64,000 bases of DNA from Psychromonas ingrahamii 37 (GTDB taxonomy: Bacteria; Pseudomonadota; Gammaproteobacteria; Enterobacterales; Psychromonadaceae). Of the stretch, positions 1 through 64,000 are shown piece after piece. The stretch lies in contig NC_008709.1 in the NCBI RefSeq assembly GCF_000015285.1, positions 496,001-560,000 on the forward strand, written 5' to 3'. The position numbers and the translations under genes are program-made. The first letter of the stretch is position 1. Every line of letters starts with the position of its first letter. Below the pieces are notes generated by a model. It saw only the letters and a list, made by a program, of their open reading frames with translations. It was not told the origin of the DNA and searched no databases.

Positions 1-1
1 T

Positions 2-574
2 GAAGAAGATCCTACTTTTTTTCCGCGACTTGCTAATCGACAGTCCCCAGAATATCTCTGGATAGGTTGTTCTGACAGCCGTGTGCCCGCCAATCAGTTA
101 TTAGGGTTATTTCCCGGGGACATATTCGTTCATCGTAATATTGCCAACCTTGTTGTGCATACTGATCTAAACTGCATGTCGGTTATTAAATATGCCGTGG
201 ATGTTTTAAAAGTTAAACATATTATAGTGACTGGGCATTATGATTGTGGTGGTATTCACGCAGCAATGCAAAAGCAGTCTTTTGACTTGATTGATGGTTG
301 GCTGCGCAATATCAAGGATATCTATGTGAAATTTAGTGATAGTTTCACCGCAGAAATGACATATAAGCAACGTTTAGATTATCTTACTGAGCTTAATGTT
401 ATCGAACAGGCAAAAAATGTTTGTCATACAACTTGTGTTCAGGAAGCCTGGGCAAATGGACAAGATTTGACGGTTCATGGATTTATTTATTCTGTGGTAG
501 ACGGTCGCCTGAAAGATCTTAATGTGAATTTTGATAATTTAGAAAAAATAAATGATCTATATCATATCCGTTAA
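2..574 (+). CDS. can: Beta-class carbonic anhydrase, 5'-truncated by the window edge
   Basis: This enzyme interconverts CO2 and bicarbonate in the cytoplasm using zinc. The reading frame is already open at base 2, and the first visible residues lead into IGCSDSRVPAN, the signature that carries the first zinc cysteine and the Asp-Arg dyad. HYDCGG supplies the zinc His and second Cys. The GTG at 83 lies inside this signature, so it cannot be the true start; about 10-20 N-terminal residues lie upstream of the window. The 190 visible residues fit the roughly 200-220 aa family. It ends with TAA and is followed by a short gap before a cytochrome gene. Confidence 0.93.
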   Translation, partial: EEDPTFFPRLANRQSPEYLWIGCSDSRVPANQLLGLFPGDIFVHRNIANLVVHTDLNCMSVIKYAVDVLKVKHIIVTGHYDCGGIHAAMQKQSFDLIDGWLRNIKDIYVKFSDSFTAEMTYKQRLDYLTELNVIEQAKNVCHTTCVQEAWANGQDLTVHGFIYSVVDGRLKDLNVNFDNLEKINDLYHIR

Positions 575-654
575 GCTCCCATTGTTTTAATCATTCCCTG
601 CTGTTTAATAAGGAATGAGCTATAATGTCCGAAGTCTAAAAAAAGGAAATGTTA

Positions 655-960
655 ATGAAAAAATTATTACTTGCATCATTATTTTTAATTGCACCAACCT
701 TGGTTTCCGCTGCAGATTTAGAAGCAGCAAAAGCTAAAGCAGTTGTTTGTGCCGCATGTCATGGCGCTGATGGTATTTCAGTCGCTGCAATTTATCCTAA
801 TTTAAAAGGGCAAAAAGAAGCTTATCTGCTCTCCTCATTAAAAGCCTACAAAGCGGGAGAACGTAAGGGTGGAATGTCTATGCTGATGACACCACAAGCA
901 ATGGCTCTATCGGATGCTGATATGGTCAATATGGCCGCTTATTATTCTTCATTAAAATAA
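655..960 (+). CDS. Small periplasmic class I cytochrome c
   Basis: A 101-aa protein with a Sec signal peptide (about residues 1-20, ending VSAA) and one heme-binding CAACH at about residues 32-36. The GGMSMLM region near residue 75 offers the distal Met ligand. It is probably a soluble electron carrier of the c553/c5 type in the periplasm. An ATG at 649 lies only one base after the AAGGAA ribosome site, while the ATG at 655 has normal spacing, so 655 was chosen. A TATAAT at 621-626 may be its -10 box. A strong terminator follows at 1008. The exact redox partner cannot be told from sequence. Confidence 0.85.
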
Positions 961-1007
961 TAATTGCTGAAATTTCCTTATTATTAAAATAAGGAAACTG
1001 TTTATCT

Positions 1008-1037
1008 AAGCCAACCCCAGATGGGGTTGGCTTTTTT
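1008..1037 (+). terminator. Rho-independent terminator after cytochrome c gene
   Basis: Perfect 11-bp stem AAGCCAACCCC / GGGGTTGGCTT around a 4-base AGAT loop, followed by a T run. It closes the cytochrome transcript. Confidence 0.9.
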
Positions 1038-1136
1038 GTAAGCAAAAAACCAAGCACTGAAAGCCCAATAAGCCGATTTTTTTTCTATCTTATCGCTGTG
1101 CTGCCGTTATTCTATAAAACGCTATTTAACCTTTAA

Positions 1137-1234
1137 CCTTGCCTCTATTGATAGCAATTAATCAACTTCCTATAAACTTTTATAGCCTTGCCTATACTGA
1201 TAGAGATTAATCAATTTTCTATAAATTTTTATAA
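1137..1234. repeat. Two adjacent 49-bp imperfect direct repeats upstream of comM
   Basis: Units 1137-1185 and 1186-1234 both begin CCTTGCCT, contain GATTAATCAA or AATTAATCAA, and end CTATAAA(C/T)TTTTATA. They occupy the comM leader directly before the start codon. They could be a regulatory duplication or a simple tandem duplication; no protein is encoded. Confidence 0.75.
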
Positions 1235-1258
1235 CCTATATTAAGGGCTACACAATAT

Positions 1259-2773
1259 ATGGCACTTGCAAGTTTATACTGCCGCGCACTATTAGGAGTA
1301 GATGCACCCGAGGTACTAGTGGAGGTACATTTAGGCACTGGCTTGCCAAGTTTTTCGTTGGTTGGTTTACCGGAAACATCGGTCAAAGAAGCAAAAGAAA
1401 GAGTACGCAGTGCCATTCTTAATAGTAACTTTAAATTTCCCAGCAAACGGATCACCGTTAATCTTGGACCTGCTAACTTACCTAAAGAGGGTGGACGATT
1501 TGATTTGGCGATCGCCCTCGGTATTTTAATTGCCTCGGAGCAAATTAGAGGCGATGGTATTGATCAGTTTGAATGTTTTGCTGAACTCGCGTTATCAGGG
1601 GAACTGCGCCCTATTGATGGTTTAATTCCCTGTGCATTGGCTGCTAAAGAAAAAGGCCGCTATTTAATTATTTGTCCCGAAAATCAAAATGAAAGTGCGT
1701 TAACCGGCGCGAAAGCTTATGTTGCACGCAACCTTATTGGCGTCTGTGCCTTTTTACAAAAACAGAAAACGTTACCTGAAGCACAGGCCGCGCCTAAAAC
1801 CGCAGCAATAAACCAAACCGATATGAGCGATGTATTAGGCCAGGAACAAGCAAAAAGGGTTTTAGAAATAGCCGCCGTTGGTGGGCATAACCTGCTTCTA
1901 GTTGGCCCTCCCGGCACCGGAAAAAGCATGTTGGCGGAACGTTTTATGACCTTATTACCAAGGTTAACCGAAAAACATGCGCTACAAACCGCCGCTATCT
2001 ATTCTGTCTGCGGCAAGCAACGGGATGATTGGTTTGAGCCGCCCTACCGATGCCCTCATCATAGTGCTTCCGCCGTTGCATTAGTGGGGGGAGGGGGCAA
2101 ACCTAAACCGGGTGAAATATCACTTTCCCATCGTGGTGTTTTATTTCTCGACGAATTAGCTGAATTTCCCCGATCAGTCTTAGACAGTTTACGCCAACCT
2201 CTGGAAAGCCATAAAGTCACTATTTCTCGAGCGGCAAATCAAGTCACTTTTCCTGCGCATTTTCAATTAATCGCAGCCATGAATCCAAGCCCCTGCGGGC
2301 ATATTAGTGGTGATTTAAGGCGCAGTACGCCGGATCAGATTTTACGTTATCTAGGGCGTTTATCGGGGCCATTTTTAGACCGATTTTCACTTTCTATTAT
2401 GGTGCCTTTATTACCTCAAGGCACTTTGGCATCGTCTCAGGTTGGGCATACGCTCAAAGGCGAAAGCAGTGAGATAATCAAAACTCGTGTGTTAAAAGCA
2501 AGAGATAAACAGCAGCAAAGGCAGGGCAAACTAAATAATGCTTTATCAACCAAGGAAATAGCCTCCTATTGCCAGTTGAGTCTTGAAGATGCACAGTTTT
2601 TAGAGCAGGCGATTAATCAAATGGGATTATCGATTCGTGCCTGGCACAGTCTTTTAAAAGTGGCTCGAAGTATTGCAGATTTAGCCGGAAGCGTTAGAGT
2701 AGAACGTCATCATCTGACTGAATCTCTTGCCTATCGTGCTATGGACCGTTTGTTAAAAAATCTGTCATTATAA
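1259..2773 (+). CDS. comM: ComM / YifB-family AAA+ ATPase (Mg-chelatase-like)
   Basis: ComM is a hexameric helicase that aids branch migration during natural transformation in Vibrio and Haemophilus. The 504-aa length matches the family (about 505). The N-terminal fold shows GLPSFSLVGLPETSVKEAK, typical of YifB; Walker A is GPPGTGKSM at about residues 215-223; Walker B is VLFLDELAEF; NPSPCGH begins the zinc-binding loop typical of the family. The start ATG matches the family N-terminus (short segment before the LGVDAPEV region). It stands alone as a plus-strand gene between the cytochrome and the convergent valS operon. Presence suggests, but does not prove, natural competence. Confidence 0.93.
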   Translation: MALASLYCRALLGVDAPEVLVEVHLGTGLPSFSLVGLPETSVKEAKERVRSAILNSNFKFPSKRITVNLGPANLPKEGGRFDLAIALGILIASEQIRGDGIDQFECFAELALSGELRPIDGLIPCALAAKEKGRYLIICPENQNESALTGAKAYVARNLIGVCAFLQKQKTLPEAQAAPKTAAINQTDMSDVLGQEQAKRVLEIAAVGGHNLLLVGPPGTGKSMLAERFMTLLPRLTEKHALQTAAIYSVCGKQRDDWFEPPYRCPHHSASAVALVGGGGKPKPGEISLSHRGVLFLDELAEFPRSVLDSLRQPLESHKVTISRAANQVTFPAHFQLIAAMNPSPCGHISGDLRRSTPDQILRYLGRLSGPFLDRFSLSIMVPLLPQGTLASSQVGHTLKGESSEIIKTRVLKARDKQQQRQGKLNNALSTKEIASYCQLSLEDAQFLEQAINQMGLSIRAWHSLLKVARSIADLAGSVRVERHHLTESLAYRAMDRLLKNLSL

Positions 2774-2785
2774 AAAATTGGATAA

Positions 2786-2821
2786 AAAAAGGAGCGTTTT
2801 GTTAACAAAACGCTCCTTTTT
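2786..2821. terminator. Bidirectional terminator between comM and valS
   Basis: Long symmetrical hairpin: AAAAAGGAGCGTTTTGTT pairs with AACAAAACGCTCCTTTTT. The A run on one side and T run on the other allow termination of comM and of the convergent valS operon. Confidence 0.9.
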
Positions 2822-2840
2822 AACTAAACCCGGTTAAGCT

Positions 2841-2910
2841 ATAAGGTTATAAGGTTATAAGGTTATAAGGTTATAAGGTTATAAGGTTATAAGGTTATAA
2901 GGTTATAAGG

Positions 2911-2912
<2 letters not shown>
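2841..2912. repeat. Tandem array of 8-bp unit ATAAGGTT, nine copies
   Basis: Eight perfect ATAAGGTT units (2841-2904) and one variant ATAAGGCT (2905-2912) run directly into the valS stop codon (2911-2913). The array therefore forms the immediate 3' flank of valS, between the stop and the shared terminator. Copy number is expected to vary by slippage. Confidence 0.95.
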
Positions 2913-5769
<2,857 letters not shown>

Positions 5770-5772
5770 CGG

Positions 5773-6255
5773 TTAATCTTCTGTTTTGTTGGTTGACTCA
5801 ACCGTTGAATTACTCTCAACGGTTTGAGTAGAAAGCGTTAGCCCCATTTTTCTATAGGTACTGTAACGTATTCGTGCTGCAATTTTTTGGGGTTCCGGAA
5901 ACGGAACAAAATCAATAATTTTTTGAAAATTGATTGCAAAATCAGGCGTTTTTTGACTTAAATTAATTAAAATAGGGCGAGGGTGCAGCGGGACTTGCCA
6001 GCTTATTTCAACGGGCGTACCAAATTTTGGCCCTTCACCTAACAAGTTGTGCGGCACAAAACTGTCACCGTCAAACTGCCATAAATATTCATCGACCGCA
6101 AATGCATCTTCTTTTGAATCGGTATAGATGAACACTTTTTTATTTTGTGCATAAAAAAACGCCGCTATTCTGCAAGCGTACGCAAAATGAGCACTTATGG
6201 CTACACTGCTTGATTTTTCTTCCGTAGTGAAAACGTAAAAAACAACCTGACTCAT
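5773..6255 (-). CDS. holC: DNA polymerase III chi subunit
   Basis: Chi links the clamp loader to single-stranded-DNA-binding protein at the replication fork. The 160-aa protein has the chi-type N-terminus (VVFYVFTTEEKSS) and the conserved central VEISWQVPLHPRPILINLS. It is slightly longer than the E. coli protein (147 aa) because of a polar Ser/Thr/Glu-rich C-terminal tail. Middle gene of the conserved operon: 14 bp after pepA and 3 bp before valS. Confidence 0.9.
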   Translation of the reverse strand: MSQVVFYVFTTEEKSSSVAISAHFAYACRIAAFFYAQNKKVFIYTDSKEDAFAVDEYLWQFDGDSFVPHNLLGEGPKFGTPVEISWQVPLHPRPILINLSQKTPDFAINFQKIIDFVPFPEPQKIAARIRYSTYRKMGLTLSTQTVESNSTVESTNKTED

Positions 6256-6269
6256 TATCTTAGTTTCAC

Positions 6270-7784
6270 TTAGCTATTTACCGCTGTTGTTTCATTTTCA
6301 CTTCTGTTTATTAAAAACTGCGTTAATAAGGAAACCGGTCTACCCGTTGACCCCTTATTTGCTCCAGATCTCCAGGCTGTCCCTGCAACATCTAAATGTG
6401 CCCAGGTATAACTTTTCGTAAAGCGTGAAAGGAAACAAGCCGCAGTAATAGACCCTGCCGGACGACCTCCAATATTAGCCATATCGGCAAATGGACTCTC
6501 CAGCTGTTTCTGAAACTCATCATCCATCGGCAGTTGCCATGCTTTATCACTAGATTGATTTGACGCGCTTAACAACTCATTTGCCAGCCCTTTGTGCGGC
6601 GTCATTAAGCCGCTGATATGATGCCCTAACGCCATAATACAAGCGCCTGTTAAGGTTGCTATATCAACAACACAATCCGGTTCAAAACGTTCAACGTAGG
6701 TTAATACATCACACAAGACTAAACGCCCTTCAGCATCGGTATTTAAGACTTCAACGGTTTGCCCTGACATAGTAGTCAGAATATCACCCGGACGGTAAGC
6801 GTTACCCGCCGGCATATTTTCAGCGCCTGCTAATATGCCAATGACATTGATTGGCAGGTTAAGTTTGGCAAGTGCTTTCATGGCACCAAAAACACTGGCC
6901 GCGCCACCCATATCATATTTCATCTCATCCATGGCTTCGCCTGGTTTTAAAGAAATACCGCCCGAGTCAAAGGTCAGCCCTTTACCAACGAGTACGATAG
7001 GTTTTTGATCTGCATTACCACCGTTGTAGTGCATTAATGACATATAGGCAGGATTAGCCGAGCCTTTAGCAACGGCCAAGTAACTGTCCATTTTAAGTTC
7101 TGCCATCTGCTCACTATCAACAATTTCTGTGGTTATTTTTTCAAATCGTTGACCCAGTGCGATCGCTTGTTCGCTTAAATATAATGGGGTACAGATATTG
7201 GGAGGCATATTGGCTAAATCTTTACATGCTTTAGCGCCGGAAGCGACCGCTAAAGCATGTTGCAGACCAAGTTCTGCGCGCGCTAACTCTTTACGGCTAG
7301 TCACATTAAAGGTTAATTTACGCAAAGGACGGCGGGTATTTTCTTTGTTGGTTTTAAATTTATCGAAGTTATATAAACAATCCTGAGTTGCTTCGGTTGC
7401 TTGGCGCACTGCCCAGTAAGTATCACGCCCTTTGATATGTAATTCAGAAAGAAAACAGATCGCTTCTAAAGCACCAGTATCGTTAAGTGTCGTAATGGTT
7501 TTTGCTATAATTTGCTTGTACTGGGTTTCGGTTAGTTCACGTTCTTTACCGCAACCGACTAATAATACGCGTTCACTTAATACATTGGGCACATTATGTA
7601 AGAATAATACCTGCCCTATCTTTCCTTCAATATCACCACGGCGTAATAATGTACTTAAATAACCTTCGCTAATCTCATCAAGCTGCTCACCTGCGCGTGA
7701 TAAACGGCGCGGCTCAAATACACCCACAACAATACAGGCACTGCGTTGTTTTTCCGGGCTACCGCTTTTTACTGAAAATTCCAT
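6270..7784 (-). CDS. pepA: Cytosol aminopeptidase A (leucyl aminopeptidase)
   Basis: An M17 di-metal aminopeptidase that trims N-terminal residues from peptides; in E. coli it also acts as a DNA-binding accessory protein in Xer recombination. The 504 aa fit the family (503). The metal and catalytic region [16 protein letters not shown] lies near residue 267 and the signature [10 protein letters not shown] near 348. An AAGGAT ribosome site lies 5 bp before the ATG. First gene of the pepA-holC-valS operon, divergent from lptF. Confidence 0.97.
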
Positions 7785-7935
7785 ATATATCCTTGGCTCT
7801 TGGCTATGTATAATGCGATTAACTGTGCAATTTTTTAGAAAATACAGTTATTATAGAAGTAAGTGGGACTTGGTAACGCTTCTCAACGCATAAAAATGTG
7901 ATTTTACCGTATTTACTTGCTTAATTCATTAGTTT

Positions 7936-7982
7936 ATAGCAAAGGCCCTTGAAAGTTAGTTTTTTTCAAGGGCCTTTGCTAT
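7936..7982. other. 19-bp perfect inverted repeat in the pepA/lptF divergent gap
   Basis: Arms at 7936-7954 and 7964-7982 are perfect complements (ATAGCAAAGGCCCTTGAAA and its reverse complement) around a 9-base loop. It lies in the 5' leader side of lptF, about 75 bp before that start. Neither side has a terminator T run outside the stem, and both neighbouring genes point away, so it is not an ordinary terminator. It may be an operator, a leader RNA hairpin or an attenuator. Confidence 0.7.
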
Positions 7983-8057
7983 TCGTCTAGCCCTCTTGAA
8001 AAAGTGATTTCAGCCCGTCAGCGCTTTCTCAGGATCATATTTACACAGGAGAACCGG

Positions 8058-9134
8058 GTGATACTTCTTCGTTATTTGATGCTCGAAACATTTAAAAGCC
8101 AGATCGGTATTCTGTTTGTTTTAGTGCTTATTTTTGTTAGTCAAAAATTTATAACCATTCTTGCTCAAGCTATTAATGGTGTTATCCCTGCAGATTTGGT
8201 AATGACCCTGTTGTATTTGAACTTACCACAACTGGGTACGCTAATGTTGCCTATTAGTTTTTATCTTGCAGTGCTTTTTGCCCATGGCAGGTTACACGGC
8301 GAAAGTGAAATGATCGCGATGAGCTCCTGTGGATATAGTCCCAATAATGTCTTGAAAGCGACTCTGTTATTATCCTTTTTAACCTTCGCTTTTGCGGCAT
8401 ATAACAGTTTGTATCTTGCACCGCTTAGTGAAGATAAAATGATTAGCGTTATCGAAGAAGCTCAAGCGAATACCAGTTCGGCGACACTGATTGAGGGACG
8501 TTTTCATAAAACCTCAGGGAACGGCAGCGTGGTTTACATTGAAAAATCCGCTGATAAAAAGTTAGACAAAATCTTTGCAGCGCATTGGCCGGAAGATAGG
8601 AAACAAGCTCCATCAGTATTGACCGCCGCAGAGGGTTATCTTGAGTCTAAAAAAGATGGTACCTGGCTGACCTTAACAGATGGTCAGCGTTATGCCGGCA
8701 TTGTTGGACAACATGAGTTTGATCATAGTGAGTTTAAGACGTACGAAGTACATATCGCTAATAGAGAGGTGCAAAAGCAGGTGCGTGGCGTTCAGGCCTT
8801 ACCGACCGCTGCACTATTTTCTGTAGACAATCCTAAATATCAGGCAGAACTGCAGTGGCGAATAGGTATTCCAGTATCAATATTATTAATGACTTTTATG
8901 GCTGTTCCATTAGCAAAAGTTAACCCGAGACAGGGACGTTATTCAAAGCTATTACCTGCCTTAGCATTATATTTAACCTTTTTCTTGCTGCTGAGTACGG
9001 CCAAGAGTCTGATTGAAGATGGGTCTCTACCCGTTTTCAGTATCTGGATTGTACAAATCAGCTTTTTGCTGTTGGGCATTATATTACACCTGCAAAGTTT
9101 AGGTAAATTTACCAAAGTGACTTTACGCAGGTGA
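8058..9134 (+). CDS. lptF: LPS export ABC transporter permease LptF
   Basis: LptF and LptG form the inner-membrane channel of the LptB2FG transporter, which extracts LPS from the inner membrane and pushes it along the Lpt bridge. The GTG at 8058 was chosen because AGGAG lies 6 bp upstream and the resulting N-terminus (MILLRYLMLETFKSQ) matches the family; an in-frame GTG at 8004 has no such support. About 358 aa with three N-terminal and three C-terminal membrane helices around a periplasmic beta-jellyroll (about residues 120-260). Followed by lptG after 31 bp, so one operon. Confidence 0.95.
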   Translation: MILLRYLMLETFKSQIGILFVLVLIFVSQKFITILAQAINGVIPADLVMTLLYLNLPQLGTLMLPISFYLAVLFAHGRLHGESEMIAMSSCGYSPNNVLKATLLLSFLTFAFAAYNSLYLAPLSEDKMISVIEEAQANTSSATLIEGRFHKTSGNGSVVYIEKSADKKLDKIFAAHWPEDRKQAPSVLTAAEGYLESKKDGTWLTLTDGQRYAGIVGQHEFDHSEFKTYEVHIANREVQKQVRGVQALPTAALFSVDNPKYQAELQWRIGIPVSILLMTFMAVPLAKVNPRQGRYSKLLPALALYLTFFLLLSTAKSLIEDGSLPVFSIWIVQISFLLLGIILHLQSLGKFTKVTLRR

Positions 9135-9165
9135 TGGTTAAGGTATTTAAAACGGAATTACTATT

Positions 9166-10230
9166 ATGGGTATTTTAGATCGTTACATAGGCAAAACAAT
9201 TTTTGCAGCCACTTTTTTGAGCCTGTTTGTATTGATAGGATTGAGCAGTATCATTAAATTTGTTGAGCAGATGGGAAGCATTGGGGTGGGCTCCTACGAT
9301 GCCTGGAATGCGGCCTATTTTGTTATTCTAAAAATTCCTATTGAGTTATCAGTTTTTTTTCCGATGGCAGCCTTGATTGGTGCATTGATTGGTTTAGGGA
9401 GTTTGGCGAATAGCAGTGAACTGGTTGTTATGCAGGCCGCCGGCATATCAAAATTACGGATTGCAGGCGCCGTATTAAAAACAGCTATTCCAATGGTGAT
9501 CGTAGTAATGGTATTGACTGAATTTGTTGTGCCCATAACAGATAAAGAAGCCTATTCTATGCGTTATATGGCAAAAAGAGGCGAGGTACAGGTCAGTAAT
9601 CAATATGGGGTTTGGGTGAAGGATGCGGATTCATTCGTCAGTATTGAACGGATGAACAGTAAGAATGAACTCTTTCATGTACAACTGTACTTTTTTGATG
9701 AAAATTTAAAACTTGATCATGCCATTCTGGCGCGTAAAGCAGCCTTTAAAGAAGGGAGTTGGTTCTTTGGAGATGTTAGCCAAACCAATTTTTTGGAAGA
9801 TAGAACAGAGGTTAAGCGAATGAGTAATTATATTTGGGAGACTAAGCTAACACCGAAAAAACTGGAAGTCATTTTGGGTGAACCGGATAAAATGTCGATG
9901 CGCGATATTTATAATTACATCATCTACCTTGAAAATAATGAGCAGGATGCAAAGCGTTTCTGGCTGATATTTTGGCGTAAAGCCGTCCTGCCTTTTACCA
10001 TTGTGGTAATGATGTTACTGTCGGTTTCTTTTATATTTGGTGGCTTACGCAGCGTAACAATGGGTACCCGTTTAATTTTTGGTATCGCTGCCGGTTTTAC
10101 TTTCTATGTTTCAGGGGAGTTATTTGGCCCCTTCAGTTTAGTCTTTAACTGGCCACCGATACTGGGCGCATTATTACCGAGTTTTCTAGTGTTATCTCTG
10201 GCCCTCTACCTGCTTAAGCGGCAAAGCTAA
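9166..10230 (+). CDS. lptG: LPS export ABC transporter permease LptG
   Basis: Partner of LptF in the LptB2FG LPS extractor. It starts MGILDRYIGKTIF, as in the family, and has 354 aa with six membrane helices split three and three around a periplasmic domain. The second helix group contains FGGLRSVTMGTRLIFGIAAG, typical of LptG. It is followed by a terminator at 10252. The pepA/lptFG arrangement matches enteric and marine gammaproteobacteria. Confidence 0.96.
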   Translation: MGILDRYIGKTIFAATFLSLFVLIGLSSIIKFVEQMGSIGVGSYDAWNAAYFVILKIPIELSVFFPMAALIGALIGLGSLANSSELVVMQAAGISKLRIAGAVLKTAIPMVIVVMVLTEFVVPITDKEAYSMRYMAKRGEVQVSNQYGVWVKDADSFVSIERMNSKNELFHVQLYFFDENLKLDHAILARKAAFKEGSWFFGDVSQTNFLEDRTEVKRMSNYIWETKLTPKKLEVILGEPDKMSMRDIYNYIIYLENNEQDAKRFWLIFWRKAVLPFTIVVMMLLSVSFIFGGLRSVTMGTRLIFGIAAGFTFYVSGELFGPFSLVFNWPPILGALLPSFLVLSLALYLLKRQS

Positions 10231-10251
10231 ATAATGAACAAGAAACAAAAA

Positions 10252-10290
10252 TGCCACGTTTTTATTATCAATAAAGCGTGGCAATTTTTA
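10252..10290 (+). terminator. Rho-independent terminator after lptG
   Basis: TGCCACG pairs with CGTGGCA, extended by an adjoining T/A-rich stem; the second arm is followed by ATTTTTATT. It ends the lptFG transcript. Confidence 0.82.
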
Positions 10291-10337
10291 TTGTATTAGT
10301 CAAAAAGCGCTCTTAATGACTGAGCTCTTATGGCTTT

Positions 10338-10892
10338 TTATTTTTTATCCTGATCCATAAATCCCATGCCCTTAAAACCTTTCCAATCGCTTAACTCTTT
10401 TGTTAATACGACCATCTCACATTCTGCCCACTGATCTTGAAAGGCACTTTTATTCCCAAAAAAAACCAAAAAATTGCCTAAGCCAAAGGCTGACGTTGCC
10501 ATACGAATTAATGATTGAGTAAAGGAAATATTGCTACCATCGCTATTTTGAACACGTAATCGCCACGCTTTCATACCTATAGTTTGACCGCCTCGGGTCC
10601 AGAAATAACTGTAAAAGCCAATGATGATGATTGCCAGATATAATGCAAATAGTTGGCTGGAAGCGAGAAAATCGGCAACATCTTGATAAGCATCAATATT
10701 TATTAGGCCGGTGTTACTTGCGATAATCACGACTATAATCGCAAGTATTCCGGCTAACATTAGCAAAGCTGAAACAGCAAACAAGTCGTAGATATAGGCG
10801 CCTGTTCGTTTTAAAAAATTAGCGCGCGGGCAACTTTGATACTGTTGTTGCAGAATTTTTATCTGTTCATTATTGTGGTTATGTTTGACCAT
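10338..10892 (-). CDS. RDD-family inner-membrane protein
   Basis: A 184-aa protein with the RDD fold: an N-terminal FLKRTGAYIYDL segment starts the first helix, followed by further hydrophobic stretches at about residues 40-65 and 78-98. The motif QTIGMKAWRLRV after the second helix is typical of the family. Members are integral membrane proteins whose role is mostly unknown; a few have been linked to ion exchange. The gene is minus strand, convergent with lptG, and is the last core protein gene before the tRNA-Leu. Confidence 0.85.
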   Translation of the reverse strand: MVKHNHNNEQIKILQQQYQSCPRANFLKRTGAYIYDLFAVSALLMLAGILAIIVVIIASNTGLINIDAYQDVADFLASSQLFALYLAIIIIGFYSYFWTRGGQTIGMKAWRLRVQNSDGSNISFTQSLIRMATSAFGLGNFLVFFGNKSAFQDQWAECEMVVLTKELSDWKGFKGMGFMDQDKK

Positions 10893-11059
10893 ACTGATTC
10901 CTTAAGTTTACCTGCTTGCAGTGTAGCAAAAGCCAAATCACTTGGCATTTTTTTAAAAGCGATAAGGACAATAAAAGTCGTAAAACATCAATGAATGTGA
11001 GAGATTTAGCCGCTAATTAAAAAAGATGATGCTTTTTCAATCAGTCAGTTAGAAAAAAC

Positions 11060-11087
11060 TTGTCAGCAGAGCATCTCTAGGTATAAT
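11060..11087 (+). promoter_or_regulatory. Sigma-70 promoter of tRNA-Leu
   Basis: TTGTCA (11060-11065), 16-bp spacer, TATAAT (11082-11087), then a C-rich discriminator (CCCTGCG). The start would fall near 11095, about 35 bases before the mature tRNA. This layout is typical of stable-RNA promoters. Confidence 0.75.
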
Positions 11088-11129
11088 CCCTGCGTCTTAA
11101 CAACACTCTGATTTAAAATTAAAGATTAT

Positions 11130-11214
11130 GCCCGAGTGGTGAAATTGGTAGACGCGACGGATTCAAAATCCGTTTTCGAAAGAAGTGCCGGTTCAAGTCC
11201 GGCCTCGGGCACCA
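11130..11214 (+). tRNA. leuX: tRNA-Leu (anticodon CAA)
   Basis: An 85-base class II tRNA. The acceptor stem GCCCGAG pairs with CTCGGGC, followed by A and an encoded CCA. The anticodon stem ACGGA/TCCGT holds the loop TTCAAAA with anticodon CAA, a long variable arm follows, and the T arm is GCCGGTTCAAGTCCGGC. It reads UUG codons. leuX near pepA/lptFG is a known island insertion site in enterics, and here an integrase gene follows 110 bp downstream. The 3' part (from 11159) is repeated at 34569, so integration kept the tRNA intact. Confidence 0.97.
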
Positions 11215-11220
11215 TACTTT
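11159..11220 (+). repeat. attL: 62-bp direct repeat overlapping the tRNA-Leu 3' end
   Basis: This runs from GGATTCAAAA in the anticodon arm through the CCA to ATACTTT, and is identical to 34569-34630. The two copies diverge immediately after (TTCC here, AATT there). This is the standard footprint of a tyrosine-integrase insertion into a tRNA gene. Confidence 0.95.
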
Positions 11221-11294
11221 TTCCTAGTCTAGTCAACTAGTTAGAGGTGTTAAAAAGAAAAAATGGTTTTGTTTTCCTGATACTCGGTTACGTT

Positions 11295-11314
11295 TTTGGC
11301 GTAATTTGGCGTAA
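11295..11314 (+). promoter_or_regulatory. Paired TTTGGCGTAA motif, island left end
   Basis: Two perfect tandem copies of TTTGGCGTAA end about 10 bp before the integrase start. A near-identical pair lies at 34456-34476 by the right att site. Likely arm-type binding sites for the integrase or its directionality factor, possibly also repressing int. Confidence 0.6.
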
Positions 11315-11324
11315 AGGAAAAAAA

Positions 11325-12338
11325 ATGGCAACTCTTCAAGTCCGTAAGGGCAAAAAAAGCATCACCTATCGTGTTGAATTTATGCGAGACGGTAAGCGCA
11401 TATCCAAATCATTTAAACTTAAAAAAGAGGCTCAAACATTCATGGCATTATTGCTGGTGGATAATGATCTCGCTAATAGTTTAACCAATCATATTTTAAC
11501 CACCTTAAACTTCTCTGATGCCGTAAAAAAACTCTTAGATCAAGATAATGGTCGAGATCCGAGTAAACACCAGCGTTTACGTTATTGGGTTTCTGTCTTT
11601 GGCAGCCTAAAGGTTGGTAAAGTCACCCGGCAACAAGTCAAAGCTGAGTTAAAGCGTTTATCTAATGACAAAGCTCCTGCCACATTAAATCGTTATAAAG
11701 CCGCTTTAGGCTCTTTATATCGTTACCTATCCGATGAGTTCGATATCGATTACAACCCGGTAAAAGGGATTCGTCAATATACAGAAAATGATGCCAGAAC
11801 GCGCTTTTTAAGTGACGAAGAGCTATCGATATTATTTGCTATGGTAAAACAATCCAAGTGGGACCAGTTGTTTCTATTGGTCTTAATGGCTATTACAACC
11901 GGGGCTAGACGTTCTGAAATGCTTACACTAGAGTGGGATGATATTAATTTTAAAACAAAAACAGCTCACCTTCCCAACACCAAGAATGGCGAACAGCGTA
12001 TTTTAACCTTAACGGGTGATGTCATTACTGAATTAATGAAATATAGGTGCATAGGTGGGTATGTTTTTCCACATCCAGATGATCCAACAATATATTTCCG
12101 TAATTTTGATATCCACTGGCAAAGTGCCTTAAGGGAAGGGGAGATCACTGATTTTAGATTTCATGACTTACGCCATACCTGTGCCAGCCTTTTAGCGATG
12201 AACGGCGCTAGTTTGCTTGAAATAGCACAAGTGCTCGGGCATAAATCGATAACAATGACCCAAAGATACAGCCACCTTTGTATCGAACATAAAGCAAAAC
12301 TAACTGATAGAGTATTTGGAGGAATAATTAATGGGTGA
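11325..12338 (+). CDS. Tyrosine-type site-specific integrase (Int1)
   Basis: Recombinase that would insert and excise the island at tRNA-Leu. The start at 11325 has AAAGGA 6 bp upstream; an earlier in-frame start at 11247 lies in the att flank and is unlikely. About 337 aa: an N-terminal arm-binding domain, a SAM-like core-binding domain (about residues 60-150) and a catalytic domain. Catalytic residues appear complete: Arg in TGARRSE (about 194), Lys in PNTKNGEQR, HDLRHT (about 280), LGHKS and Tyr in TQRYSH (about 313). Its stop overlaps the next gene by 8 bp, so the two are probably translated together. Confidence 0.95.
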   Translation: MATLQVRKGKKSITYRVEFMRDGKRISKSFKLKKEAQTFMALLLVDNDLANSLTNHILTTLNFSDAVKKLLDQDNGRDPSKHQRLRYWVSVFGSLKVGKVTRQQVKAELKRLSNDKAPATLNRYKAALGSLYRYLSDEFDIDYNPVKGIRQYTENDARTRFLSDEELSILFAMVKQSKWDQLFLLVLMAITTGARRSEMLTLEWDDINFKTKTAHLPNTKNGEQRILTLTGDVITELMKYRCIGGYVFPHPDDPTIYFRNFDIHWQSALREGEITDFRFHDLRHTCASLLAMNGASLLEIAQVLGHKSITMTQRYSHLCIEHKAKLTDRVFGGIING

Positions 12339-13032
12339 TGTAAAATATTCAAAAATTAAAAATGGTAAAGATGGGTTATATGAACTTGATTTTAATGAAT
12401 TAACGGAAGATTTGATCAACAATTTTGAAAATGATAGTCAATCTGAAATTAATATCCTAAAGAAAATGGCAACAGAAAGCCCCGAGGTTTTAAAAAATAG
12501 CAAACCGGGATCTCCCTGGGCAGCTATATTTATCCAATTGGTAAAATTTGATATTAGTACAAAGATTATTAACTTATACGAATACCAAGGCTATCACTAT
12601 TCTCTTGCAAACTATTTAAAAGTGAGGGGGAACGTCGAAGAAAATATGGAACTGATCATAACAGGCCAATTGGTTCATATAGCTTTAGCAATTGGTCATC
12701 ATAAACTTTCACAAAATTTTGAAGCTGCCTTGGAGGCATCTGAGTTATTGTTTGGTTGTGGCATGCTTATCGGAAATGCTTTGAATGAAAAATACACTGT
12801 AGCGGGGTTCGGGCGGTACGGAGAACGCGAAGATGAAGGGCAGGCTGTAGAGAGGCGAGAAAAGCTGAATAAAATAGTCACCTTTGTTACTCCAATAATT
12901 AAAAATAATCCTAGCATTCACATGACAACACTAAGCGATAAAATCTTAAAAAATAAGATTGTTTATCAGTCCCCTAGTGTAGTTTACGATTACTTAAAAC
13001 AGCTTAAGAAAGACGGGGAAATTTATAATTAA
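12331..13032 (+). CDS. Hypothetical protein, cotranscribed with Int1
   Basis: I do not recognise this 233-aa protein. It is soluble and charged, with a hydrophobic, helix-rich middle (about residues 108-150) and a C-terminal segment, VVYDYLKQLKKDGEIYN, that looks like the end of a winged helix. It overlaps the integrase gene by 8 bp and is closed by a strong terminator. That position suggests a partner or accessory of the integrase, such as a directionality or regulatory factor, but this is inferred from context only. Confidence 0.7.
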   Translation: MGDVKYSKIKNGKDGLYELDFNELTEDLINNFENDSQSEINILKKMATESPEVLKNSKPGSPWAAIFIQLVKFDISTKIINLYEYQGYHYSLANYLKVRGNVEENMELIITGQLVHIALAIGHHKLSQNFEAALEASELLFGCGMLIGNALNEKYTVAGFGRYGEREDEGQAVERREKLNKIVTFVTPIIKNNPSIHMTTLSDKILKNKIVYQSPSVVYDYLKQLKKDGEIYN

Positions 13033-13061
13033 CTAATAAAGTAAACCCATTTACAAATATT

Positions 13062-13094
13062 AAAACCACCAAAGAAATTTGGTGGTTTTTTTTT
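13062..13094 (+). terminator. Rho-independent terminator after Int1 operon
   Basis: Perfect stem AAAACCACCAAA / TTTGGTGGTTTT with a GAAA tetraloop, followed by a T run. The T run leads into the first copy of the tandem duplication. Confidence 0.92.
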
Positions 13095-13120
13095 GCCTGT
13101 AACTTTTATAACGAGTTTAA

Positions 13121-13136
13121 CGTGATCTTGATCACG
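13121..13136. promoter_or_regulatory. CRP-like palindrome, copy 1
   Basis: CGTGATCTTGATCACG has perfect 7-bp arms around TT. It matches the CRP/FNR-type consensus TGTGATCTAGATCACA at most positions. It could equally be the operator of the island's own repressor. Confidence 0.55.
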
Positions 13137-13287
13137 CTCCTATCTGTTCGATGGGGGAGATACAACGGGTACCCCGCCGAAACTCAAGTAGTGTCTAGTG
13201 CATTCGATGCAACCGAATTATAGGCAACAAAACCATGACTGAACTAAAAACGTGAGATATAGCTTCAACTAAATAAAAGGATTAAAA

Positions 13288-13371
13288 ATGAATCATATGG
13301 ATACACCGACCAACTGCAAGCAAAAAATTAGTGGTTTTTTGTCTGTAACTTTCACAATGACTTTAATGTGA
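13288..13371 (+). pseudogene. Truncated duplicate start of the 13536 gene
   Basis: An ATG with the same AAAGGATTAAAA leader opens a frame that matches the first dozen codons of the gene at 13536 (MNHMDTPTNCKQ versus MNHFDTPANCKQ). It then reads into the second repeat copy and stops after 27 codons. It is a by-product of the tandem duplication and could act as a short leader peptide. Confidence 0.7.
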
Positions 13372-13382
13372 TCTTGATCACG
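13367..13382. promoter_or_regulatory. CRP-like palindrome, copy 2
   Basis: TGTGATCTTGATCACG, preceded by AA and followed by CT. It is one base closer to the CRP consensus than copy 1, and about 155 bp before the regulator start at 13536. Confidence 0.55.
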
Positions 13383-13535
13383 CTACCCTCAGTTCGATGG
13401 GGGAGATACAACGGGTACCCCACCGAAACTCAAGTAGTGTCTAGTGCATTCGATGCAACCGAATTATAGGCAACAAAACCATGACTGAACTAAAAACGCG
13501 AAAAATAGCTTCAACTAAATATGAAAGGATTAAAA

Positions 13536-13814
13536 ATGAATCATTTTGATACACCAGCCAACTGCAAACAAGAAATGAAAGCTGATCAAAACTTTAATTT
13601 CTATATGACTGATCTGGAGAACTGGCAACCCATGAAAAAAGTTGCTGAGGTTTTTCCTCAATTCACTCAACAGCAACTAAAACGTTTATTTTGGCAACGG
13701 AAAAAGCATCCAGGTTTATCGACTTGCTATAGGCAAGTTGGTAAACGCGGCTATGTTTGTTTGCCATTATTTGGCCTTTGGCTAGCAGGTCAATTGCCTG
13801 AACAAAGGAGTTAA
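13536..13814 (+). CDS. Small putative DNA-binding regulator (AlpA/excisionase-like position)
   Basis: A 92-aa basic protein. The start at 13536 was chosen because AAAGGA sits 6 bp upstream and the duplicated copy keeps the same ATG; an ATG at 13521 overlaps that ribosome site. The segment MKKVAEVFPQFTQQQLKRLFWQ resembles a helix-turn-helix. The gene lies in the regulatory zone between integrase and primase, where satellites carry an AlpA-type activator or excisionase. It is followed after 2 bp by the 13817 gene, so the two are coupled. The family assignment is a guess from size and context. Confidence 0.6.
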   Translation: MNHFDTPANCKQEMKADQNFNFYMTDLENWQPMKKVAEVFPQFTQQQLKRLFWQRKKHPGLSTCYRQVGKRGYVCLPLFGLWLAGQLPEQRS

Positions 13815-13816
13815 AA

Positions 13817-14254
13817 ATGAAACATCTAAATAACACTAATACGGCATTTAATGTAGAAAAGTCGGCTTTACGGTTAATTGTTGCGCTTATCAATGAACAA
13901 CAAGAGATGGGAAATTTGGTCCAGAAGGTAGTTGAAAATGATTCAATTTCACTATTTTCAGGGCTTACTCCTCCTGATTGTTGTAGCCAGTTAAACGGGG
14001 TTAATACCCAACAAGTCAATGCTTGGTTTGTTGAGAAAAATATTTTAATGAAAGTTGAGCGAGGTCATAAAGTGAAGGGTCATGCGCGAGATAAATATTT
14101 AAGGCAGAAATGCGATAAAAGCAAAGATGGGCTTCCTTATTATTACTCAATTTTAACCGTAAAAGGTGCTAAATATTTATATAAAGCTTACCTTGAAAAC
14201 CGCTTACCCATGAAAAAAGACTGGGATGGACTTTTTACTTATATCGAATGTTAG
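13817..14254 (+). CDS. Hypothetical protein, possibly antirepressor KilA-C-like
   Basis: A 145-aa protein with a good AAAGGAG ribosome site. The pattern VNAWFVEKNIL, then basic residues, then YSILTVKGAKYLYK resembles the C-terminal DNA-binding domain of phage antirepressors (new phrase, lysine-rich loop, then LT.KG..W). The match is only by eye. It is the second gene of the small regulatory operon ahead of the replication genes. If correct, it would relieve repression of the element. Confidence 0.5.
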   Translation: MKHLNNTNTAFNVEKSALRLIVALINEQQEMGNLVQKVVENDSISLFSGLTPPDCCSQLNGVNTQQVNAWFVEKNILMKVERGHKVKGHARDKYLRQKCDKSKDGLPYYYSILTVKGAKYLYKAYLENRLPMKKDWDGLFTYIEC

Positions 14255-14369
14255 GAGCAATGGAAAGTTAAATATGGCAATGCGGCATAAAAAAATTGCT
14301 GAATTTTTCGAATCAACGGACAGAACAACCGTCATATGCCTACTAATAATGGGGGCTGAAGTTACTTGA

Positions 14370-14387
14370 GGCGTAAACGTGGCGTAA
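14370..14387 (+). promoter_or_regulatory. Paired GGCGTAA motif, internal copy B
   Basis: GGCGTAAACGTGGCGTAA. The same 18 bases occur in reverse orientation at 23773-23790, and related TTTGGCGTAA pairs lie at both island ends. This may be the remnant end of a second element or an extra recombinase/excisionase site. Confidence 0.6.
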
Positions 14388-14482
14388 TTTTTTTCAAAAA
14401 GGAGGAAATATAATGGTTTTTACGGAAAAGGGGAGGTGGATGACACGAGATAATTTATTAAACAAAAGCGTTAAAAATAAAC

Positions 14483-14554
14483 GTGCTTAGCAAAAGCTAA
14501 GCACATCACTTAACCACTGGTAGTTCGGCCTCGCCAAAGTTCAAACTACCAGTG
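14483..14554 (+). other. Two adjacent hairpins upstream of the primase-like gene
   Basis: Hairpin 1: GTGCTTAGC (14483-14491), AAAA loop, GCTAAGCAC (14496-14504). Hairpin 2: CACTGGTAGTT (14515-14525) pairs with AACTACCAGTG (14544-14554) around an 18-base loop. Hairpin 1 could terminate the regulatory operon, although it lacks a T run. Both could belong to a replication origin or a leader RNA. The interval 14255-14573 contains no other convincing gene. Confidence 0.6.
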
Positions 14555-14573
14555 CCTATAGGATACAACATTT

Positions 14574-15599
14574 ATGTTGAAATTTCTTTATGCATCATTA
14601 GTTACAATGACAAATAATTTTAATTACTTAGATTGGGCTGAGTTGACTGGCTTAATTAAGAACCCTCCACAGGCATCCTCTTTTTCTTTAAAAGAGATAA
14701 AAGCCCGCTGTGCAGTTATTGCTGCTCATGATGCAACAGATAAAACTAAGCAGACGGTTATGCTGCACAATAATTTCACCTTACTTCGCTTAGATTTAGA
14801 TGACAGCCCATTTGATATCGCTGCGATCAAAGACTTATTGGACCAAGTGGATATTAAGTCATATATCGTCCATACAACTGCTAGTCACATGCAAGATGGT
14901 TGCAGCCATCGCTACCGTATCTACATAGAGTTAGTTGCGGCATTATCATTTGATATTTGGTCTTTGCTGGAAAAATATCTGTGTCATTTTTTTTCTGCCG
15001 ATGACTGTTCAACAAGGCCGCAGCAAATCATGTATCTGCCCAGCTTATTCCCGGGTGTTATTTACGACAGCTATATCTCGGAGGGAAACGCTTTACAGGT
15101 TAATGGATCGTTACTGCTCGAGCAAGCCGTGACTTTTAACAATATTTTAATGACTGATTATGCGCCAGTTGTTGAAGTTAAAAAGAAAAAGGTATTACCG
15201 CAATACTGCGAGTCATTAATAGCAGGGCAAGTGTCTATCATTGATTTGGTGAACCAGTCCTATACATGGGATTACGTGCTTGCACAGTATGGCTATAAAC
15301 AACAAGGTCGCAGTTACTTGCCTCCAGAGTCAAAAAGCAAAATGGCAGGCGTGCATTTACTTAAAGGGAATGATGGCCAACTCCGCTATTACTCTCACCA
15401 CGCTAGTGATCCTTGTGCGACAGGAAAGTGCCTCGATATTTTTGAGTTTATTGTTGTGCGTGAATTTAATGGTGATGCGAAGAGGGCGGTAAAAGCCTTA
15501 TCTAGCGCTTTTCCTGAACATAATAAGCACAACCTAAAGCTGTATTTGAATGATCAACAACAGAAGCAAATTCAAGTTGTGATGGGGGACTTGAAATGA
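14574..15599 (+). CDS. Primase-like replication protein (AEP / RepB-type)
   Basis: A 341-aa protein. RLDLDD at about residue 83 and HRYRIYIEL at about residue 115 resemble the metal-binding and catalytic motifs of archaeo-eukaryotic-type primases found in phages and satellites. A C-terminal part with PPESKSKMAGVHLLKG and ATGKCLDIFEF resembles the small domain fused to such primases. It overlaps the next gene by 4 bp (ATGA), so primase and helicase-like proteins would be made together. The start at 14574 has only a distant AGGAT; MTNN at 14610 is an alternative. It would replicate the excised element. Confidence 0.65.
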   Translation: MLKFLYASLVTMTNNFNYLDWAELTGLIKNPPQASSFSLKEIKARCAVIAAHDATDKTKQTVMLHNNFTLLRLDLDDSPFDIAAIKDLLDQVDIKSYIVHTTASHMQDGCSHRYRIYIELVAALSFDIWSLLEKYLCHFFSADDCSTRPQQIMYLPSLFPGVIYDSYISEGNALQVNGSLLLEQAVTFNNILMTDYAPVVEVKKKKVLPQYCESLIAGQVSIIDLVNQSYTWDYVLAQYGYKQQGRSYLPPESKSKMAGVHLLKGNDGQLRYYSHHASDPCATGKCLDIFEFIVVREFNGDAKRAVKALSSAFPEHNKHNLKLYLNDQQQKQIQVVMGDLK

Positions 15600-16891
15600 G
15601 ACATTTACCTGAACCTAATCAGCCCTCAAATATCGACGGTGAATTGGAAAATGAAACATTAATTGATCGATTCCCTCATTTTAAGTTAAACAATAAGAGG
15701 GAGAAATATTTACTCAATACCGGCCCAAACCTTTCCGTGTTGCTTGACTATACTGGCATTAAAGCGGCAATCAATAAGATGACCTATGAGCCTGAGCTAA
15801 GTGTAAAGGGGAAAGCTTTTCCATCTGTGGAGGCGGCTAGAAGTTGTCTCATTACTAATGCGGCGATCATCGCCTTACCCAAAGTGGCCATTGATGATCA
15901 TTTAGTTGCACTGGCGGAGAAAAATAGTTATCACCCTATTGCTGAATTACTCAATGCAGGGCAATGGGATGGCAATGAACGAGTTGAACTGGTATTAGCC
16001 TGTCTCAATGCCAAAGACCCGGAATTTGCCATTGCCATTATGAAAAAGTGGCTTGTCGGATGCGTCGCATCTCTATATGAGAAAACATTTTCAAGTAAAT
16101 TGGTGCCGGTATTACAGGGCGATCAATCCTATATGAAAACAGCGTTCATTAGCCGAATTGCTAACATTATCGAAGGGGCCTTTTTAGAAGGAGCTGAGCT
16201 CAATCCTGATAATAAAGACAGTGTGCTCTCCTGTATAAAGTCATGGATTGTTGAATTAGGCGAGTTAGAGCGGACCAGTAAAAATAGTCAAGGAAGCCTG
16301 AAGGCTTTTATTACCAAGCCAATTGACACTATTAGGCCTCCTTATGCTCGAGGTGATATTAAAAAACCAAGACAGACGCATTTTATTGCCACAGTGAATA
16401 AAACTGACTTCCTCAAAGATGAAACCGGAAGTAGCCGATATGCTGTCATTGAGTTAACCGGTGCTGTGGATATCGACGCTACAAACAGCTTACTTGGTTA
16501 TGAGTATAACAACGGCTCGAAGCAGGTTCATCCTGAGTTGCTTTTACAGTTTTGGCTAGAAATAAAAGCAATGTATGAGGCTAATTATGGTTGGATGTTA
16601 AGTAAAGATGAGCTTAGCTTAGCTGCAAAAGTGGCAGATAAATATACTGATAAAGGGAACTGGTATGAAATGCTCAGCGATCATATTGCCAGGGCAAAAG
16701 GCGCTGAAGCTAAAATGACAGCGACTGAGATATGTAACTACTTGGGAGTTAATACCGCTCAAATTAAATGGGTAGGTAAAGCATTAACTCAGCTCGTTAA
16801 AGAGGGTCTTATTAAAAAAGGAAGAACCGGCCAGGGAAGGTACTATTTATTCCCCACTTGTTGTAGCGAAGGTTGTCCTAGTTGTAAGTAA
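15596..16891 (+). CDS. VapE/VirE-family replication ATPase-like protein
   Basis: A 431-aa protein. Residues about 105-300 follow the VirE/VapE pattern: WDGNER, LVPVLQGDQSYMKTAF at the P-loop position (about 171-184), WIVELGELERTSK (about 216), LKAFIT, DTIRPPYARG, PRQTHFIATVNKTDFLKD and GSSRYAVIEL. These superfamily-3-type ATPases pair with primases in satellites and islands. The P-loop is degenerate: GDQSYMKT keeps Lys-Thr but has lost two glycines. The C-terminus has a winged-helix-like end (YLGVNTAQIKWVGKAL...KKGRTGQGRYY) and a cysteine cluster. It is followed by a terminator. Confidence 0.8.
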   Translation: MRHLPEPNQPSNIDGELENETLIDRFPHFKLNNKREKYLLNTGPNLSVLLDYTGIKAAINKMTYEPELSVKGKAFPSVEAARSCLITNAAIIALPKVAIDDHLVALAEKNSYHPIAELLNAGQWDGNERVELVLACLNAKDPEFAIAIMKKWLVGCVASLYEKTFSSKLVPVLQGDQSYMKTAFISRIANIIEGAFLEGAELNPDNKDSVLSCIKSWIVELGELERTSKNSQGSLKAFITKPIDTIRPPYARGDIKKPRQTHFIATVNKTDFLKDETGSSRYAVIELTGAVDIDATNSLLGYEYNNGSKQVHPELLLQFWLEIKAMYEANYGWMLSKDELSLAAKVADKYTDKGNWYEMLSDHIARAKGAEAKMTATEICNYLGVNTAQIKWVGKALTQLVKEGLIKKGRTGQGRYYLFPTCCSEGCPSCK

Positions 16892-16899
16892 CCCGTTTT

Positions 16900-16926
16900 A
16901 AAAGGCCTTTGAGTAGGCCTTTTTTA
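16900..16926 (+). terminator. Rho-independent terminator after the replication genes
   Basis: AAAAGGCCT, six-base loop, AGGCCTTTTTT. It ends the primase/VapE transcript. Confidence 0.9.
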
Positions 16927-16962
16927 CATTCTATTATTAAAATATCAAAGGTTAAGATGTTA

Positions 16963-17166
16963 ATGTCATGATGTCATTGGTTAGTTAAAAGAAGTGAAAC
17001 CAATGGGTTACCTAAGTGACATTATTTTGCGTTACGTCATTAATGATTAACTTAATGTCATTAAAAAAACGAGTGACGTAAAATCAGATGTTGTCATGGG
17101 AATAGTCCTTTCAATGCATTGTTATATAAGGCTTTCTATCACAATGACAAGATGACATGACATTCA
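16963..17166. repeat. Iteron-like cluster of ATGTCAT / ATGACAT motifs
   Basis: About ten copies of ATGTCAT or close variants, on both strands, within 200 bp. Examples are 16963-16969, 16971-16977, 17016-17022, 17034-17040, 17054-17060, 17091-17097 and a cluster at 17143-17166. The cluster directly follows the replication genes and precedes the second integrase. A cluster of short repeats next to a rep gene is the usual look of a satellite or plasmid origin. The 434-bp gap 16892-17325 holds nothing else apparent besides the terminator. Confidence 0.6.
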
Positions 17167-17325
17167 TTAACTTAGCAGAAGTGGTGCTATTAGGCATAAG
17201 GAAATCGATACCATTGTTTACGCATTTCATTTGCCAGTAACGATTTAAAATCATACAACCAACTACAATTAGTTATAAAAAAAAGGTATAATTAAGCTCT
17301 GTTTGCAGCATTTTAAGGGCTTAGA

Positions 17326-18534
17326 ATGACAACTAAAGTGATAAAGTTTTCTGCTGCGGCGTTAAAGTCTGCAGAGCAAGACATTGCATTTAACGAGTTC
17401 CGTGATGCGCGTTATCCGCTTCGTTTGCGCTTGCATAAATGCAGAAGTAAGGGCAGCTGGTATTTAGTTAGATCGACTCATGGCAAATCAAAACATGAAA
17501 AAATCGGCAGCTATCCGAACATTAAATTAAAAGATATTTTAGCTAATTTAAGCCGCAATTTAATTGCTGATACTGCGGAGCCAGAAAGTGAATTTCAAAC
17601 CCTTGGACAGCTTTTAAAATGGTATTTGGCACGTACTGAACAGAACAGCCAAATCACAAAACAGCGTAAAACGACTATACGTTGGGCGATCACCCGGCAT
17701 CTATTACCCTTAATTGACGAATTACCGCTAAATCAGATCACTTACGCTGCATTAGATAAACATTTCTTTCAGCCGATACAGCAAAAATACGCAATGACCA
17801 CGGCGAAAAACATTTGGATTATTTTAAAGCAGTCCGTTGCTCAAGCGGTAAAGCTAGTTCTGATTAAGCCTGATCCCATATCATCGTTCGAGTTTAGTGA
17901 TTTTATTAAGGTAGGTAAAACCGCCGAGCGTCCGGGACTTAAATATTACCAGGTCGCAAAGCTCTTTATTGATGCACAAGCTGCCAGTGTTCCCGCCCGC
18001 GCCTTAGTTGCAATTATGCTACTGCATGGCACGCGACTAGGTGAAACAAGGCAAACAAAATGGAGTGATATCTGTTTTAAAACGGATCTTTGGTCAATAC
18101 CCGGCCCGATCACTAAAACCCGCACAGAATTAAATCTGCCTATCACTCCATTAGTTAAAAAAATCCTTACTGATTATAGAAACTGGCAGGAACAGAACGG
18201 CTATACCGGCGTGTTTGTATTCCCAGCACCCAAAGGCCGTAGTGCTATTTCAGCCTATGCAGCCAATGAACTGATACAAGAGGTCAGTCTCAATAACTGG
18301 ACCAGCCATCAACTGCGTAAGTTCGCACGCACCACGTGGGTTGATTTAAAAATCGATTTCCTGATAGCAGAGCTATTGTTAAATCATAAACTAACCAAGG
18401 TGACTGCCGCTTATATACATACCGATGCAGTAGAGGCTAAGAGCGAAGCGCTAACCGTTTACCATGTCTGGTTAGCCGCTGAGTTTTCTGCACTAAATGA
18501 CATAATAAATGATGCTATCCCGGCGCGACCGTAA
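17326..18534 (+). CDS. Second tyrosine-type integrase (Int2, P4-like)
   Basis: A 402-aa recombinase, unrelated in detail to Int1. Catalytic residues visible: Arg in LHGTRLGET (about 235), SHQLRKFART (about 327), LLNHK and Tyr in TAAYIHT (about 361). The N-terminal part (SKGSWYLVRSTHGKS...KIGSYPNI) matches the arm-binding domain of P4-type integrases. No second pair of att repeats was found, so it may be left from another element or serve a composite. It is followed 154 bp later by the TerS-like gene. Confidence 0.92.
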   Translation: MTTKVIKFSAAALKSAEQDIAFNEFRDARYPLRLRLHKCRSKGSWYLVRSTHGKSKHEKIGSYPNIKLKDILANLSRNLIADTAEPESEFQTLGQLLKWYLARTEQNSQITKQRKTTIRWAITRHLLPLIDELPLNQITYAALDKHFFQPIQQKYAMTTAKNIWIILKQSVAQAVKLVLIKPDPISSFEFSDFIKVGKTAERPGLKYYQVAKLFIDAQAASVPARALVAIMLLHGTRLGETRQTKWSDICFKTDLWSIPGPITKTRTELNLPITPLVKKILTDYRNWQEQNGYTGVFVFPAPKGRSAISAYAANELIQEVSLNNWTSHQLRKFARTTWVDLKIDFLIAELLLNHKLTKVTAAYIHTDAVEAKSEALTVYHVWLAAEFSALNDIINDAIPARP

Positions 18535-18688
18535 TTAAACCCCCATTACTTTAACTGATTACATATCATAGTGTTATAGCGTTATCGCTATTAGTCACGT
18601 AAGACAATAGTCATCAATTATTTTAACAAACCTGCTTTGATAACCAGTAAAAACGAACTAATATGAGTAAAAATAAGGAGGAAGGCTC

Positions 18689-19459
18689 ATGGCGACAGAT
18701 TGGGACGTCTTAAATCAGCAATTTATAAAAGAAAATTTACGCACTGAGATCTCAGTAAAAGCCTGGTGCGAAAAGAAAAAATTGAATTACGCGACAGCAC
18801 GTCGACATATAAAACCAAGTGCGCACGTTGCGCAGCCATCAGTGCGTAAAGTGCGCAGTGCTGAACAGACTGAAAATCCTCGGAAACCTGACCTTCCAAA
18901 TACAGATAATAAACAAATTCAATCAGTTAAAGAAATTCATGAAGATGAAGTTATGCACAATGACTCAGAGAAAAGGTCGGCCTCAAAGAAACGAGTTTTG
19001 TCGCTGGGGAATCAAAATGCGCGCACATTTGGTCATTACAGTGAATTTATTACCACGGATGAAGATGCGCTGCGGTATTCTTCCGCTTCAATGGCATCAC
19101 TACGCGATGAGCTTTGTTTAATACGTATGCAGCTATCAAATTTAATGGTTGCCATTAAACAAACCGAAGCAGATCTAAATGGTGATATAACGGTTGAACA
19201 GAAGATTAGTTTGAATAACACCTATGACAAGTTTCAAACTAACGCTAACGTCAAAGTCGCGCGTATCGAGTCATTAGAGATCTCATTGGTTGGCCTGGAA
19301 AAAACGAAAGCTGATACAGAAAGAAGTATTGTGCTAACCCGCAAGGCACAATTGGAAGCTGATAAATTAAGTCGTGAATCGGGCGGCAGCGAAACCCCAC
19401 TCAGTAAAATATATGATGAGATTTTGGCGATGGGCAGTGACGGTATGCTGAATCACTAA
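18689..19459 (+). CDS. Putative small terminase subunit-like protein (TerS)
   Basis: A 256-aa protein with a strong AAGGAGG ribosome site. The N-terminus (ISVKAWCEKKKLNYATARRHIK, about residues 20-41) is a helix-turn-helix with the wording seen in small terminases. The middle has GNQNARTFGHYSEF, resembling the GN.NA..HG.YS motif before the oligomerisation region, and the rest is long helices. Small terminases select DNA for packaging; satellites carry their own to redirect helper phage heads. No large terminase is present, as expected of a satellite. The call rests on motif resemblance, not alignment. Confidence 0.5.
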   Translation: MATDWDVLNQQFIKENLRTEISVKAWCEKKKLNYATARRHIKPSAHVAQPSVRKVRSAEQTENPRKPDLPNTDNKQIQSVKEIHEDEVMHNDSEKRSASKKRVLSLGNQNARTFGHYSEFITTDEDALRYSSASMASLRDELCLIRMQLSNLMVAIKQTEADLNGDITVEQKISLNNTYDKFQTNANVKVARIESLEISLVGLEKTKADTERSIVLTRKAQLEADKLSRESGGSETPLSKIYDEILAMGSDGMLNH

Positions 19460-20309
19460 TGGCTAAAAATTAGAGTCGGCAAGCATCCTGACACGGCAAG
19501 CATCACTATAACCAACAGCTATCCTGTTACGTTCCCTTATAAAATCTATTTTCAGGGCTTTGGGGCATAAAAGCGACTTAGAATTTTGAACTAATTATTT
19601 ATTGAGATGACCCCGTTGACGCACGTATTTCTCCCAGTAGCGAGCAAAATAAAAGCTCCTTACAGCAAGTCGATTTGAACCTTCATGCACTGCTTGAAAG
19701 ATTTCGCTAAGTCGCTTTCGCCCCCTTAGCGACTTATAAAACTAAAAATAAATGCCCCAATTCACTTAGCCATGACTATGTTCGATTTCGGGAAAAAGCG
19801 AACGTCGGGATTCGGTGCTAAAAAAAACTTATGCAGCGAAGATCTGCTGTATAGGTTTGTGGTGAGTCCATTATACAATTTTTTTGTCTGGCTGCTCTTT
19901 CCAAATTTTCACAAAATTCCTGCCCAATAATCACCTAAATATAGCTTAATACAGTGCTATTTAGACCAGACCTGACCCTAAAATTCATTGTGAGTAAACA
20001 AAAATAAGAGAATTTTCTTAGTCATTTTTCTGATCTAATTGGCAAAAGAAACACCCCAATTCATGTTCAACCAATAGCAGATATTAATGAATAAAAAATC
20101 GTCAGTTACCAAACAAAGCTAACAAAACTTTACATAATACTAAATGGAAAAATTCAGAAGTCGAAACTATAATCTCATAAATTGATAATATTGGTTGCGG
20201 AGCAAGTTCATTTCTAGACCTTCTCAGGCAATCAAACATAATAACTCGAACAAGAAAAATCACCAGACGCATTAGGATATTGGGACGTTAGGCGAAAAGG
20301 AATAAATAA
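19460..20309. other. 850-bp gap with repeat copy and possible methyltransferase scrap
   Basis: No intact gene seen. An inverted copy of the dispersed repeat lies at about 19630-19735, flanked by roughly complementary GGGGCATAAA and AAATGCCCC stretches (19564 and 19750 regions). On the plus strand near 20186-20225, ATTGGTTGCGGAGCAAGT reads IGCGAS followed by SFLDLL. This recalls the SAM-binding motif of class I methyltransferases, but frames around it are broken. A GTTAGGC lies at 20288, just before the next gene. Confidence 0.45.
19630..19735 (-). repeat. Dispersed repeat copy 1 (inverted)
   Basis: The reverse complement reads GCGAAAGCGACTTAGCGAAA, then TCAAGCAGTGCATGAA and CAAATCGACTT, matching the copies at 22277-22365 and 34070-34172. 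One frame gives GESDLAKSFKQCMKVQIDL in all copies with few changes, so it looks like the tail of a decayed coding sequence. Confidence 0.7.
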
Positions 20310-20822
20310 ATGAATAACAAAATAGATAATAAATACACACGCATTAATCTGCCACCAATAATAAAAAATAATCCGGTTTTATTCACGCAAAGCCTAGAGA
20401 TCAATAATCGGGTTGCATATCATATAATGCTAACACGTCGAAGGTCAGCTATTTATCATTGGCTTCACAGGATATTGGCATGGGGTGTGCCTATTTTATC
20501 TGCTTTTGTTACAGTCCTTTCAAGCGGGAATTTAGAAAGTGATTTCACTAAGGAAAGTGAAATCATTAATGTTGTATTTTACCTAAGTGCGGTAATGACA
20601 ATACTTACTAGTATATATTCAACCGTACAGCCTTACGAAAGGAGAATACGTGCTATAAAATACGCGAATAAACTCTGGCATTTTCATACCGAGTTCCCTT
20701 TAGGCATGGAAAAATTAGGGAAGAGTATTAGTGATGAAACCAATGTTATAAAAGCATGTACGAAGTATCTTTGTGAAAAAAATGACGAGTTAACAATAAT
20801 AATTAATGATTTCAATGGTTGA
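20310..20822 (+). CDS. SLATT/DUF4231-like two-helix membrane protein
   Basis: A 170-aa protein with an AAGGAA site 8 bp upstream. A basic amphipathic N-terminal part (LTRRRSAIYHWLHR) precedes two membrane helices (about residues 52-68 and 88-108), then a helical cytoplasmic tail with YERRIRAIKYANKLWHFHTE. This is the layout of SLATT proteins, proposed pore-forming effectors in nucleotide-signalling immunity and abortive infection. No CD-NTase, SLOG or reverse transcriptase partner is adjacent. It could act alone or with the unknown minus-strand neighbours. The family call is by eye. Confidence 0.55.
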   Translation: MNNKIDNKYTRINLPPIIKNNPVLFTQSLEINNRVAYHIMLTRRRSAIYHWLHRILAWGVPILSAFVTVLSSGNLESDFTKESEIINVVFYLSAVMTILTSIYSTVQPYERRIRAIKYANKLWHFHTEFPLGMEKLGKSISDETNVIKACTKYLCEKNDELTIIINDFNG

Positions 20823-20903
20823 ATCTATTAGATATTATGTGCTGCCCTTAGGATCTGGCTTGCGTTTTGCTATTTTAGGAAAAAGACAAGACCTCGATTA
20901 TGA

Positions 20904-21845
20904 TCATCTTGCCGATACCAAGGTGTCGCGTAGCGGCAATTGCAAGATATACGACAGAGGGTGAGTTTCTTTGTAGTCTATGAGATCACGTTTCTTCTCG
21001 ACATAGTTAATTGCAATCTTACCAATCTCCAAGCCAGCTGCGGAGATCGCAACAGGAGTTAATGCCTGTAGTGGCAAGCCGGACAGTAAAGCTAAAGTAC
21101 TTAGACCAGTCGTTGCGAGCAGTGACTTAGAGCTCAATAAAGTGGATAAAGTACTCGTGACAAGTTTAAAACCGTGCTTCTTGCAGACCTGTTGGTATTC
21201 ATCAATCTGTCGCAGCAAGTCGTCTCTGATGAAATCTACCGACTTATTGCTATAGTTCTTGTACAGGAAAAGGAGAAGATTTCGCAATTTTTTGTCTGAG
21301 TCACTATCACTTTTTAGTTCTAGTATTTGCGGCCATTCCAATTTACTCGTATCGATTAAGTCTAGGTTGCTGAGAGTCAGTTGTACGACTTCATCATTAC
21401 CGAGCCTTGCGAAAGACTGTTCTCTCGTGTCATCATCAAAGGTAGGAATGAGAAAGTGGCCCTTATCAACCATCCCGTTCCTCAGCACTAGCGACGTAAC
21501 AAATTTACTATCTGCCCACGCTTCTTGACTAGATTTTACAACATTTGCAAAGACATTCTCCAGGTAATCTTTAGAATATCGAACGCTCATTGGCGCCTCC
21601 CTCCAAACGTGCCTAATGGTAGCAGTTTGAACCTCACTTGAGCGATCCTCCTCAATATCTACTGCTGACGTTGCACTAAACAATTCAGATAGTTTGTAGT
21701 CTGCGAAGTGAACGGGCTCTCTAAGGATATTGGGAACGTCACCACTCGAATGTGTCGGTACTAACTTGTCGAAATAAAGCGCAGCTTTCTTGTGATCACC
21801 TGTTGAAATAGCGACTGTCGTAGCCTGAGAATTTGTATATATCAT
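20904..21845 (-). CDS. Hypothetical protein, 313 aa
   Basis: I do not recognise this protein. It is soluble for about 225 residues, acidic in the middle, then has small-residue hydrophobic stretches (about residues 240-275, LLATTGLSTLALLSG and ALTPVAISAAGLEIG) that could be a membrane hairpin or buried helices, ending with YVEKKRDLIDYKE. AAGGAAG lies 8 bp before the ATG. Its base and codon use look more balanced and GC-richer than its AT-rich neighbours, which suggests separate arrival. It is convergent with the SLATT-like gene, 81 bp apart. It may be a defence or stress gene, but that is speculation. Confidence 0.65.
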   Translation of the reverse strand: MIYTNSQATTVAISTGDHKKAALYFDKLVPTHSSGDVPNILREPVHFADYKLSELFSATSAVDIEEDRSSEVQTATIRHVWREAPMSVRYSKDYLENVFANVVKSSQEAWADSKFVTSLVLRNGMVDKGHFLIPTFDDDTREQSFARLGNDEVVQLTLSNLDLIDTSKLEWPQILELKSDSDSDKKLRNLLLFLYKNYSNKSVDFIRDDLLRQIDEYQQVCKKHGFKLVTSTLSTLLSSKSLLATTGLSTLALLSGLPLQALTPVAISAAGLEIGKIAINYVEKKRDLIDYKETHPLSYILQLPLRDTLVSAR

Positions 21846-22276
21846 TCATTCACTTCCTTTTATAGAGATACAATATACTGTTGACGCTCTAGTATCGTCC
21901 AGTGTTGACACGCTAGCAGCGTATTAGTGTATTAGTGTGCATTCTAACTAATACCTATTTAAAATTTTATTGATTATCAAAGATTAGACCTTAACAAGCA
22001 TAAAAACAGCTAGATTGCATATATAATTGATCGTAAATTGACTTTCTATATTAGGGAAATGATGCATTTTTATTTATAAAGATCTCTATAAATGCAAACT
22101 GAAAAAAATTAATGTTTTATTTTCAATAAGCTAAACTATTAAGCATCTGCATCAAGTGTTCATTTAATATGCAATAAAAATGGTCAAATTCCCTAAGTGT
22201 GAATAGGATCGCGTCTTGCTTTTTAGTTGGCTACAAATTTGTAGGTTTGTAAGCCGTTATGGAGACGAAAGCACCT

Positions 22277-22365
22277 TAGCGAAATCGTTCAAGCAGTACA
22301 TGAACATTCAAATCGACTTTGCAGGCAAGGGACTTTGATTTTGCTTTTGGAAGAAAACGATCGTA
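22277..22365 (+). repeat. Dispersed repeat copy 2
   Basis: Matches CGAAAGCACCTTAGCGAAAT, TTCAAGCAGTACATGAACAT and CAAATCGACTTTGCAGGCAA against the copies at 19630 (inverted) and 34070. The frame reads DESTLAKSFKQYMNIQIDFA and then stops. It lies in the 640-bp gene-free stretch 21846-22485, which otherwise shows only AT-rich sequence and a terminator. Confidence 0.75.
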
Positions 22366-22402
22366 AATGGGGTAGTATAAACAGATTAATAGAGCAAAAA
22401 CT

Positions 22403-22433
22403 CTAAGGCGCTATGTGCCCCTTTGCGCCTTAG
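22403..22433 (-). terminator. Terminator after the 22486-23268 gene
   Basis: CTAAGGCGC and GCGCCTTAG form a perfect 9-bp stem with a 13-base loop. On the minus strand the stem is followed by AGTTTTTGCT, giving a modest T run downstream of the minus-strand gene. Confidence 0.7.
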
Positions 22434-22485
22434 AAAGCCAAGGTACAAAGGATCCTATAATAAATTTATATACCGTGATAACCCT

Positions 22486-23268
22486 CTAATTGAAGGGGGA
22501 GTATGCATCTCCCTGTATACTATCTTTTTTAAAATCTGAATTTTGGTGGAGGACCATTTTTTGTAGCTTTTCAATATAGTTTTCGGCAGAGTCTGATTTC
22601 AAAAAAAAATTCATTGCCTCATCTTTAGATATTTTAAAATGCGGACTGACTTGAGATGCAGTATCTAGCGCATGATTGACCAATGTATCAGGCTCTACAC
22701 TTCGAAGTTCTATAGTCGTCACTTGTTTTTCCTTTATAAATGCTGAATTAACATCCTCCTCTACAGCAAATATTATCTGAGCGTTTAGAGTGTTATCACG
22801 AATATTTTGAAGGTCGGAAAAGAGTGATATCACACTCTTTCGTTTTTGAAATATAGCACTATCAATCCTATCTAAAATAAGGGTTATTTTTATTTTTGAT
22901 AACTTAATCAGTTGATATGCATCGTACAGACCAATATCGGGCATATTTCCACTTTTATCTATATTTTTTATCTCCTGATGAAGTTTTCTCCTTCTAAAAT
23001 TTGGTTGCTGGCCTGTGAATTCATTGATGAGTTGCGGGTCGTTTTTAAACATCATCCATATTTTATGTGTAAAAATAGTTGTTAGCGATTGCTCTGGGAA
23101 TAATGATAAAATTACAGGGGTGATATTTCTCCTTTCACATACATTAACGAGATCTTGATGCAGAAAAGGTACAGTCGCATTCAACCGTGTCTTTATTAGA
23201 GCAATTATTTTATCTCTTTCGAGAATATCAGCAGCGATGTCATTTCTAGAGTAATACCAATCGATCAT
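22486..23268 (-). CDS. Hypothetical protein resembling part of a P-loop ATPase
   Basis: A 260-aa protein of unknown function. KITLILDRIDSAIFQ (about residues 128-142) looks like a Walker B strand, and NAQIIFAVEED about 30 residues later looks like a sensor strand, as in STAND/ORC-type NTPases. No Walker A (GxxxxGK[ST]) is present. An in-frame stop lies just upstream of the ATG, so this is either a degenerate ATPase or the C-terminal remnant of one. AAGGCG precedes the ATG. It is alone on its strand, with a terminator. Confidence 0.6.
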   Translation of the reverse strand: MIDWYYSRNDIAADILERDKIIALIKTRLNATVPFLHQDLVNVCERRNITPVILSLFPEQSLTTIFTHKIWMMFKNDPQLINEFTGQQPNFRRRKLHQEIKNIDKSGNMPDIGLYDAYQLIKLSKIKITLILDRIDSAIFQKRKSVISLFSDLQNIRDNTLNAQIIFAVEEDVNSAFIKEKQVTTIELRSVEPDTLVNHALDTASQVSPHFKISKDEAMNFFLKSDSAENYIEKLQKMVLHQNSDFKKDSIQGDAYSPFN

Positions 23269-24182
23269 ATCTTTCGCCTTTTTAGTATGGATAATTTACA
23301 AAGACTCAAAGTTAACTTCTGATTTTATTGAGCAATCTAGTGTTATGGCTAAATTATTTTGACCACTAATTTAGAGTAAATCAGTAATAATTTCTAGCTC
23401 GGTTTGTGCCCCATAGCGCCTCAGCGGGTGAAAATTTACATGCTCGATTTTTCCCGCCAGTGAGCGTTAATAGCTCACGCTAAAATCATCCCCAAAGAGA
23501 ATAAAATCGAAGTTCCTTCTCAATGAAATCGATCCTAATGGTCCTTCCAGGTTGATGCGGAGTTTGAAAATAAGTGACTGGCAATGAACTAATCATAGCG
23601 TTATTTAAAAAGCTATTTACGAAGTAGTCGTCGGCATATATCAAACGCATAAAAATCACTGTATCCACTATAAAGCGATTTATTTTTCGCTAAAAATGAC
23701 ATCGTTTCAAATCAATATCAGCCTCCGTAATTACTCTCTTTTAGTCTAATATTTCGATGTTATTAAGTCGTTTTACGCCACGTTTACGCCTAAAGGGGCG
23801 GGAGCCTTTGTAAGTAGGGGGCTGGTGTCGGATATTTTATCCGTAGTATTGCTAAATAGGGCATTTCCCGTTTGCTTATAAACATCCTTAATTAGCCACT
23901 AACTTTACTGAGGGTCAGACGAGGTGATTTATGCCACTCATAATTATTATTGCACCAGAAATATAAGGTGTTTTCTGCCTTTCTACAGAAATTGGTGCTT
24001 ATGTCATAAGATGATTTTCAATTAGCGTGACACTAGAGTAAGGTCACGGCAAAATCACAAAATAGTCAGCTAAGTATTTGTATGTAAATCAATCTACCTA
24101 TAAAAGATTGTTAGCTGAAGTTTTTCACAGTACGTCTCCCTAGGCTGGGGATATTTAAAGTAATCAATTTTTTGAGGTAAGG
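23269..24182. other. 914-bp gap with repeat fragments
   Basis: No convincing gene. A short minus-strand frame (23486-23668) contains IRIDFIEKELRFYSLWG, which resembles the IQIDFAGK.LYF frame of the dispersed repeat, so this may be a diverged fourth copy. The paired GGCGTAA motif lies in inverse orientation at 23773-23790. The rest is AT-rich upstream sequence of the lipase-like gene. Confidence 0.5.
23773..23790 (-). promoter_or_regulatory. Paired GGCGTAA motif, internal copy C (inverted)
   Basis: The reverse complement reads GGCGTAAACGTGGCGTAA, identical to 14370-14387; a preceding A extends the identity to 19 bases. Copies B and C face each other across about 9.4 kb. Confidence 0.6.
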
Positions 24183-26501
24183 ATGCCGAGTAAAAACTAT
24201 CTACGTTTTATATTTTTATTATTTTCTTTAAGTACATTGTTTGCTTGTGGTGGAGGTGATTCACCTGATGATAGTGAAAAAAGTACAGAGCAGCTCCAAC
24301 CGACTACAAAGTCATATTCAATTACTGTCATCGATGGTTATTTAAAGTTTGCCAGTGCTTGGTTAGATTTAAATAATGATGGTAAACAAGATGCCGATGA
24401 ACCGACTACAACCACTCAAGAAAATGGTAAAGGGATATTCACTTTATCATCGGATATAGATCCAAAAAAATATAGTGTTTTAGTGTTTGCTGAAGCAGGA
24501 AAAACATTTGATGAGAGTTTAAATGGTTTTGTCGAAAATGATTATATTTTAGCTTCCCCTGAAGGGGAGCAGGTTATTACTCCTATTACGACGCTTGTCT
24601 ATTTAAAAAGTAGAAACCAAGAAGATAAAAAAAGTAGTGCATCGCAGCTAAGATTGCAGTTGAATTTAAGTTCTCAGAATCTACATGAGGACTTTATTGC
24701 TTCAGGTAATATTGAACAGACTACTTTAGCCGCTGATTTAGTTCGTTTATCTTTAATGCCGGAATCAAGATCAGACATACCAAACTTAATTAAGGACCCT
24801 CAAGTCATCCTTGATGATCTTACTGAGTACATGACAATTCGAAAACAAGGTAATAATCAACGAGTGGTTAGGGATACCGCAGGAAATTTCGCGAGTGATA
24901 CGGATAAAGATGATATTGCCGATCCAGATGATACTGACATCGATGGTGATAACACATTAAATACACAGGATAAATTCCCTTATGATTCAATGGAATGGGT
25001 AGATTTAGATGACGATAACGTGGGAGACAATAGTGATAACGACATCGATGGTGATGGTATTCTCAATGATGAAGATGAAAATCCTCTTTTAGCAGAATTT
25101 TATACAGCTCAGAATCCAGGTGATTTAACCATACCGGGTACAATTTCAGATGATATTTTTCAGAACAAGTGGCAATATTTTGTCGTTAACTCACCTGCCG
25201 AAATAATGCTTAATATTAGTTTAGAATATTTATCTGGAGATGTGGATTTATATGTACAGCAGAATAAAATTCCGACTAAATTTGATTATCAATGCCGTTC
25301 TAATTTAAGTAACACACAAGCAGAAAAATGTATAGAGCGCGTGACTGAAGGTGGCGTTTACTATATCGCGCTGTTTGCCCGGGAAGATTCAAATTTTAAA
25401 TTATCTGTGATTACTGAAGAGGTCAAAAAGAATAAAGCAATGCTGTTACTGCATGGATTAGCCTCTGATCCTGGTACGTGGAAGGATATGATTGATGATG
25501 ACAGTTTTTTTAATGGTAAGTGTCAAATATTAACTGTAGATAATATTCCGTTATCCACAGTGGAAACAAATCAAGATGGCATTAGTTGTTTCAATTTAGA
25601 GTTTGGATCTTTTGATAGAGGATCGAATTTTTCTGCAGCAGGACTGGATAATAAACGCTGTATTCCTATTTCTGGCTGTAATGGCGATTATACGACTTTT
25701 GAGGGCTTGGGCTACGAAGTCAAAGGCGCAATTAAGCGTATAGTTGAGCACTTAGGGCAAGATACTGAGATTTTTATCTTCGGCCATAGTCGAGGTGGTT
25801 TAGCCGCGCGTGCTTATTTACAAAATCAGCAAGATGTTAATAAATCACTTGTGAAAGGTTTTGCAACCACAGGAACACCTCATCAAGGCTCACCGTTAGG
25901 GCGATTTTACGCTTATATGGCAGAAAATTGTGTGCCAAAAAACACATATCGTCAAGATGGGAGCAAGTGTGAAGATAATTGGGAAATGGTTGAAATGCTT
26001 TATGGTACAAGGACCTTCTTTTTGTATAACTATTCGAAAGACTATCAAATGGATTTGCAAGCACCTGGTATTGACTTCTTATCTCCAGATTCATCATCAA
26101 TAAAAAATTTAAATGAAAACCTATCAGGCATGATGAATTTAACCACAGGAGCTTTAGTGTATGAAGGTACTGAATTTGGGCTTCTAGGGGAAGATGTAAA
26201 GTTTTTGTTTGACTATGATTTATATGACTATCACAGTGGTGTAGGTGATCATCCACACCCAGATACGTTAACATATATTGAGAATGGTCAAACTAGAGCA
26301 TCATTTATTGGTGACGGTATAGTGCCAGTGTATAGCCAAAAGCTAAGTTTGCTGCTGGAAAATAAAGGACTGGTCGTTACCAAAGAAGGAGTTAATAAAA
26401 CTAGTAATATATTACATACGGAAGAAACGTCACAAGTGACAGATATTGATTGGCTTTTTGAAGGCTTATATCCAACATTAGGCTGGGGATTAAAAGAATG
26501 A
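24183..26501 (+). CDS. Large lipase-like lipoprotein (Ca-binding repeats, PPC domain, alpha/beta hydrolase)
   Basis: A 772-aa protein with a lipoprotein signal (STLFAC, Cys at about 22) and a poly-Gly/Asp linker. Asp-rich calcium-binding repeats (about residues 238-300, DTDIDGDNTLN, DNDIDGDGILN) resemble thrombospondin type 3 repeats. A PPC-type beta domain (about 310-415, GDVDLYV) follows, then an alpha/beta hydrolase starting AMLLLHGLASDPGTW, with the nucleophile in FGHSRGG (about 534) and GTPHQGSPLG after it. It is probably a surface or periplasmic lipase/esterase; the substrate is unknown. The stop overlaps the next gene (ATGA), so the pair is coupled. Confidence 0.8.
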   Translation: MPSKNYLRFIFLLFSLSTLFACGGGDSPDDSEKSTEQLQPTTKSYSITVIDGYLKFASAWLDLNNDGKQDADEPTTTTQENGKGIFTLSSDIDPKKYSVLVFAEAGKTFDESLNGFVENDYILASPEGEQVITPITTLVYLKSRNQEDKKSSASQLRLQLNLSSQNLHEDFIASGNIEQTTLAADLVRLSLMPESRSDIPNLIKDPQVILDDLTEYMTIRKQGNNQRVVRDTAGNFASDTDKDDIADPDDTDIDGDNTLNTQDKFPYDSMEWVDLDDDNVGDNSDNDIDGDGILNDEDENPLLAEFYTAQNPGDLTIPGTISDDIFQNKWQYFVVNSPAEIMLNISLEYLSGDVDLYVQQNKIPTKFDYQCRSNLSNTQAEKCIERVTEGGVYYIALFAREDSNFKLSVITEEVKKNKAMLLLHGLASDPGTWKDMIDDDSFFNGKCQILTVDNIPLSTVETNQDGISCFNLEFGSFDRGSNFSAAGLDNKRCIPISGCNGDYTTFEGLGYEVKGAIKRIVEHLGQDTEIFIFGHSRGGLAARAYLQNQQDVNKSLVKGFATTGTPHQGSPLGRFYAYMAENCVPKNTYRQDGSKCEDNWEMVEMLYGTRTFFLYNYSKDYQMDLQAPGIDFLSPDSSSIKNLNENLSGMMNLTTGALVYEGTEFGLLGEDVKFLFDYDLYDYHSGVGDHPHPDTLTYIENGQTRASFIGDGIVPVYSQKLSLLLENKGLVVTKEGVNKTSNILHTEETSQVTDIDWLFEGLYPTLGWGLKE

Positions 26502-27562
26502 AATATTTTGCAATAGCTGTATTTATCGTATTAATAGGTGCAGTGATAGGTACCTGGTCCAATGCGTCAAGCACTTTGCCAGCTGAGCAACTTGCGATGA
26601 AGGTAAAAGCGGCGTCTGCTGATTTGGACATTGCAAAGAGCCAAGAGCAAAGTATACCTTTATCACCTGTAGAAGAAGAGGTTGAAGATTCAGCATTTAA
26701 AAGTGCACCAAAAGAAGCCGAGTCAATATTGATTTCACAAAAGCAAGCATTGCAGATTATTGATGATAATTTATACAATGCTATAAATAATCAGGTGGTA
26801 GATGTCACGGCGGAGAGAGAATTGTTGGATTACTTACGAAAAACCAACAATGAGCAAGTTTATCTGTTTATTATGGAAAAATTAGAGAGTACTAACAAGG
26901 GGAATAAAAGTGATGATCGATTAATTGAATATGCTTTAAGCTTATTGGCTGCCGTTGATTCTCCTCGAGCAAGTGAACTTTTTTTTAATGTTGTTAGGCA
27001 AGATGATTGGTCAGGATCTAATGCTATTTATTCGGTCAGAAGTTCTATTTCGAGATTAGCCCGTAATAATAATAATAATTATAATTCTTTAATTCAACAA
27101 ACCTTTACCCAAGTTAATGATGAAAATCCTTTTCTAAATGAGCTGGCAGTAGCGATTGCCGAAGATGCAGAAATAGAACAAGTTGACTACTTAATTAGCT
27201 ATGTTGATAGCCCTTTAAAAAATAAAAGTGCAGTGATTAATCAAGCAATGCACAGTATAAATAAAGAGTCTCTTGTCCCTCATATAACCACTTATATCTC
27301 AGATAGTTCCTCAAGTAGCGTACAAAATGTAGCATTGAATACCTTGGCGAATATGGGGCAATATGAAGCAGCATCAGCTTTGATAGCGTGGAGTTCGACA
27401 CAGAGAATTGAGGCAAAAAAACAAGTGGAATCGTTGTTTACTATTGCATTAGCTAGAAGTCCATCGACGCAACGTGCTATTGAAAAAGAGATCTTATTCT
27501 ATGAGTTTACTAGCGAAGAATTAAAACAAACGATTATAAATCTATCCTCTTTTTTTAAATAA
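26498..27562 (+). CDS. Membrane-anchored helical-repeat protein coupled to the lipase
   Basis: A 354-aa protein with an N-terminal membrane anchor (about residues 3-22), a low-complexity linker rich in Glu and Ser, then helical pairs of HEAT-like character up to the end (for example SVQNVALNTLANMGQYEAASALI). It begins inside the stop of the lipase gene. Classical lipase-specific foldases (Lif) are also membrane-anchored helical proteins encoded right after their lipase, but I do not see the Lif motif here. It is a plausible lipase folding, secretion or inhibition partner; function inferred from position only. Confidence 0.65.
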   Translation: MKYFAIAVFIVLIGAVIGTWSNASSTLPAEQLAMKVKAASADLDIAKSQEQSIPLSPVEEEVEDSAFKSAPKEAESILISQKQALQIIDDNLYNAINNQVVDVTAERELLDYLRKTNNEQVYLFIMEKLESTNKGNKSDDRLIEYALSLLAAVDSPRASELFFNVVRQDDWSGSNAIYSVRSSISRLARNNNNNYNSLIQQTFTQVNDENPFLNELAVAIAEDAEIEQVDYLISYVDSPLKNKSAVINQAMHSINKESLVPHITTYISDSSSSSVQNVALNTLANMGQYEAASALIAWSSTQRIEAKKQVESLFTIALARSPSTQRAIEKEILFYEFTSEELKQTIINLSSFFK

Positions 27563-27592
27563 GAAAAAATTGAGGAATATATTCGAATATTC

Positions 27593-28116
27593 TACGCTGT
27601 TTGGGATGTTCTACTATAAGGAGTGAAGGGCATAAGTGTCGGATCTGTTTCAACCAATATTTTTTCTAACTGTCTTGTTATTATATTGATAGATTCAACA
27701 TCATTTACTCTCAGTGCAGACTGTGCTTCTTTAGATAACTGAAAAACTTTAGATAAGGCACTTCGTGTTTGCTAGGTCAATGGATTTGTGACTTGGAGGT
27801 CGAAGTCTGAAAGCTGTTCGCTCGCTAACTTATGTAGTGATATTCCAGGCCAAAATAAATTATCTACGGGAGACATATAAGTGCTAATTTGCTCAGAGGT
27901 CAGTCAGGCTTTGAATTAACACGCTCTAAATAGACTTGCATATAGCCTTGTGCTAATTCATCCATAGGGTCTAGTGCACATTCTATTTTCACGAGTGCAG
28001 TTGTTGAGTGGGTGTGAAGAAGTTTACTGGCGGATTTAAGATATAAGCGTTTTTTATAGTCATGATTTGTTCTTTATTGATGCTTCGAGCCTTAAAGCGT
28101 GAATAGTAGCGGCCAT
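27593..28116 (-). pseudogene. Decayed hypothetical gene with two frameshifts and one stop
   Basis: Reading the minus strand, ATG at 28116 follows an AAGG site and gives MAATIHALRLEASIKNK. A shift then leads into DYKKRLYLKSASKLLHTHS and ALDPMDELAQGYMQVYLERV. A second shift at about 27903 leads into EQISTYMSPVDNLFWPG. A TAG at 27772-27774 interrupts, and the frame continues QTRSALSKVFQLSKEAQ to a final TAG at 27593. Joined, it would be about 175 aa. I do not recognise the family. It fills most of the gap between the lipase pair and the ABC transporter. Confidence 0.75.
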
Positions 28117-28282
28117 TTTACCTTATTTTTTTGAGTTAAGTATTTGATTATTTCAGGAGGAGAAACCCCTTTGAGGAAAAACAATGACCAACCAAATGGA
28201 TACGTGCGGGATAACATCTGTAAATCGAACGCTCCTCATAATATAGAGCACACTTCTATTTACAGAAATTCCGAGAAATATT

Positions 28283-29062
28283 TTATGGAGTATGGCAGCC
28301 AGGCGCAATGAACTGACGCGCACGCTCAGTCTGTGGATTATTAAAGAAGACCTCAGGAGGAGAAACCTCTCGGATCAACCCTCTATCCATAAATACTATG
28401 CTATCAGCCACATCACTGGCAAAATTCATCTCATGTGTTACCACAACCATCGTCATACCGTCTTTAGCCAGCTCTCGCATTACACTCAATACCTCGTTCA
28501 CCATTTCAGGATCCAAGGCGCTGGTTGGCTCATCAAATAGCAGTACTTTTGGCTCCATCGCCAAGGCTCGGCTAATCGCTACTCGTTGTTTTTGCCCCCC
28601 AGAAAGTGTATGGGGGTAGACGTGGAGCTTATCTTCTAAGCCCACACGTTTTAATAGTGTTTTTCCCATCTGCTCTGCCTCAATCTTAGAGCGTCCCAAC
28701 ACATTGATCGGTGCTATCGTTACATTTTCTAATACCGTTAAATGAGGCCAAAGAGCAAAATGCTGAAACACCATACAGATATTAGTTCTCACTTTATTTA
28801 GCGCTCGACTACTTGCCCTCTTCCCATTAGCTTTTTTGCTACTTTGGCCAATGACTACACCGTCAATCCTTATTTCTCCACTGCTGGGATGTTCCAACCA
28901 GTTTAAACAGCGTAAAAATGTTGATTTTCCCGAACCACTAGGACCAAGAATGCAGGTTGTCGTACCCGAGAGGATATCAATATTGATATCCCTGAGCACT
29001 TCTACGCCGTCGAAGTCTTTATTGAGGTTTTTTACCGAAATGACAATAGATTGATCATCCAT
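28283..29062 (-). CDS. Polar amino acid ABC transporter, ATP-binding protein
   Basis: A 259-aa ATPase of the GlnQ/HisP type. Walker [10 protein letters not shown] (about residue 40), signature LSGGQKQR (about 150), Walker [14 protein letters not shown], and a switch His in VVVTHEM. It powers uptake of a polar amino acid or related compound through the two permeases upstream. It overlaps the preceding permease gene by 8 bp and is the last gene of the six-gene minus-strand operon. Confidence 0.93.
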
Positions 29063-29708
29063 AACAACGTTTCCTTACATTAGATATACTTGCAACCCCC
29101 CTCTCAACCACTAAAGTTATCAGCGTATAAAGCGCAACAGCGACAACAAAAGGTAGAAAGGGGATAAAGTGATTAACACTAATAAAATTCGCAGCGAAAG
29201 TGAGTTCCTGAACAGTAATAATCATAAGCAGGGCACTGTCGCGCATTGCTGTAATGATCTGATTGCCAACCAATGGAGCTGATATCAGCACAATTTGAGG
29301 AAAAATAACGTGCCTGTATTTTTGCAATGACGAAAAACCATAGGCATCCGCTGCTTCTACGTCGGCACGACTGATAGCTTTATAAGCCGTGACGAATATT
29401 TCTACGAAGTAAGCCATATTATACAGAACCAGTGTAACAATCCCTGATTCCCAAGGGCTCAGGCGCACTCCCAAAGAAGGTAAACCGTAGTACATCACAT
29501 AGGCTAGCAATAAAAATGGCACGCAACGTAGTAGGTCAAAAAATTCTTGGAAAATTTTACGCCATCCGGGAGATTCAATGACTACGATTGCGGCTAAAGC
29601 TCCCAGAGGGATGCTCAGAGCCATGCTAATCAGAACCAGATACAAGGTATTCATTAGTCCAGAAGAAATCAGCTCTCGAGCTTCCCAAATAATCTGCCAC
29701 TGGTCCAT
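29055..29708 (-). CDS. Polar amino acid ABC transporter permease (second)
   Basis: A 217-aa HisM/GlnP-type permease with about five membrane helices. The EAA loop is visible as [25 protein letters not shown] couples it to the previous permease gene, with GGAGG just upstream. The two different permeases probably form a heterodimer in the inner membrane. Confidence 0.9.
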
Positions 29709-30358
29709 TATTTACCTCCTTTGTACTTTTTCGTCATTTTTTTCTCAAGTAAACGCTGACTTTTTACGATTATGACAACAAACAAGGTATAAAGAATCAT
29801 TGCCATAAGGAAGGGGGGTAAAGGGTCATAGGTTTGTGCACCAATACGACTTGCTGCACGAGTAATTTCCACAACACCGATAACCGCAACGGCTGGTGTT
29901 CCCTTTATAAGAATAGTGATCTCGCTGGTTAAGGGGCCAAGGTTGGCCCGCCATAATTGGGGGAAAATAATCAGCCAAAAGGTTTTAATACGACTCATAC
30001 CATAAGCTTCTGCAGCTTCAAGCTGCTCTGAAGAGAAATTATCCAAAGCGGCTCGCCATATTTCACTGCTGAATGCAGTCAAATTCAGCGTGAGTACTAA
30101 GATTGCTGCTGGGATAGGATTCATATCAATGCCAATTTCAGGTAGACCAAAGAAAACAAACAGGGCCAAAGTCACAAAAGGGGTTGACCTGATTAACGTG
30201 ACATATACAGCCAATAAACCATTAAGTACTGCGATCTTCTGCCAGCGGAAAACACCAAAAAGCAGTCCTAGCGGTAGGCTTAATAGTATAGCGGCTAGAG
30301 ATAGGGAAACAGTTACCCCTGCTCCCCCAATTAAAGTCAACCATGCAGACCAATCCAT
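29708..30358 (-). CDS. Polar amino acid ABC transporter permease (first)
   Basis: A 216-aa HisQ-type permease with about five membrane helices and an EAA loop EQLEAAEAYGMSRIKTFWLI. It overlaps the next permease by one base and follows the binding-protein gene after 45 bp. It pairs with the 29055 permease. Confidence 0.9.
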   Translation of the reverse strand: MDWSAWLTLIGGAGVTVSLSLAAILLSLPLGLLFGVFRWQKIAVLNGLLAVYVTLIRSTPFVTLALFVFFGLPEIGIDMNPIPAAILVLTLNLTAFSSEIWRAALDNFSSEQLEAAEAYGMSRIKTFWLIIFPQLWRANLGPLTSEITILIKGTPAVAVIGVVEITRAASRIGAQTYDPLPPFLMAMILYTLFVVIIVKSQRLLEKKMTKKYKGGK

Positions 30359-30403
30359 AGTGGAACCCTTTTTATCAATGAATTACTGACGACAGAATTA
30401 GAA

Positions 30404-31234
30404 TTAATTAATCGTCGATGTCGGCATTCCCTCAAAAGAACGTCCTAGCCACTTTTTTTGCAATTGGTACAGTTGCCCATTTTTCCTGATTTCAGCCATA
30501 AAAGAATTTAAATAATTGAGCAAATCTTTATTGCCTTTGTCCACGGCCCACGCCGCATAAGCAGGCACACCAACAGCTTGCCCGATCTTGAACAGATCCG
30601 GTTTTTCCTGAGTAAGGCTCGTTAGGTTGACGACACCGTTAATTACATAGTCTAAACGCCCCAATACCAAGTCTTGGTATGCATCTGGCAAGGATGTATA
30701 CTGAATAGTGTTCCCCAACTTACCGCCACTTATTGCGAGTTTATTTTCCAGTTCACTTAAGGCGGCGTAAGAGGCGCCGCCAGTCTGAACGCCCACAGTC
30801 AGCTCATCTAAATCACTGACCACCTTGATGCGCTCTTCATCTGCACGAATCACATAGTATTGAGTGGCTTCTGCAATCGGCATGGTAAAGTCTAAACTTT
30901 GTAAACGCGTTGGTGTCACTACTGCTGCCGTTAAAGCGACATCATATTTACCGGTGGACAGCCCTGCTAAAAGGCCTGTCCAGGGAATAATCTGCTGCTT
31001 AATTTCGAATGGCGCTTTTGCACGCAACAGAGCTAGCAACGCATGATTAAGCCCTTTGGGTGTCCCGTTTTCTACGTATTCAAATGGCTTATAGCTATCT
31101 TCTGTCGCCACAACCATCACACCTTTAGCTTGGATTTCCTCTAATGAAGCAGCCTGAGATGAAAAACTAAATAGAGTCGAACATGACAATATGAATGCTC
31201 CCCCAGTGATTTTTAAGATTTTGTTTAATATCAT
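30404..31234 (-). CDS. Periplasmic amino-acid-type substrate-binding protein
   Basis: A 276-aa SBP_bac_3-family protein. The signal peptide (about residues 1-28) ends SSQAA; then GVMVVATEDSYKPFEYVENG, the usual first strand and binding segment, and a hinge region with LTVGVQTGGASYAAL. It captures a small polar amine or amino acid for the downstream permeases. Its place after ridA and an amidase suggests a nitrogen-containing catabolic substrate. Confidence 0.92.
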   Translation of the reverse strand: MILNKILKITGGAFILSCSTLFSFSSQAASLEEIQAKGVMVVATEDSYKPFEYVENGTPKGLNHALLALLRAKAPFEIKQQIIPWTGLLAGLSTGKYDVALTAAVVTPTRLQSLDFTMPIAEATQYYVIRADEERIKVVSDLDELTVGVQTGGASYAALSELENKLAISGGKLGNTIQYTSLPDAYQDLVLGRLDYVINGVVNLTSLTQEKPDLFKIGQAVGVPAYAAWAVDKGNKDLLNYLNSFMAEIRKNGQLYQLQKKWLGRSFEGMPTSTIN

Positions 31235-31277
31235 AATTAATTCCTCTATGTTTTCTTACAGTAAAAATTCAAACCCA

Positions 31278-31709
31278 TTAACGACACGCAATCAAATCAA
31301 TTTCTACAAGAGCATCATAAGCCAAGCCTGTCGTACCAATACAGGTTCGTGCTGGCAGGCGATGCTCTGGAAAATAGCTTCGATAAGTATCATTAAAGGC
31401 TTGATAGTCTCGTTTAAACTCCTTCAAAAATACGCGCACTGACACAATATTCTCCAATCCTAAATCAAGCGCCTTTAATATGATGTTGAGATTATTCATT
31501 ACATTGTCCGTTTGTGCCTCAACCCCTTCAGGAAGTACACCTGGATTTGTTGGCGTATCAGGCATTTGCCCTGTGACAAAGATAGTTTCACCCACTTCAA
31601 CTGCATGGCTAAATGGTGCTACTGGTTTCGGGCCCGCTTCAATCAGATGAAAGATGGGGGACACTTTGTTTTTTGGTTCTTGCATATCTGCATTCTTATT
31701 TGATTTCAT
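31278..31709 (-). CDS. RidA-family (YjgF) deaminase-like protein
   Basis: A 143-aa RidA-fold protein. Family cores visible: APFSHAVEVGETIFVTGQMP, then a helix with LKALDLGLENIVSVRVFL, and the C-terminal LPARTCIGTTGLAYDALVEI with the expected Arg before the last strand. RidA proteins hydrolyse reactive enamines/imines or act in specific catabolic routes. The start at 31709 has AGGA 9 bp upstream; an internal Met at 31685 is possible. Between the amidase and the binding-protein gene. Confidence 0.88.
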   Translation of the reverse strand: MKSNKNADMQEPKNKVSPIFHLIEAGPKPVAPFSHAVEVGETIFVTGQMPDTPTNPGVLPEGVEAQTDNVMNNLNIILKALDLGLENIVSVRVFLKEFKRDYQAFNDTYRSYFPEHRLPARTCIGTTGLAYDALVEIDLIACR

Positions 31710-31756
31710 CTGTATGGATCCTATAAGCTAGAAAGATTAAAAAAGTTTTAGATTAC

Positions 31757-32983
31757 CTAATGATATTTTTTATGATCATCATCGAGCAAGTTAGTGTAAG
31801 TTCCGAGACGACTATTTGGGCCTATAGCGTTGGACCCAATGTCACTTTTGTAAACTAGTCCTGGCATCGGCGGAACACCGATTACGTCGATCTTTGTTAA
31901 TATTGAGGTTGTTTTCCAGGGAAGTGCCTGCAAGTGATAGCGGGCATTAAATGCATCACTAGCGGAGAACTTGTGCGCAGATTCAATGATCACATGAGTT
32001 ATCGAATATAGCGCACTCTGATGCTTTGCAATAAAATGCTCTAATGCCGCTAGTCTTTCTGCAACCCAGAGGCCTTCATATAATAACTTAGGCACCTCAT
32101 AGAATGGGTTAAAGTCAATTTCAACCAGCTTTGCTCTTTTTTGTCGCCAGCAGTTAAGGGCTTGCTCATAAGCTTTCTTTTGAGCGGGTTCATCCAGAAT
32201 CAGGCTGGTTGAATCGGGTACCGCAACGGTAAAATCAGTGGGCATATTCTGCTTAGCATCACCGTGATAGGGTTTAGAAAAGGGATCTTTTTTATCGTAG
32301 CTTCGACAACAGGCATACACTAGTGAAGCATCTTCAACCGTTAGCGCTAATATCGATACTGTATCGAGTGAACGACAGGTGGGAATCACTCCTCGGCTAG
32401 AGATACTACCAAGCGTCGGTTTGAGACCCACAATATTATTGAGTGCTGAAGTTATACGCCCCGAACCGGCAGTATCAGTTCCAAGCGAAAAGTAGACCTC
32501 CCCATGTGCCACTGCCAATGCTGAACGCAAACTAGATCTATCGGGTACCAGTTTTGAATCAATCGCATTTTTAGGTGCGGGATAAGGTGTTCTTAAGCCC
32601 ACTAAGCCAGTTGCAAATTGATCAAGATTGGTTTTACCAATGACTATTGCCCCTGCCAGTTTCAATAGAGAAACCACATAAGCATCTTGCTTCGTAATAT
32701 AATGAAACTCATAACAGGCGGCAGTCGTTGGCATATTCGCTGCATCAATATTATCTTTGACAGCAAACGGAATTCCCCATAACGGTTTTAGCTCAAGATC
32801 AAAGGGACCAAGGTCTGTGATAGCTTTCGACAACTGCGAACTGCTGGCAACATAGAAATAAATACCTTCGTCTGCGATATTCGTAAGACGCGCTAGTGAT
32901 TCTTGGATCACTTCATCAGGACTGACTCCTTGACGACAGACCTCGTGCAAAGCATCGATAGTAAAAGGAAGGTTAGTTAACAT
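31757..32983 (-). CDS. Amidase-signature enzyme, allophanate-hydrolase-like
   Basis: About 408 aa from the ATG at 32983, whose N-terminus (MLTNLPFTIDALHE) fits the family better than the far-upstream 33082 start. LWGIPFAVKDNID supplies the catalytic Lys, and SLGTDTAGSGR with NNIVGLKPT supplies the signature and Ser. The wording of this region, including RSLDTVSILALTVEDA, is closest to AtzF-type allophanate hydrolases. The usual cis-Ser motif GGSSSGSA is altered to DRSSLRSA, and the C-terminal domain of AtzF is absent. It probably releases ammonia from a small amide or ureido compound. First gene of the operon, divergent from a LysR gene. Confidence 0.8.
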   Translation of the reverse strand: MLTNLPFTIDALHEVCRQGVSPDEVIQESLARLTNIADEGIYFYVASSSQLSKAITDLGPFDLELKPLWGIPFAVKDNIDAANMPTTAACYEFHYITKQDAYVVSLLKLAGAIVIGKTNLDQFATGLVGLRTPYPAPKNAIDSKLVPDRSSLRSALAVAHGEVYFSLGTDTAGSGRITSALNNIVGLKPTLGSISSRGVIPTCRSLDTVSILALTVEDASLVYACCRSYDKKDPFSKPYHGDAKQNMPTDFTVAVPDSTSLILDEPAQKKAYEQALNCWRQKRAKLVEIDFNPFYEVPKLLYEGLWVAERLAALEHFIAKHQSALYSITHVIIESAHKFSASDAFNARYHLQALPWKTTSILTKIDVIGVPPMPGLVYKSDIGSNAIGPNSRLGTYTNLLDDDHKKYH

Positions 32984-33138
32984 AATTACTATCCGGTAAT
33001 AAACAATATGACTAGTTAACCAATTAATTGCGATGCTGTATGCTGTTGGTTTTGCAGTTACGTGGTGCATATTTTGCATCACATGGATAAGTGTTCAATG
33101 GAGCAATTATCCAAACTTTTACTAATGGAAGAATATAA

Positions 33139-34031
33139 ATGAAGCAACTTATGGATTTTAATTATTTTCAGGTAGTCGCTAAGGGAGGTTCAATTCGTAA
33201 GCCTGCAGACCAACTTTCGATCACTTCAACAGCACTTAACCGACGTATTCTTAGCATGGAAGATGAACTAGGTGAAAAAATATTTGAGCGTCAAGCCAGT
33301 GGTCTACGACTTTCTGCTGCAGGAGAGTTATTCTTACATCATGTCCAAAGACAACTTGCTGATCTTGAACGTGTTAAAAGTCAAATATCAGATCTTAGCG
33401 GTGTAAGGCGAGGGCATGTAAATATCGCATGTAGTCAGGCACTGCTTACGTCTTTTTTCCTAAACAAATCGCACGTTTTCGGCACCAACATCCTGCGGTG
33501 ACTTTTAGTCTTTATTTAAGGGATAGAAAGGCTGCAGAATCTACACTATTAGACAATAGTGTAGATTTAGCCATGGTATTTGAACCAGTCTACATGAATG
33601 AGCTGCAGATTCTTATATGTAAAGAACAACAGCTATACGCCATTATGCCAAGTGGTCATCCATCAGCTGGAATAAGTGAACTTAAATTAAGTGAATGTAT
33701 GGCTTATCCATTAGCTCTTCCCACAAGCGAGTACGGCGTGCGTCATATTTTGGATTTTAAAGCCAATAGATCCATGCTAGATATGTATGCCGCAGTGGAA
33801 TCGGACAGCTTTGAGTTTCTGCGTAATTATGCGATCAACGAGAGTTGCATCACCTTTCAGATAGAAATTGGATTGCCGCAAATTGTGGAAGAGTTGAGAC
33901 TCACTGCGCGGCCGATATCAAAGGCCGATATGGCAGTCGGCAGTATGTACCTTATTCAGAAAAAAGGCCGTACATTACCCGTGGCTGCTGTACGTTTTGC
34001 AGAACAACTGATACAAACACTGTCACAGTAA
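33139..34031 (+). pseudogene. LysR-family regulator, frameshifted in a T tract
   Basis: The first part (33139 to about 33458) gives a normal LysR helix-turn-helix (AKGGSIRKPADQLSITSTAL and ELGEKIFERQASGLRLSAAG). At the T6 run 33453-33458 the frame is lost. Adding one T would read FFPKQIARFRHQHPAVTFSL and join it to the effector-binding domain ending at 34031. The full protein would be about 297 aa. It is divergent from the amidase operon, which it would normally control. The shift could be real inactivation, phase variation or a sequencing slip. Confidence 0.88.
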
Positions 34032-34069
34032 TATTGTAAAATACGATGAGTCCATATACAGTTTTGGGG

Positions 34070-34172
34070 GTGAAAGCGCCTTAGCTAAATCCTTCAAGAA
34101 GAGCATGATCATTCAAATCGATTTTACCGGTAAGAACTTTTATTTTGTTCGTTATTTGGAGAAGCGAGCGTA
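34070..34172 (+). repeat. Dispersed repeat copy 3
   Basis: Matches the copies at 19630 (inverted) and 22277: GTGAAAGCGCCTTAGCTAAA, TCAAGAAGAGCATGATCATT, CAAATCGATTTTACCGGTAA. The longest reading frame of the three is here: GESALAKSFKKSMIIQIDFT through FYFVRYLEKRA and a stop. The 34032-34568 gap has no other gene apart from this and the att-proximal motif. Confidence 0.75.
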
Positions 34173-34455
34173 AATAAATGAACTAATCTCAACAGATAAA
34201 TGGTAACAATTTCTAAGCCTTTGTACTCCGACACGTCTTAGACTGTGAAAATTTAAGCTATTATAATGTACGCTATTAGATGAGCTTTAATTCTTTTCGA
34301 GAGTCGTGTGCGATTTTTATAAACTCTTCAAGCCCACTTATTCCGTGAAGCGAGCAATCTAGTGAGGATGCCAACTCTAATATAATACTGACGTTAAAGT
34401 GTGTATAAAATCCAAATCTATCATTGATCGTTGAGACGATTAAATAGTTTTATTT

Positions 34456-34476
34456 TTTGGCGTAAATTTGGCGTAA
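34456..34476 (+). promoter_or_regulatory. Paired TTTGGCGTAA motif, island right end
   Basis: Two TTTGGCGTAA copies separated by one A, about 93 bp inside the right att site. They mirror the pair at 11295-11314 beside the left att site, as expected for integrase arm sites. Confidence 0.6.
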
Positions 34477-34568
34477 ACCTGCCTAAACCCAAGACAACCA
34501 AAAAACACCAAGTTTAATTGAAACAGTAAGATAAGTGTTCTAAACTAGTGGATGTAACCATGTTTTTG

Positions 34569-34630
34569 GGATTCAAAATCCGTTTTCGAAAGAAGTGCCG
34601 GTTCAAGTCCGGCCTCGGGCACCATACTTT
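34569..34630 (+). repeat. attR: second copy of the 62-bp tRNA-Leu repeat
   Basis: Identical to 11159-11220 (the tRNA-Leu 3' part plus ATACTTT). The 5' half of a tRNA is missing here, so this is the leftover attachment site and not a second tRNA gene. It marks the island's right boundary. Confidence 0.95.
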
Positions 34631-34631
34631 A

Positions 34632-34654
34632 ATTCCTTGCTTATGCAGGGATTT
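34632..34654 (+). terminator. Probable original terminator of tRNA-Leu, displaced by the island
   Basis: ATTCCTTGC, TTAT loop, GCAGGGATTTTTT forms a hairpin with a T run directly after attR. Before insertion it would have ended the tRNA-Leu transcript. Confidence 0.65.
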
Positions 34655-34799
34655 TTTGTTTCTACCGATCAGTAAATTCCTTTTTAATAATTATCTTCTG
34701 TCCATATCTGGACCTTTCTACCCATATTTGATACTTAACCTTTAGATTCTGTGCGCAATGAGATCCCAAACTTTCCAACAAGCTATAAATTAATCGAAC

Positions 34800-35215
34800 T
34801 TAGTTTTTATTATCGGTAATCATTGCTGGTGGTACTTCTATTGATCCATGTAATGACCGATAAAAACCGAACACTTTCTTGGCAGCTTTATTCTCATATT
34901 GAATCGGTAATAAACTCACATTAACTGAATATAGGCGCTTACTGTTGTAATAAGCAAAATAATCTAAAATGCTTAGTTCTGCTGCCTTCTTCGTTTTAAA
35001 TGTTTTTTAGTTTGGTTGCTTGTTTTTTGCACTATGGGGGAGACGTTCTGTGGGGAAATTGTGCCTGAATGCCCCTTTACCGCTTATGCTGGCATCGATT
35101 TCCATGGTGCTAAGTAATTTTCTATAATCATCATTCTGCGATCGGCCCAGATAGATAAGTTGATAATAGCGTTGCTTGTTGGAAAAATAGTCTTTAGCAG
35201 CAGGAAGAATTTACG
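34800..35215 (-). pseudogene. IS3-family transposase remnant (C-terminal part)
   Basis: On the minus strand one frame reads RYYQLIYLGRSQNDDYRKLL, then MEIDASISGKGAFRHNF and PTERLPHSAK, a TAA, and then KKAAELSILDYFAYYNSKRL, LLPIQYENKAAKK and a stop at 34800. The order S.SGKG...N...E.....K..., helix, YN..RL, P..YE is that of IS3-type OrfB C-termini. The catalytic N-terminal half is absent. It lies just outside the island. Confidence 0.75.
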
Positions 35216-35326
35216 AGAAACCAATATTTTGCATTAGGTTAAGTTCATAATGTTATTTTCTTGATCATCCATATCATGATGCTCTATTGTCGGATAAATC
35301 TAAAGTGACTAAAAAATCACTTATAT

Positions 35327-36346
35327 TTATGCATTTTTAAGATGCTTAAGGTCTTGATAGGTGATAGAAATTAACTCTTTATGTTTTCTTATAAAATCTT
35401 CTAATTTTATAAGTGAGTAGGGAGATAAACTTTTTGGATGCCCCATTACATTAAAAATGCTGTTTTTATCTGCGAGTTTTAGATGCTCTTTAAATGCTTT
35501 TTCCAGCTGCCCCGCTTTTGAACTATCCAGCATAACTGGCCCGTAGGTTGTTCTCGTTAAACGTTCAATATAATAACTTCGACTGGCCAGCATCGCCTGC
35601 CCATCGCCAAAGGGGGTAAATAGATGACTGGAAAGTTTTTTGCGCAGCGCAAGCTTCCAAAAAAACAGAGGTGAGGTTTTAGTTGCGCTGATAGGGATCT
35701 CCGTAAAGTACCCGTCTTGCTGTGCCGTTAGAGGATCATTATCAAAGTGCCAATATGCTTTAGCAGGTATCTGATTAAACTCAAACCAGCGTGTTGGATC
35801 ATCGGAGTGTCCCTGTGCAAAAACGGTGCTGTCTAACCAAATGTTATTATTCTGCAGTGCCTGTTTGATTTTATCAAAGGGCTGTAAACACCAGCCGCCA
35901 GCTCGAAAAGCGAATATACTTTGTTCACTGCATGATTCGAGCTCTTGTTTATAACTTGTTACTATGTCATCAATTTCCTGCGGGCTAAAATCATGCAGGC
36001 GATAACGGCCAGTATTAATAACCCAGGCATTGCCATCATAGTAGCTATCCTCCCAGTGCGGGTGAATATGCAGTTGTATATCATGCCCTTGTGATGAGAG
36101 TGCTTGTAATTGCTTTTTAATGGCAGCGTATTGCTGCTCTAAAACAGGGAAATCAACGGCATACTTTTTTAGTTTAACCAGAAACCCCGCATCAACAAAT
36201 AAACTAACCTTATAGTCATATTTATTGAGTAGCGTTAATAATTGTTGGGTCGGATCAAAAATACACTTTTCAACGCTACCACAATTTTTACCGAAAAAAA
36301 TCTCATAATCTAAGCTGAGCAGCAACTGGATCTGGTTATTTTTCAT
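35327..36346 (-). CDS. Polysaccharide deacetylase (NodB-like)
   Basis: A 339-aa protein. The N-terminus LLLSLDYEIFFG supplies the catalytic/metal Asp, GHDIQLHIHPHW the metal His pair, and FAFRAGGW the conserved Arg motif of NodB-type carbohydrate esterases. It would remove N-acetyl groups from the exopolysaccharide or its repeat unit. No signal peptide is visible, so it may act in the cytoplasm. It lies at the edge of the exosortase/EPS locus and is read in the same direction as the PEP-CTERM gene, after a terminator. Confidence 0.82.
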   Translation of the reverse strand: MKNNQIQLLLSLDYEIFFGKNCGSVEKCIFDPTQQLLTLLNKYDYKVSLFVDAGFLVKLKKYAVDFPVLEQQYAAIKKQLQALSSQGHDIQLHIHPHWEDSYYDGNAWVINTGRYRLHDFSPQEIDDIVTSYKQELESCSEQSIFAFRAGGWCLQPFDKIKQALQNNNIWLDSTVFAQGHSDDPTRWFEFNQIPAKAYWHFDNDPLTAQQDGYFTEIPISATKTSPLFFWKLALRKKLSSHLFTPFGDGQAMLASRSYYIERLTRTTYGPVMLDSSKAGQLEKAFKEHLKLADKNSIFNVMGHPKSLSPYSLIKLEDFIRKHKELISITYQDLKHLKNA

Positions 36347-36439
36347 TGATTTATTCCGATTTAAGCAGGTAAATAGATAATGATGGCGTATTTCATATAA
36401 CGGGATAAGTGTAGACCAGCTTTAGATTGAAGGTTTTTT

Positions 36440-36477
36440 ATATATAAAAAAAGCCCAAGATTATTATTCTTGGGCTT
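36440..36477 (-). terminator. Rho-independent terminator after the PEP-CTERM gene
   Basis: On the minus strand, AAGCCCAAGA, seven-base loop, TCTTGGGCTT, then a T7 run. It separates the PEP-CTERM gene from the deacetylase gene. Confidence 0.9.
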
Positions 36478-36508
36478 ATGGGTAACCTATGATTTAACTC
36501 AATAGGTT

Positions 36509-37069
36509 TTATGATGCTTTTTTGTTACGACGGGCGAAACCAAAACCGAGTAAGCCCAAACCTAACAACGCTGCACCAGCCGGCGCAGGAACAGATCTAG
36601 CAGAGAATGTTGTCTTATCACTACCTACTTGAGTGGTAAATACCCAAGTAAACAAAGTATCGTCATAACCAGCGTGTGACATAGTACCGTTACCGTTAAT
36701 GATTGCTCCACCTGAAGCAACTGTATTACTAATGATATTTTCAAGATTAAATGTAAACCCTTCTACTAACCATAAAGGGGATATTGGTAAAGTAATTGGA
36801 TCAGCAATATCATTTATGATTACATTAGAACCAAAAGCAGAAACTGACATATCGAGAACTGTAACCCCGTTTGCAGCAAAGTCACCATTAGCGATACCTA
36901 CGTATGAACTATCGAAATCAACTGCCTTTATTTCGGTTGTTGATGAATTATAAGTGGTAGCGGCGTTTCCGGCAAGACTAATTATACCATTAATCGGTAT
37001 TGCAGAGGCTGTGCTGGTTGCGAGTAAAAGAACCAACGAAGTGGTTAATAACGAGATAGCTTTTTTCAT
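36509..37069 (-). CDS. PEP-CTERM-type exosortase substrate protein
   Basis: A 186-aa secreted protein with a signal peptide (about residues 1-23, ending ASA), a Ser/Thr/Gly-rich beta-like body and a C-terminal sorting tail: VPAPAGAALLGLGLLGFGF followed by ARRNKKAS. That is the tripartite exosortase signal (short motif, hydrophobic helix, basic end), with PAP in place of PEP. Exosortase (55005-56495) would cleave it during export to the surface. AAGGAG lies 8 bp before the ATG, and a sigma-54 promoter lies just upstream. The body is not otherwise recognisable. Confidence 0.88.
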   Translation of the reverse strand: MKKAISLLTTSLVLLLATSTASAIPINGIISLAGNAATTYNSSTTEIKAVDFDSSYVGIANGDFAANGVTVLDMSVSAFGSNVIINDIADPITLPISPLWLVEGFTFNLENIISNTVASGGAIINGNGTMSHAGYDDTLFTWVFTTQVGSDKTTFSARSVPAPAGAALLGLGLLGFGFARRNKKAS

Positions 37070-37114
37070 TTTAATACTCCTTAATATATATGGATGATTC
37101 CATATGCTAGATAA

Positions 37115-37131
37115 TGCATACAGCGTGCCAA
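37115..37131 (-). promoter_or_regulatory. Sigma-54 promoter of the PEP-CTERM gene
   Basis: The minus strand reads TTGGCACGCTGTATGCA. The -24 GG and -12 GC have the exact canonical spacing, and only one base of the TTGGCACG-N4-TTGCA consensus differs. The start would be about 35 bases before the ATG at 37069. PrsR, encoded at 40389, is the obvious activator. Confidence 0.85.
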
Positions 37132-37340
37132 GCTTAAAAAAACTTTAATATCAGACGGTTATGTTTTTTTGTTGTTTGGGAAAGATCTCTGGTATTCAAT
37201 GTGTAAAATTATTCAACAGTGTCCTTTGATAGTTTATCCATGAATCGTTGTTTTTAATGAGCCAGATTGGCAGTGTTTAAGTGTGCTCTTTAGGTTTATA
37301 TTTGTGATTAAAGATTTTATTATTTCAGTAAATCTCAAGC

Positions 37341-37430
37341 TGTTGTTTTTTTTAATGTTTTTTTTAATGTTTTTTTTTGTATTTTTTAAGATTTTTTTTG
37401 TTGTTTTTTGTTGTTTATTTTTTTATAAAA
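37341..37430. other. Extreme T-rich tract upstream of the sigma-54 promoter
   Basis: About 90 bases made almost wholly of T runs spaced by AATG, GTA, AAGA or GTTG. It lies 210-315 bp upstream of the sigma-54 promoter, within the 633-bp gap 37070-37702. Phased A/T tracts can bend DNA or bind nucleoid proteins; here this could help the enhancer-bound activator reach the promoter. Confidence 0.55.
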
Positions 37431-37664
37431 AAATCCATTGTTTTTCACAAAAAAAGTTGTAAATTTTACCGACATATCATTATTAATGCTTTCAATTAAT
37501 CACTTAAAAGATCTGTGGTTTTAGATTTTAGTTGTTGATTTTTATCACTTAAATTAAGTGGTGGCATTGTCTGTTACTAGGGGCGTTGGGGTAGATAAAT
37601 TGTTATAAATGATCTTTCTTTGCTGCAGTTGTTTGGGCGTTATATAAAAAAAGGTGAAAATACG

Positions 37665-37689
37665 ACAACTGACCATAAAGGCCAGTTGT
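37665..37689 (-). terminator. Terminator after prsT
   Basis: ACAACTGxCC pairs with GGxCAGTTGT (one mismatch) around ATAAA. On the minus strand it is followed by TTTT and, after a few bases, a T7 run. It would end the long minus-strand EPS operon. Confidence 0.65.
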
Positions 37690-37702
37690 AATAATTTTTA
37701 AT

Positions 37703-40345
37703 TTATTGATTATTTATTTCCAGCAAGTGAGATTTGATTTCTGGCTCATTGGGAGATAATCGCATGGCTTCTTCAATTAACTTTTTGCCCTGCTGCCGTT
37801 CTCCATTCTTATATAAAATCCAGCCGTAAGTATCTAAAATGGCAGCATTTTCAGGCATTAATTTATAGGCTTTCTCAGCTAAGGTGATGGCAATAGGATT
37901 GCCTTGTTCAAAATATAACCAGGCGGAATTGTTTAAGCTGACAACATCATTCGGTGTTTGTTTCAGTTGTGCTTGATAGACCTGCAGAGCTTGCTCTTTC
38001 TTGCCATTATTTTGCAAATAAATTGCTTGGTAGCGTATTGCTGTTAGGCTTTTGGGAAAGGCTTGCTGCCATTCATTAAGAAAAGCCGCCGCTTTTTCTG
38101 AATTATTATTTCCCAATAATAGATACAGTTGGTCTGCAACCTGTTCATCTTTTGTTTTTTGCCAGTAAGCCGTTAACAAATTAATTGCTTGTTGTGGCTT
38201 TTCTTGGGCTACAAATATTCCTGCATACAACCTTGTTGCTAAAGAGCTCTTTGGTAAGATTTTAGCAATCTTATCTGTTATTTTTCGCGCTTCAATATAT
38301 TGTTCTGAGCGGATTTCAATATCAGTTAGTAGGCTTAACAGCGTGATATTTTCGGGTTCTTGCTTAAGTGCTGCGATTAGTATTTCTTTGGCTTTTGGAT
38401 AATCATTTTCTGCGAAAGCTTTACTCGCCTTTAATAAATTAAGTTGTACGGTTAATTGATTAAGGCTTGCTTGATATTTTTGCGGCAGTTCATTTCCCGC
38501 TTCTTTTGCATAACCCGTTGCCAAGTCAAGTTTATTTTGCTGCAGGGTTAACGTTGCCAGCGTTAATGCTAATAGGCTGGCTTCATAATTTTTAGGTAGA
38601 TAGTTGGCAGCCTTTAACGGATCTTTTTGCTGATCTATTAAGCTGCGAACAATACCGGTGTAAGACGTAATTTCCGTCGGATAATAGCTTATGATTTGTT
38701 TGTAATTATCTAGTGTTGATAGCCATTTTTTTTCTATTTTGTTGATCTGGACCAGGCTATAAAGTGCTTGGAGATGGTTATTTTCCAATGCCAAAATCTT
38801 TTCTATTATTTTTCTAGCTTCACCTGATTTGTTTTGATAAATATAGTAGTTTGCGACAATTAATTGTGTATCGGTATTTTCGCTATACATGCTTTTTAAA
38901 TTGGCAACATACTTATCCGCTTCAGTGAATTTTTTAAAAGTAAGCAGTTGACGAAGATATAACATTTGCAATGTATTATTTTCGGGATGAGAAGACAAAA
39001 CAACATAAATGGAGGCTAATGCTTTTTCTGCTTGGGGCTCAGGTAAACTGTTATAATAAAAATTTTCTGTTAACGCGAGACGAATTGATTGTGGTGCTAA
39101 TAATTTAGCTTTATCAAGTGCCATTTTTGCTTTTGTAAACTCTTTTTGTTGTATTGCCGCATTTGCATAAAGTACCCAGGTATCAACATTTCTGTTTTTT
39201 TCAGGTATGTTTTTGAGTAAGTTTAAGACTTCCTCTGATTTGTTTTGCTGCAATTGAGTTGCCATATACAACTCAGTGAGTTTAATCGGGGATATTTCTG
39301 GATCGATAATATCTGTTAAGTATTTTCCTGCACTTTCAGAATTCCCTTCATTGTAGAAAATCAAGGCTAATAAAGTGGCTGATTTTTTGTGCCCGGGATT
39401 ATTATCTAATATTTCTAATAATACCTTTTTAGCAGTTGAAAATTGTTGATTTTCAAATAGTTCAAGCGCACGTGTATACTGCATTGAAACTGACTCTGCC
39501 AGAGGAAACTCTTCGGAGAGAATACGTGTATATATAAGCGCTTCTGAACCGCGGCCTTGTTGTGTTAGCACATTGGCCAAGCTTTGAATAATCTGGATAC
39601 GTTGATAGGTGAAAATATCACTAGTTGGAAGGACGGACAAAGCTTCCGATAATGACTTCTCTGCATTAGTAAGATCCCCGGTTTTAATGTAAATCATACT
39701 TTTAAGGAAGAGCGCTTCGGTGTTCTTTGGCTCTGATTTTATAATTTCATCAAGCGTAGTGAGGGCCGCGCTGTGATTGTCTGAGACAGCTTCAATTTTT
39801 GCAAGTGCAAGCATACTCTTAATTTTATAATCTGGATTTTTTAATGATTCTGTAAAGGCTATCTTTGCCTGTTGTAAATTATTACTTAAAAGCAACTGTT
39901 GCGCTTTTACAAACTGCAAATGTTGAGGTTTATTTTGTAAAATTTCTGTCTGATGCTCGATTAGGCTTTGAGCCGAGATTACTTTTCCAGATTGTTGATA
40001 AGCATCTAGCAGTGCAAAATAATATTCAACATCTTTAATACCTGTAAAAGATTCAAGCAGTTTAACGCTTTCTAGCGGTTGCCCTGATTCCTGGTTGATC
40101 TTTGTTATGATCAAATAACCATCAATACTGGTTGGATCTATTTTAATCGCATCATTGGCAGCACTAAATGCAGCTTTAAATTGGTATGCATCAAGGTATG
40201 ATTGACCCTGTGCAAGGTAGGCATCTTTGTTGGTGCTCTTCTGTACCTCTTTAGATTCTCCGCAGGCAGAAAGAAAGATAGTTGTTACAAGCATTGATAT
40301 CGTTAATGCTTTGTCTATTTGAAGATTAAAAAATTTTAATTTCAT
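37703..40345 (-). CDS. prsT: PEP-CTERM system TPR-repeat lipoprotein PrsT
   Basis: An 880-aa protein with a lipoprotein signal (TIFLSAC, Cys at about 28), then an almost unbroken series of TPR repeats, such as NTEALFLKSMIYIKTGDLTN and EPENITLLSLLTDIEIRSEQ. Length and layout match PrsT, a scaffold lipoprotein of exosortase/EPS loci. It follows prsR by 43 bp and is the last gene of the operon. It is probably periplasmic, coordinating polymer export or the sorting machinery. Confidence 0.9.
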   Translation of the reverse strand: MKLKFFNLQIDKALTISMLVTTIFLSACGESKEVQKSTNKDAYLAQGQSYLDAYQFKAAFSAANDAIKIDPTSIDGYLIITKINQESGQPLESVKLLESFTGIKDVEYYFALLDAYQQSGKVISAQSLIEHQTEILQNKPQHLQFVKAQQLLLSNNLQQAKIAFTESLKNPDYKIKSMLALAKIEAVSDNHSAALTTLDEIIKSEPKNTEALFLKSMIYIKTGDLTNAEKSLSEALSVLPTSDIFTYQRIQIIQSLANVLTQQGRGSEALIYTRILSEEFPLAESVSMQYTRALELFENQQFSTAKKVLLEILDNNPGHKKSATLLALIFYNEGNSESAGKYLTDIIDPEISPIKLTELYMATQLQQNKSEEVLNLLKNIPEKNRNVDTWVLYANAAIQQKEFTKAKMALDKAKLLAPQSIRLALTENFYYNSLPEPQAEKALASIYVVLSSHPENNTLQMLYLRQLLTFKKFTEADKYVANLKSMYSENTDTQLIVANYYIYQNKSGEARKIIEKILALENNHLQALYSLVQINKIEKKWLSTLDNYKQIISYYPTEITSYTGIVRSLIDQQKDPLKAANYLPKNYEASLLALTLATLTLQQNKLDLATGYAKEAGNELPQKYQASLNQLTVQLNLLKASKAFAENDYPKAKEILIAALKQEPENITLLSLLTDIEIRSEQYIEARKITDKIAKILPKSSLATRLYAGIFVAQEKPQQAINLLTAYWQKTKDEQVADQLYLLLGNNNSEKAAAFLNEWQQAFPKSLTAIRYQAIYLQNNGKKEQALQVYQAQLKQTPNDVVSLNNSAWLYFEQGNPIAITLAEKAYKLMPENAAILDTYGWILYKNGERQQGKKLIEEAMRLSPNEPEIKSHLLEINNQ

Positions 40346-40388
40346 ATTTATCTTACCTATTCAAATTGGCTTTAATATATAGCCAGTA

Positions 40389-41744
40389 TTACAGAGGGGT
40401 ATTTAAATGATGCTTTTTCATTAAGTCATAGAGTGTCGGTCTGGTTATGCCAAGTGATTTTGCGGCCGCAGAAATGTTATTATCAGTTGCATTAAGTGTT
40501 GTTTTTAGTGCGTTTATTTCAGCACTTTCTCTAATCACTTTTAAGCTAAGCGGGCTACTGTCAGATGATTTTAATCCGATATCTTCTGCTGTTATATTTT
40601 TTTGCTCACACATAATGGCTGCACGAGTTATTTTATTGTTAAGTTCTCGGATATTACCGGGCCATGAATACGCTTCTATTGCATTAATTGCATCTTTAGT
40701 AAAACCTGTGACTTTTAGGTTTTCTTTTTGAGTGTACTTTTGAAGCAGATAGCGGGCTAATAGGACTTTATCGGAGCCTCGCTCTCTTAATGGAGGGATA
40801 TCTATTTGTATCTCTGCGATCCGATAATAGAGATCTTCGCGGAATTCACCGCTAGCCATCATTTCTTCTAAATTTCTATTAGTGGCGCAAACAATCCGAG
40901 TGTCCAGGTGGATTAATTTGCGACCGCCAATACGTTCAATTACTTTTTCTTGTAGAAAGCGCAGTAACTTGGCTTGTAATAGTAGTGGCATTTCACCTAT
41001 TTCATCGAGAAATACTGTTCCACCATTTGCTAGTTCTAATTTACCGAGTGTACTTTTTATTGCCCCTGTATAGGCACCTTTTTCATAGCCAAACAGTTCA
41101 CTTTCAAATAAATTTTCAGGAAGAGCAGCGCAGTTAATGGCAACAAAGGGATGTTCATTGCGGGTACTTAATGCATGCAGTGATTTTGCTAATACCTCTT
41201 TGCCGGTACCACTTTCACCTAAGAGTAAGCAAGCTGCGCTGGTGGGGGCAACTTTTTCGATTAGCTTACAAATAGTTAACATGCGTTCATCTGCAGTAAT
41301 TAGTCCTTCAAGATGACTGCTTTTAGATAAATTAAAAATTCTATTTTTGGTTTCAAGTTGGTGCATATGAAATGCACGTTGTACGATAAGTGCCAAAGTA
41401 TCAGGATTTACCGGTTTACTGTAAAAATCATAGGCACCAAGGCTGACCGCTTTTAAGGCATGTTCATTGCAATCATTGCCGGTCATCACAATTAACTTCA
41501 TATGTGGATTTATGGACAGGGCTTGTTGTACCAAAGAAAAACCTTGGGTTACACCGTCAGGATCAGGGGGCAAACCTAAATCTTGCACCATTACTTGTGG
41601 TTCATGTAAACGAATAGCAGCAATTGCATTATCTAAGCTTGCTGCAACAACAACACTGTAATCAGAAAAATGCCATTTAAGCTGCGTTTGCAGCCCTATA
41701 TCATCTTCAACAATTAATAATGTTTTAGTTTCGTTTTTTGACAA
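40389..41744 (-). CDS. prsR: PEP-CTERM-box response regulator PrsR (sigma-54 activator)
   Basis: 451 aa. Receiver domain (about 1-120, phospho-Asp in MVQDLGLPP at about 54), AAA+ sigma-54 domain (about 135-380) with Walker A GESGTGKE, the GAYTGA loop (a normal variant of GAFTGA) and GGTVFLDEIGEMP, then a Fis-type helix-turn-helix (about 410-448, AAAKSLGITRPTLYDLMKKH). Partner of the kinase PrsK. It would drive sigma-54 promoters of PEP-CTERM and EPS genes, such as the one at 37115. Confidence 0.94.
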   Translation of the reverse strand: MSKNETKTLLIVEDDIGLQTQLKWHFSDYSVVVAASLDNAIAAIRLHEPQVMVQDLGLPPDPDGVTQGFSLVQQALSINPHMKLIVMTGNDCNEHALKAVSLGAYDFYSKPVNPDTLALIVQRAFHMHQLETKNRIFNLSKSSHLEGLITADERMLTICKLIEKVAPTSAACLLLGESGTGKEVLAKSLHALSTRNEHPFVAINCAALPENLFESELFGYEKGAYTGAIKSTLGKLELANGGTVFLDEIGEMPLLLQAKLLRFLQEKVIERIGGRKLIHLDTRIVCATNRNLEEMMASGEFREDLYYRIAEIQIDIPPLRERGSDKVLLARYLLQKYTQKENLKVTGFTKDAINAIEAYSWPGNIRELNNKITRAAIMCEQKNITAEDIGLKSSDSSPLSLKVIRESAEINALKTTLNATDNNISAAAKSLGITRPTLYDLMKKHHLNTPL

Positions 41745-41769
41745 AATAGTTCCTTAAAAATTAATTGCT

Positions 41770-43167
41770 TCAGTATTTATAAGCAATTCTGCTTGTATAG
41801 TGTTGTTCTTCATAACCAGAGGTTTTCTGGATATTTTCTTGTTTTTCAAAAGCGGCGCTAAGCTGGATATACAGTGAGTGAGTTACATTATATTTTGCAG
41901 AAACTTCTGCTTCAGTCACTTTTTTTATTGCACTACTTGTTAGATCTGTCCTGAGATAACTGACCAGTAAACTGGAGCTTAAGTTTTCTGTTAATGACCA
42001 TGTTAGTTTGCCTAAAGCACCTGCTTCAGTTACTTTTTTTATTGCACTGCTTGTTAAGTCTGTTCTGCGATAACTGACCGATAAATCAGATCTTAAATAT
42101 TCTGTTAATGACCATGTCAGTCCGCCAAAAGCACCATATTTATCTTTAATATCAATCTCATCTATGGCTGTCAATTGATCGCTACGCTCGAAGTCAAAAC
42201 GTAGGTTACTAACTAATTTATCATTTAGTATTATATATTGATGTTCTAATGATAAAGATGTGTACCAAAAAAAACTATTTTCCACAAAGGCTATTGGTTG
42301 ATCTGTTTCGAACTCTCGAGATGAATCGGTCAGTGTTTTAGATGCGTTAAAAGTAAATAAATGCTTCCTCATTTGTGCATTAATAGTGAATCCATACTGT
42401 TCGCCATTATTTTTCGCACTTAGACTGTCAACCCATGTTTTTCCTATATTCAGCGAGTAGGTTCCTAATAGATAACTCCGTGTTAATTTTGTGTCTAGTT
42501 TTTGTTGTCTGTATTCCTCATTTAAATCATCAAACTTTTTTTTGCTGCCAGAATAGCTTACCTGAACTTGAGACTTCTCACTTAGAGCGTATTGCCAGCT
42601 AATCAGTGCTTCATTGCTATTGCTATCACTCTTTGCCCCATCCCCCGCAAACCAAGTTTCTGTGTGATCTGCACCAACAATAAAGGTAGTTCGATCTGAG
42701 TAAGGAAGAGACCACTGCAAGCCCGCTTTCAGAAAATCATTTTCATTCTGATTATTCTCATCATTAGCTTGGCTTGGATCGATAAGATAACGCCGGCGTT
42801 TATGGGCAAGATTCAGAAGTAGGTTTTTACTGAAAACTTGCTGTGAAATTAATGCATTACCCGTCCAATAATTATTTTCTTGTAATTCCTCTTTATTTTC
42901 TTTTGTATATTCGGCGTCATAAGTAAGTGCAATATCAGTCGTTGTAAATTTTTTTTTGTAACCTAGTGCCATATCAGCTGTTGCTGAGCGAGCTGTTTGC
43001 TTGTTATCTGTTGATTTATAAATATTGTCACTTACTATATAGCCAGCTCCAAGTTCTACAAATGAGCTTTGCTTATCGGTTGTTGATGCTGCAGCATGAG
43101 TTTGAAATAAGAGAGCAAAAAAAAAGATACTTGGACATGATTGAGTAGATATTTTGTTAATCTTCAT
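41770..43167 (-). CDS. Outer-membrane beta-barrel of the PEP-CTERM/EPS system
   Basis: About 465 aa from MKINKIS; an upstream in-frame start at 43203 would lie inside the preceding gene. A signal peptide (ending HAAA) is followed by alternating polar and hydrophobic beta strands and a C-terminal Tyr (RIAYKY), as in outer-membrane barrels. It belongs to the PEP-CTERM-associated outer-membrane protein type found between the kinase and prsR, and may form the outer-membrane exit for the polymer. It contains a 38-residue tandem duplication near the C-terminus. Confidence 0.78.
   Translation of the reverse strand: MKINKISTQSCPSIFFFALLFQTHAAASTTDKQSSFVELGAGYIVSDNIYKSTDNKQTARSATADMALGYKKKFTTTDIALTYDAEYTKENKEELQENNYWTGNALISQQVFSKNLLLNLAHKRRRYLIDPSQANDENNQNENDFLKAGLQWSLPYSDRTTFIVGADHTETWFAGDGAKSDSNSNEALISWQYALSEKSQVQVSYSGSKKKFDDLNEEYRQQKLDTKLTRSYLLGTYSLNIGKTWVDSLSAKNNGEQYGFTINAQMRKHLFTFNASKTLTDSSREFETDQPIAFVENSFFWYTSLSLEHQYIILNDKLVSNLRFDFERSDQLTAIDEIDIKDKYGAFGGLTWSLTEYLRSDLSVSYRRTDLTSSAIKKVTEAGALGKLTWSLTENLSSSLLVSYLRTDLTSSAIKKVTEAEVSAKYNVTHSLYIQLSAAFEKQENIQKTSGYEEQHYTSRIAYKY
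41908..42135 (-). repeat. 114-bp in-frame tandem duplication inside the barrel gene
   Basis: Two adjacent 38-codon units, each containing the wording LTWSLTE, SVSYRRTDL or LVSYLRTDL, and TSSAIKKVTEA. The offset of the shared TTCAGT(T/C)ACT is exactly 114 bp (41911 and 42025). A unit of this length equals two beta strands plus loops, so one hairpin of the barrel was duplicated. Confidence 0.88.
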
Positions 43168-43174
43168 AAGTATC

Positions 43175-43927
43175 TCATTTATTGTTAAGAATAATGCCTG
43201 CAAGTTTATCGTTACTAATTAGCTCAATGCCTGTCTGAATTTGTGATTCACTTGTCTGCCCATAGCGCACTACTAAAATAGCCATATCGCAAATTGACGC
43301 TAAAATCTGGCTTTCAGCATAATATCCAATAGGGGGCGTATCGAGAATAATAAAACGATCTGGATAGCGTTTTTTGGCCATCTCTATGAATTTTTCCATC
43401 TTCTCTGATGAAAAGTTTTCTGCTGCGTGTTCAGTTTTAGATCCAGCTGGAATAATTCTTATCCGCCGGATGCCTGATGGATAGATAATATCCTCTATTT
43501 CCTGGGTATCTTCCTCAAGAAAATTAGACAAACCAAATTTTGGTTTTTCTTTAAGGTAGTTATCTAAACTAGGAGTGTAATTATTGCAATCAATAATTAA
43601 TGCCGTTTTTCTATGATCCAAGGCAATACTAGCGGCTAAATTCACAGCAACATGCGTTGTACCCGAGCCTTGGTTAGTGCTAGAAAGCATGCAGACAAAA
43701 TTTTTGTTATTAGCCTTTTTTAATATTTTAGTGCGTAATTCACGATAATTATTGAGTGATTTTTCATCCCCGCAACCGGGATAAATTATTTTTAATGCGT
43801 CAAGTTCATCGGACGTTAATAACCAGTCATCATTCATTTCTCGAATTTGTTTTCGACTATCATCGGAGATATTCAGTGCGTTATGATTTCTCTCAGTGAT
43901 CTGTTTTTCTAAAGGCATAACTGTCAT
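43175..43927 (-). CDS. XrtA-associated tyrosine-kinase-like ATPase (CpsD/BY-kinase type)
   Basis: A 250-aa cytoplasmic protein with the BY-kinase fold: NYRELRTKIL entry helix, Walker-A-like STNQGSGTTHVAVNLA, Walker A' ALIIDCNN, Walker B FIILDTPP. The Walker A lysine is replaced by Thr (GSGTT), and the C-terminal Tyr cluster typical of these kinases is absent (it ends ILNNK). It may be a non-catalytic regulator of the chain-length protein, whose gene overlaps it by 4 bp (ATGA). Confidence 0.8.
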   Translation of the reverse strand: MTVMPLEKQITERNHNALNISDDSRKQIREMNDDWLLTSDELDALKIIYPGCGDEKSLNNYRELRTKILKKANNKNFVCMLSSTNQGSGTTHVAVNLAASIALDHRKTALIIDCNNYTPSLDNYLKEKPKFGLSNFLEEDTQEIEDIIYPSGIRRIRIIPAGSKTEHAAENFSSEKMEKFIEMAKKRYPDRFIILDTPPIGYYAESQILASICDMAILVVRYGQTSESQIQTGIELISNDKLAGIILNNK

Positions 43928-45489
43928 CTTATCCGCTCCATTAATAGAGAATACAGTGGCGTAAATAGCTCTGATATTGGGTAGTCATAGCGATGACTAA
44001 TGGCAATGCCGACATAAACAGTTACAACAAATAGCAAAGCAAAAAGAAAGGCTATATTTTCTGACCTTTTTTTGTTTCTTTCAGAGCTATTAAGCTTATG
44101 ATCAATACTGACAAGCAGTGGCACATTGGTAAATTGTGCAAGTTGAGATGCAAAACGGATTTTATTCTCTAGCAGTATTTTAACTAAAAACAGCGAAACT
44201 AGTAGTAAGAAACCTAGAACAGGACCCGCAATAAAAAAATGTAAAAAGCGTGGACCCGATGGTAGTGTTGGATAGCTTGCTGGTTCCTGCACTTTGTAAT
44301 TAACCCCTTGTCCCTCAATATCAAGTACCATTGATAATCGAGCTTTCTCTTTATTGGCAAGCATGTCTTCATATAGCCCTTTGATTACACCGTAATCTCT
44401 GTTTAATTCGGAAAGCTCTGCCTGGTTGTTGGCTATACGTTTACGTCGCTCAGAGGCTTTTTCGAGCAGTACATTAAAGGCATTAAGTCTATTTACTTCG
44501 GTATTGTATGAAACTTGTGCCGTCGACAATTTACTACTAATTTCCTGGTATAAGGGGTTAAATTCAGCACCTACTTGAGACTTGTCCTTTTCTTTAAAGG
44601 TCAAATTTGTGACGTTTTTTTCCATATCACTAATCTGATATCTGACTTCAAGGACTTCAGGATAATCGTCCTTGTAACTTAGTAACAAGTGATCAAGATA
44701 TTGTCGTAACTCTTTAAGTCGACGGTGATAGATAGCTGCCTCATAATCATTAGATGAAAACTTATCTTGGGATTTCAATTGATTTTTGAGTGAGGAGATT
44801 TGTGTTAAAATCTCCATTTGATAAATCTTCATATCTTCAATGTTATTACGTAACTCTGATATCCGAGACTCTACCTCTGATTCTGTTCCATCTAAATGGC
44901 TGGACTTAAATATTTTCAATTTTTTTTCAGCTAACAGCAACTGGTCTTTATAACTTTCAACTTGTTTTTCAATAAAATTATATGCACTACGGCTTTCATT
45001 TTTTTTGGTATTTGCACTATCTTCCACAAATAACGATACGACTTCATTAAGTAGGCGAAATGTTATATCGGGGGTAGCATCCTGATAAGATATTTTCAGA
45101 TAGTTGTCTGACATGCCTTCAACGTTGATGCTGTGCCGTAAAGAGGCCCACTTGTCTGCTAAAAGCTGCGGTGTTGGAAAGGCGTTTTTTCCATATACAG
45201 CATCAATCACTTTATTTAATTGCCGAGGAGAGAATATGACATCACGAACTTGTGCAGTTTTGCTTTGTTTTACGTTGGTAATTGATGTTTGCTGACTTAG
45301 CAGTGGTTTGATTATATTTTGAGTATCAGCAAAAATAGTCGTCTCACTGCGAAATACTGATGGCTTATATATTCCTATTGCTAAAATAGAAAAACTAATC
45401 ACAGTAACAAGTAATGCTGCCTTGAATTTTCTTAGGCATACTTCTTGCCATGCCGCTGCTATGTATTTAAATATTTCATTAATTTCCAT
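43924..45489 (-). CDS. Polysaccharide chain-length determinant (Wzz/GNVR-type, XrtA-associated)
   Basis: 521 aa. Membrane helices at about residues 22-40 and 410-432, with a further hydrophobic stretch near 475-492. A long coiled-coil periplasmic part lies between (NFIEKQVESYKDQLLLAEKK...SRISELRNNIEDM), then RDYGVIKGLYEDML and the PxxP-like VQEPASYPTLPSGPRFLH before the last helix. It controls polymer length and works with the kinase-like protein made from the overlapping gene. It follows the export-protein gene by 2 bp. Confidence 0.88.
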   Translation of the reverse strand: MEINEIFKYIAAAWQEVCLRKFKAALLVTVISFSILAIGIYKPSVFRSETTIFADTQNIIKPLLSQQTSITNVKQSKTAQVRDVIFSPRQLNKVIDAVYGKNAFPTPQLLADKWASLRHSINVEGMSDNYLKISYQDATPDITFRLLNEVVSLFVEDSANTKKNESRSAYNFIEKQVESYKDQLLLAEKKLKIFKSSHLDGTESEVESRISELRNNIEDMKIYQMEILTQISSLKNQLKSQDKFSSNDYEAAIYHRRLKELRQYLDHLLLSYKDDYPEVLEVRYQISDMEKNVTNLTFKEKDKSQVGAEFNPLYQEISSKLSTAQVSYNTEVNRLNAFNVLLEKASERRKRIANNQAELSELNRDYGVIKGLYEDMLANKEKARLSMVLDIEGQGVNYKVQEPASYPTLPSGPRFLHFFIAGPVLGFLLLVSLFLVKILLENKIRFASQLAQFTNVPLLVSIDHKLNSSERNKKRSENIAFLFALLFVVTVYVGIAISHRYDYPISELFTPLYSLLMERIR

Positions 45490-45491
45490 GA

Positions 45492-46100
45492 TTAAAATAT
45501 ACTCTCTGGGACAATTAGGATATCTGATGGCCTTAACTCGTAATTAGTCGATATATCGCCTTGTTTTATTATGCGCTTAAGTTTTATTGAATAACGTTTA
45601 ATTCCGCTATCAGTTTTTCGGTATAAAATTGCGTTATCACCATTAGAAAAAGGGTTTAACCCACCAGCCTGTAGGACTAAATCGAGTACTGTCATTCCTT
45701 CTCTATAGGGAATAGATAGAGGTGTTTGCACAGCGCCTGTGATACGTACTCGAGATAGGAACTCGGCACTCATCGCAGAGCTTACAATAACGGTGACTTC
45801 TGGACTTCGGATAAACTTTTTGAGGTTATTGTTAAGCTCTGCCGCTAGCGCCTCTGCAGAAAGACCGACCGCTTGAGCATCGCCAACGAGTGGAACTGAT
45901 ATTTTTCCATCGGGGCGGACGGTAACGCTTAATGATAATTCTGGATTTTTCCAAACATTAATAGATAACTGATCGCCTACACCTATTTTGTATTCAGGTG
46001 CCGTTATGATCTCCTTAGAATCCATCTGCTGAAGGAGTTCTGTTGAAGAGCAACTTGCCAGCATGTAAATGGCGAAAGTAAGTAGTAAAGTTTTTATCAT
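45492..46100 (-). CDS. Polysaccharide export protein (Wza-like outer-membrane lipoprotein)
   Basis: 202 aa. Lipoprotein signal (IYMLASC, Cys at about 16). Poly_export domain (about 38-110, YKIGVGDQLSINVWKNPELS and VRPDGKISVPLVGDAQA), then one SLBB-type domain (about 120-155, VRITGAVQTPLSIPY and GLNPFSNGDNAILYR). It is shorter than Wza, as is usual for PEP-CTERM-linked export proteins. Followed after 2 bp by the chain-length gene. Confidence 0.9.
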   Translation of the reverse strand: MIKTLLLTFAIYMLASCSSTELLQQMDSKEIITAPEYKIGVGDQLSINVWKNPELSLSVTVRPDGKISVPLVGDAQAVGLSAEALAAELNNNLKKFIRSPEVTVIVSSAMSAEFLSRVRITGAVQTPLSIPYREGMTVLDLVLQAGGLNPFSNGDNAILYRKTDSGIKRYSIKLKRIIKQGDISTNYELRPSDILIVPESIF

Positions 46101-46149
46101 TTTATCCTCTAAAGTCTATTAACAAATGTTTATCTCTAAGTTAATGATT

Positions 46150-48231
46150 TTAAGCGTAGTTCATTTCTTTTTTAGTGCCATTCAAAGGTAAATAAATTGA
46201 AAATTGAGTGCCTTTTTTTACTGTACTCTCAACAAAGATCTCTCCTTGTAAAGAATGAATGAGCTCCCTTATCTGATATGCGCCGATTCCCATTCCCTGA
46301 TTTTTTTTGGTGCTGGAGAAGGGTTTAAATAATTGCTCCTTAATAAAAGACTCATCCATACCGCAGCCTGTATCCGTTACTTCTAACCATAAATCATCAT
46401 TCTCGGTGGTTAATTTTATTGCAATGGTTCCACTATCATCGGTTGCATCCTGTGCATTTTTAATTAAATGATAAAGTGCCATTTGCAATTTATCTTTGTC
46501 AGCCATCACTAACGCATTATTTCCTTTTACGACTGACAATATTGGTGTTGGGAGACTGGATGAATTCATTTCTATCGCATTTTCTAGCAGTTTTATGATA
46601 TTGATAGATTCAATTTTACTCTGTGAATCTCCTTGTAATTTGACTAATAATTGATTCATTTTTTCAACTGAGTTACCAATCGTTAATATGACATCATCAA
46701 TAAATTCAGGTTGATGCCTGAACTTTTCTGCATTATTAAGCATTAAGCCTTGTTGTGCTATGAGGTTTTTTATATCGTGGATTGCAAAAGCTGTGATTTT
46801 ATTAAATAGGTCGAACTGTTGATTTTGAATTAACTTTTCTGATGCCTGATGGCTATTAATATAGCTGCCTATTTGACGACCTGTCAGTTTTAATATGTCT
46901 AAGTCTTCCCAAGTTAAGGTGGTGTTAGCTGACTTTTTACAAAGTACCGCAAAACCAATTAATCCTTGATGAGTATTGAGTGGAATAATTGTCCATGCAT
47001 CATTCGTATTTATGAACCATTTAGGTAAGTACTTATTATTTTTTTTATCATGATCGCCTGTATTTTTAGGTGTTTGAAAGACCCATTCATCTTTAGTCAT
47101 CAGTTGTATAAAATGGCTATTATTTGCTTCAATTGCGCGTGATGATGGGAGTTCGAAGTTTTTTAATGCAACGGGAGAATAAAACTGTTGCCCTTTAAGC
47201 CAAATCCCTCCACCACTGCAGTTAAACAGCGAAGTCATCGTTGCTAGTGCTATTTCATAACCATTGTTATCGTCTCTTTTCTGTGAAAGTTGGGAATCTA
47301 GTTCGATCCATTGTTTTTGATAATCATATTTATTAATAAAGAAATTCTTGCTAATCCAAACGGTGGTGTGTGAACGGAATTTTTCAAGACATGACAGTGC
47401 TGCTATGGCAAATATTGACATAACATACAACAGTATTCTTGAAACCTCCGCCCATTCAACATTGAAAATATTAACGGCTAAGCCAAGAAGCGCCATAAAG
47501 ACAAGGAATATCCCAGCTAATATAAAGCTGGTATTGAATATAATAATTGACCGAGATAATTGAAACTGACTATCTTGCTGTTGTTGAAAGGGATAGATGA
47601 TAATTGCAAGTGCTAATATTAATGAGGTTGCGCTGTTAATTATGCCTCTGGCATACCACAAGTTGTTGTTTTCATTTATAAAAAGTAATAAATTTAAAAA
47701 AACGAGCATATCATAGGCAAGTTGCGTTATTGCAACAAGTGCTACTAGCTTGCTAACGCGACTAGAATTGTCATGCCTGAGCAGTTGTTCCGCGATGACT
47801 ATGCCGGCTAAACAAAGAATTATTTTTATATAGAGCCAGAGTGTCATCTGCATAAATGATGTTAATGGATTGTTTAAACTCTGTATTAAGAGAGCTAAAA
47901 TCACCACAATAGTAATATATATTGAAGCAAGCCAATTTACGGGGAGCCTTTTTTTTTGCGAGTACATTAACAGATTAATAAGAATTAAAGACCAACCTAT
48001 ATAGCGGAGTGTTTCAATAAGTTGAAATTGGTAACTTGATGGAAACCGGTCAAATGGGTTGTCAGCGAAGGTTATATGCCAGATTGCAGTTAACATCGCG
48101 AAGAGGAAAAAACTCAGCTTTATTTTTAAATTTTTTATCTTCACCAGCGCGGTCAAGGCTAATGCAATTTCAACGCTTGCGGTAAAATAATCAAATATAG
48201 TTAGCGTTGGGTAACCACTCATCATAAACAC
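46150..48231 (-). CDS. prsK: PEP-CTERM system sensor histidine kinase PrsK
   Basis: 693 aa. The N-terminal third is an integral membrane sensor of about eight to nine helices. A GAF-like domain follows (about 325-465), then the phospho-acceptor helix FAIHDIKNLIAQQ (His at about 484) and an ATPase domain with VTDTGCGMD, FKPFSSTKKNQGMGIG and GTQFSIYLPL. This is the PrsK arrangement. It would phosphorylate PrsR, encoded about 4.4 kb further along the same operon. Confidence 0.92.
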   Translation of the reverse strand: MFMMSGYPTLTIFDYFTASVEIALALTALVKIKNLKIKLSFFLFAMLTAIWHITFADNPFDRFPSSYQFQLIETLRYIGWSLILINLLMYSQKKRLPVNWLASIYITIVVILALLIQSLNNPLTSFMQMTLWLYIKIILCLAGIVIAEQLLRHDNSSRVSKLVALVAITQLAYDMLVFLNLLLFINENNNLWYARGIINSATSLILALAIIIYPFQQQQDSQFQLSRSIIIFNTSFILAGIFLVFMALLGLAVNIFNVEWAEVSRILLYVMSIFAIAALSCLEKFRSHTTVWISKNFFINKYDYQKQWIELDSQLSQKRDDNNGYEIALATMTSLFNCSGGGIWLKGQQFYSPVALKNFELPSSRAIEANNSHFIQLMTKDEWVFQTPKNTGDHDKKNNKYLPKWFINTNDAWTIIPLNTHQGLIGFAVLCKKSANTTLTWEDLDILKLTGRQIGSYINSHQASEKLIQNQQFDLFNKITAFAIHDIKNLIAQQGLMLNNAEKFRHQPEFIDDVILTIGNSVEKMNQLLVKLQGDSQSKIESINIIKLLENAIEMNSSSLPTPILSVVKGNNALVMADKDKLQMALYHLIKNAQDATDDSGTIAIKLTTENDDLWLEVTDTGCGMDESFIKEQLFKPFSSTKKNQGMGIGAYQIRELIHSLQGEIFVESTVKKGTQFSIYLPLNGTKKEMNYA

Positions 48232-48306
48232 TTTATTTTCCTTGTCTCAATACAGTCAGTAAATTAAAACTGGCAAGCTACTGTTCCCAAATAGATTGAT
48301 ATAAGG

Positions 48307-49557
48307 CTATAATATTCCGCGTGTATCAATGACCACTTTGGTTGCTAAAAGAGTTTTATCTGTTAATTTAAATTCTTGATGATCGACTAGTATGACGATG
48401 ATATTGGCAACTTCGAGGGCATGTTCTAAGCTTGTAAGTTGTATGTTTTCTTTAAGTAAATGCTCTGGCAAGAATTTAATATTGGGCTCTACTGCCATTA
48501 TTTGACCTACCTTTTTATCGGCTAGTTGCTTAACTATCTGCAATGCCGGACTTTCTCGCAGATCGTCAATATCAGCTTTAAAAGCGAGTCCTAAGCATGC
48601 AATAACTGGACGCTTAAACTCATCTGCCGCATGCGTTATTTGCTCGATCACATAATGTGGTTTGTGATCATTGGTTAAGCGTGCTTGTCTAATCAGATTT
48701 GCTTCTTCGGGGCAGCTGTCGACAATAAACCAAGGATCCACGGCGATACAGTGACCACCGACGCCCGGTCCTGGATTTAAAATATCAACGCGGGGGTGGC
48801 GATTGGCCAGTTTGATTAATTCCCATACATTTATTTTTAATTTATCACAAATAATAGATAATTCATTTGCAAATGCAATATTGACGTCACGGAATGAATT
48901 TTCAGTCAGTTTTGCCATTTCTGCTGTGCGTGCATTGGTGATGATACATTCACCGCGCACAAATGTGCGGTAAAGAGCAACGGCTTTCTCGCTACAGGTT
49001 TTGCTCATGCCGCCGATGACGCGATCATTAGACACTAATTCTTGTAGAACATAACCGGGCAATACACGTTCAGGGCAATGTGCGATATTGATATCTGCAG
49101 CATTCCCTTTATCTTGAGGAAATGAGAGATCAGGGCGTGCTTTCGCTAACCAAGTTGCCAGTTTTTCAGTGGTTCCCACCGGGGATGTCGATTCAAGAAT
49201 GACTAAATTACCTTTTTCAAGTACTGGCGCGATAGTGTTAGCAGCAGACTCAATATAACTGAGGTCAGGTTGGTGGCTATCATCATCGCGATGGATAAAA
49301 GGCGTTGGCACGGCAATCATAAATACATTAGCAGGCTCTGCAATAGTCACTGCGCGTAAATTTCCAGTGGAAACAACACTGCGAACGACAATATCGAGAT
49401 CTGGCTCGACGATATGAATTTTCCCCGCGTTAATGAGATCTACTGCATTTTGGTTCACTTCAACACCAATCACAGTCATGCCTCGCGAAGCAATAATTGC
49501 CGCTGTAGGCAGGCCGATATAGCCAAGCCCGATGACGGATACTTTTTCAAAATCCAT
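48307..49557 (-). CDS. wecC: UDP-N-acetyl-D-mannosamine dehydrogenase
   Basis: A 416-aa NAD-dependent nucleotide-sugar dehydrogenase. Rossmann start VSVIGLGYIGLPTAA, mid-domain ENSFRDVNIAFANEL, catalytic Cys in GPGVGGHCIAVDPWF (about 265), C-terminal ACLGLAFKADIDDLRESPA. It oxidises UDP-ManNAc to UDP-ManNAcA. Directly after wecB, and the wecG-like transferase lies at 57083, so the polymer probably contains ManNAcA. Confidence 0.95.
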   Translation of the reverse strand: MDFEKVSVIGLGYIGLPTAAIIASRGMTVIGVEVNQNAVDLINAGKIHIVEPDLDIVVRSVVSTGNLRAVTIAEPANVFMIAVPTPFIHRDDDSHQPDLSYIESAANTIAPVLEKGNLVILESTSPVGTTEKLATWLAKARPDLSFPQDKGNAADINIAHCPERVLPGYVLQELVSNDRVIGGMSKTCSEKAVALYRTFVRGECIITNARTAEMAKLTENSFRDVNIAFANELSIICDKLKINVWELIKLANRHPRVDILNPGPGVGGHCIAVDPWFIVDSCPEEANLIRQARLTNDHKPHYVIEQITHAADEFKRPVIACLGLAFKADIDDLRESPALQIVKQLADKKVGQIMAVEPNIKFLPEHLLKENIQLTSLEHALEVANIIVILVDHQEFKLTDKTLLATKVVIDTRGIL

Positions 49558-49605
49558 GATAACTCCCTGTAGCCTTGTATTTATCTATTAAGTGTTTTTG
49601 TTAAA

Positions 49606-50784
49606 CTAAACTGTAATAGGCTCTGAAGCCGCAGTGACTGCTTCCACCTTTTGTGTAACAAAATAATGCATGATTCTATTGATTATTTTCTGACAAGACT
49701 GCCCATCTCCATAGGGGTTATGTGCACGACTCATACGGTTATAAGTTATTTCATCTTGAAGTAATTTTTCAACGGCATTGATAATATTATTTTTGTCCGT
49801 ACCAACCAGTTGAACCGTTCCTGCGGAAAGCGCTTCAGGTCGCTCGGTGACATCTCGCATCACCAGTACGGGTTTGCCTAAACTTGGTGCTTCTTCTTGA
49901 ATGCCACCAGAATCAGTTAAAATAATGTGCGCTTTATCCATTAAATAAACAAAAGGAAGGTAATCTTGCGGCTCTATTAAATGGATATTGTCAAGATTGC
50001 GTAAAATCCGATTAACCGGTTCACGGACATTGGGGTTTAGATGCACAGGGTAGATTATCTGGACATTTGAATGTCTTCTTGCAATTTCTGCCAGCGCCTC
50101 ACAAATTCGCTCAAATCCACTACCAAAATTTTCTCTGCGATGACCTGTTACTAAGATGAGCTTTTTATTGGCATCTAATTGGGGGAACTGCTTGGCTAAT
50201 GTATTTGAAAGTTGTGTGTTGTTTTTTAATTTATAGATCACCTGCATCAAAGCATCAATAACGGTATTGCCGGTTACTTCAATGCTATCAGCGGAGATCC
50301 ACTCTCTAAGTAAATTTTCTTTCGCACTTTCGGTTGGGGCAAAATGAAGTTTAGTAATAGCGCTGGTAAGTCGGCGATTCCCTTCTTCTGGCCAAGGAGA
50401 GTTCAGATCGCCAGTACGTAAACCTGCTTCAACATGGCCAATTGGAATCTGCTGATAAAATGCGGCTAAACTGGTCGATAATGTCGTTGAGGTATCACCG
50501 TGCACTAAGATAAGGTGGGGCTTAAATTCTTTTAGAATAGGTTCAAGCCCTAATAAAATATTAGTGGTTACATCGGATAAAGACTGCCCTGGCTTCATTA
50601 TATTAAGATCATAGTCGGGGGTGATTGCAAACAGGTTAAGTACCTGGTCAAGCATCTCTCTATGTTGTGCTGTAACGCAAACTTTAGCGTCAATACCCGG
50701 CTGTTTTTTTAGCGCATCGACAAGTGGAGCCATTTTGATTGCTTCAGGTCGAGTACCAAAGACAGTTAATATTTTAATAGACAT
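49606..50784 (-). CDS. wecB: UDP-N-acetylglucosamine 2-epimerase (non-hydrolysing)
   Basis: 392 aa. [13 protein letters not shown] near the start, [36 protein letters not shown] and [20 protein letters not shown] are all diagnostic. It makes UDP-ManNAc for wecC. The ATG at 50784 is preferred over 50790 because the GGAA site has proper spacing only for the inner one. First gene of the minus-strand EPS block; the 1-kb gap upstream probably holds the operon promoter. Confidence 0.96.
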
Positions 50785-50790
50785 AACCAT

Positions 50791-51857
50791 ATTTCCGTAT
50801 GAGCTGTAAAATCTAAAGATGGAAAAAATAATTTTAAAAATGTAATAAATTGTTTAACCTAAATTAAAACTACATAAATTATGTTAGTTCAAAAAAAAAA
50901 ATTAGAAGTTTAAATCTTATATTATTAAAAATTAAACCTCCCACCTGTGAGCGCGGTCATTAGGTTATGCCTGAAGCCTCTTTTTATGCTATTAAGCATT
51001 TTAAAGAAAATGATCATGCGGTTATGGTATTGATAATACTCGACTGTTTAAGTCCCTAAAGATTGATATTAAAGACTAAGCAAATATTGGCTATTAAGAA
51101 AATGTCCCATACCCGCTGGGATTCTAAATACCAGATGTATTGGGACTACTGGAAAATACTTAGGGGAGGTGTGTCACGGATTTTCGACAAAAAGTCGTAA
51201 TAGAAAAAGGGCATTTAATTTCCCCGTTGGGAGAGAGTTTGATCGTTGTATACAAATATATTGTATAAGGTTGGACTCTGAACTTGATGATCTAAATGCA
51301 CCACCATATTATCTTCACTACTAGTGAAAGTGCTACTTGAAAGATGAGAGTAGAGATCCTTTAAGCATTTCCCTTCTAATAAAGCACTTTTATTGGGCGA
51401 TATTTTTTAGCAAAAGGATATTGTGTTGATTCCGTCAGAGTGGATGCTGAAATGCATATTTGAAATATGAAAAATATCAAGAAAAGCCTGAAAGGCACAA
51501 AAATAATCGACTCGCAGGCTCTATACCCTCTAATAATGTTAGTTTTTGAACTATCATTTTTATTATTAGGGTACCTGCAAAATAAGTTTTACTGTTGCGC
51601 TTTTATATCCTGCACTGTTAAAGGCTGTAATACAGAAAAAACAGCTCATGCCAGAGGACAGATTATCGATATTGTATGAGGTTAACTCGTGTTTGCTAAC
51701 TAATATATATCATCTCGAGTTGCGTGGCTATTTGCCCACAATAAATTTTGTAGCCCGCTCCATCCGTTAATTATGAAGCATTATTATTAGATTGATTTTA
51801 AAGGTATTTAACTCTTTAAATGCCCAATCTAAATATTCGACTTATATAAGGGTTAAT
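50791..51857. other. 1.07-kb gap upstream of wecB
   Basis: AT-rich. It probably holds the divergent promoters for wecB (minus) and the acetyltransferase-like gene (plus). Short open stretches exist (for example 51467-51679, 70 codons, and an ATG-less frame around 51100-51335 ending APPYYLHY) but show no family signal and no good ribosome site. No clear RNA gene, repeat or sigma-54 site was seen. Confidence 0.5.
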
Positions 51858-52982
51858 ATGTTAGTAAGCAATACTGAATCATTTGAAATTAGGGTAATTA
51901 AAAACTGGGATAATTTTGCAACGTTAAAAGAAGATTGGCAAAACCTACTTGTACAGTCTGATGCTGATAACCTGTTTCTGACTTGGGAATGGATGGATTG
52001 TTGGCGAATAGCACAAGGTGAGTTGATAACACCTTTTATTATAGTCATTCAGGATAGCCAGGGCATTCTAGCTATTGCCCCTTTTTATATACAAGAGTAC
52101 CGCTTAGCTCAATTAGTTACTTACCAGGCGTTACGATTTATTGGTGATAAAGGTTCCGGCTCGGAATACTCAAACTTCATTGTTAAAAAAGAAGACGGTA
52201 TTGTGCTTAAAAGCAGGCTCTGGGAGCATCTGCTTAGCCCTGAGGTTAAACCGTGTTGGGATTTTATCTGGTTCACTAATGTAAAAGCTTGGGCTGAGGG
52301 AGGGCAAACGCTGCTACAATCATTAGCTAGTGTAAAGGGGCTTAACTGCAATCAACGTACCGTAGAGTTTGCTCAGATCCCTTTAAGAAAATACTCTACT
52401 GATATATTACCTGAATTATCCAAAAGTTTACGTGCTGATATTCGCAGACCTAGTCGTCGCCTGGATAAGTTTGGATCTTGGCAAATGCTTACTTGCAAAG
52501 GTGATGATGATATCAATGAACTTCTTGAGCAACTATTTAGCTTACATAATAAACATTGGTTAAATGCCGGATTAGGTACCTTTCAAAGGCGCCCTGAATT
52601 AGCGGATTTTTACCGACTTTTTGTTCCTCTGGCTTTAAAAAAAGGCTGGTTGAGGTTGCTTCGACTTGAAAGTAACGGTGAAATACAGGCAATGCAGCTT
52701 GGTTATGTTTATAACAACCAATTCTTAGCCATTCAAGAGGGTTTTAATCCTGATTTTATACCTGGAGTTGGACAGGTATTACGTTATTATTCATTCACTA
52801 ATTGTCAGCAAGAAGGGCTAAGCTGTTATGATTTTTTGGGTATTTATACCGATCATAAAAGGCGTTGGCTTGCTGAAAAAAAACTTGGTGCCAATCTTTT
52901 TATCTGGCGCACAAAAATGAAAAACATCCCTTTTAGTATTAAAAAAATTTGGCCTACTGGACGCTATCTAAAACCACTTTAA
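51858..52982 (+). CDS. GNAT-type acyltransferase (BioF2/CelD/FemAB-like)
   Basis: 374 aa from the ATG at 51858, which has AAGGG 7 bp upstream; a TTG at 51792 is less likely. FLTWEWMDCWRIAQG near the start and the C-terminal half (LHNKHWLNAGLGTFQRRPEL, LRLESNGEIQAMQLGYVYNN, YDFLGIYTDHKRRWL) follow the Acetyltransf_6/CelD pattern common in exosortase/EPS loci. It probably acylates a polymer sugar or a lipid-linked intermediate. Convergent with the heparinase-like gene; a short palindrome CTCTAATTAGAG covers the junction. Confidence 0.8.
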   Translation: MLVSNTESFEIRVIKNWDNFATLKEDWQNLLVQSDADNLFLTWEWMDCWRIAQGELITPFIIVIQDSQGILAIAPFYIQEYRLAQLVTYQALRFIGDKGSGSEYSNFIVKKEDGIVLKSRLWEHLLSPEVKPCWDFIWFTNVKAWAEGGQTLLQSLASVKGLNCNQRTVEFAQIPLRKYSTDILPELSKSLRADIRRPSRRLDKFGSWQMLTCKGDDDINELLEQLFSLHNKHWLNAGLGTFQRRPELADFYRLFVPLALKKGWLRLLRLESNGEIQAMQLGYVYNNQFLAIQEGFNPDFIPGVGQVLRYYSFTNCQQEGLSCYDFLGIYTDHKRRWLAEKKLGANLFIWRTKMKNIPFSIKKIWPTGRYLKPL

Positions 52983-52989
52983 TCTCTAA

Positions 52990-54996
52990 TTAGAGCCACT
53001 GGATAGATGTTGTAAATTGTTGGCTAGTCGTTGTCTTTCCTCTGGCGATTAAAGTGGTGATCGGCGTTCTTTGGTGATAACCACGGCTAATCCAGCCAAG
53101 TGATACATGATTGGGATCTTGGTGCCACTCTCCCTGTATTGCTTCTAACATTAAGTTATCAGGTAAAGTTATTATCACCTTAGAAGTGCCTAAGATGAGA
53201 CTACAAAATTGACCGTCAACCTTTATATCAGCACAATATTCCGATAGATGGAAATAGAGCGCAATATTATGGTCGCCTTGTGATTGTATTTGATCTGTTA
53301 TTTGCAGTTTTTTTTGTTGCGTATTTAAATTTAAACTTCGCTGATGAGTGACGGGAGAAGTGAGTCGTAAATAGCCATTATGCGTGCCTGTGACGATTCC
53401 TCCTGTATTATTTGGCTCCCAAACTGTACATTGTGCTTGCGCATGTTTTTCCCACATAAATGGTCCAGTCATAACTGATTGATCTAACCCATCTACCTCG
53501 ATTGTATTGTGTGCTTGTGTCTTTCTAAAGTGATCTCGCCAATGAGGAAAACTGTAATAATCATAGGTGCCACTATCGGCTAATAAATCTTGACCATTGA
53601 GGCGCATCACAAGACTTAATGCGTCAGCATGACCATGAGCGGCAATGGATGTATAGCCGAGTTCAGCACAATCAAATAAAACACTCACCTGATCATTAGT
53701 CTTTAGACTACCGGCTTGTAGCAAATAATAACCAGATTCGACAAATTTATGCGATGCTAAAGGCGTCGGTTGTAAAGAGAAGGCAAGATTTTTATCTCTG
53801 CCCCGTTGATTGAATAACCAAAATGCTGCTTCACTTGCTTCTTGGGCGTTGATGCGGAATATTTCATTATCGTAAAGATGAGAAGCCAAATCGCAAAGTG
53901 CGTTAATATCATGAACATAATTACCAAGATCCAGTGCATAGCCATCATCTTGATCACCCAGCATCGGGTAGTCCTGCCCTCCTTGTGCAATGATGGCGAT
54001 AAATTCAGCGAGTTTATTTAAGGTATGCTGGTATCCAGAAGAAAAATTATTATTTTGCCAGTGCGCAATTTGTGATGAAAACAGATAAAGCTGGAAAACA
54101 AAAAATTGATAGCTAAAACCGTGCTCTTTGGAGCCGCCATCGGAAAAGGTTTGTGCTTGTATTTCATTTTCTAAAACGGCTTTACTTTTTTTCTGCCACG
54201 TTGGTGCATCTTTTAAGATTGAAAAATAGCTGGCAGCAATATAAACACCTGCGGCTTCTCCGACTAAATGATTATTCGCAGATGAGCCCTGTGAGAATTT
54301 ACCACTAACATCTCGACAATGCAGATAGACACTATGCAATAAGCGAGCTTTAAATTCACCGGTAAATAATCCTGAGTCTAGAATTAAGTCAATTGCCCAT
54401 ACCCAATTAATGATTCTTATCCCCAGTTCAAGCGGGTTTTTCCAGTTCATGCCATAACCGTATGGGTTGGCATCTAGCCAGCTGGTTATTTGAGAGATGA
54501 CACCCTGTGCATATTTTAAGTCACCCGTCACCTGATAAGCGCGCGCCAAAACAACAAACTGATGATGACGGTTAGGTTCCCAAACTAACTTGCAGTCGCC
54601 ATTTTTTTTAATATCACGATAATTGACCGTCATGATAGCAGCGCGGCTAGTTTGTTGTCCTGTCGCATGATCTTTATGCCAGTTAATAGGCGTTTCTAAA
54701 TCCAGATCATGTAAATTAAAATAACTGAGCTTGTGTTGTAAAATGTGATCTGCTTTAGTTAGCAATGCCGGGCGCCATTGAGTATTAAATTGTTTAATAT
54801 CACCAACAAAAACTCGGAATGGCGGAGAAAAGGGCGCTTGCTCTTGATAGCCGGCTTGAAATGCCGGGGATGCAATAATATTCATTTTTACACGGGTATG
54901 CTCTAACAGTGCTGCAGATAATGATCTGACACGCCAAGTTATTTCTTGTGTTGACATAGTTTTAATACGTTTTACATACCAAGATAAAGATTGCAT
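52990..54996 (-). CDS. Heparinase II/III-family polysaccharide lyase
   Basis: 668 aa. An N-terminal helical toroid (about 90-370, with WKNPLELGIRIINWVWA and GSSANNHLVGEAAGVYIA), then a beta-sandwich with AAHGHADALSLVMRLNGQDL and HWRDHFRKTQAHNTIEVDG, the Heparinase_II_III hallmark. Lyases of this type cut uronate-containing polymers and are standard in XrtA loci, where they may trim or clear the EPS. It follows the exosortase gene by 8 bp, so one operon. Confidence 0.9.
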   Translation of the reverse strand: MQSLSWYVKRIKTMSTQEITWRVRSLSAALLEHTRVKMNIIASPAFQAGYQEQAPFSPPFRVFVGDIKQFNTQWRPALLTKADHILQHKLSYFNLHDLDLETPINWHKDHATGQQTSRAAIMTVNYRDIKKNGDCKLVWEPNRHHQFVVLARAYQVTGDLKYAQGVISQITSWLDANPYGYGMNWKNPLELGIRIINWVWAIDLILDSGLFTGEFKARLLHSVYLHCRDVSGKFSQGSSANNHLVGEAAGVYIAASYFSILKDAPTWQKKSKAVLENEIQAQTFSDGGSKEHGFSYQFFVFQLYLFSSQIAHWQNNNFSSGYQHTLNKLAEFIAIIAQGGQDYPMLGDQDDGYALDLGNYVHDINALCDLASHLYDNEIFRINAQEASEAAFWLFNQRGRDKNLAFSLQPTPLASHKFVESGYYLLQAGSLKTNDQVSVLFDCAELGYTSIAAHGHADALSLVMRLNGQDLLADSGTYDYYSFPHWRDHFRKTQAHNTIEVDGLDQSVMTGPFMWEKHAQAQCTVWEPNNTGGIVTGTHNGYLRLTSPVTHQRSLNLNTQQKKLQITDQIQSQGDHNIALYFHLSEYCADIKVDGQFCSLILGTSKVIITLPDNLMLEAIQGEWHQDPNHVSLGWISRGYHQRTPITTLIARGKTTTSQQFTTSIQWL

Positions 54997-55004
54997 AGGG
55001 CTTC

Positions 55005-56495
55005 TTATATTGATTTTTTAATATGAATAGGTTGTGTGCTAAATGCAGTCACAAAGTCTGTTAATGTTTTTACGGCCTGTTCCTTATTCCCATGATTGTA
55101 AGAAAATTCGATAGCGATTAGCGTGGCACCGGGCTGGCCTTTTAGTGTCGCTTGAACTTCATACCATTTAGCCATTTTTTTATCGGTGATATAATGCCCA
55201 TCTATTAAATACCAATATGCGATTAAGCGAGAGTTGATACTATTCCTGTGGAGGGTTAATAAATTTATCTGCTTTAGCGTCGATGTGGGGGCTAATTTAA
55301 TTGTCTGTTGTTCGTCTTTAAACCAGCGGTTTTTATCAAAGAGGCTGTTTTCAATAAAAATCATTTCAGCGCCTTGATATTGCCTAACGTAATTAGCTAA
55401 ATAAACTTGGATTAATTCTTTTTCCTGTAAAAAATGGGCATATTCCTCGTTTGTTGCGCCTTTTGACACTACTTTCCAATTATGACTGGTCGTTCTGCTC
55501 GCGCCTACTTTCGTATAATTGGGAATGCTTGGTAACATAAATTTATATTCTGGATCATAACGGGAAGAAAGAATGAATGTGCCTGCAGAAAAACAGATCA
55601 CAATTGCAACTACTGATGATAGATAGCTAATATTTAAACGTTGCTCTTTCTTTTGGGCGTTTTTTTCGTTGGTTTTAGCGGCTATTTGCTCTCCAAAATA
55701 GATATTACCGATAAATATAAGCGGAATAAAACAAGCCGCAAAAACTAACCAGCCAAAGGTTAAATGGTCTTGCACGATAAAGTGCTGCATTGCAGTTTGG
55801 CTACCGACAATAATTATCACTGTGATACGAATCCAATTGGCGATGATAGCAACAAGCACCGCTAAAATGAAAAATAAGGCCGCTGATTTACGTGAAAGGT
55901 GATTAATTTGTGCAACAAAAACAGCATACAAAGCTGAAGCCAGAAAAAAACCCAGCCCAGAACATGCCTCTTCAACTATAAAAGTGCCTTCCGGTGTAAG
56001 CAGATAATATCCATCTCTAATTATTTCAAAACCAAGTAAATCTACGCTGTTAAAACTTACCCAAGTTGAGATGTCCCGCAAAGGTATTTGTAATACATTC
56101 CAGACAGGCAGGATCAAAAAGATCATCAATAAGGGAAGGAATAAAGTGTTAATGATTTTAATACCGTAAAGAGAAAGTAATAAAGCCACTATGACAAGAA
56201 ACAAGCCGAGTATCTGCAACTGCCCAATACTAGCAAGGTTTGCTACCAGCAGTAACAGGCTAGCCGCAAATAAGGGCAGCAGATTCAGAAAACGGCTGTG
56301 TGGGAAAGCAAGCTCTTCTTTTTTTATCCAAAAAACATATAAAGCAAGCGCAAAACCTAATAAACCATGATTATAAGGGCCCGTACTTAACCATTCATCA
56401 ATAAGATCAAAAACAACAGATGAATTAGCCGTTATAATAATAGAAAAACTAAAGAGAAAAAAGAGTGTTAAGTTTCTTCTGTTTTGTGTCCACAT
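55005..56495 (-). CDS. xrtA: Exosortase A with C-terminal EpsI-like domain
   Basis: A 496-aa membrane protease/transpeptidase that processes PEP-CTERM proteins. About eight membrane helices lie in the first 290 residues. The catalytic Cys is in VEEACSGLGFF (about 176), Arg in IANWIRITV (about 223), His in VQDHLTFGW (about 244). The rest is a periplasmic EpsI-like domain, ending with a soluble tail. The ATG at 56495 has AGGGA 7 bp upstream; an upstream TTG at 56531 lies inside an IS remnant. Its likely substrate in this window is the protein at 36509. Confidence 0.93.
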   Translation of the reverse strand: MWTQNRRNLTLFFLFSFSIIITANSSVVFDLIDEWLSTGPYNHGLLGFALALYVFWIKKEELAFPHSRFLNLLPLFAASLLLLVANLASIGQLQILGLFLVIVALLLSLYGIKIINTLFLPLLMIFLILPVWNVLQIPLRDISTWVSFNSVDLLGFEIIRDGYYLLTPEGTFIVEEACSGLGFFLASALYAVFVAQINHLSRKSAALFFILAVLVAIIANWIRITVIIIVGSQTAMQHFIVQDHLTFGWLVFAACFIPLIFIGNIYFGEQIAAKTNEKNAQKKEQRLNISYLSSVVAIVICFSAGTFILSSRYDPEYKFMLPSIPNYTKVGASRTTSHNWKVVSKGATNEEYAHFLQEKELIQVYLANYVRQYQGAEMIFIENSLFDKNRWFKDEQQTIKLAPTSTLKQINLLTLHRNSINSRLIAYWYLIDGHYITDKKMAKWYEVQATLKGQPGATLIAIEFSYNHGNKEQAVKTLTDFVTAFSTQPIHIKKSI

Positions 56496-56519
56496 TTCAT
56501 TATCCCTAAAATATATTCT

Positions 56520-56740
56520 GGTTCTGTCCAACAGGACACCTGCGGTTGTAAATTATCATCATTAACCGGCCTTAAATCACCGCGTTTTATATGAAGTAGC
56601 CCATGGTTGTAATAATGGATATATTCTTCAGCATCCATTTTTATTGTTTAAGGCATTAAATGAACAATATTTAATAACCATTTATTCTTTAAACTACCAA
56701 AAAGCCGTTCTACAACCACTCAATGGATGTCGGTATTTAT
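56520..56740 (-). pseudogene. IS3-family transposase remnant, upstream of xrtA
   Basis: The minus strand reads ERLFGSLKNKWLLNIVHLMP, a stop, then KMDAEEYIHYYNHGLLHIKR and GDLRPVNDDN. This is the E.....K...L......A...YI.YYN..R.H...........P end of IS3-type transposases. Stops and loss of the rest show decay. It sits in the 587-bp gap 56496-57082, in or next to the promoter region of both flanking operons. Confidence 0.7.
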
Positions 56741-57082
56741 TCTTTTGGGCATTCAGTAATTCAAAAAAATCAGATGAAAAATATATATTCTAAAAAAGCT
56801 GACAAACAGTATGGGAGATTAAAATGCATCAGCTTTATTAGTTTCTTAAATGAATAATTTAAATGATTGTGAATATTAAAGAGTGATATTTTTTTATTTG
56901 TTGCTTGAGCACCTGGCAAGTATAGCTGCAGCTATTTTTATGACAACTATTTGATACTAATGTGAAGGGGTATTTATAAGTGATAAAGCTCAGTGGCAGA
57001 AATTACAATTTGATATATTCTAATTATGTTCCTATTGTTTATTTTCTTATTTAACGACATTTTCAATTATGTGGAGTGGTTT

Positions 57083-57886
57083 ATGTCAGCGTCGCAAAAT
57101 ATTGGGGATCTCTCCTCGCTTTCTACATTGGAAGTAACACAAAGGGATGTCTGTCTATTCGGTATTACAGTTCATGCTCTTACCTCATCGCAAGCTCTTG
57201 ATAATATTGACAGTGCGATAAAAAACAAACAATCCTTACATATCGGCATGTTAAATGCGGCTAAAATTGTCAATATGAAGCGCAACCCTACACTTGGCGA
57301 AGATGTCCGTAGTTCGAATATGATCCTTGCTGACGGCAGTTCTGTTGTCATGGCAAGTAAAATTTTAAGAAAAACCTTACCTGAACGTGTTACTGGAATT
57401 GATTTGATGCATGGCATCTTGAGCCGCGGTAATAAAGAAGGCTACCGTGTATTTTGTCTTGGTGCTACTCCTGAAATATTGGCTAGAACCGAGGCGGAAA
57501 TTCGTAAACAATATCCTGGTGTCGTTATTGCGGGCACCCAACACGGTTATTTTAGTGACAGTGAAGAAGCTGCTGTGGCACAAAAAATCACTGATTCTGA
57601 TGCTGATGTTTTATTTGTTGCTATTACTTCCCCCAAAAAAGAGCAATTTATGGCCCGTTGGAATACAGCTATGCGCGTACCGGTTGTGCATGGTGTCGGC
57701 GGTTCATTCGATGTGCTGGCAGGAAAAGTACAGCGTGCCCCACTAATCTGGCAAAAATATGGCATGGAATGGCTTTATCGCGTAGTACAAGAGCCTGGGC
57801 GCTTATGGAAACGCTATCTGGTCACCAACACTTTGTTTTTAGGTATGTTAGCCAAAGAACTTTTTCTTCCTAGCAAACCCCTCTAG
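57083..57886 (+). CDS. wecG: WecG/TagA/CpsF-family ManNAcA transferase
   Basis: 267 aa from the ATG at 57083, which has GGAG 7 bp upstream; the 57026 start lacks a site. GITVHALTSSQALDNI, HIGMLNAAKIVNMKRNP, ILADGSSVVMASK, GYRVFCLGATPEIL, ADVLFVAITSPKKEQFM and GVGGSFDVLAGKVQRAP follow the family throughout. It transfers ManNAc(A) onto lipid-linked GlcNAc at the inner membrane, the second sugar step. With wecB/wecC it defines a ManNAcA-containing repeat. First gene of the plus-strand EPS operon. Confidence 0.9.
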   Translation: MSASQNIGDLSSLSTLEVTQRDVCLFGITVHALTSSQALDNIDSAIKNKQSLHIGMLNAAKIVNMKRNPTLGEDVRSSNMILADGSSVVMASKILRKTLPERVTGIDLMHGILSRGNKEGYRVFCLGATPEILARTEAEIRKQYPGVVIAGTQHGYFSDSEEAAVAQKITDSDADVLFVAITSPKKEQFMARWNTAMRVPVVHGVGGSFDVLAGKVQRAPLIWQKYGMEWLYRVVQEPGRLWKRYLVTNTLFLGMLAKELFLPSKPL

Positions 57887-57910
57887 TCAATAAAATTAAG
57901 CCTTTAAATT

Positions 57911-58900
57911 ATGAGTCGTAAAAAACAACAGTTAATTTATTTAGCCGCCGCCAGCCATTCGGGCTCAACCATGACAGCTATGCTACTTGGCGCGCATCCT
58001 GATTTATGCAGTGTCGGAGAATTAAAAGCGGTTCATTTAGGTGATAAAGCGAGTTATTTATGTTCATGTAAAACATTAGTCAGTGAGTGTGCTTTCTGGC
58101 AGGGAGTGAGTGAGAAAATGGCCCAAAGAGGGCAGGATTTTTGTATCTCTGCGGCAGGTATGGATATCCGCAGTGGTGCAACTCCCTATATATTAAAGCT
58201 GCTTAAGCCCTTAGTGCGCACGCCCTTTATGGAATTGATTCGAGATTGTTTATTGTCGCTTTCACCCATATGGCGCAAGCAATTGCCGATATTACAAAAA
58301 CGTAATGCAGATTATATTAGTGCAATTGCAGAGAAAGCGGGTGTTGAGATAGTTGTTGACTCTTCTAAAGTCGGTATTCGTCTTAAATATTTACTTAAAA
58401 ATAAAGATCTCGACATTAAGGTCATCTGGCTAGTGAGAGATGGTCGTGGTGTGTCGTTAGCCTATAAAAATCCCTCTGAATATGCAGATGCCAAAGATGC
58501 TAGGTTGCGCGGTGGCGGTAGCGACGTAGGTATAACTCAAGAGCAGGGGCGTGCCATTAAAGAGGGGGCTCATGAATGGGTGCGCTGCAATCAGGAGACG
58601 GAAGCTGTATTAGCCACTATGCCCAAAGAAAAGTGGATGCAGGTTCACTACGAAGATATTTGTAATAATACCGAGCAAACATTAGACAGTATTTTTGAAT
58701 TTATTGGTGTTGATTCAACAAAAAAACGCTTGGATTTTAAAACAGTTGATCACCATGTGGTCGGGAATGGTATGCGTTTGGACGACGCCGAAGTGATCGA
58801 GCTTGATGACCGCTGGAAAGAACAGTTGAGTAAAACGGAGCTTAAGTGTTTTTATGATGTGGTCGGTGAGTACCATAATTCACTCGGCTACACGGAATAG
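57911..58900 (+). CDS. PAPS-dependent sulfotransferase
   Basis: 329 aa. The 5'-phosphosulfate loop ASHSGSTMTAMLLGAHP (about residues 13-29) and the 3'-phosphate-binding VIWLVRDGRGVSLAYKNPSE (about 172-191) with VVDSSKVGIRLKYLL before it match Sulfotransfer family 3. It would sulfate the exopolysaccharide or a glycolipid using PAPS. It lies 24 bp after wecG and 6 bp before the flippase. Confidence 0.88.
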   Translation: MSRKKQQLIYLAAASHSGSTMTAMLLGAHPDLCSVGELKAVHLGDKASYLCSCKTLVSECAFWQGVSEKMAQRGQDFCISAAGMDIRSGATPYILKLLKPLVRTPFMELIRDCLLSLSPIWRKQLPILQKRNADYISAIAEKAGVEIVVDSSKVGIRLKYLLKNKDLDIKVIWLVRDGRGVSLAYKNPSEYADAKDARLRGGGSDVGITQEQGRAIKEGAHEWVRCNQETEAVLATMPKEKWMQVHYEDICNNTEQTLDSIFEFIGVDSTKKRLDFKTVDHHVVGNGMRLDDAEVIELDDRWKEQLSKTELKCFYDVVGEYHNSLGYTE

Positions 58901-58906
58901 AAAATA

Positions 58907-60457
58907 ATGACGACAGATTCACTTGGGAAGACCAAAGAAGATTTAACAGGGCAAGATCGCTTTGCTTGGAATTTAATGGTGAGTTGGGTTAGTCAGCTTG
59001 TCCTTGTTTTTTCTGGTTTTATTATGCCACGTTTAGTGGATGATAAAGTTGGGCAAGATTTACTTGGAATTTGGGATTTTGGTTGGTCTTTTGTTAGTTA
59101 TTTAAGTTTAGTTGGCTTGGGAATGGGGGCATGTTTCAATCGCTATATTGCAAAGCATCGTTCATCTGGTGACTTTTTTTCACTTAACAAAGTGGCAAAC
59201 TCAGCTGTTTTTGTGCAATTAATTTTTTCTACTGTTACTGCTCTATGTACCATCTCTTTCTACTTGCTATTACCAATTTATTTTAGTGATGTGCTACAAG
59301 AAAATATCGCAACTGCACAGTGGGTGGTGTTGTTTTTAGGGTTGAGTGTATCGGTACAAATGATAGCAGGCTCAGCAAGCGGGTTATTAACAGGTTACCA
59401 CCGTTGGGATATTCACAATGCCTTACATGCAGGAGACAGCTTTTTTTCATTAATTTTGATGGTTATTGCGCTGTATTTTACAGATCTAAATGTTGCTGGG
59501 ATGGCAATTGGTTATTTGCTTTCAACCATTTTATTTGAAACTTTACGCTTTGTTTTTGTTAATAAGTTATGTAAAGAATTTAAGTTTGATTTACGTATGG
59601 CTAATTTTATAAGTTGCAAAGAGATGCTGGTGTTTGGCATTAAAAGCATGCTTTCGAATGTTCCACCCATTCTCTTATTACAAACAATTAGCATTATGCT
59701 AGTGAGTGCTATCGGGCCTGCTGCATTAGCTGTTTTTGCAAGACCAATGGCATTAACTAAGCAAGTCAAAACCTTTATGACTAAGTTTACGTTAATGCTC
59801 ACACCTACTACTAGTTCTATGCAGGGATCTGGCGATATTAAGGCTATCCAGTCTCTTTTTATCAGTACAACAAAACTCAGTTTTGCGTTTACGTTACCTA
59901 GTTTAGGGTTTTTATTTATTTATGGTGATGTCGTTTTATACTACTGGATGGGTAGTGAATATGCACTATCCTCGTTAGTAATGATTTTAGCTCTTGGTCA
60001 GGTACTGCCAATGGGACAAGATACCTCTATTCGAATCTTGATGGGCATGAACCAACATGGAAGAATTTCTCTTTTTGCTTTCATCTCTGTATTTGCTTTT
60101 TTCGCGGTAGGTCTTCTTTTTTCCGGTGTCAATGATTGGGAATTAACCACTGCTGCCCTATTATTTGTTGTGCCGATGAATATTGTTTATGGCCTTATTG
60201 TGCCAATTTATACATGTCGGGAATTAGAATTGTCATGGTTCAGTTATGTGCAAAGCAGCTTTATCAGGCCAGTTATATATGTTATTCCATTTTTGGCCTT
60301 ACTTTATTGGTCTCGTCAAGCTTTTGAGGCTAAAGATATTATTACAGCATCAGTAACTTTTTTCTTTGCGGGTATAGTCACCATCATTATCTATTTCGTT
60401 TATTTAGTTCCCAATAAAATGCAGCAAAAACTTCTGCTTCGTTGTAAATTTCAATAA
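58907..60457 (+). CDS. Polysaccharide flippase (Wzx/MOP family)
   Basis: A 516-aa integral membrane protein with about 12-14 helices of the MOP/MATE fold. The first helices (WNLMVSWVSQLVLVFSGFIM and GIWDFGWSFVSYLSLVGLGM) and the central charged loop before FMTKFTLMLTPTTSSMQG are typical of Wzx-type translocases. It would flip the lipid-linked repeat to the periplasmic face. No Wzy polymerase is recognisable in the window. Confidence 0.85.
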   Translation: MTTDSLGKTKEDLTGQDRFAWNLMVSWVSQLVLVFSGFIMPRLVDDKVGQDLLGIWDFGWSFVSYLSLVGLGMGACFNRYIAKHRSSGDFFSLNKVANSAVFVQLIFSTVTALCTISFYLLLPIYFSDVLQENIATAQWVVLFLGLSVSVQMIAGSASGLLTGYHRWDIHNALHAGDSFFSLILMVIALYFTDLNVAGMAIGYLLSTILFETLRFVFVNKLCKEFKFDLRMANFISCKEMLVFGIKSMLSNVPPILLLQTISIMLVSAIGPAALAVFARPMALTKQVKTFMTKFTLMLTPTTSSMQGSGDIKAIQSLFISTTKLSFAFTLPSLGFLFIYGDVVLYYWMGSEYALSSLVMILALGQVLPMGQDTSIRILMGMNQHGRISLFAFISVFAFFAVGLLFSGVNDWELTTAALLFVVPMNIVYGLIVPIYTCRELELSWFSYVQSSFIRPVIYVIPFLALLYWSRQAFEAKDIITASVTFFFAGIVTIIIYFVYLVPNKMQQKLLLRCKFQ

Positions 60458-60496
60458 TGAATTATTTTAAAATATATTTATTAAGGTTAACTAAAT

Positions 60497-61720
60497 ATGG
60501 ATGTTAGTTTACGAAAGTACCCGTACCCTTATAGTGCAATGCTGGCTATTTGTAGTGACTTAGATGAAACACCAAATAAAAAAATTTATTTTGAAACCGC
60601 GCGTTATTTGAATACAACAGAAGAAACGCTGCTTGGGAAAGGGGTCGGCTTAGAAGTAGGTAATACAATTTATTTTGATATGCCAGCTCATAATTTTTCT
60701 TATACTAATACCGATGATGATGGCCGTGAAAAAGTGCAAAAACTGATTCAGTCAGGACATATTGATTGTTTACATTCGTTTGGTGATTTTGTTAATTCAA
60801 GAGGGAAAATTGAACAATACTGGGATGAAATTCGCCAAAGTGAACGAAAAATTGAAGTATGGGTTGATCATGCCCAAGCACCCACAAATTTAGATAATGA
60901 TATTATGCAAGGACAAGGTGCGGAGATTGGGAAGCCTGCTTATCATAGTGATTTAACTGTTAAATCAGGTGGTTTGCCATTTATTTGGAAGGGCCGAGTA
61001 ACCAGTTGTGTGGCGCAAAATAGCAATCGTAGTTACGCTAGTATATTTAATATAAAACAGATTAAAGCATCGAGTAAAACCATTTTATTGGAAGTTATTA
61101 AAGGTTGGTTAGCACGTTTGGGTAATCAAAAATATGCGATGCATAAGGATAATAAGGTGTTACGGAAAACACAGTTAGTCGATGGTACGCCCGTGATAGA
61201 GTTTTTGCGTTGTAATCCATCCTGGGGTGGCGTTTCAAGTAATGATAAAGCGCGAGGTATCCATAATGTACTCACTAAAAATGTACTTGATACGCTAGTT
61301 GCTAAACAGGGTAGTAGTATCTTATACAGCCATTTGGGAAAGGTGTTTAGTGTTGATCGGCCCTTTAATAATGAAACTCGTCATTCTTTTGAGTTATTAG
61401 CTAGTTATCAAAAGAGAGGGGATATTTTAACTGCGACGACTCGGCGGTTGTTAGGATATTTTCGGACTTTAGAAGCGCTAAGCTTCACTGTGGAATCGGT
61501 TGAGGATGAAACTAACATTAACCTTTCTACAGAATATACTGGAGAAGACCTTAATGGCTTAACTTGGTATGTAGAGGAACCAGAAAAAATTAGTTTGTAT
61601 ATCAACAAAAAAAAATATTCAGATTTACAAATTAACCCGCCAGATAAGAGTGGTAAGGCAAGTGTATCGATAAAATGGTCTGCTTTAATTTTTCCTGATT
61701 TTAAAATCAACTACCTATAA
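60497..61720 (+). CDS. Hypothetical EPS-locus protein, distant deacetylase-like
   Basis: 407 aa, family not certain. YPYPYSAMLAICSDLDETP at the N-terminus, CLHSFGDF (about 95) and EVWVDHAQAPTN (about 117) occupy positions like the metal-binding motifs of polysaccharide-deacetylase-type barrels (D-D, H...F, H). The C-terminal 80 residues look like a small beta domain. AAGG lies 9 bp before the ATG. Placed between the flippase and a glycosyltransferase, so probably an EPS-modifying enzyme. Confidence 0.65.
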   Translation: MDVSLRKYPYPYSAMLAICSDLDETPNKKIYFETARYLNTTEETLLGKGVGLEVGNTIYFDMPAHNFSYTNTDDDGREKVQKLIQSGHIDCLHSFGDFVNSRGKIEQYWDEIRQSERKIEVWVDHAQAPTNLDNDIMQGQGAEIGKPAYHSDLTVKSGGLPFIWKGRVTSCVAQNSNRSYASIFNIKQIKASSKTILLEVIKGWLARLGNQKYAMHKDNKVLRKTQLVDGTPVIEFLRCNPSWGGVSSNDKARGIHNVLTKNVLDTLVAKQGSSILYSHLGKVFSVDRPFNNETRHSFELLASYQKRGDILTATTRRLLGYFRTLEALSFTVESVEDETNINLSTEYTGEDLNGLTWYVEEPEKISLYINKKKYSDLQINPPDKSGKASVSIKWSALIFPDFKINYL

Positions 61721-61732
61721 GGCAGCATAATT

Positions 61733-62944
61733 ATGTATAGAGTAAAAATATTTTTGGGTCGTACTGTTATTTTTTCTTTATATTTTTTAATCAGATTGTT
61801 TTCTTTGCTCCCTAAGAAAAAGAAAAAAAAATCAGGCAATATCATTGTGTTAACTGGAACCTTCTATTCAAAAAACTGGATTGATGCTCATTTGCGACCT
61901 TTAGTGACATGTAAAAGTGTTAAACATGTTTATATTGTTTGTAATGAACTTGATTATGATTTGCAGGGATTGAGTGTTGTTGCCCCTTCTAAAATTTCAA
62001 CTAAACTTATTGGTTCAACACTCGCGCGTTTAATTGCCTTTGCTGTTTGTGTGGTAAAAAAAAATCCTGATTATATCGGTGGGTTTCATATTTTATTTAA
62101 TGGGACGTTATCTATTTTATTCGCGAATATACTCAGGTGTCGCTCAATCTATTTCAGTGTAGGAGGCATTACAGAAACTCTCGTAGTGGGGAAAACCGAG
62201 AATAATTTTTTTAAATTTTTAAACGGTAAAGATGATTTTTTAACTGCGTATATTTGTAAAATAGCAGCAAATGCAACGCAAATTATAACCATGGGGAATG
62301 GTGCCAAACTATTTTTCGTTGAAAATGGTGTTAATAATCATATTGTTCATGTTATTTCCGGAGCTATAAATAAAAATATTTTTTATCCATCTGTACAAGC
62401 CGGTGATAAAAAATATGATTTGGTGCTTACGGCGAGATTATCTAAAGTAAAGCAAGTGGAGTTGTTGTTAAAAATATTAGCCTATTTACAACAGCAGAAT
62501 TTTCTTTGCAATGCTTTAATTATTGGAGACGGGCCTTTATTGGAAAGCCTAAAAAAACAGGCAGAAGAGCTTACAATTAGTGAGCAAGTTGATTTTGTTG
62601 GTCACCAAAATGATATTGTCAGCTGGCTGCATCAAGCAAAAATATACATATTAACATCACGTTCAGAAGGATTGTCCCTTTCAATGCTGGAGGGGTTGAA
62701 ATCAGGGTTACCTGCAATTGTACCGAATGTCGGTGATTTATCTGATGTGTTGATTCATGGGTATAATGGAGCGTTAATTGAAAATCACTCTATTGATGAT
62801 TTTGCTCACCAAATAACCAGCTTGCTCTCGAACCCTCAAAAACTTGATGAGTACTCTCAAAATGCAATTGCTTCGACTCATCGCTTTGATCTTGAATGTG
62901 TAAGAAGACAATGGGAGGCAGTATTTATGGTGGAGGACCGTTAA
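61733..62944 (+). CDS. GT4-family glycosyltransferase
   Basis: 403 aa. An N-terminal hydrophobic segment (about 8-25, VIFSLYFLIRLFSLLP) may attach it to the membrane. The C-terminal Rossmann half has YDLVLTARLSKVKQVELLLK, ALIIGDGPLLESLKKQAE, VDFVGHQNDIVSWLHQAKIY and the EX7E region SRSEGLSLSMLEGLKSGLPA. It is a retaining GT-B enzyme adding a sugar to the lipid-linked repeat; donor unknown. Followed one base later by the CapK-like gene. Confidence 0.9.
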   Translation: MYRVKIFLGRTVIFSLYFLIRLFSLLPKKKKKKSGNIIVLTGTFYSKNWIDAHLRPLVTCKSVKHVYIVCNELDYDLQGLSVVAPSKISTKLIGSTLARLIAFAVCVVKKNPDYIGGFHILFNGTLSILFANILRCRSIYFSVGGITETLVVGKTENNFFKFLNGKDDFLTAYICKIAANATQIITMGNGAKLFFVENGVNNHIVHVISGAINKNIFYPSVQAGDKKYDLVLTARLSKVKQVELLLKILAYLQQQNFLCNALIIGDGPLLESLKKQAEELTISEQVDFVGHQNDIVSWLHQAKIYILTSRSEGLSLSMLEGLKSGLPAIVPNVGDLSDVLIHGYNGALIENHSIDDFAHQITSLLSNPQKLDEYSQNAIASTHRFDLECVRRQWEAVFMVEDR

Positions 62945-62945
62945 T

Positions 62946-64000
62946 ATGAAAAAATCATTTTCAAAGAAAAATGTATGGGAAGCGATGCCAGCTGTACTAA
63001 AAAACATATCAGGAATGGTGCTTTCATATATTCCTTTAGAATATTTAATTGGTCGTAAATTCAGAGAAATGAGGAAAGAGATTCTTAACGCAGATCATTG
63101 GACTAAAAAACAAGTTGATGCATATCAGTTACAGCAACTGAAAAAACAGTTGAAAAGCGGCTATGAAAATTGTCCTGCATATAGGAAATTATACGATCAA
63201 GCTAAAATAGATATTAATTCTATAAATACACTGGATGACTTTAGAAAATTACCGTTAGTAGATAAAGCATTTATTAATGAAAATAGACATGACCTTTTAC
63301 TGGTTGATAAAGATAGTCCGGGAGTTGACTATGTTACAACAGGAGGTACAAGTGGAGTGCCTCTTGCCTTTTATATTAATGCAAGCCGTTCGCAAATTGA
63401 ATATGCTTATTTAGTCGATGGCTGGCGTAAAGCCGGGTTTAAACTTGGAAATACCAAAGCTGTTTTAAGAGGGCGGGTGACGGGTTTAAAAAAAGGGGTG
63501 CACCAAAGCTACGATCCAATCTTTAAAGAGTACTATTATAGTAATTTCCATATGAGTAATGATGATATGAGGTCATATATCACTCACATTAAAACATTAA
63601 AAAATTGCTTTTTACATGTTTACCCATCCTCAATATATCAGCTGGCTCGATTTATCAAAAAAGAAAATATTAAGGTTGATAATATTAAAGCTATTTTAGC
63701 AGAGTCTGAAAATGTATATCCGGAGCAGCGCGCTTTTGTTGAGTCAGTGTTTAACTGCAGATATTACTCTTCTTATGGTCATAGCGAAAAGCTTGTTGCT
63801 GCCGGAGAATGTGAGCACTCAACTGATTATCATGTATGGCCTACTTATGGTTTTTTAGAGTTACTCGATGAAAGGGGAAGGGTAATCACAGAAAGAGGAC
63901 AAATAGGTGAAATAGTCGGTACCGGTTTTATTAATACTGTGATGCCATTTATCCGTTATAAAACGGGGGATTATGCGGAGTATGTCGGTGATCTTTGTGA
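62946..64000 (+). CDS. CapK/PaaK-like adenylate-forming enzyme, 3'-truncated by the window edge
   Basis: The frame opens at ATG 62946 (GGAGGA about 9 bp upstream) and runs to the window end with no stop, 351 codons. LKSGYENCPAYRKLYDQA, FRKLPLVDKAFINEN, the phosphate loop VTTGGTSGVPLAFY (about residue 137) and later LAESENVYPEQRAFVE and YSSYGHSEK fit the phenylacetate-CoA ligase/CapK family in capsule loci. Such proteins are thought to activate a carboxyl compound for coupling to the polymer. Confidence 0.85.
   Translation, partial: MKKSFSKKNVWEAMPAVLKNISGMVLSYIPLEYLIGRKFREMRKEILNADHWTKKQVDAYQLQQLKKQLKSGYENCPAYRKLYDQAKIDINSINTLDDFRKLPLVDKAFINENRHDLLLVDKDSPGVDYVTTGGTSGVPLAFYINASRSQIEYAYLVDGWRKAGFKLGNTKAVLRGRVTGLKKGVHQSYDPIFKEYYYSNFHMSNDDMRSYITHIKTLKNCFLHVYPSSIYQLARFIKKENIKVDNIKAILAESENVYPEQRAFVESVFNCRYYSSYGHSEKLVAAGECEHSTDYHVWPTYGFLELLDERGRVITERGQIGEIVGTGFINTVMPFIRYKTGDYAEYVGDLC

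Follow-up and report, generated by a model that had tools for sequence, protein, structure and literature searches.

A probable TerS-type phage satellite with two tyrosine recombinases in a tRNA-Leu island of Psychromonas ingrahamii 37

Phage satellites are small DNA parasites that spread in borrowed virus shells. In SaPI-type biology, the terminase small subunit (TerS) of the satellite redirects the large terminase (TerL) of a helper phage to satellite DNA. Gram-negative PICIs, in the available text of their description, combine an integrase and att sites with a primase-replicase and accessory genes at one end; some carry TerS, and structural genes are not found (PMC6092414). PICMIs are marine satellites located at fis that need AlpA and have a primase, an integrase gene and another gene that overlaps it, and the available portion of that source reports that a terS homologue was not found in the prototype (PMC10803314). 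Episomal Vibrio satellites (cf-PISP/PISP) are plasmids with maintenance and capsid genes, among which the accessible part of the source describes TG54 with a “distinct tyrosine recombinase” and no integrase, and TG93 with a small terminase (PMC13230959). Literature searches found no account of phage satellites or PICIs in Psychromonas, and for second or two integrases in satellites only alternative PLE integrase types turned up.

The window analysed here is a stretch of 64,000 nucleotides from P. ingrahamii 37. Positions 11325-19459, which span 8.1 kb and were singled out in an earlier note made from the sequence alone, probably make up the core of a phage satellite of the TerS type, inside a 23.4-kb island at a tRNA-Leu gene. 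The features that delimit the island are:

11130..11214, + strand: tRNA-Leu (CAA), target gene (ARAGORN)
11159..11220, + strand: attL, 62-bp repeat of the 3′ part of tRNA-Leu (exact repeat)
11298..11314, + strand: GGCGTAA doublet at attL, candidate Int1 arm site (motif count)
11325..12338, + strand: int1, tyrosine integrase adjoining the tRNA (PF00589, 3e-29)
14370..14387, + strand: internal GGCGTAA doublet, similarly placed in G022
23773..23790, − strand: second internal GGCGTAA doublet (motif count)
34459..34476, + strand: GGCGTAA doublet at attR; the attR of G022 likewise has one
34569..34630, + strand: attR, second 62-bp copy (exact repeat)

The att repeats lie 23,410 bp apart, so that the island is larger than the segment first described. 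GGCGTAA doublets occur four times in the window against 0.01 expected, and G022 carries an 82% int1 homologue at this tRNA too. Judged from this anatomy, Int1 would insert and excise the island through the 62-bp repeats. These repeats, a 187-nt duplication and three further TerS genes in the genome were absent from the earlier note. The remaining features of the core are:

12331..13032, + strand: unknown gene, overlapping the end of int1 (ORF; profile matches near chance only)
13089..13521, + strand: two copies of a 187-nt unit, 93% identity, upstream of the regulator
13521..13814, + strand: small regulator-like gene, 97 aa, named by position only, without profile match
13817..14254, + strand: antirepressor KilAC-like gene (phrog_63, 6e-11; Pfam ANT just 0.07)
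14574..15599, + strand: primase-like gene, probably AEP (phrog_256, 2.4e-8; phrog_9765 “DNA primase”, 5.5e-5)
15596..16891, + strand: VapE-type helicase (PF05272, 1.3e-45; PDB 7pds_A, 1.1e-22)
16963..17163, no strand: TGAC/GTCA cluster, weak candidate origin (word count against shuffles)
17326..18534, + strand: int2, tyrosine recombinase of a replication-linked clade (PF00589, 2.8e-14; tree)
18590..18608, − strand: 19-nt motif, weak lead, common to the regions downstream of int2-like genes in the window, G020 and G003
18689..19459, + strand: TerS (phrog_370, 1.2e-31, residues 3-255 of 256; without Pfam match)

The eight core genes are all intact, their positions were correctly given in the earlier note, and their open frames contain no internal stops. 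The satellite-like character proposed for them is upheld by the VapE match to PF05272 (1.3e-45) and the TerS match to phrog_370 (1.2e-31), the latter placing 18689-19459 in a terminase small subunit family as had been supposed. Likewise, the reported lack of structural genes and alpA agrees with the Pfam and PHROG matches of the 10 proteins scanned at 11.3-21.8 kb, which included neither AlpA nor any structural, lysis or large-terminase family; cargo beyond 21.8 kb was judged mostly from ORFs and a few profile scans. Genes in the place of 12331-13032 are present in G022 and G003, the former giving no tblastn match to it at 1e-4. The regulator-like gene has a 74% homologue in the G022 island, and the KilAC-like gene a 46% homologue in L008. 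Folding of the two 187-nt units (13089-13275 and 13335-13521) gave z-scores of -0.9 and -1.3, and a longer stretch including the preceding hairpin gave -2.9. A regulatory RNA in the duplication was considered and rejected, no Rfam match lying within it (E up to 1) and the Phe_leader match just before it being at chance level (E 0.33).

By its genes, the element resembles SaPIs in combining a VapE-type helicase with presumed TerS-based packaging; unlike in SaPIs, a Stl repressor and capsid-remodelling genes were not seen in the window. It is probably a modular TerS-type satellite whose nearest known kind is the Gram-negative PICIs, and the match to such islands drawn in the earlier note holds for the integrase with att repeats at a specific site, TerS, the accessory genes at one end and the lack of structural or lysis genes among the 10 proteins. 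For the primase-replication genes with a nearby origin the likeness is less certain, VapE being clear, the primase match weak and the origin repeats suggestive. It does not extend to the separate VapE gene, the second tyrosine recombinase or the length, 23,410 bp between att repeats against the PICI size of ~15 kb; nor was an AlpA, MerR or Stl-type regulator found among the 10 proteins (compared with the available text of PMC6092414). The element is a variant without the AlpA found in its sister islands L006 and G022. To call it a new satellite type is an overstatement, because the same text already reports TerS in some Gram-negative PICIs (PMC6092414). With PICMIs, as far as the available source describes them, it shares a marine setting, an integrase gene overlapped by a further gene, and a probable primase, but it lies at tRNA-Leu instead of adjoining fis, AlpA was not found, and it has TerS and VapE (PMC10803314). 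The extra recombinase recalls TG54, a likeness by description only, and TerS recalls TG93, whereas those plasmids differ from the window element, with its att sites and integrase, in the part of the source available (PMC13230959). Of the P4-like Pfam families (psu, delta, alpA, epsilon, alpha; PMC8628076), with sid and its custom profile left out, the integrase alone matched among the 10 proteins. As for cf-PICIs, which have their own capsid genes and terminases, no capsid or TerL match was found among these proteins, nor one to the L047-type TerL that lies beside distant TerS relatives.

The gene at 14574-15599 probably encodes an AEP-type primase. Archaeo-eukaryotic primases share DxD, SxH and D/E motifs, and the corresponding residues D74, D76, H105 and E119 are invariant in an alignment of three sequences; profile searches returned only the weak PHROG matches (phrog_256 and phrog_9765), with no Pfam or PDB match. 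Candidate relatives in viral contigs amounted to 80 pattern stretches, of which none was confirmed. The VapE identity of the following gene is solid, and the structure that it matches, 7pds, bears the title “Similar to D. nodosus vapE”. The iteron-like cluster noted behind vapE fared less evenly: TGAC/GTCA occurs in 10 copies within 434 nt, where 500 dinucleotide shuffles average 2.4 and reach 8 at most, the word having been picked after inspection, whereas in an unbiased count the commonest 6-, 7- and 8-mers (7, 5 and 3 copies) stay inside the shuffle maxima (8, 6 and 4). The cluster is only suggestive as a candidate origin. Primase and VapE helicase would replicate the excised circle, perhaps from these repeats.

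The second recombinase, int2, falls in a clade of 16, of which eight directly follow replication genes, three lie by late tail genes and five are elsewhere or unclear; six belong to elements with another integrase. The members were gathered by homology, which makes their split from end integrases partly a product of construction, and long branches were flagged. Two integrases had raised the thought of a fusion, in which an int1 and primase-VapE element merged side by side with a second one bearing int2 and TerS. This is unlikely. An int2 fragment (91% DNA identity) does lie ~5 kb from TerS in L007, and the second internal GGCGTAA doublet, on the minus strand at 23773, leaves some room for a composite history. 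However, no tRNA-type repeat separates the presumed parts, and a Colwellia primase-VapE-TerS island forms one 7-kb unit without int2. Moreover, TerS DNA likeness begins 18 nt (two islands) or 2 nt (two islands) before the ATG, which puts int2 outside the shared segment. The G020 satellite, for which no att repeat was found in the sequence range examined, has an int2-like gene after its helicase gene and another integrase at its tRNA, and prophages of G018 and G007 carry an int2 relative just after replication genes with another integrase at the element end. Since the family is often found beside replication genes, two integrases need not mean fusion. Int2 may instead be a resolution recombinase acting on replicating DNA, most likely resolving multimers like Cre or Xer. 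More tentatively, a marine satellite branch may divide labour between two tyrosine recombinases, one serving the chromosome and the other, shared with lambdoid and partition-gene phages, setting the monomer, multimer or episomal state of replicating DNA before TerS packaging. The role proposed for Int2 is testable and would account for an “integrase” that phage and satellite annotations often list unexplained. Int2 may also form a link between satellites in the chromosome and the episomal ones described recently. The 19-nt motif, found after looking, is a lead only as an int2 site: its three-way score was reached by 3 of 300 shuffles, and the other 13 int2-like loci match at best 12-16 of 20 positions.

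The right part of the island is cargo, and contains a split LysR gene (ORFs) as well as:

20310..20822, + strand: SLATT-like two-TM gene, possible defence cargo (SLATT_4, 1.8e-6, below the family cutoff)
28283..33082, − strand: ABC transporter genes and amidase (ORFs; PF01425, 1.1e-57; ABC_tran, 3.5e-34)

Counting against the satellite reading are the core without AlpA, the 23.4-kb size, the metabolic cargo, the split LysR and the weak iteron evidence, as well as the fact that no more than 8 of the 16 int2-like genes directly follow replication genes. The negative results given here on a helper prophage, on TerL in the flanks of nine other genomes and on att repeats for the G020 satellite and the tRNA-Thr and tmRNA regions count the same way, as does the weak primase evidence. 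A decayed satellite that has lost its mobility and persists as a fixed chromosomal carrier of metabolic cargo is a possibility of lesser weight. It would fit the size, the split LysR, the internal duplication, the AlpA not found and an int1 match that is partial or interrupted in four of the eight genomes having one, but the core genes are intact (8/8), the att ends match and both have doublets, and in G021 tRNA-Leu runs straight into the right flank with no island between.

The modular nature of the satellite is seen from TerS, because related copies lie elsewhere with differing replication genes and Colwellia has the same primase-VapE pair with another TerS. The Psychromonas genome itself holds four intact copies and G022 one, the others being 48-56% identical to that of the window. 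Three further island-like regions with TerS have replication genes that differ from those of the window; TerS adjoins AlpA and a YagK Rep in L006 and lies near Rha, a Toprim primase and AAA_25 in L008. An 88% repeat over 52 nt is an att candidate for the tRNA-Val region, and the sequence ranges examined for the tRNA-Thr region, the tmRNA region and L085 yielded no such repeat. TerS relatives also occur in intact phages, as a defective prophage stripped of structural genes, with TerS and primase as leftovers, would have it. That origin is very improbable, given that TerS without a matching TerL recurs beside three kinds of replication genes and that the Colwellia island (L086) forms a complete 7.0-kb unit, bounded by identical 41-bp repeats that lie 6987 bp apart, with int, a primase (43%), VapE and a different TerS (GP3_package, 5.4e-8).

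In the satellite, TerS would deliver its DNA to the TerL of an infecting helper and so fill helper shells, as expected from SaPI-type biology. Related TerS genes in four regions of one genome suggest that the islands depend on helpers sharing one kind of terminase. Because they stand beside different replication genes, they are naturally suited to testing whether helper choice is set by TerS alone. A resident helper with this TerL type was sought and not found: no prophage with L047-type TerL turned up across 24 Psychromonas genomes (a search without positive control), and the single phrog_2 match in the own genome is RecD-like by sequence. The loci examined around these TerS copies gave no L047-type match either, and among 85 pattern stretches in genome contigs no TerS relative was confirmed, near records possibly lying outside the data set. 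Of 17 non-Psychromonas genomes with a TerS match, nine lack L047-type TerL in a flank of ~1.5 kb and eight have it in their short flanks. In G254, an integrase and a fused primase-helicase accompany a phrog_309 TerS (1e-34).

Eight open reading frames make up the core of the element (11325 to 19459), which forms the left third of a 23.4-kb island; the window itself is part of a single 4,559,598-base contig. The island is bounded by att sites and combines an intact integrase, a helicase, a probable primase and a terminase small subunit (TerS) without a matching large subunit (TerL). Its boundaries are an exact 62-bp repeat of the 3′ part of tRNA-Leu (11159–11220 and 34569–34630; spacing 23,410 bp). 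A GGCGTAA doublet, the candidate arm site of the first integrase (Int1), lies on the island side within about 100 bp of each copy (11298 and 34459). Further doublets occur at 14370 and 23773 (minus), with 0.01 expected in the window. In another Psychromonas genome (G022), an int1 homologue with 82% identity occupies the same tRNA, and doublets are found beside attL and attR, plus one internally. That island (L083 and L023, about 363–414 kb) contains Mu-like and tail-like phage genes as judged by eye, and a hammerhead type II ribozyme match (54 bits, L023 4119–4193) has surroundings resembling a Mu-like prophage. In G021, of the same genus, the right-flank sequence follows tRNA-Leu directly. 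An attR-like end is also present on another G021 contig, and the history of G021 at this tRNA is therefore not simple. No satellites described from Psychromonas were found in the literature covered, which mostly excluded subscription journals and preprints.

The last core gene matches the TerS profile phrog_370 over residues 3–255 (1.2e-31). Its full-length phage relatives, including those of Stx phages and Aeromonas phage phiARM81mr, share 27–30% identity with it and have an annotated TerL adjoining. In published accounts, some Gram-negative PICIs carry TerS (PMC6092414), and no terS homologue was found in the PICMI prototype (PMC10803314). The P. ingrahamii genome holds four TerS copies, the other three being 48–56% identical to that of the window. 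By their integrases adjoining RNA genes, the four regions were assigned to tRNA-Leu (window), tRNA-Thr, tmRNA and tRNA-Val, the last two with TerS at distances of 18 kb and 22 kb, respectively. A second att copy was found only for the tRNA-Leu and tRNA-Val regions; none was seen for the tRNA-Thr and tmRNA regions within the range examined. The partners of TerS are a KilAC-like gene, primase and VapE in the window; AlpA and a YagK-type Rep immediately upstream in region L006; and Rha, a Toprim primase and AAA_25 nearby in the tRNA-Val region (L008). In the tmRNA region (L078/L007), 13 kb separate TerS from a YagK Rep, and an HTH_17 match there falls short of the cutoff. PADLOC detects a type III restriction enzyme (1099 bits) close to TerS in the tRNA-Val region (L008 11102–14134). 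The satellite-like tmRNA region (about 1939–1958 kb of the genome) also holds a set of cas genes, judged by eye to be type I-E, between TerS and the genes at the tmRNA end. In G022, AlpA, YagK Rep and TerS are grouped.

TerS matches occur in 20 of 394 genomes of the order, 17 of them outside Psychromonas. Among these 17, a TerL of the type adjoining distant TerS relatives (L047-type) lies within a flank of about 1.5 kb in eight, one of which has a TerS frame interrupted by stops, and in none of the other nine. In one of these nine, G209, TerS is preceded by a YagK Rep at a distance of 93 nt, and the pairing is thus not confined to Psychromonas. L047-type TerL had no match in the loci examined around the P. 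ingrahamii and G022 TerS copies, nor in 24 Psychromonas genomes in a search that had no positive control. DNA likeness of the window TerS to L006 and L023 starts 18 nt before the ATG and ends at most 6 nt from the stop; that to L007 and L008 starts 2 nt before the ATG and ends 81 nt before the stop. The second recombinase gene, int2, lies outside all of these.

VapE matches PF05272 (1.3e-45) and PDB 7pds_A (1.1e-22), and its gene overlaps the primase-like gene by ATGA. The two products cover positions 447–715 and 72–312 of phrog_256, respectively, and by sequence they look as if one primase-helicase were present in two pieces. Primase relatives (1e-10) occur in four of the 394 genomes, including P. 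ingrahamii and G021, and additionally in Colwellia sp. C1TZA3. The Colwellia locus is the cleanest among those bearing the primase: identical 41-bp repeats at tRNA-Met (spacing 6,987 bp) enclose an integrase, three small genes, primase (43%), VapE, a GP3_package gene (PF16677, 5.4e-8) and one further gene. The G254 locus combines tRNA-Arg and an integrase with a fused primase-helicase and a TerS matching phrog_309 (1e-34), a profile that the Colwellia TerS also matches weakly (0.009). TerS is therefore present in three of the five primase loci, of three kinds by best profile; none was seen in G021 and G289, where the contig stops soon after primase or VapE.

Relatives of Int2 (1e-40) were found in 19 of the 394 genomes, P. 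ingrahamii included, and no tRNA was found in the flanks of nine such loci retrieved from other genomes. In a tree with rows picked by homology, a single branch (99/98) separates 16 recombinases from the remaining sequences, and the window Int2 groups with those of G020 and G003 (100/98). Eight of the 16 genes lie just downstream of replication genes (window, G020, G003, G018, G007, L104, SC_8 and XM1). In the G020 satellite the order is tRNA-Ser, integrase, unknown gene, AlpA, Toprim primase, DUF5906 helicase, int2-like gene and type I restriction genes, the last including HsdR and HsdM by Pfam (L105 1412–5464). G003 has AlpA, primase, helicase and the int2-like gene, with only an integrase fragment upstream. 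In the G018 prophage the gene is flanked by a P-like loader (phrog_109) on one side and a Q-like gene (phrog_79) on the other; G007 resembles this arrangement, with TerS and TerL farther along. The gene follows a DnaB-like gene in L104 (by eye), replication protein P in SC_8 (only eight features annotated) and an ATP-binding protein in XM1. Three of the 16 (G236, G177 and Va_90-11-286_p16) lie beside late tail genes, where they may be ordinary integrases, and five (L109, L103, K303, H905 and 448O51-1) lie elsewhere or have no clear context. Another integrase is present in six of the 16 elements: the window, G020, G018, G007 (by tblastn), XM1 (51 of 69 features viewed) and Va_p16 (47 of 49). 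No second gene named integrase was found among all 66 features of K303 or the 71 of H905, which has a small “recombinase”; both carry partition genes, and 448O51-1 (35 of 45 features viewed) encodes an FtsK-gamma protein. Episomal satellites were reported in 2026, one of them with a distinct tyrosine recombinase (PMC13230959). No published satellite with both an end integrase and an Int2-type second recombinase was found, again with subscription journals and preprints mostly outside the scope. In the life cycle that we propose, a helper would induce excision of the island, replication would start near the repeats behind vapE, Int2 would carry out resolution, and packaging would use the satellite TerS with the TerL of the helper.

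Cargo begins at 20 kb and comprises a weak SLATT match, ABC transporter genes, an amidase, a split LysR gene and unknown genes. A dispersed repeat of about 100–190 nt (74–90% alike), MITE-like by eye, occurs near TerS and the island ends (19562–19749, 22237–22421 and 34061–34175), and also in L006, L007 and L024. Within the core, two copies of a 187-nt unit (13089–13521) with the palindrome GTGATCTTGATCAC precede a 97-aa gene.
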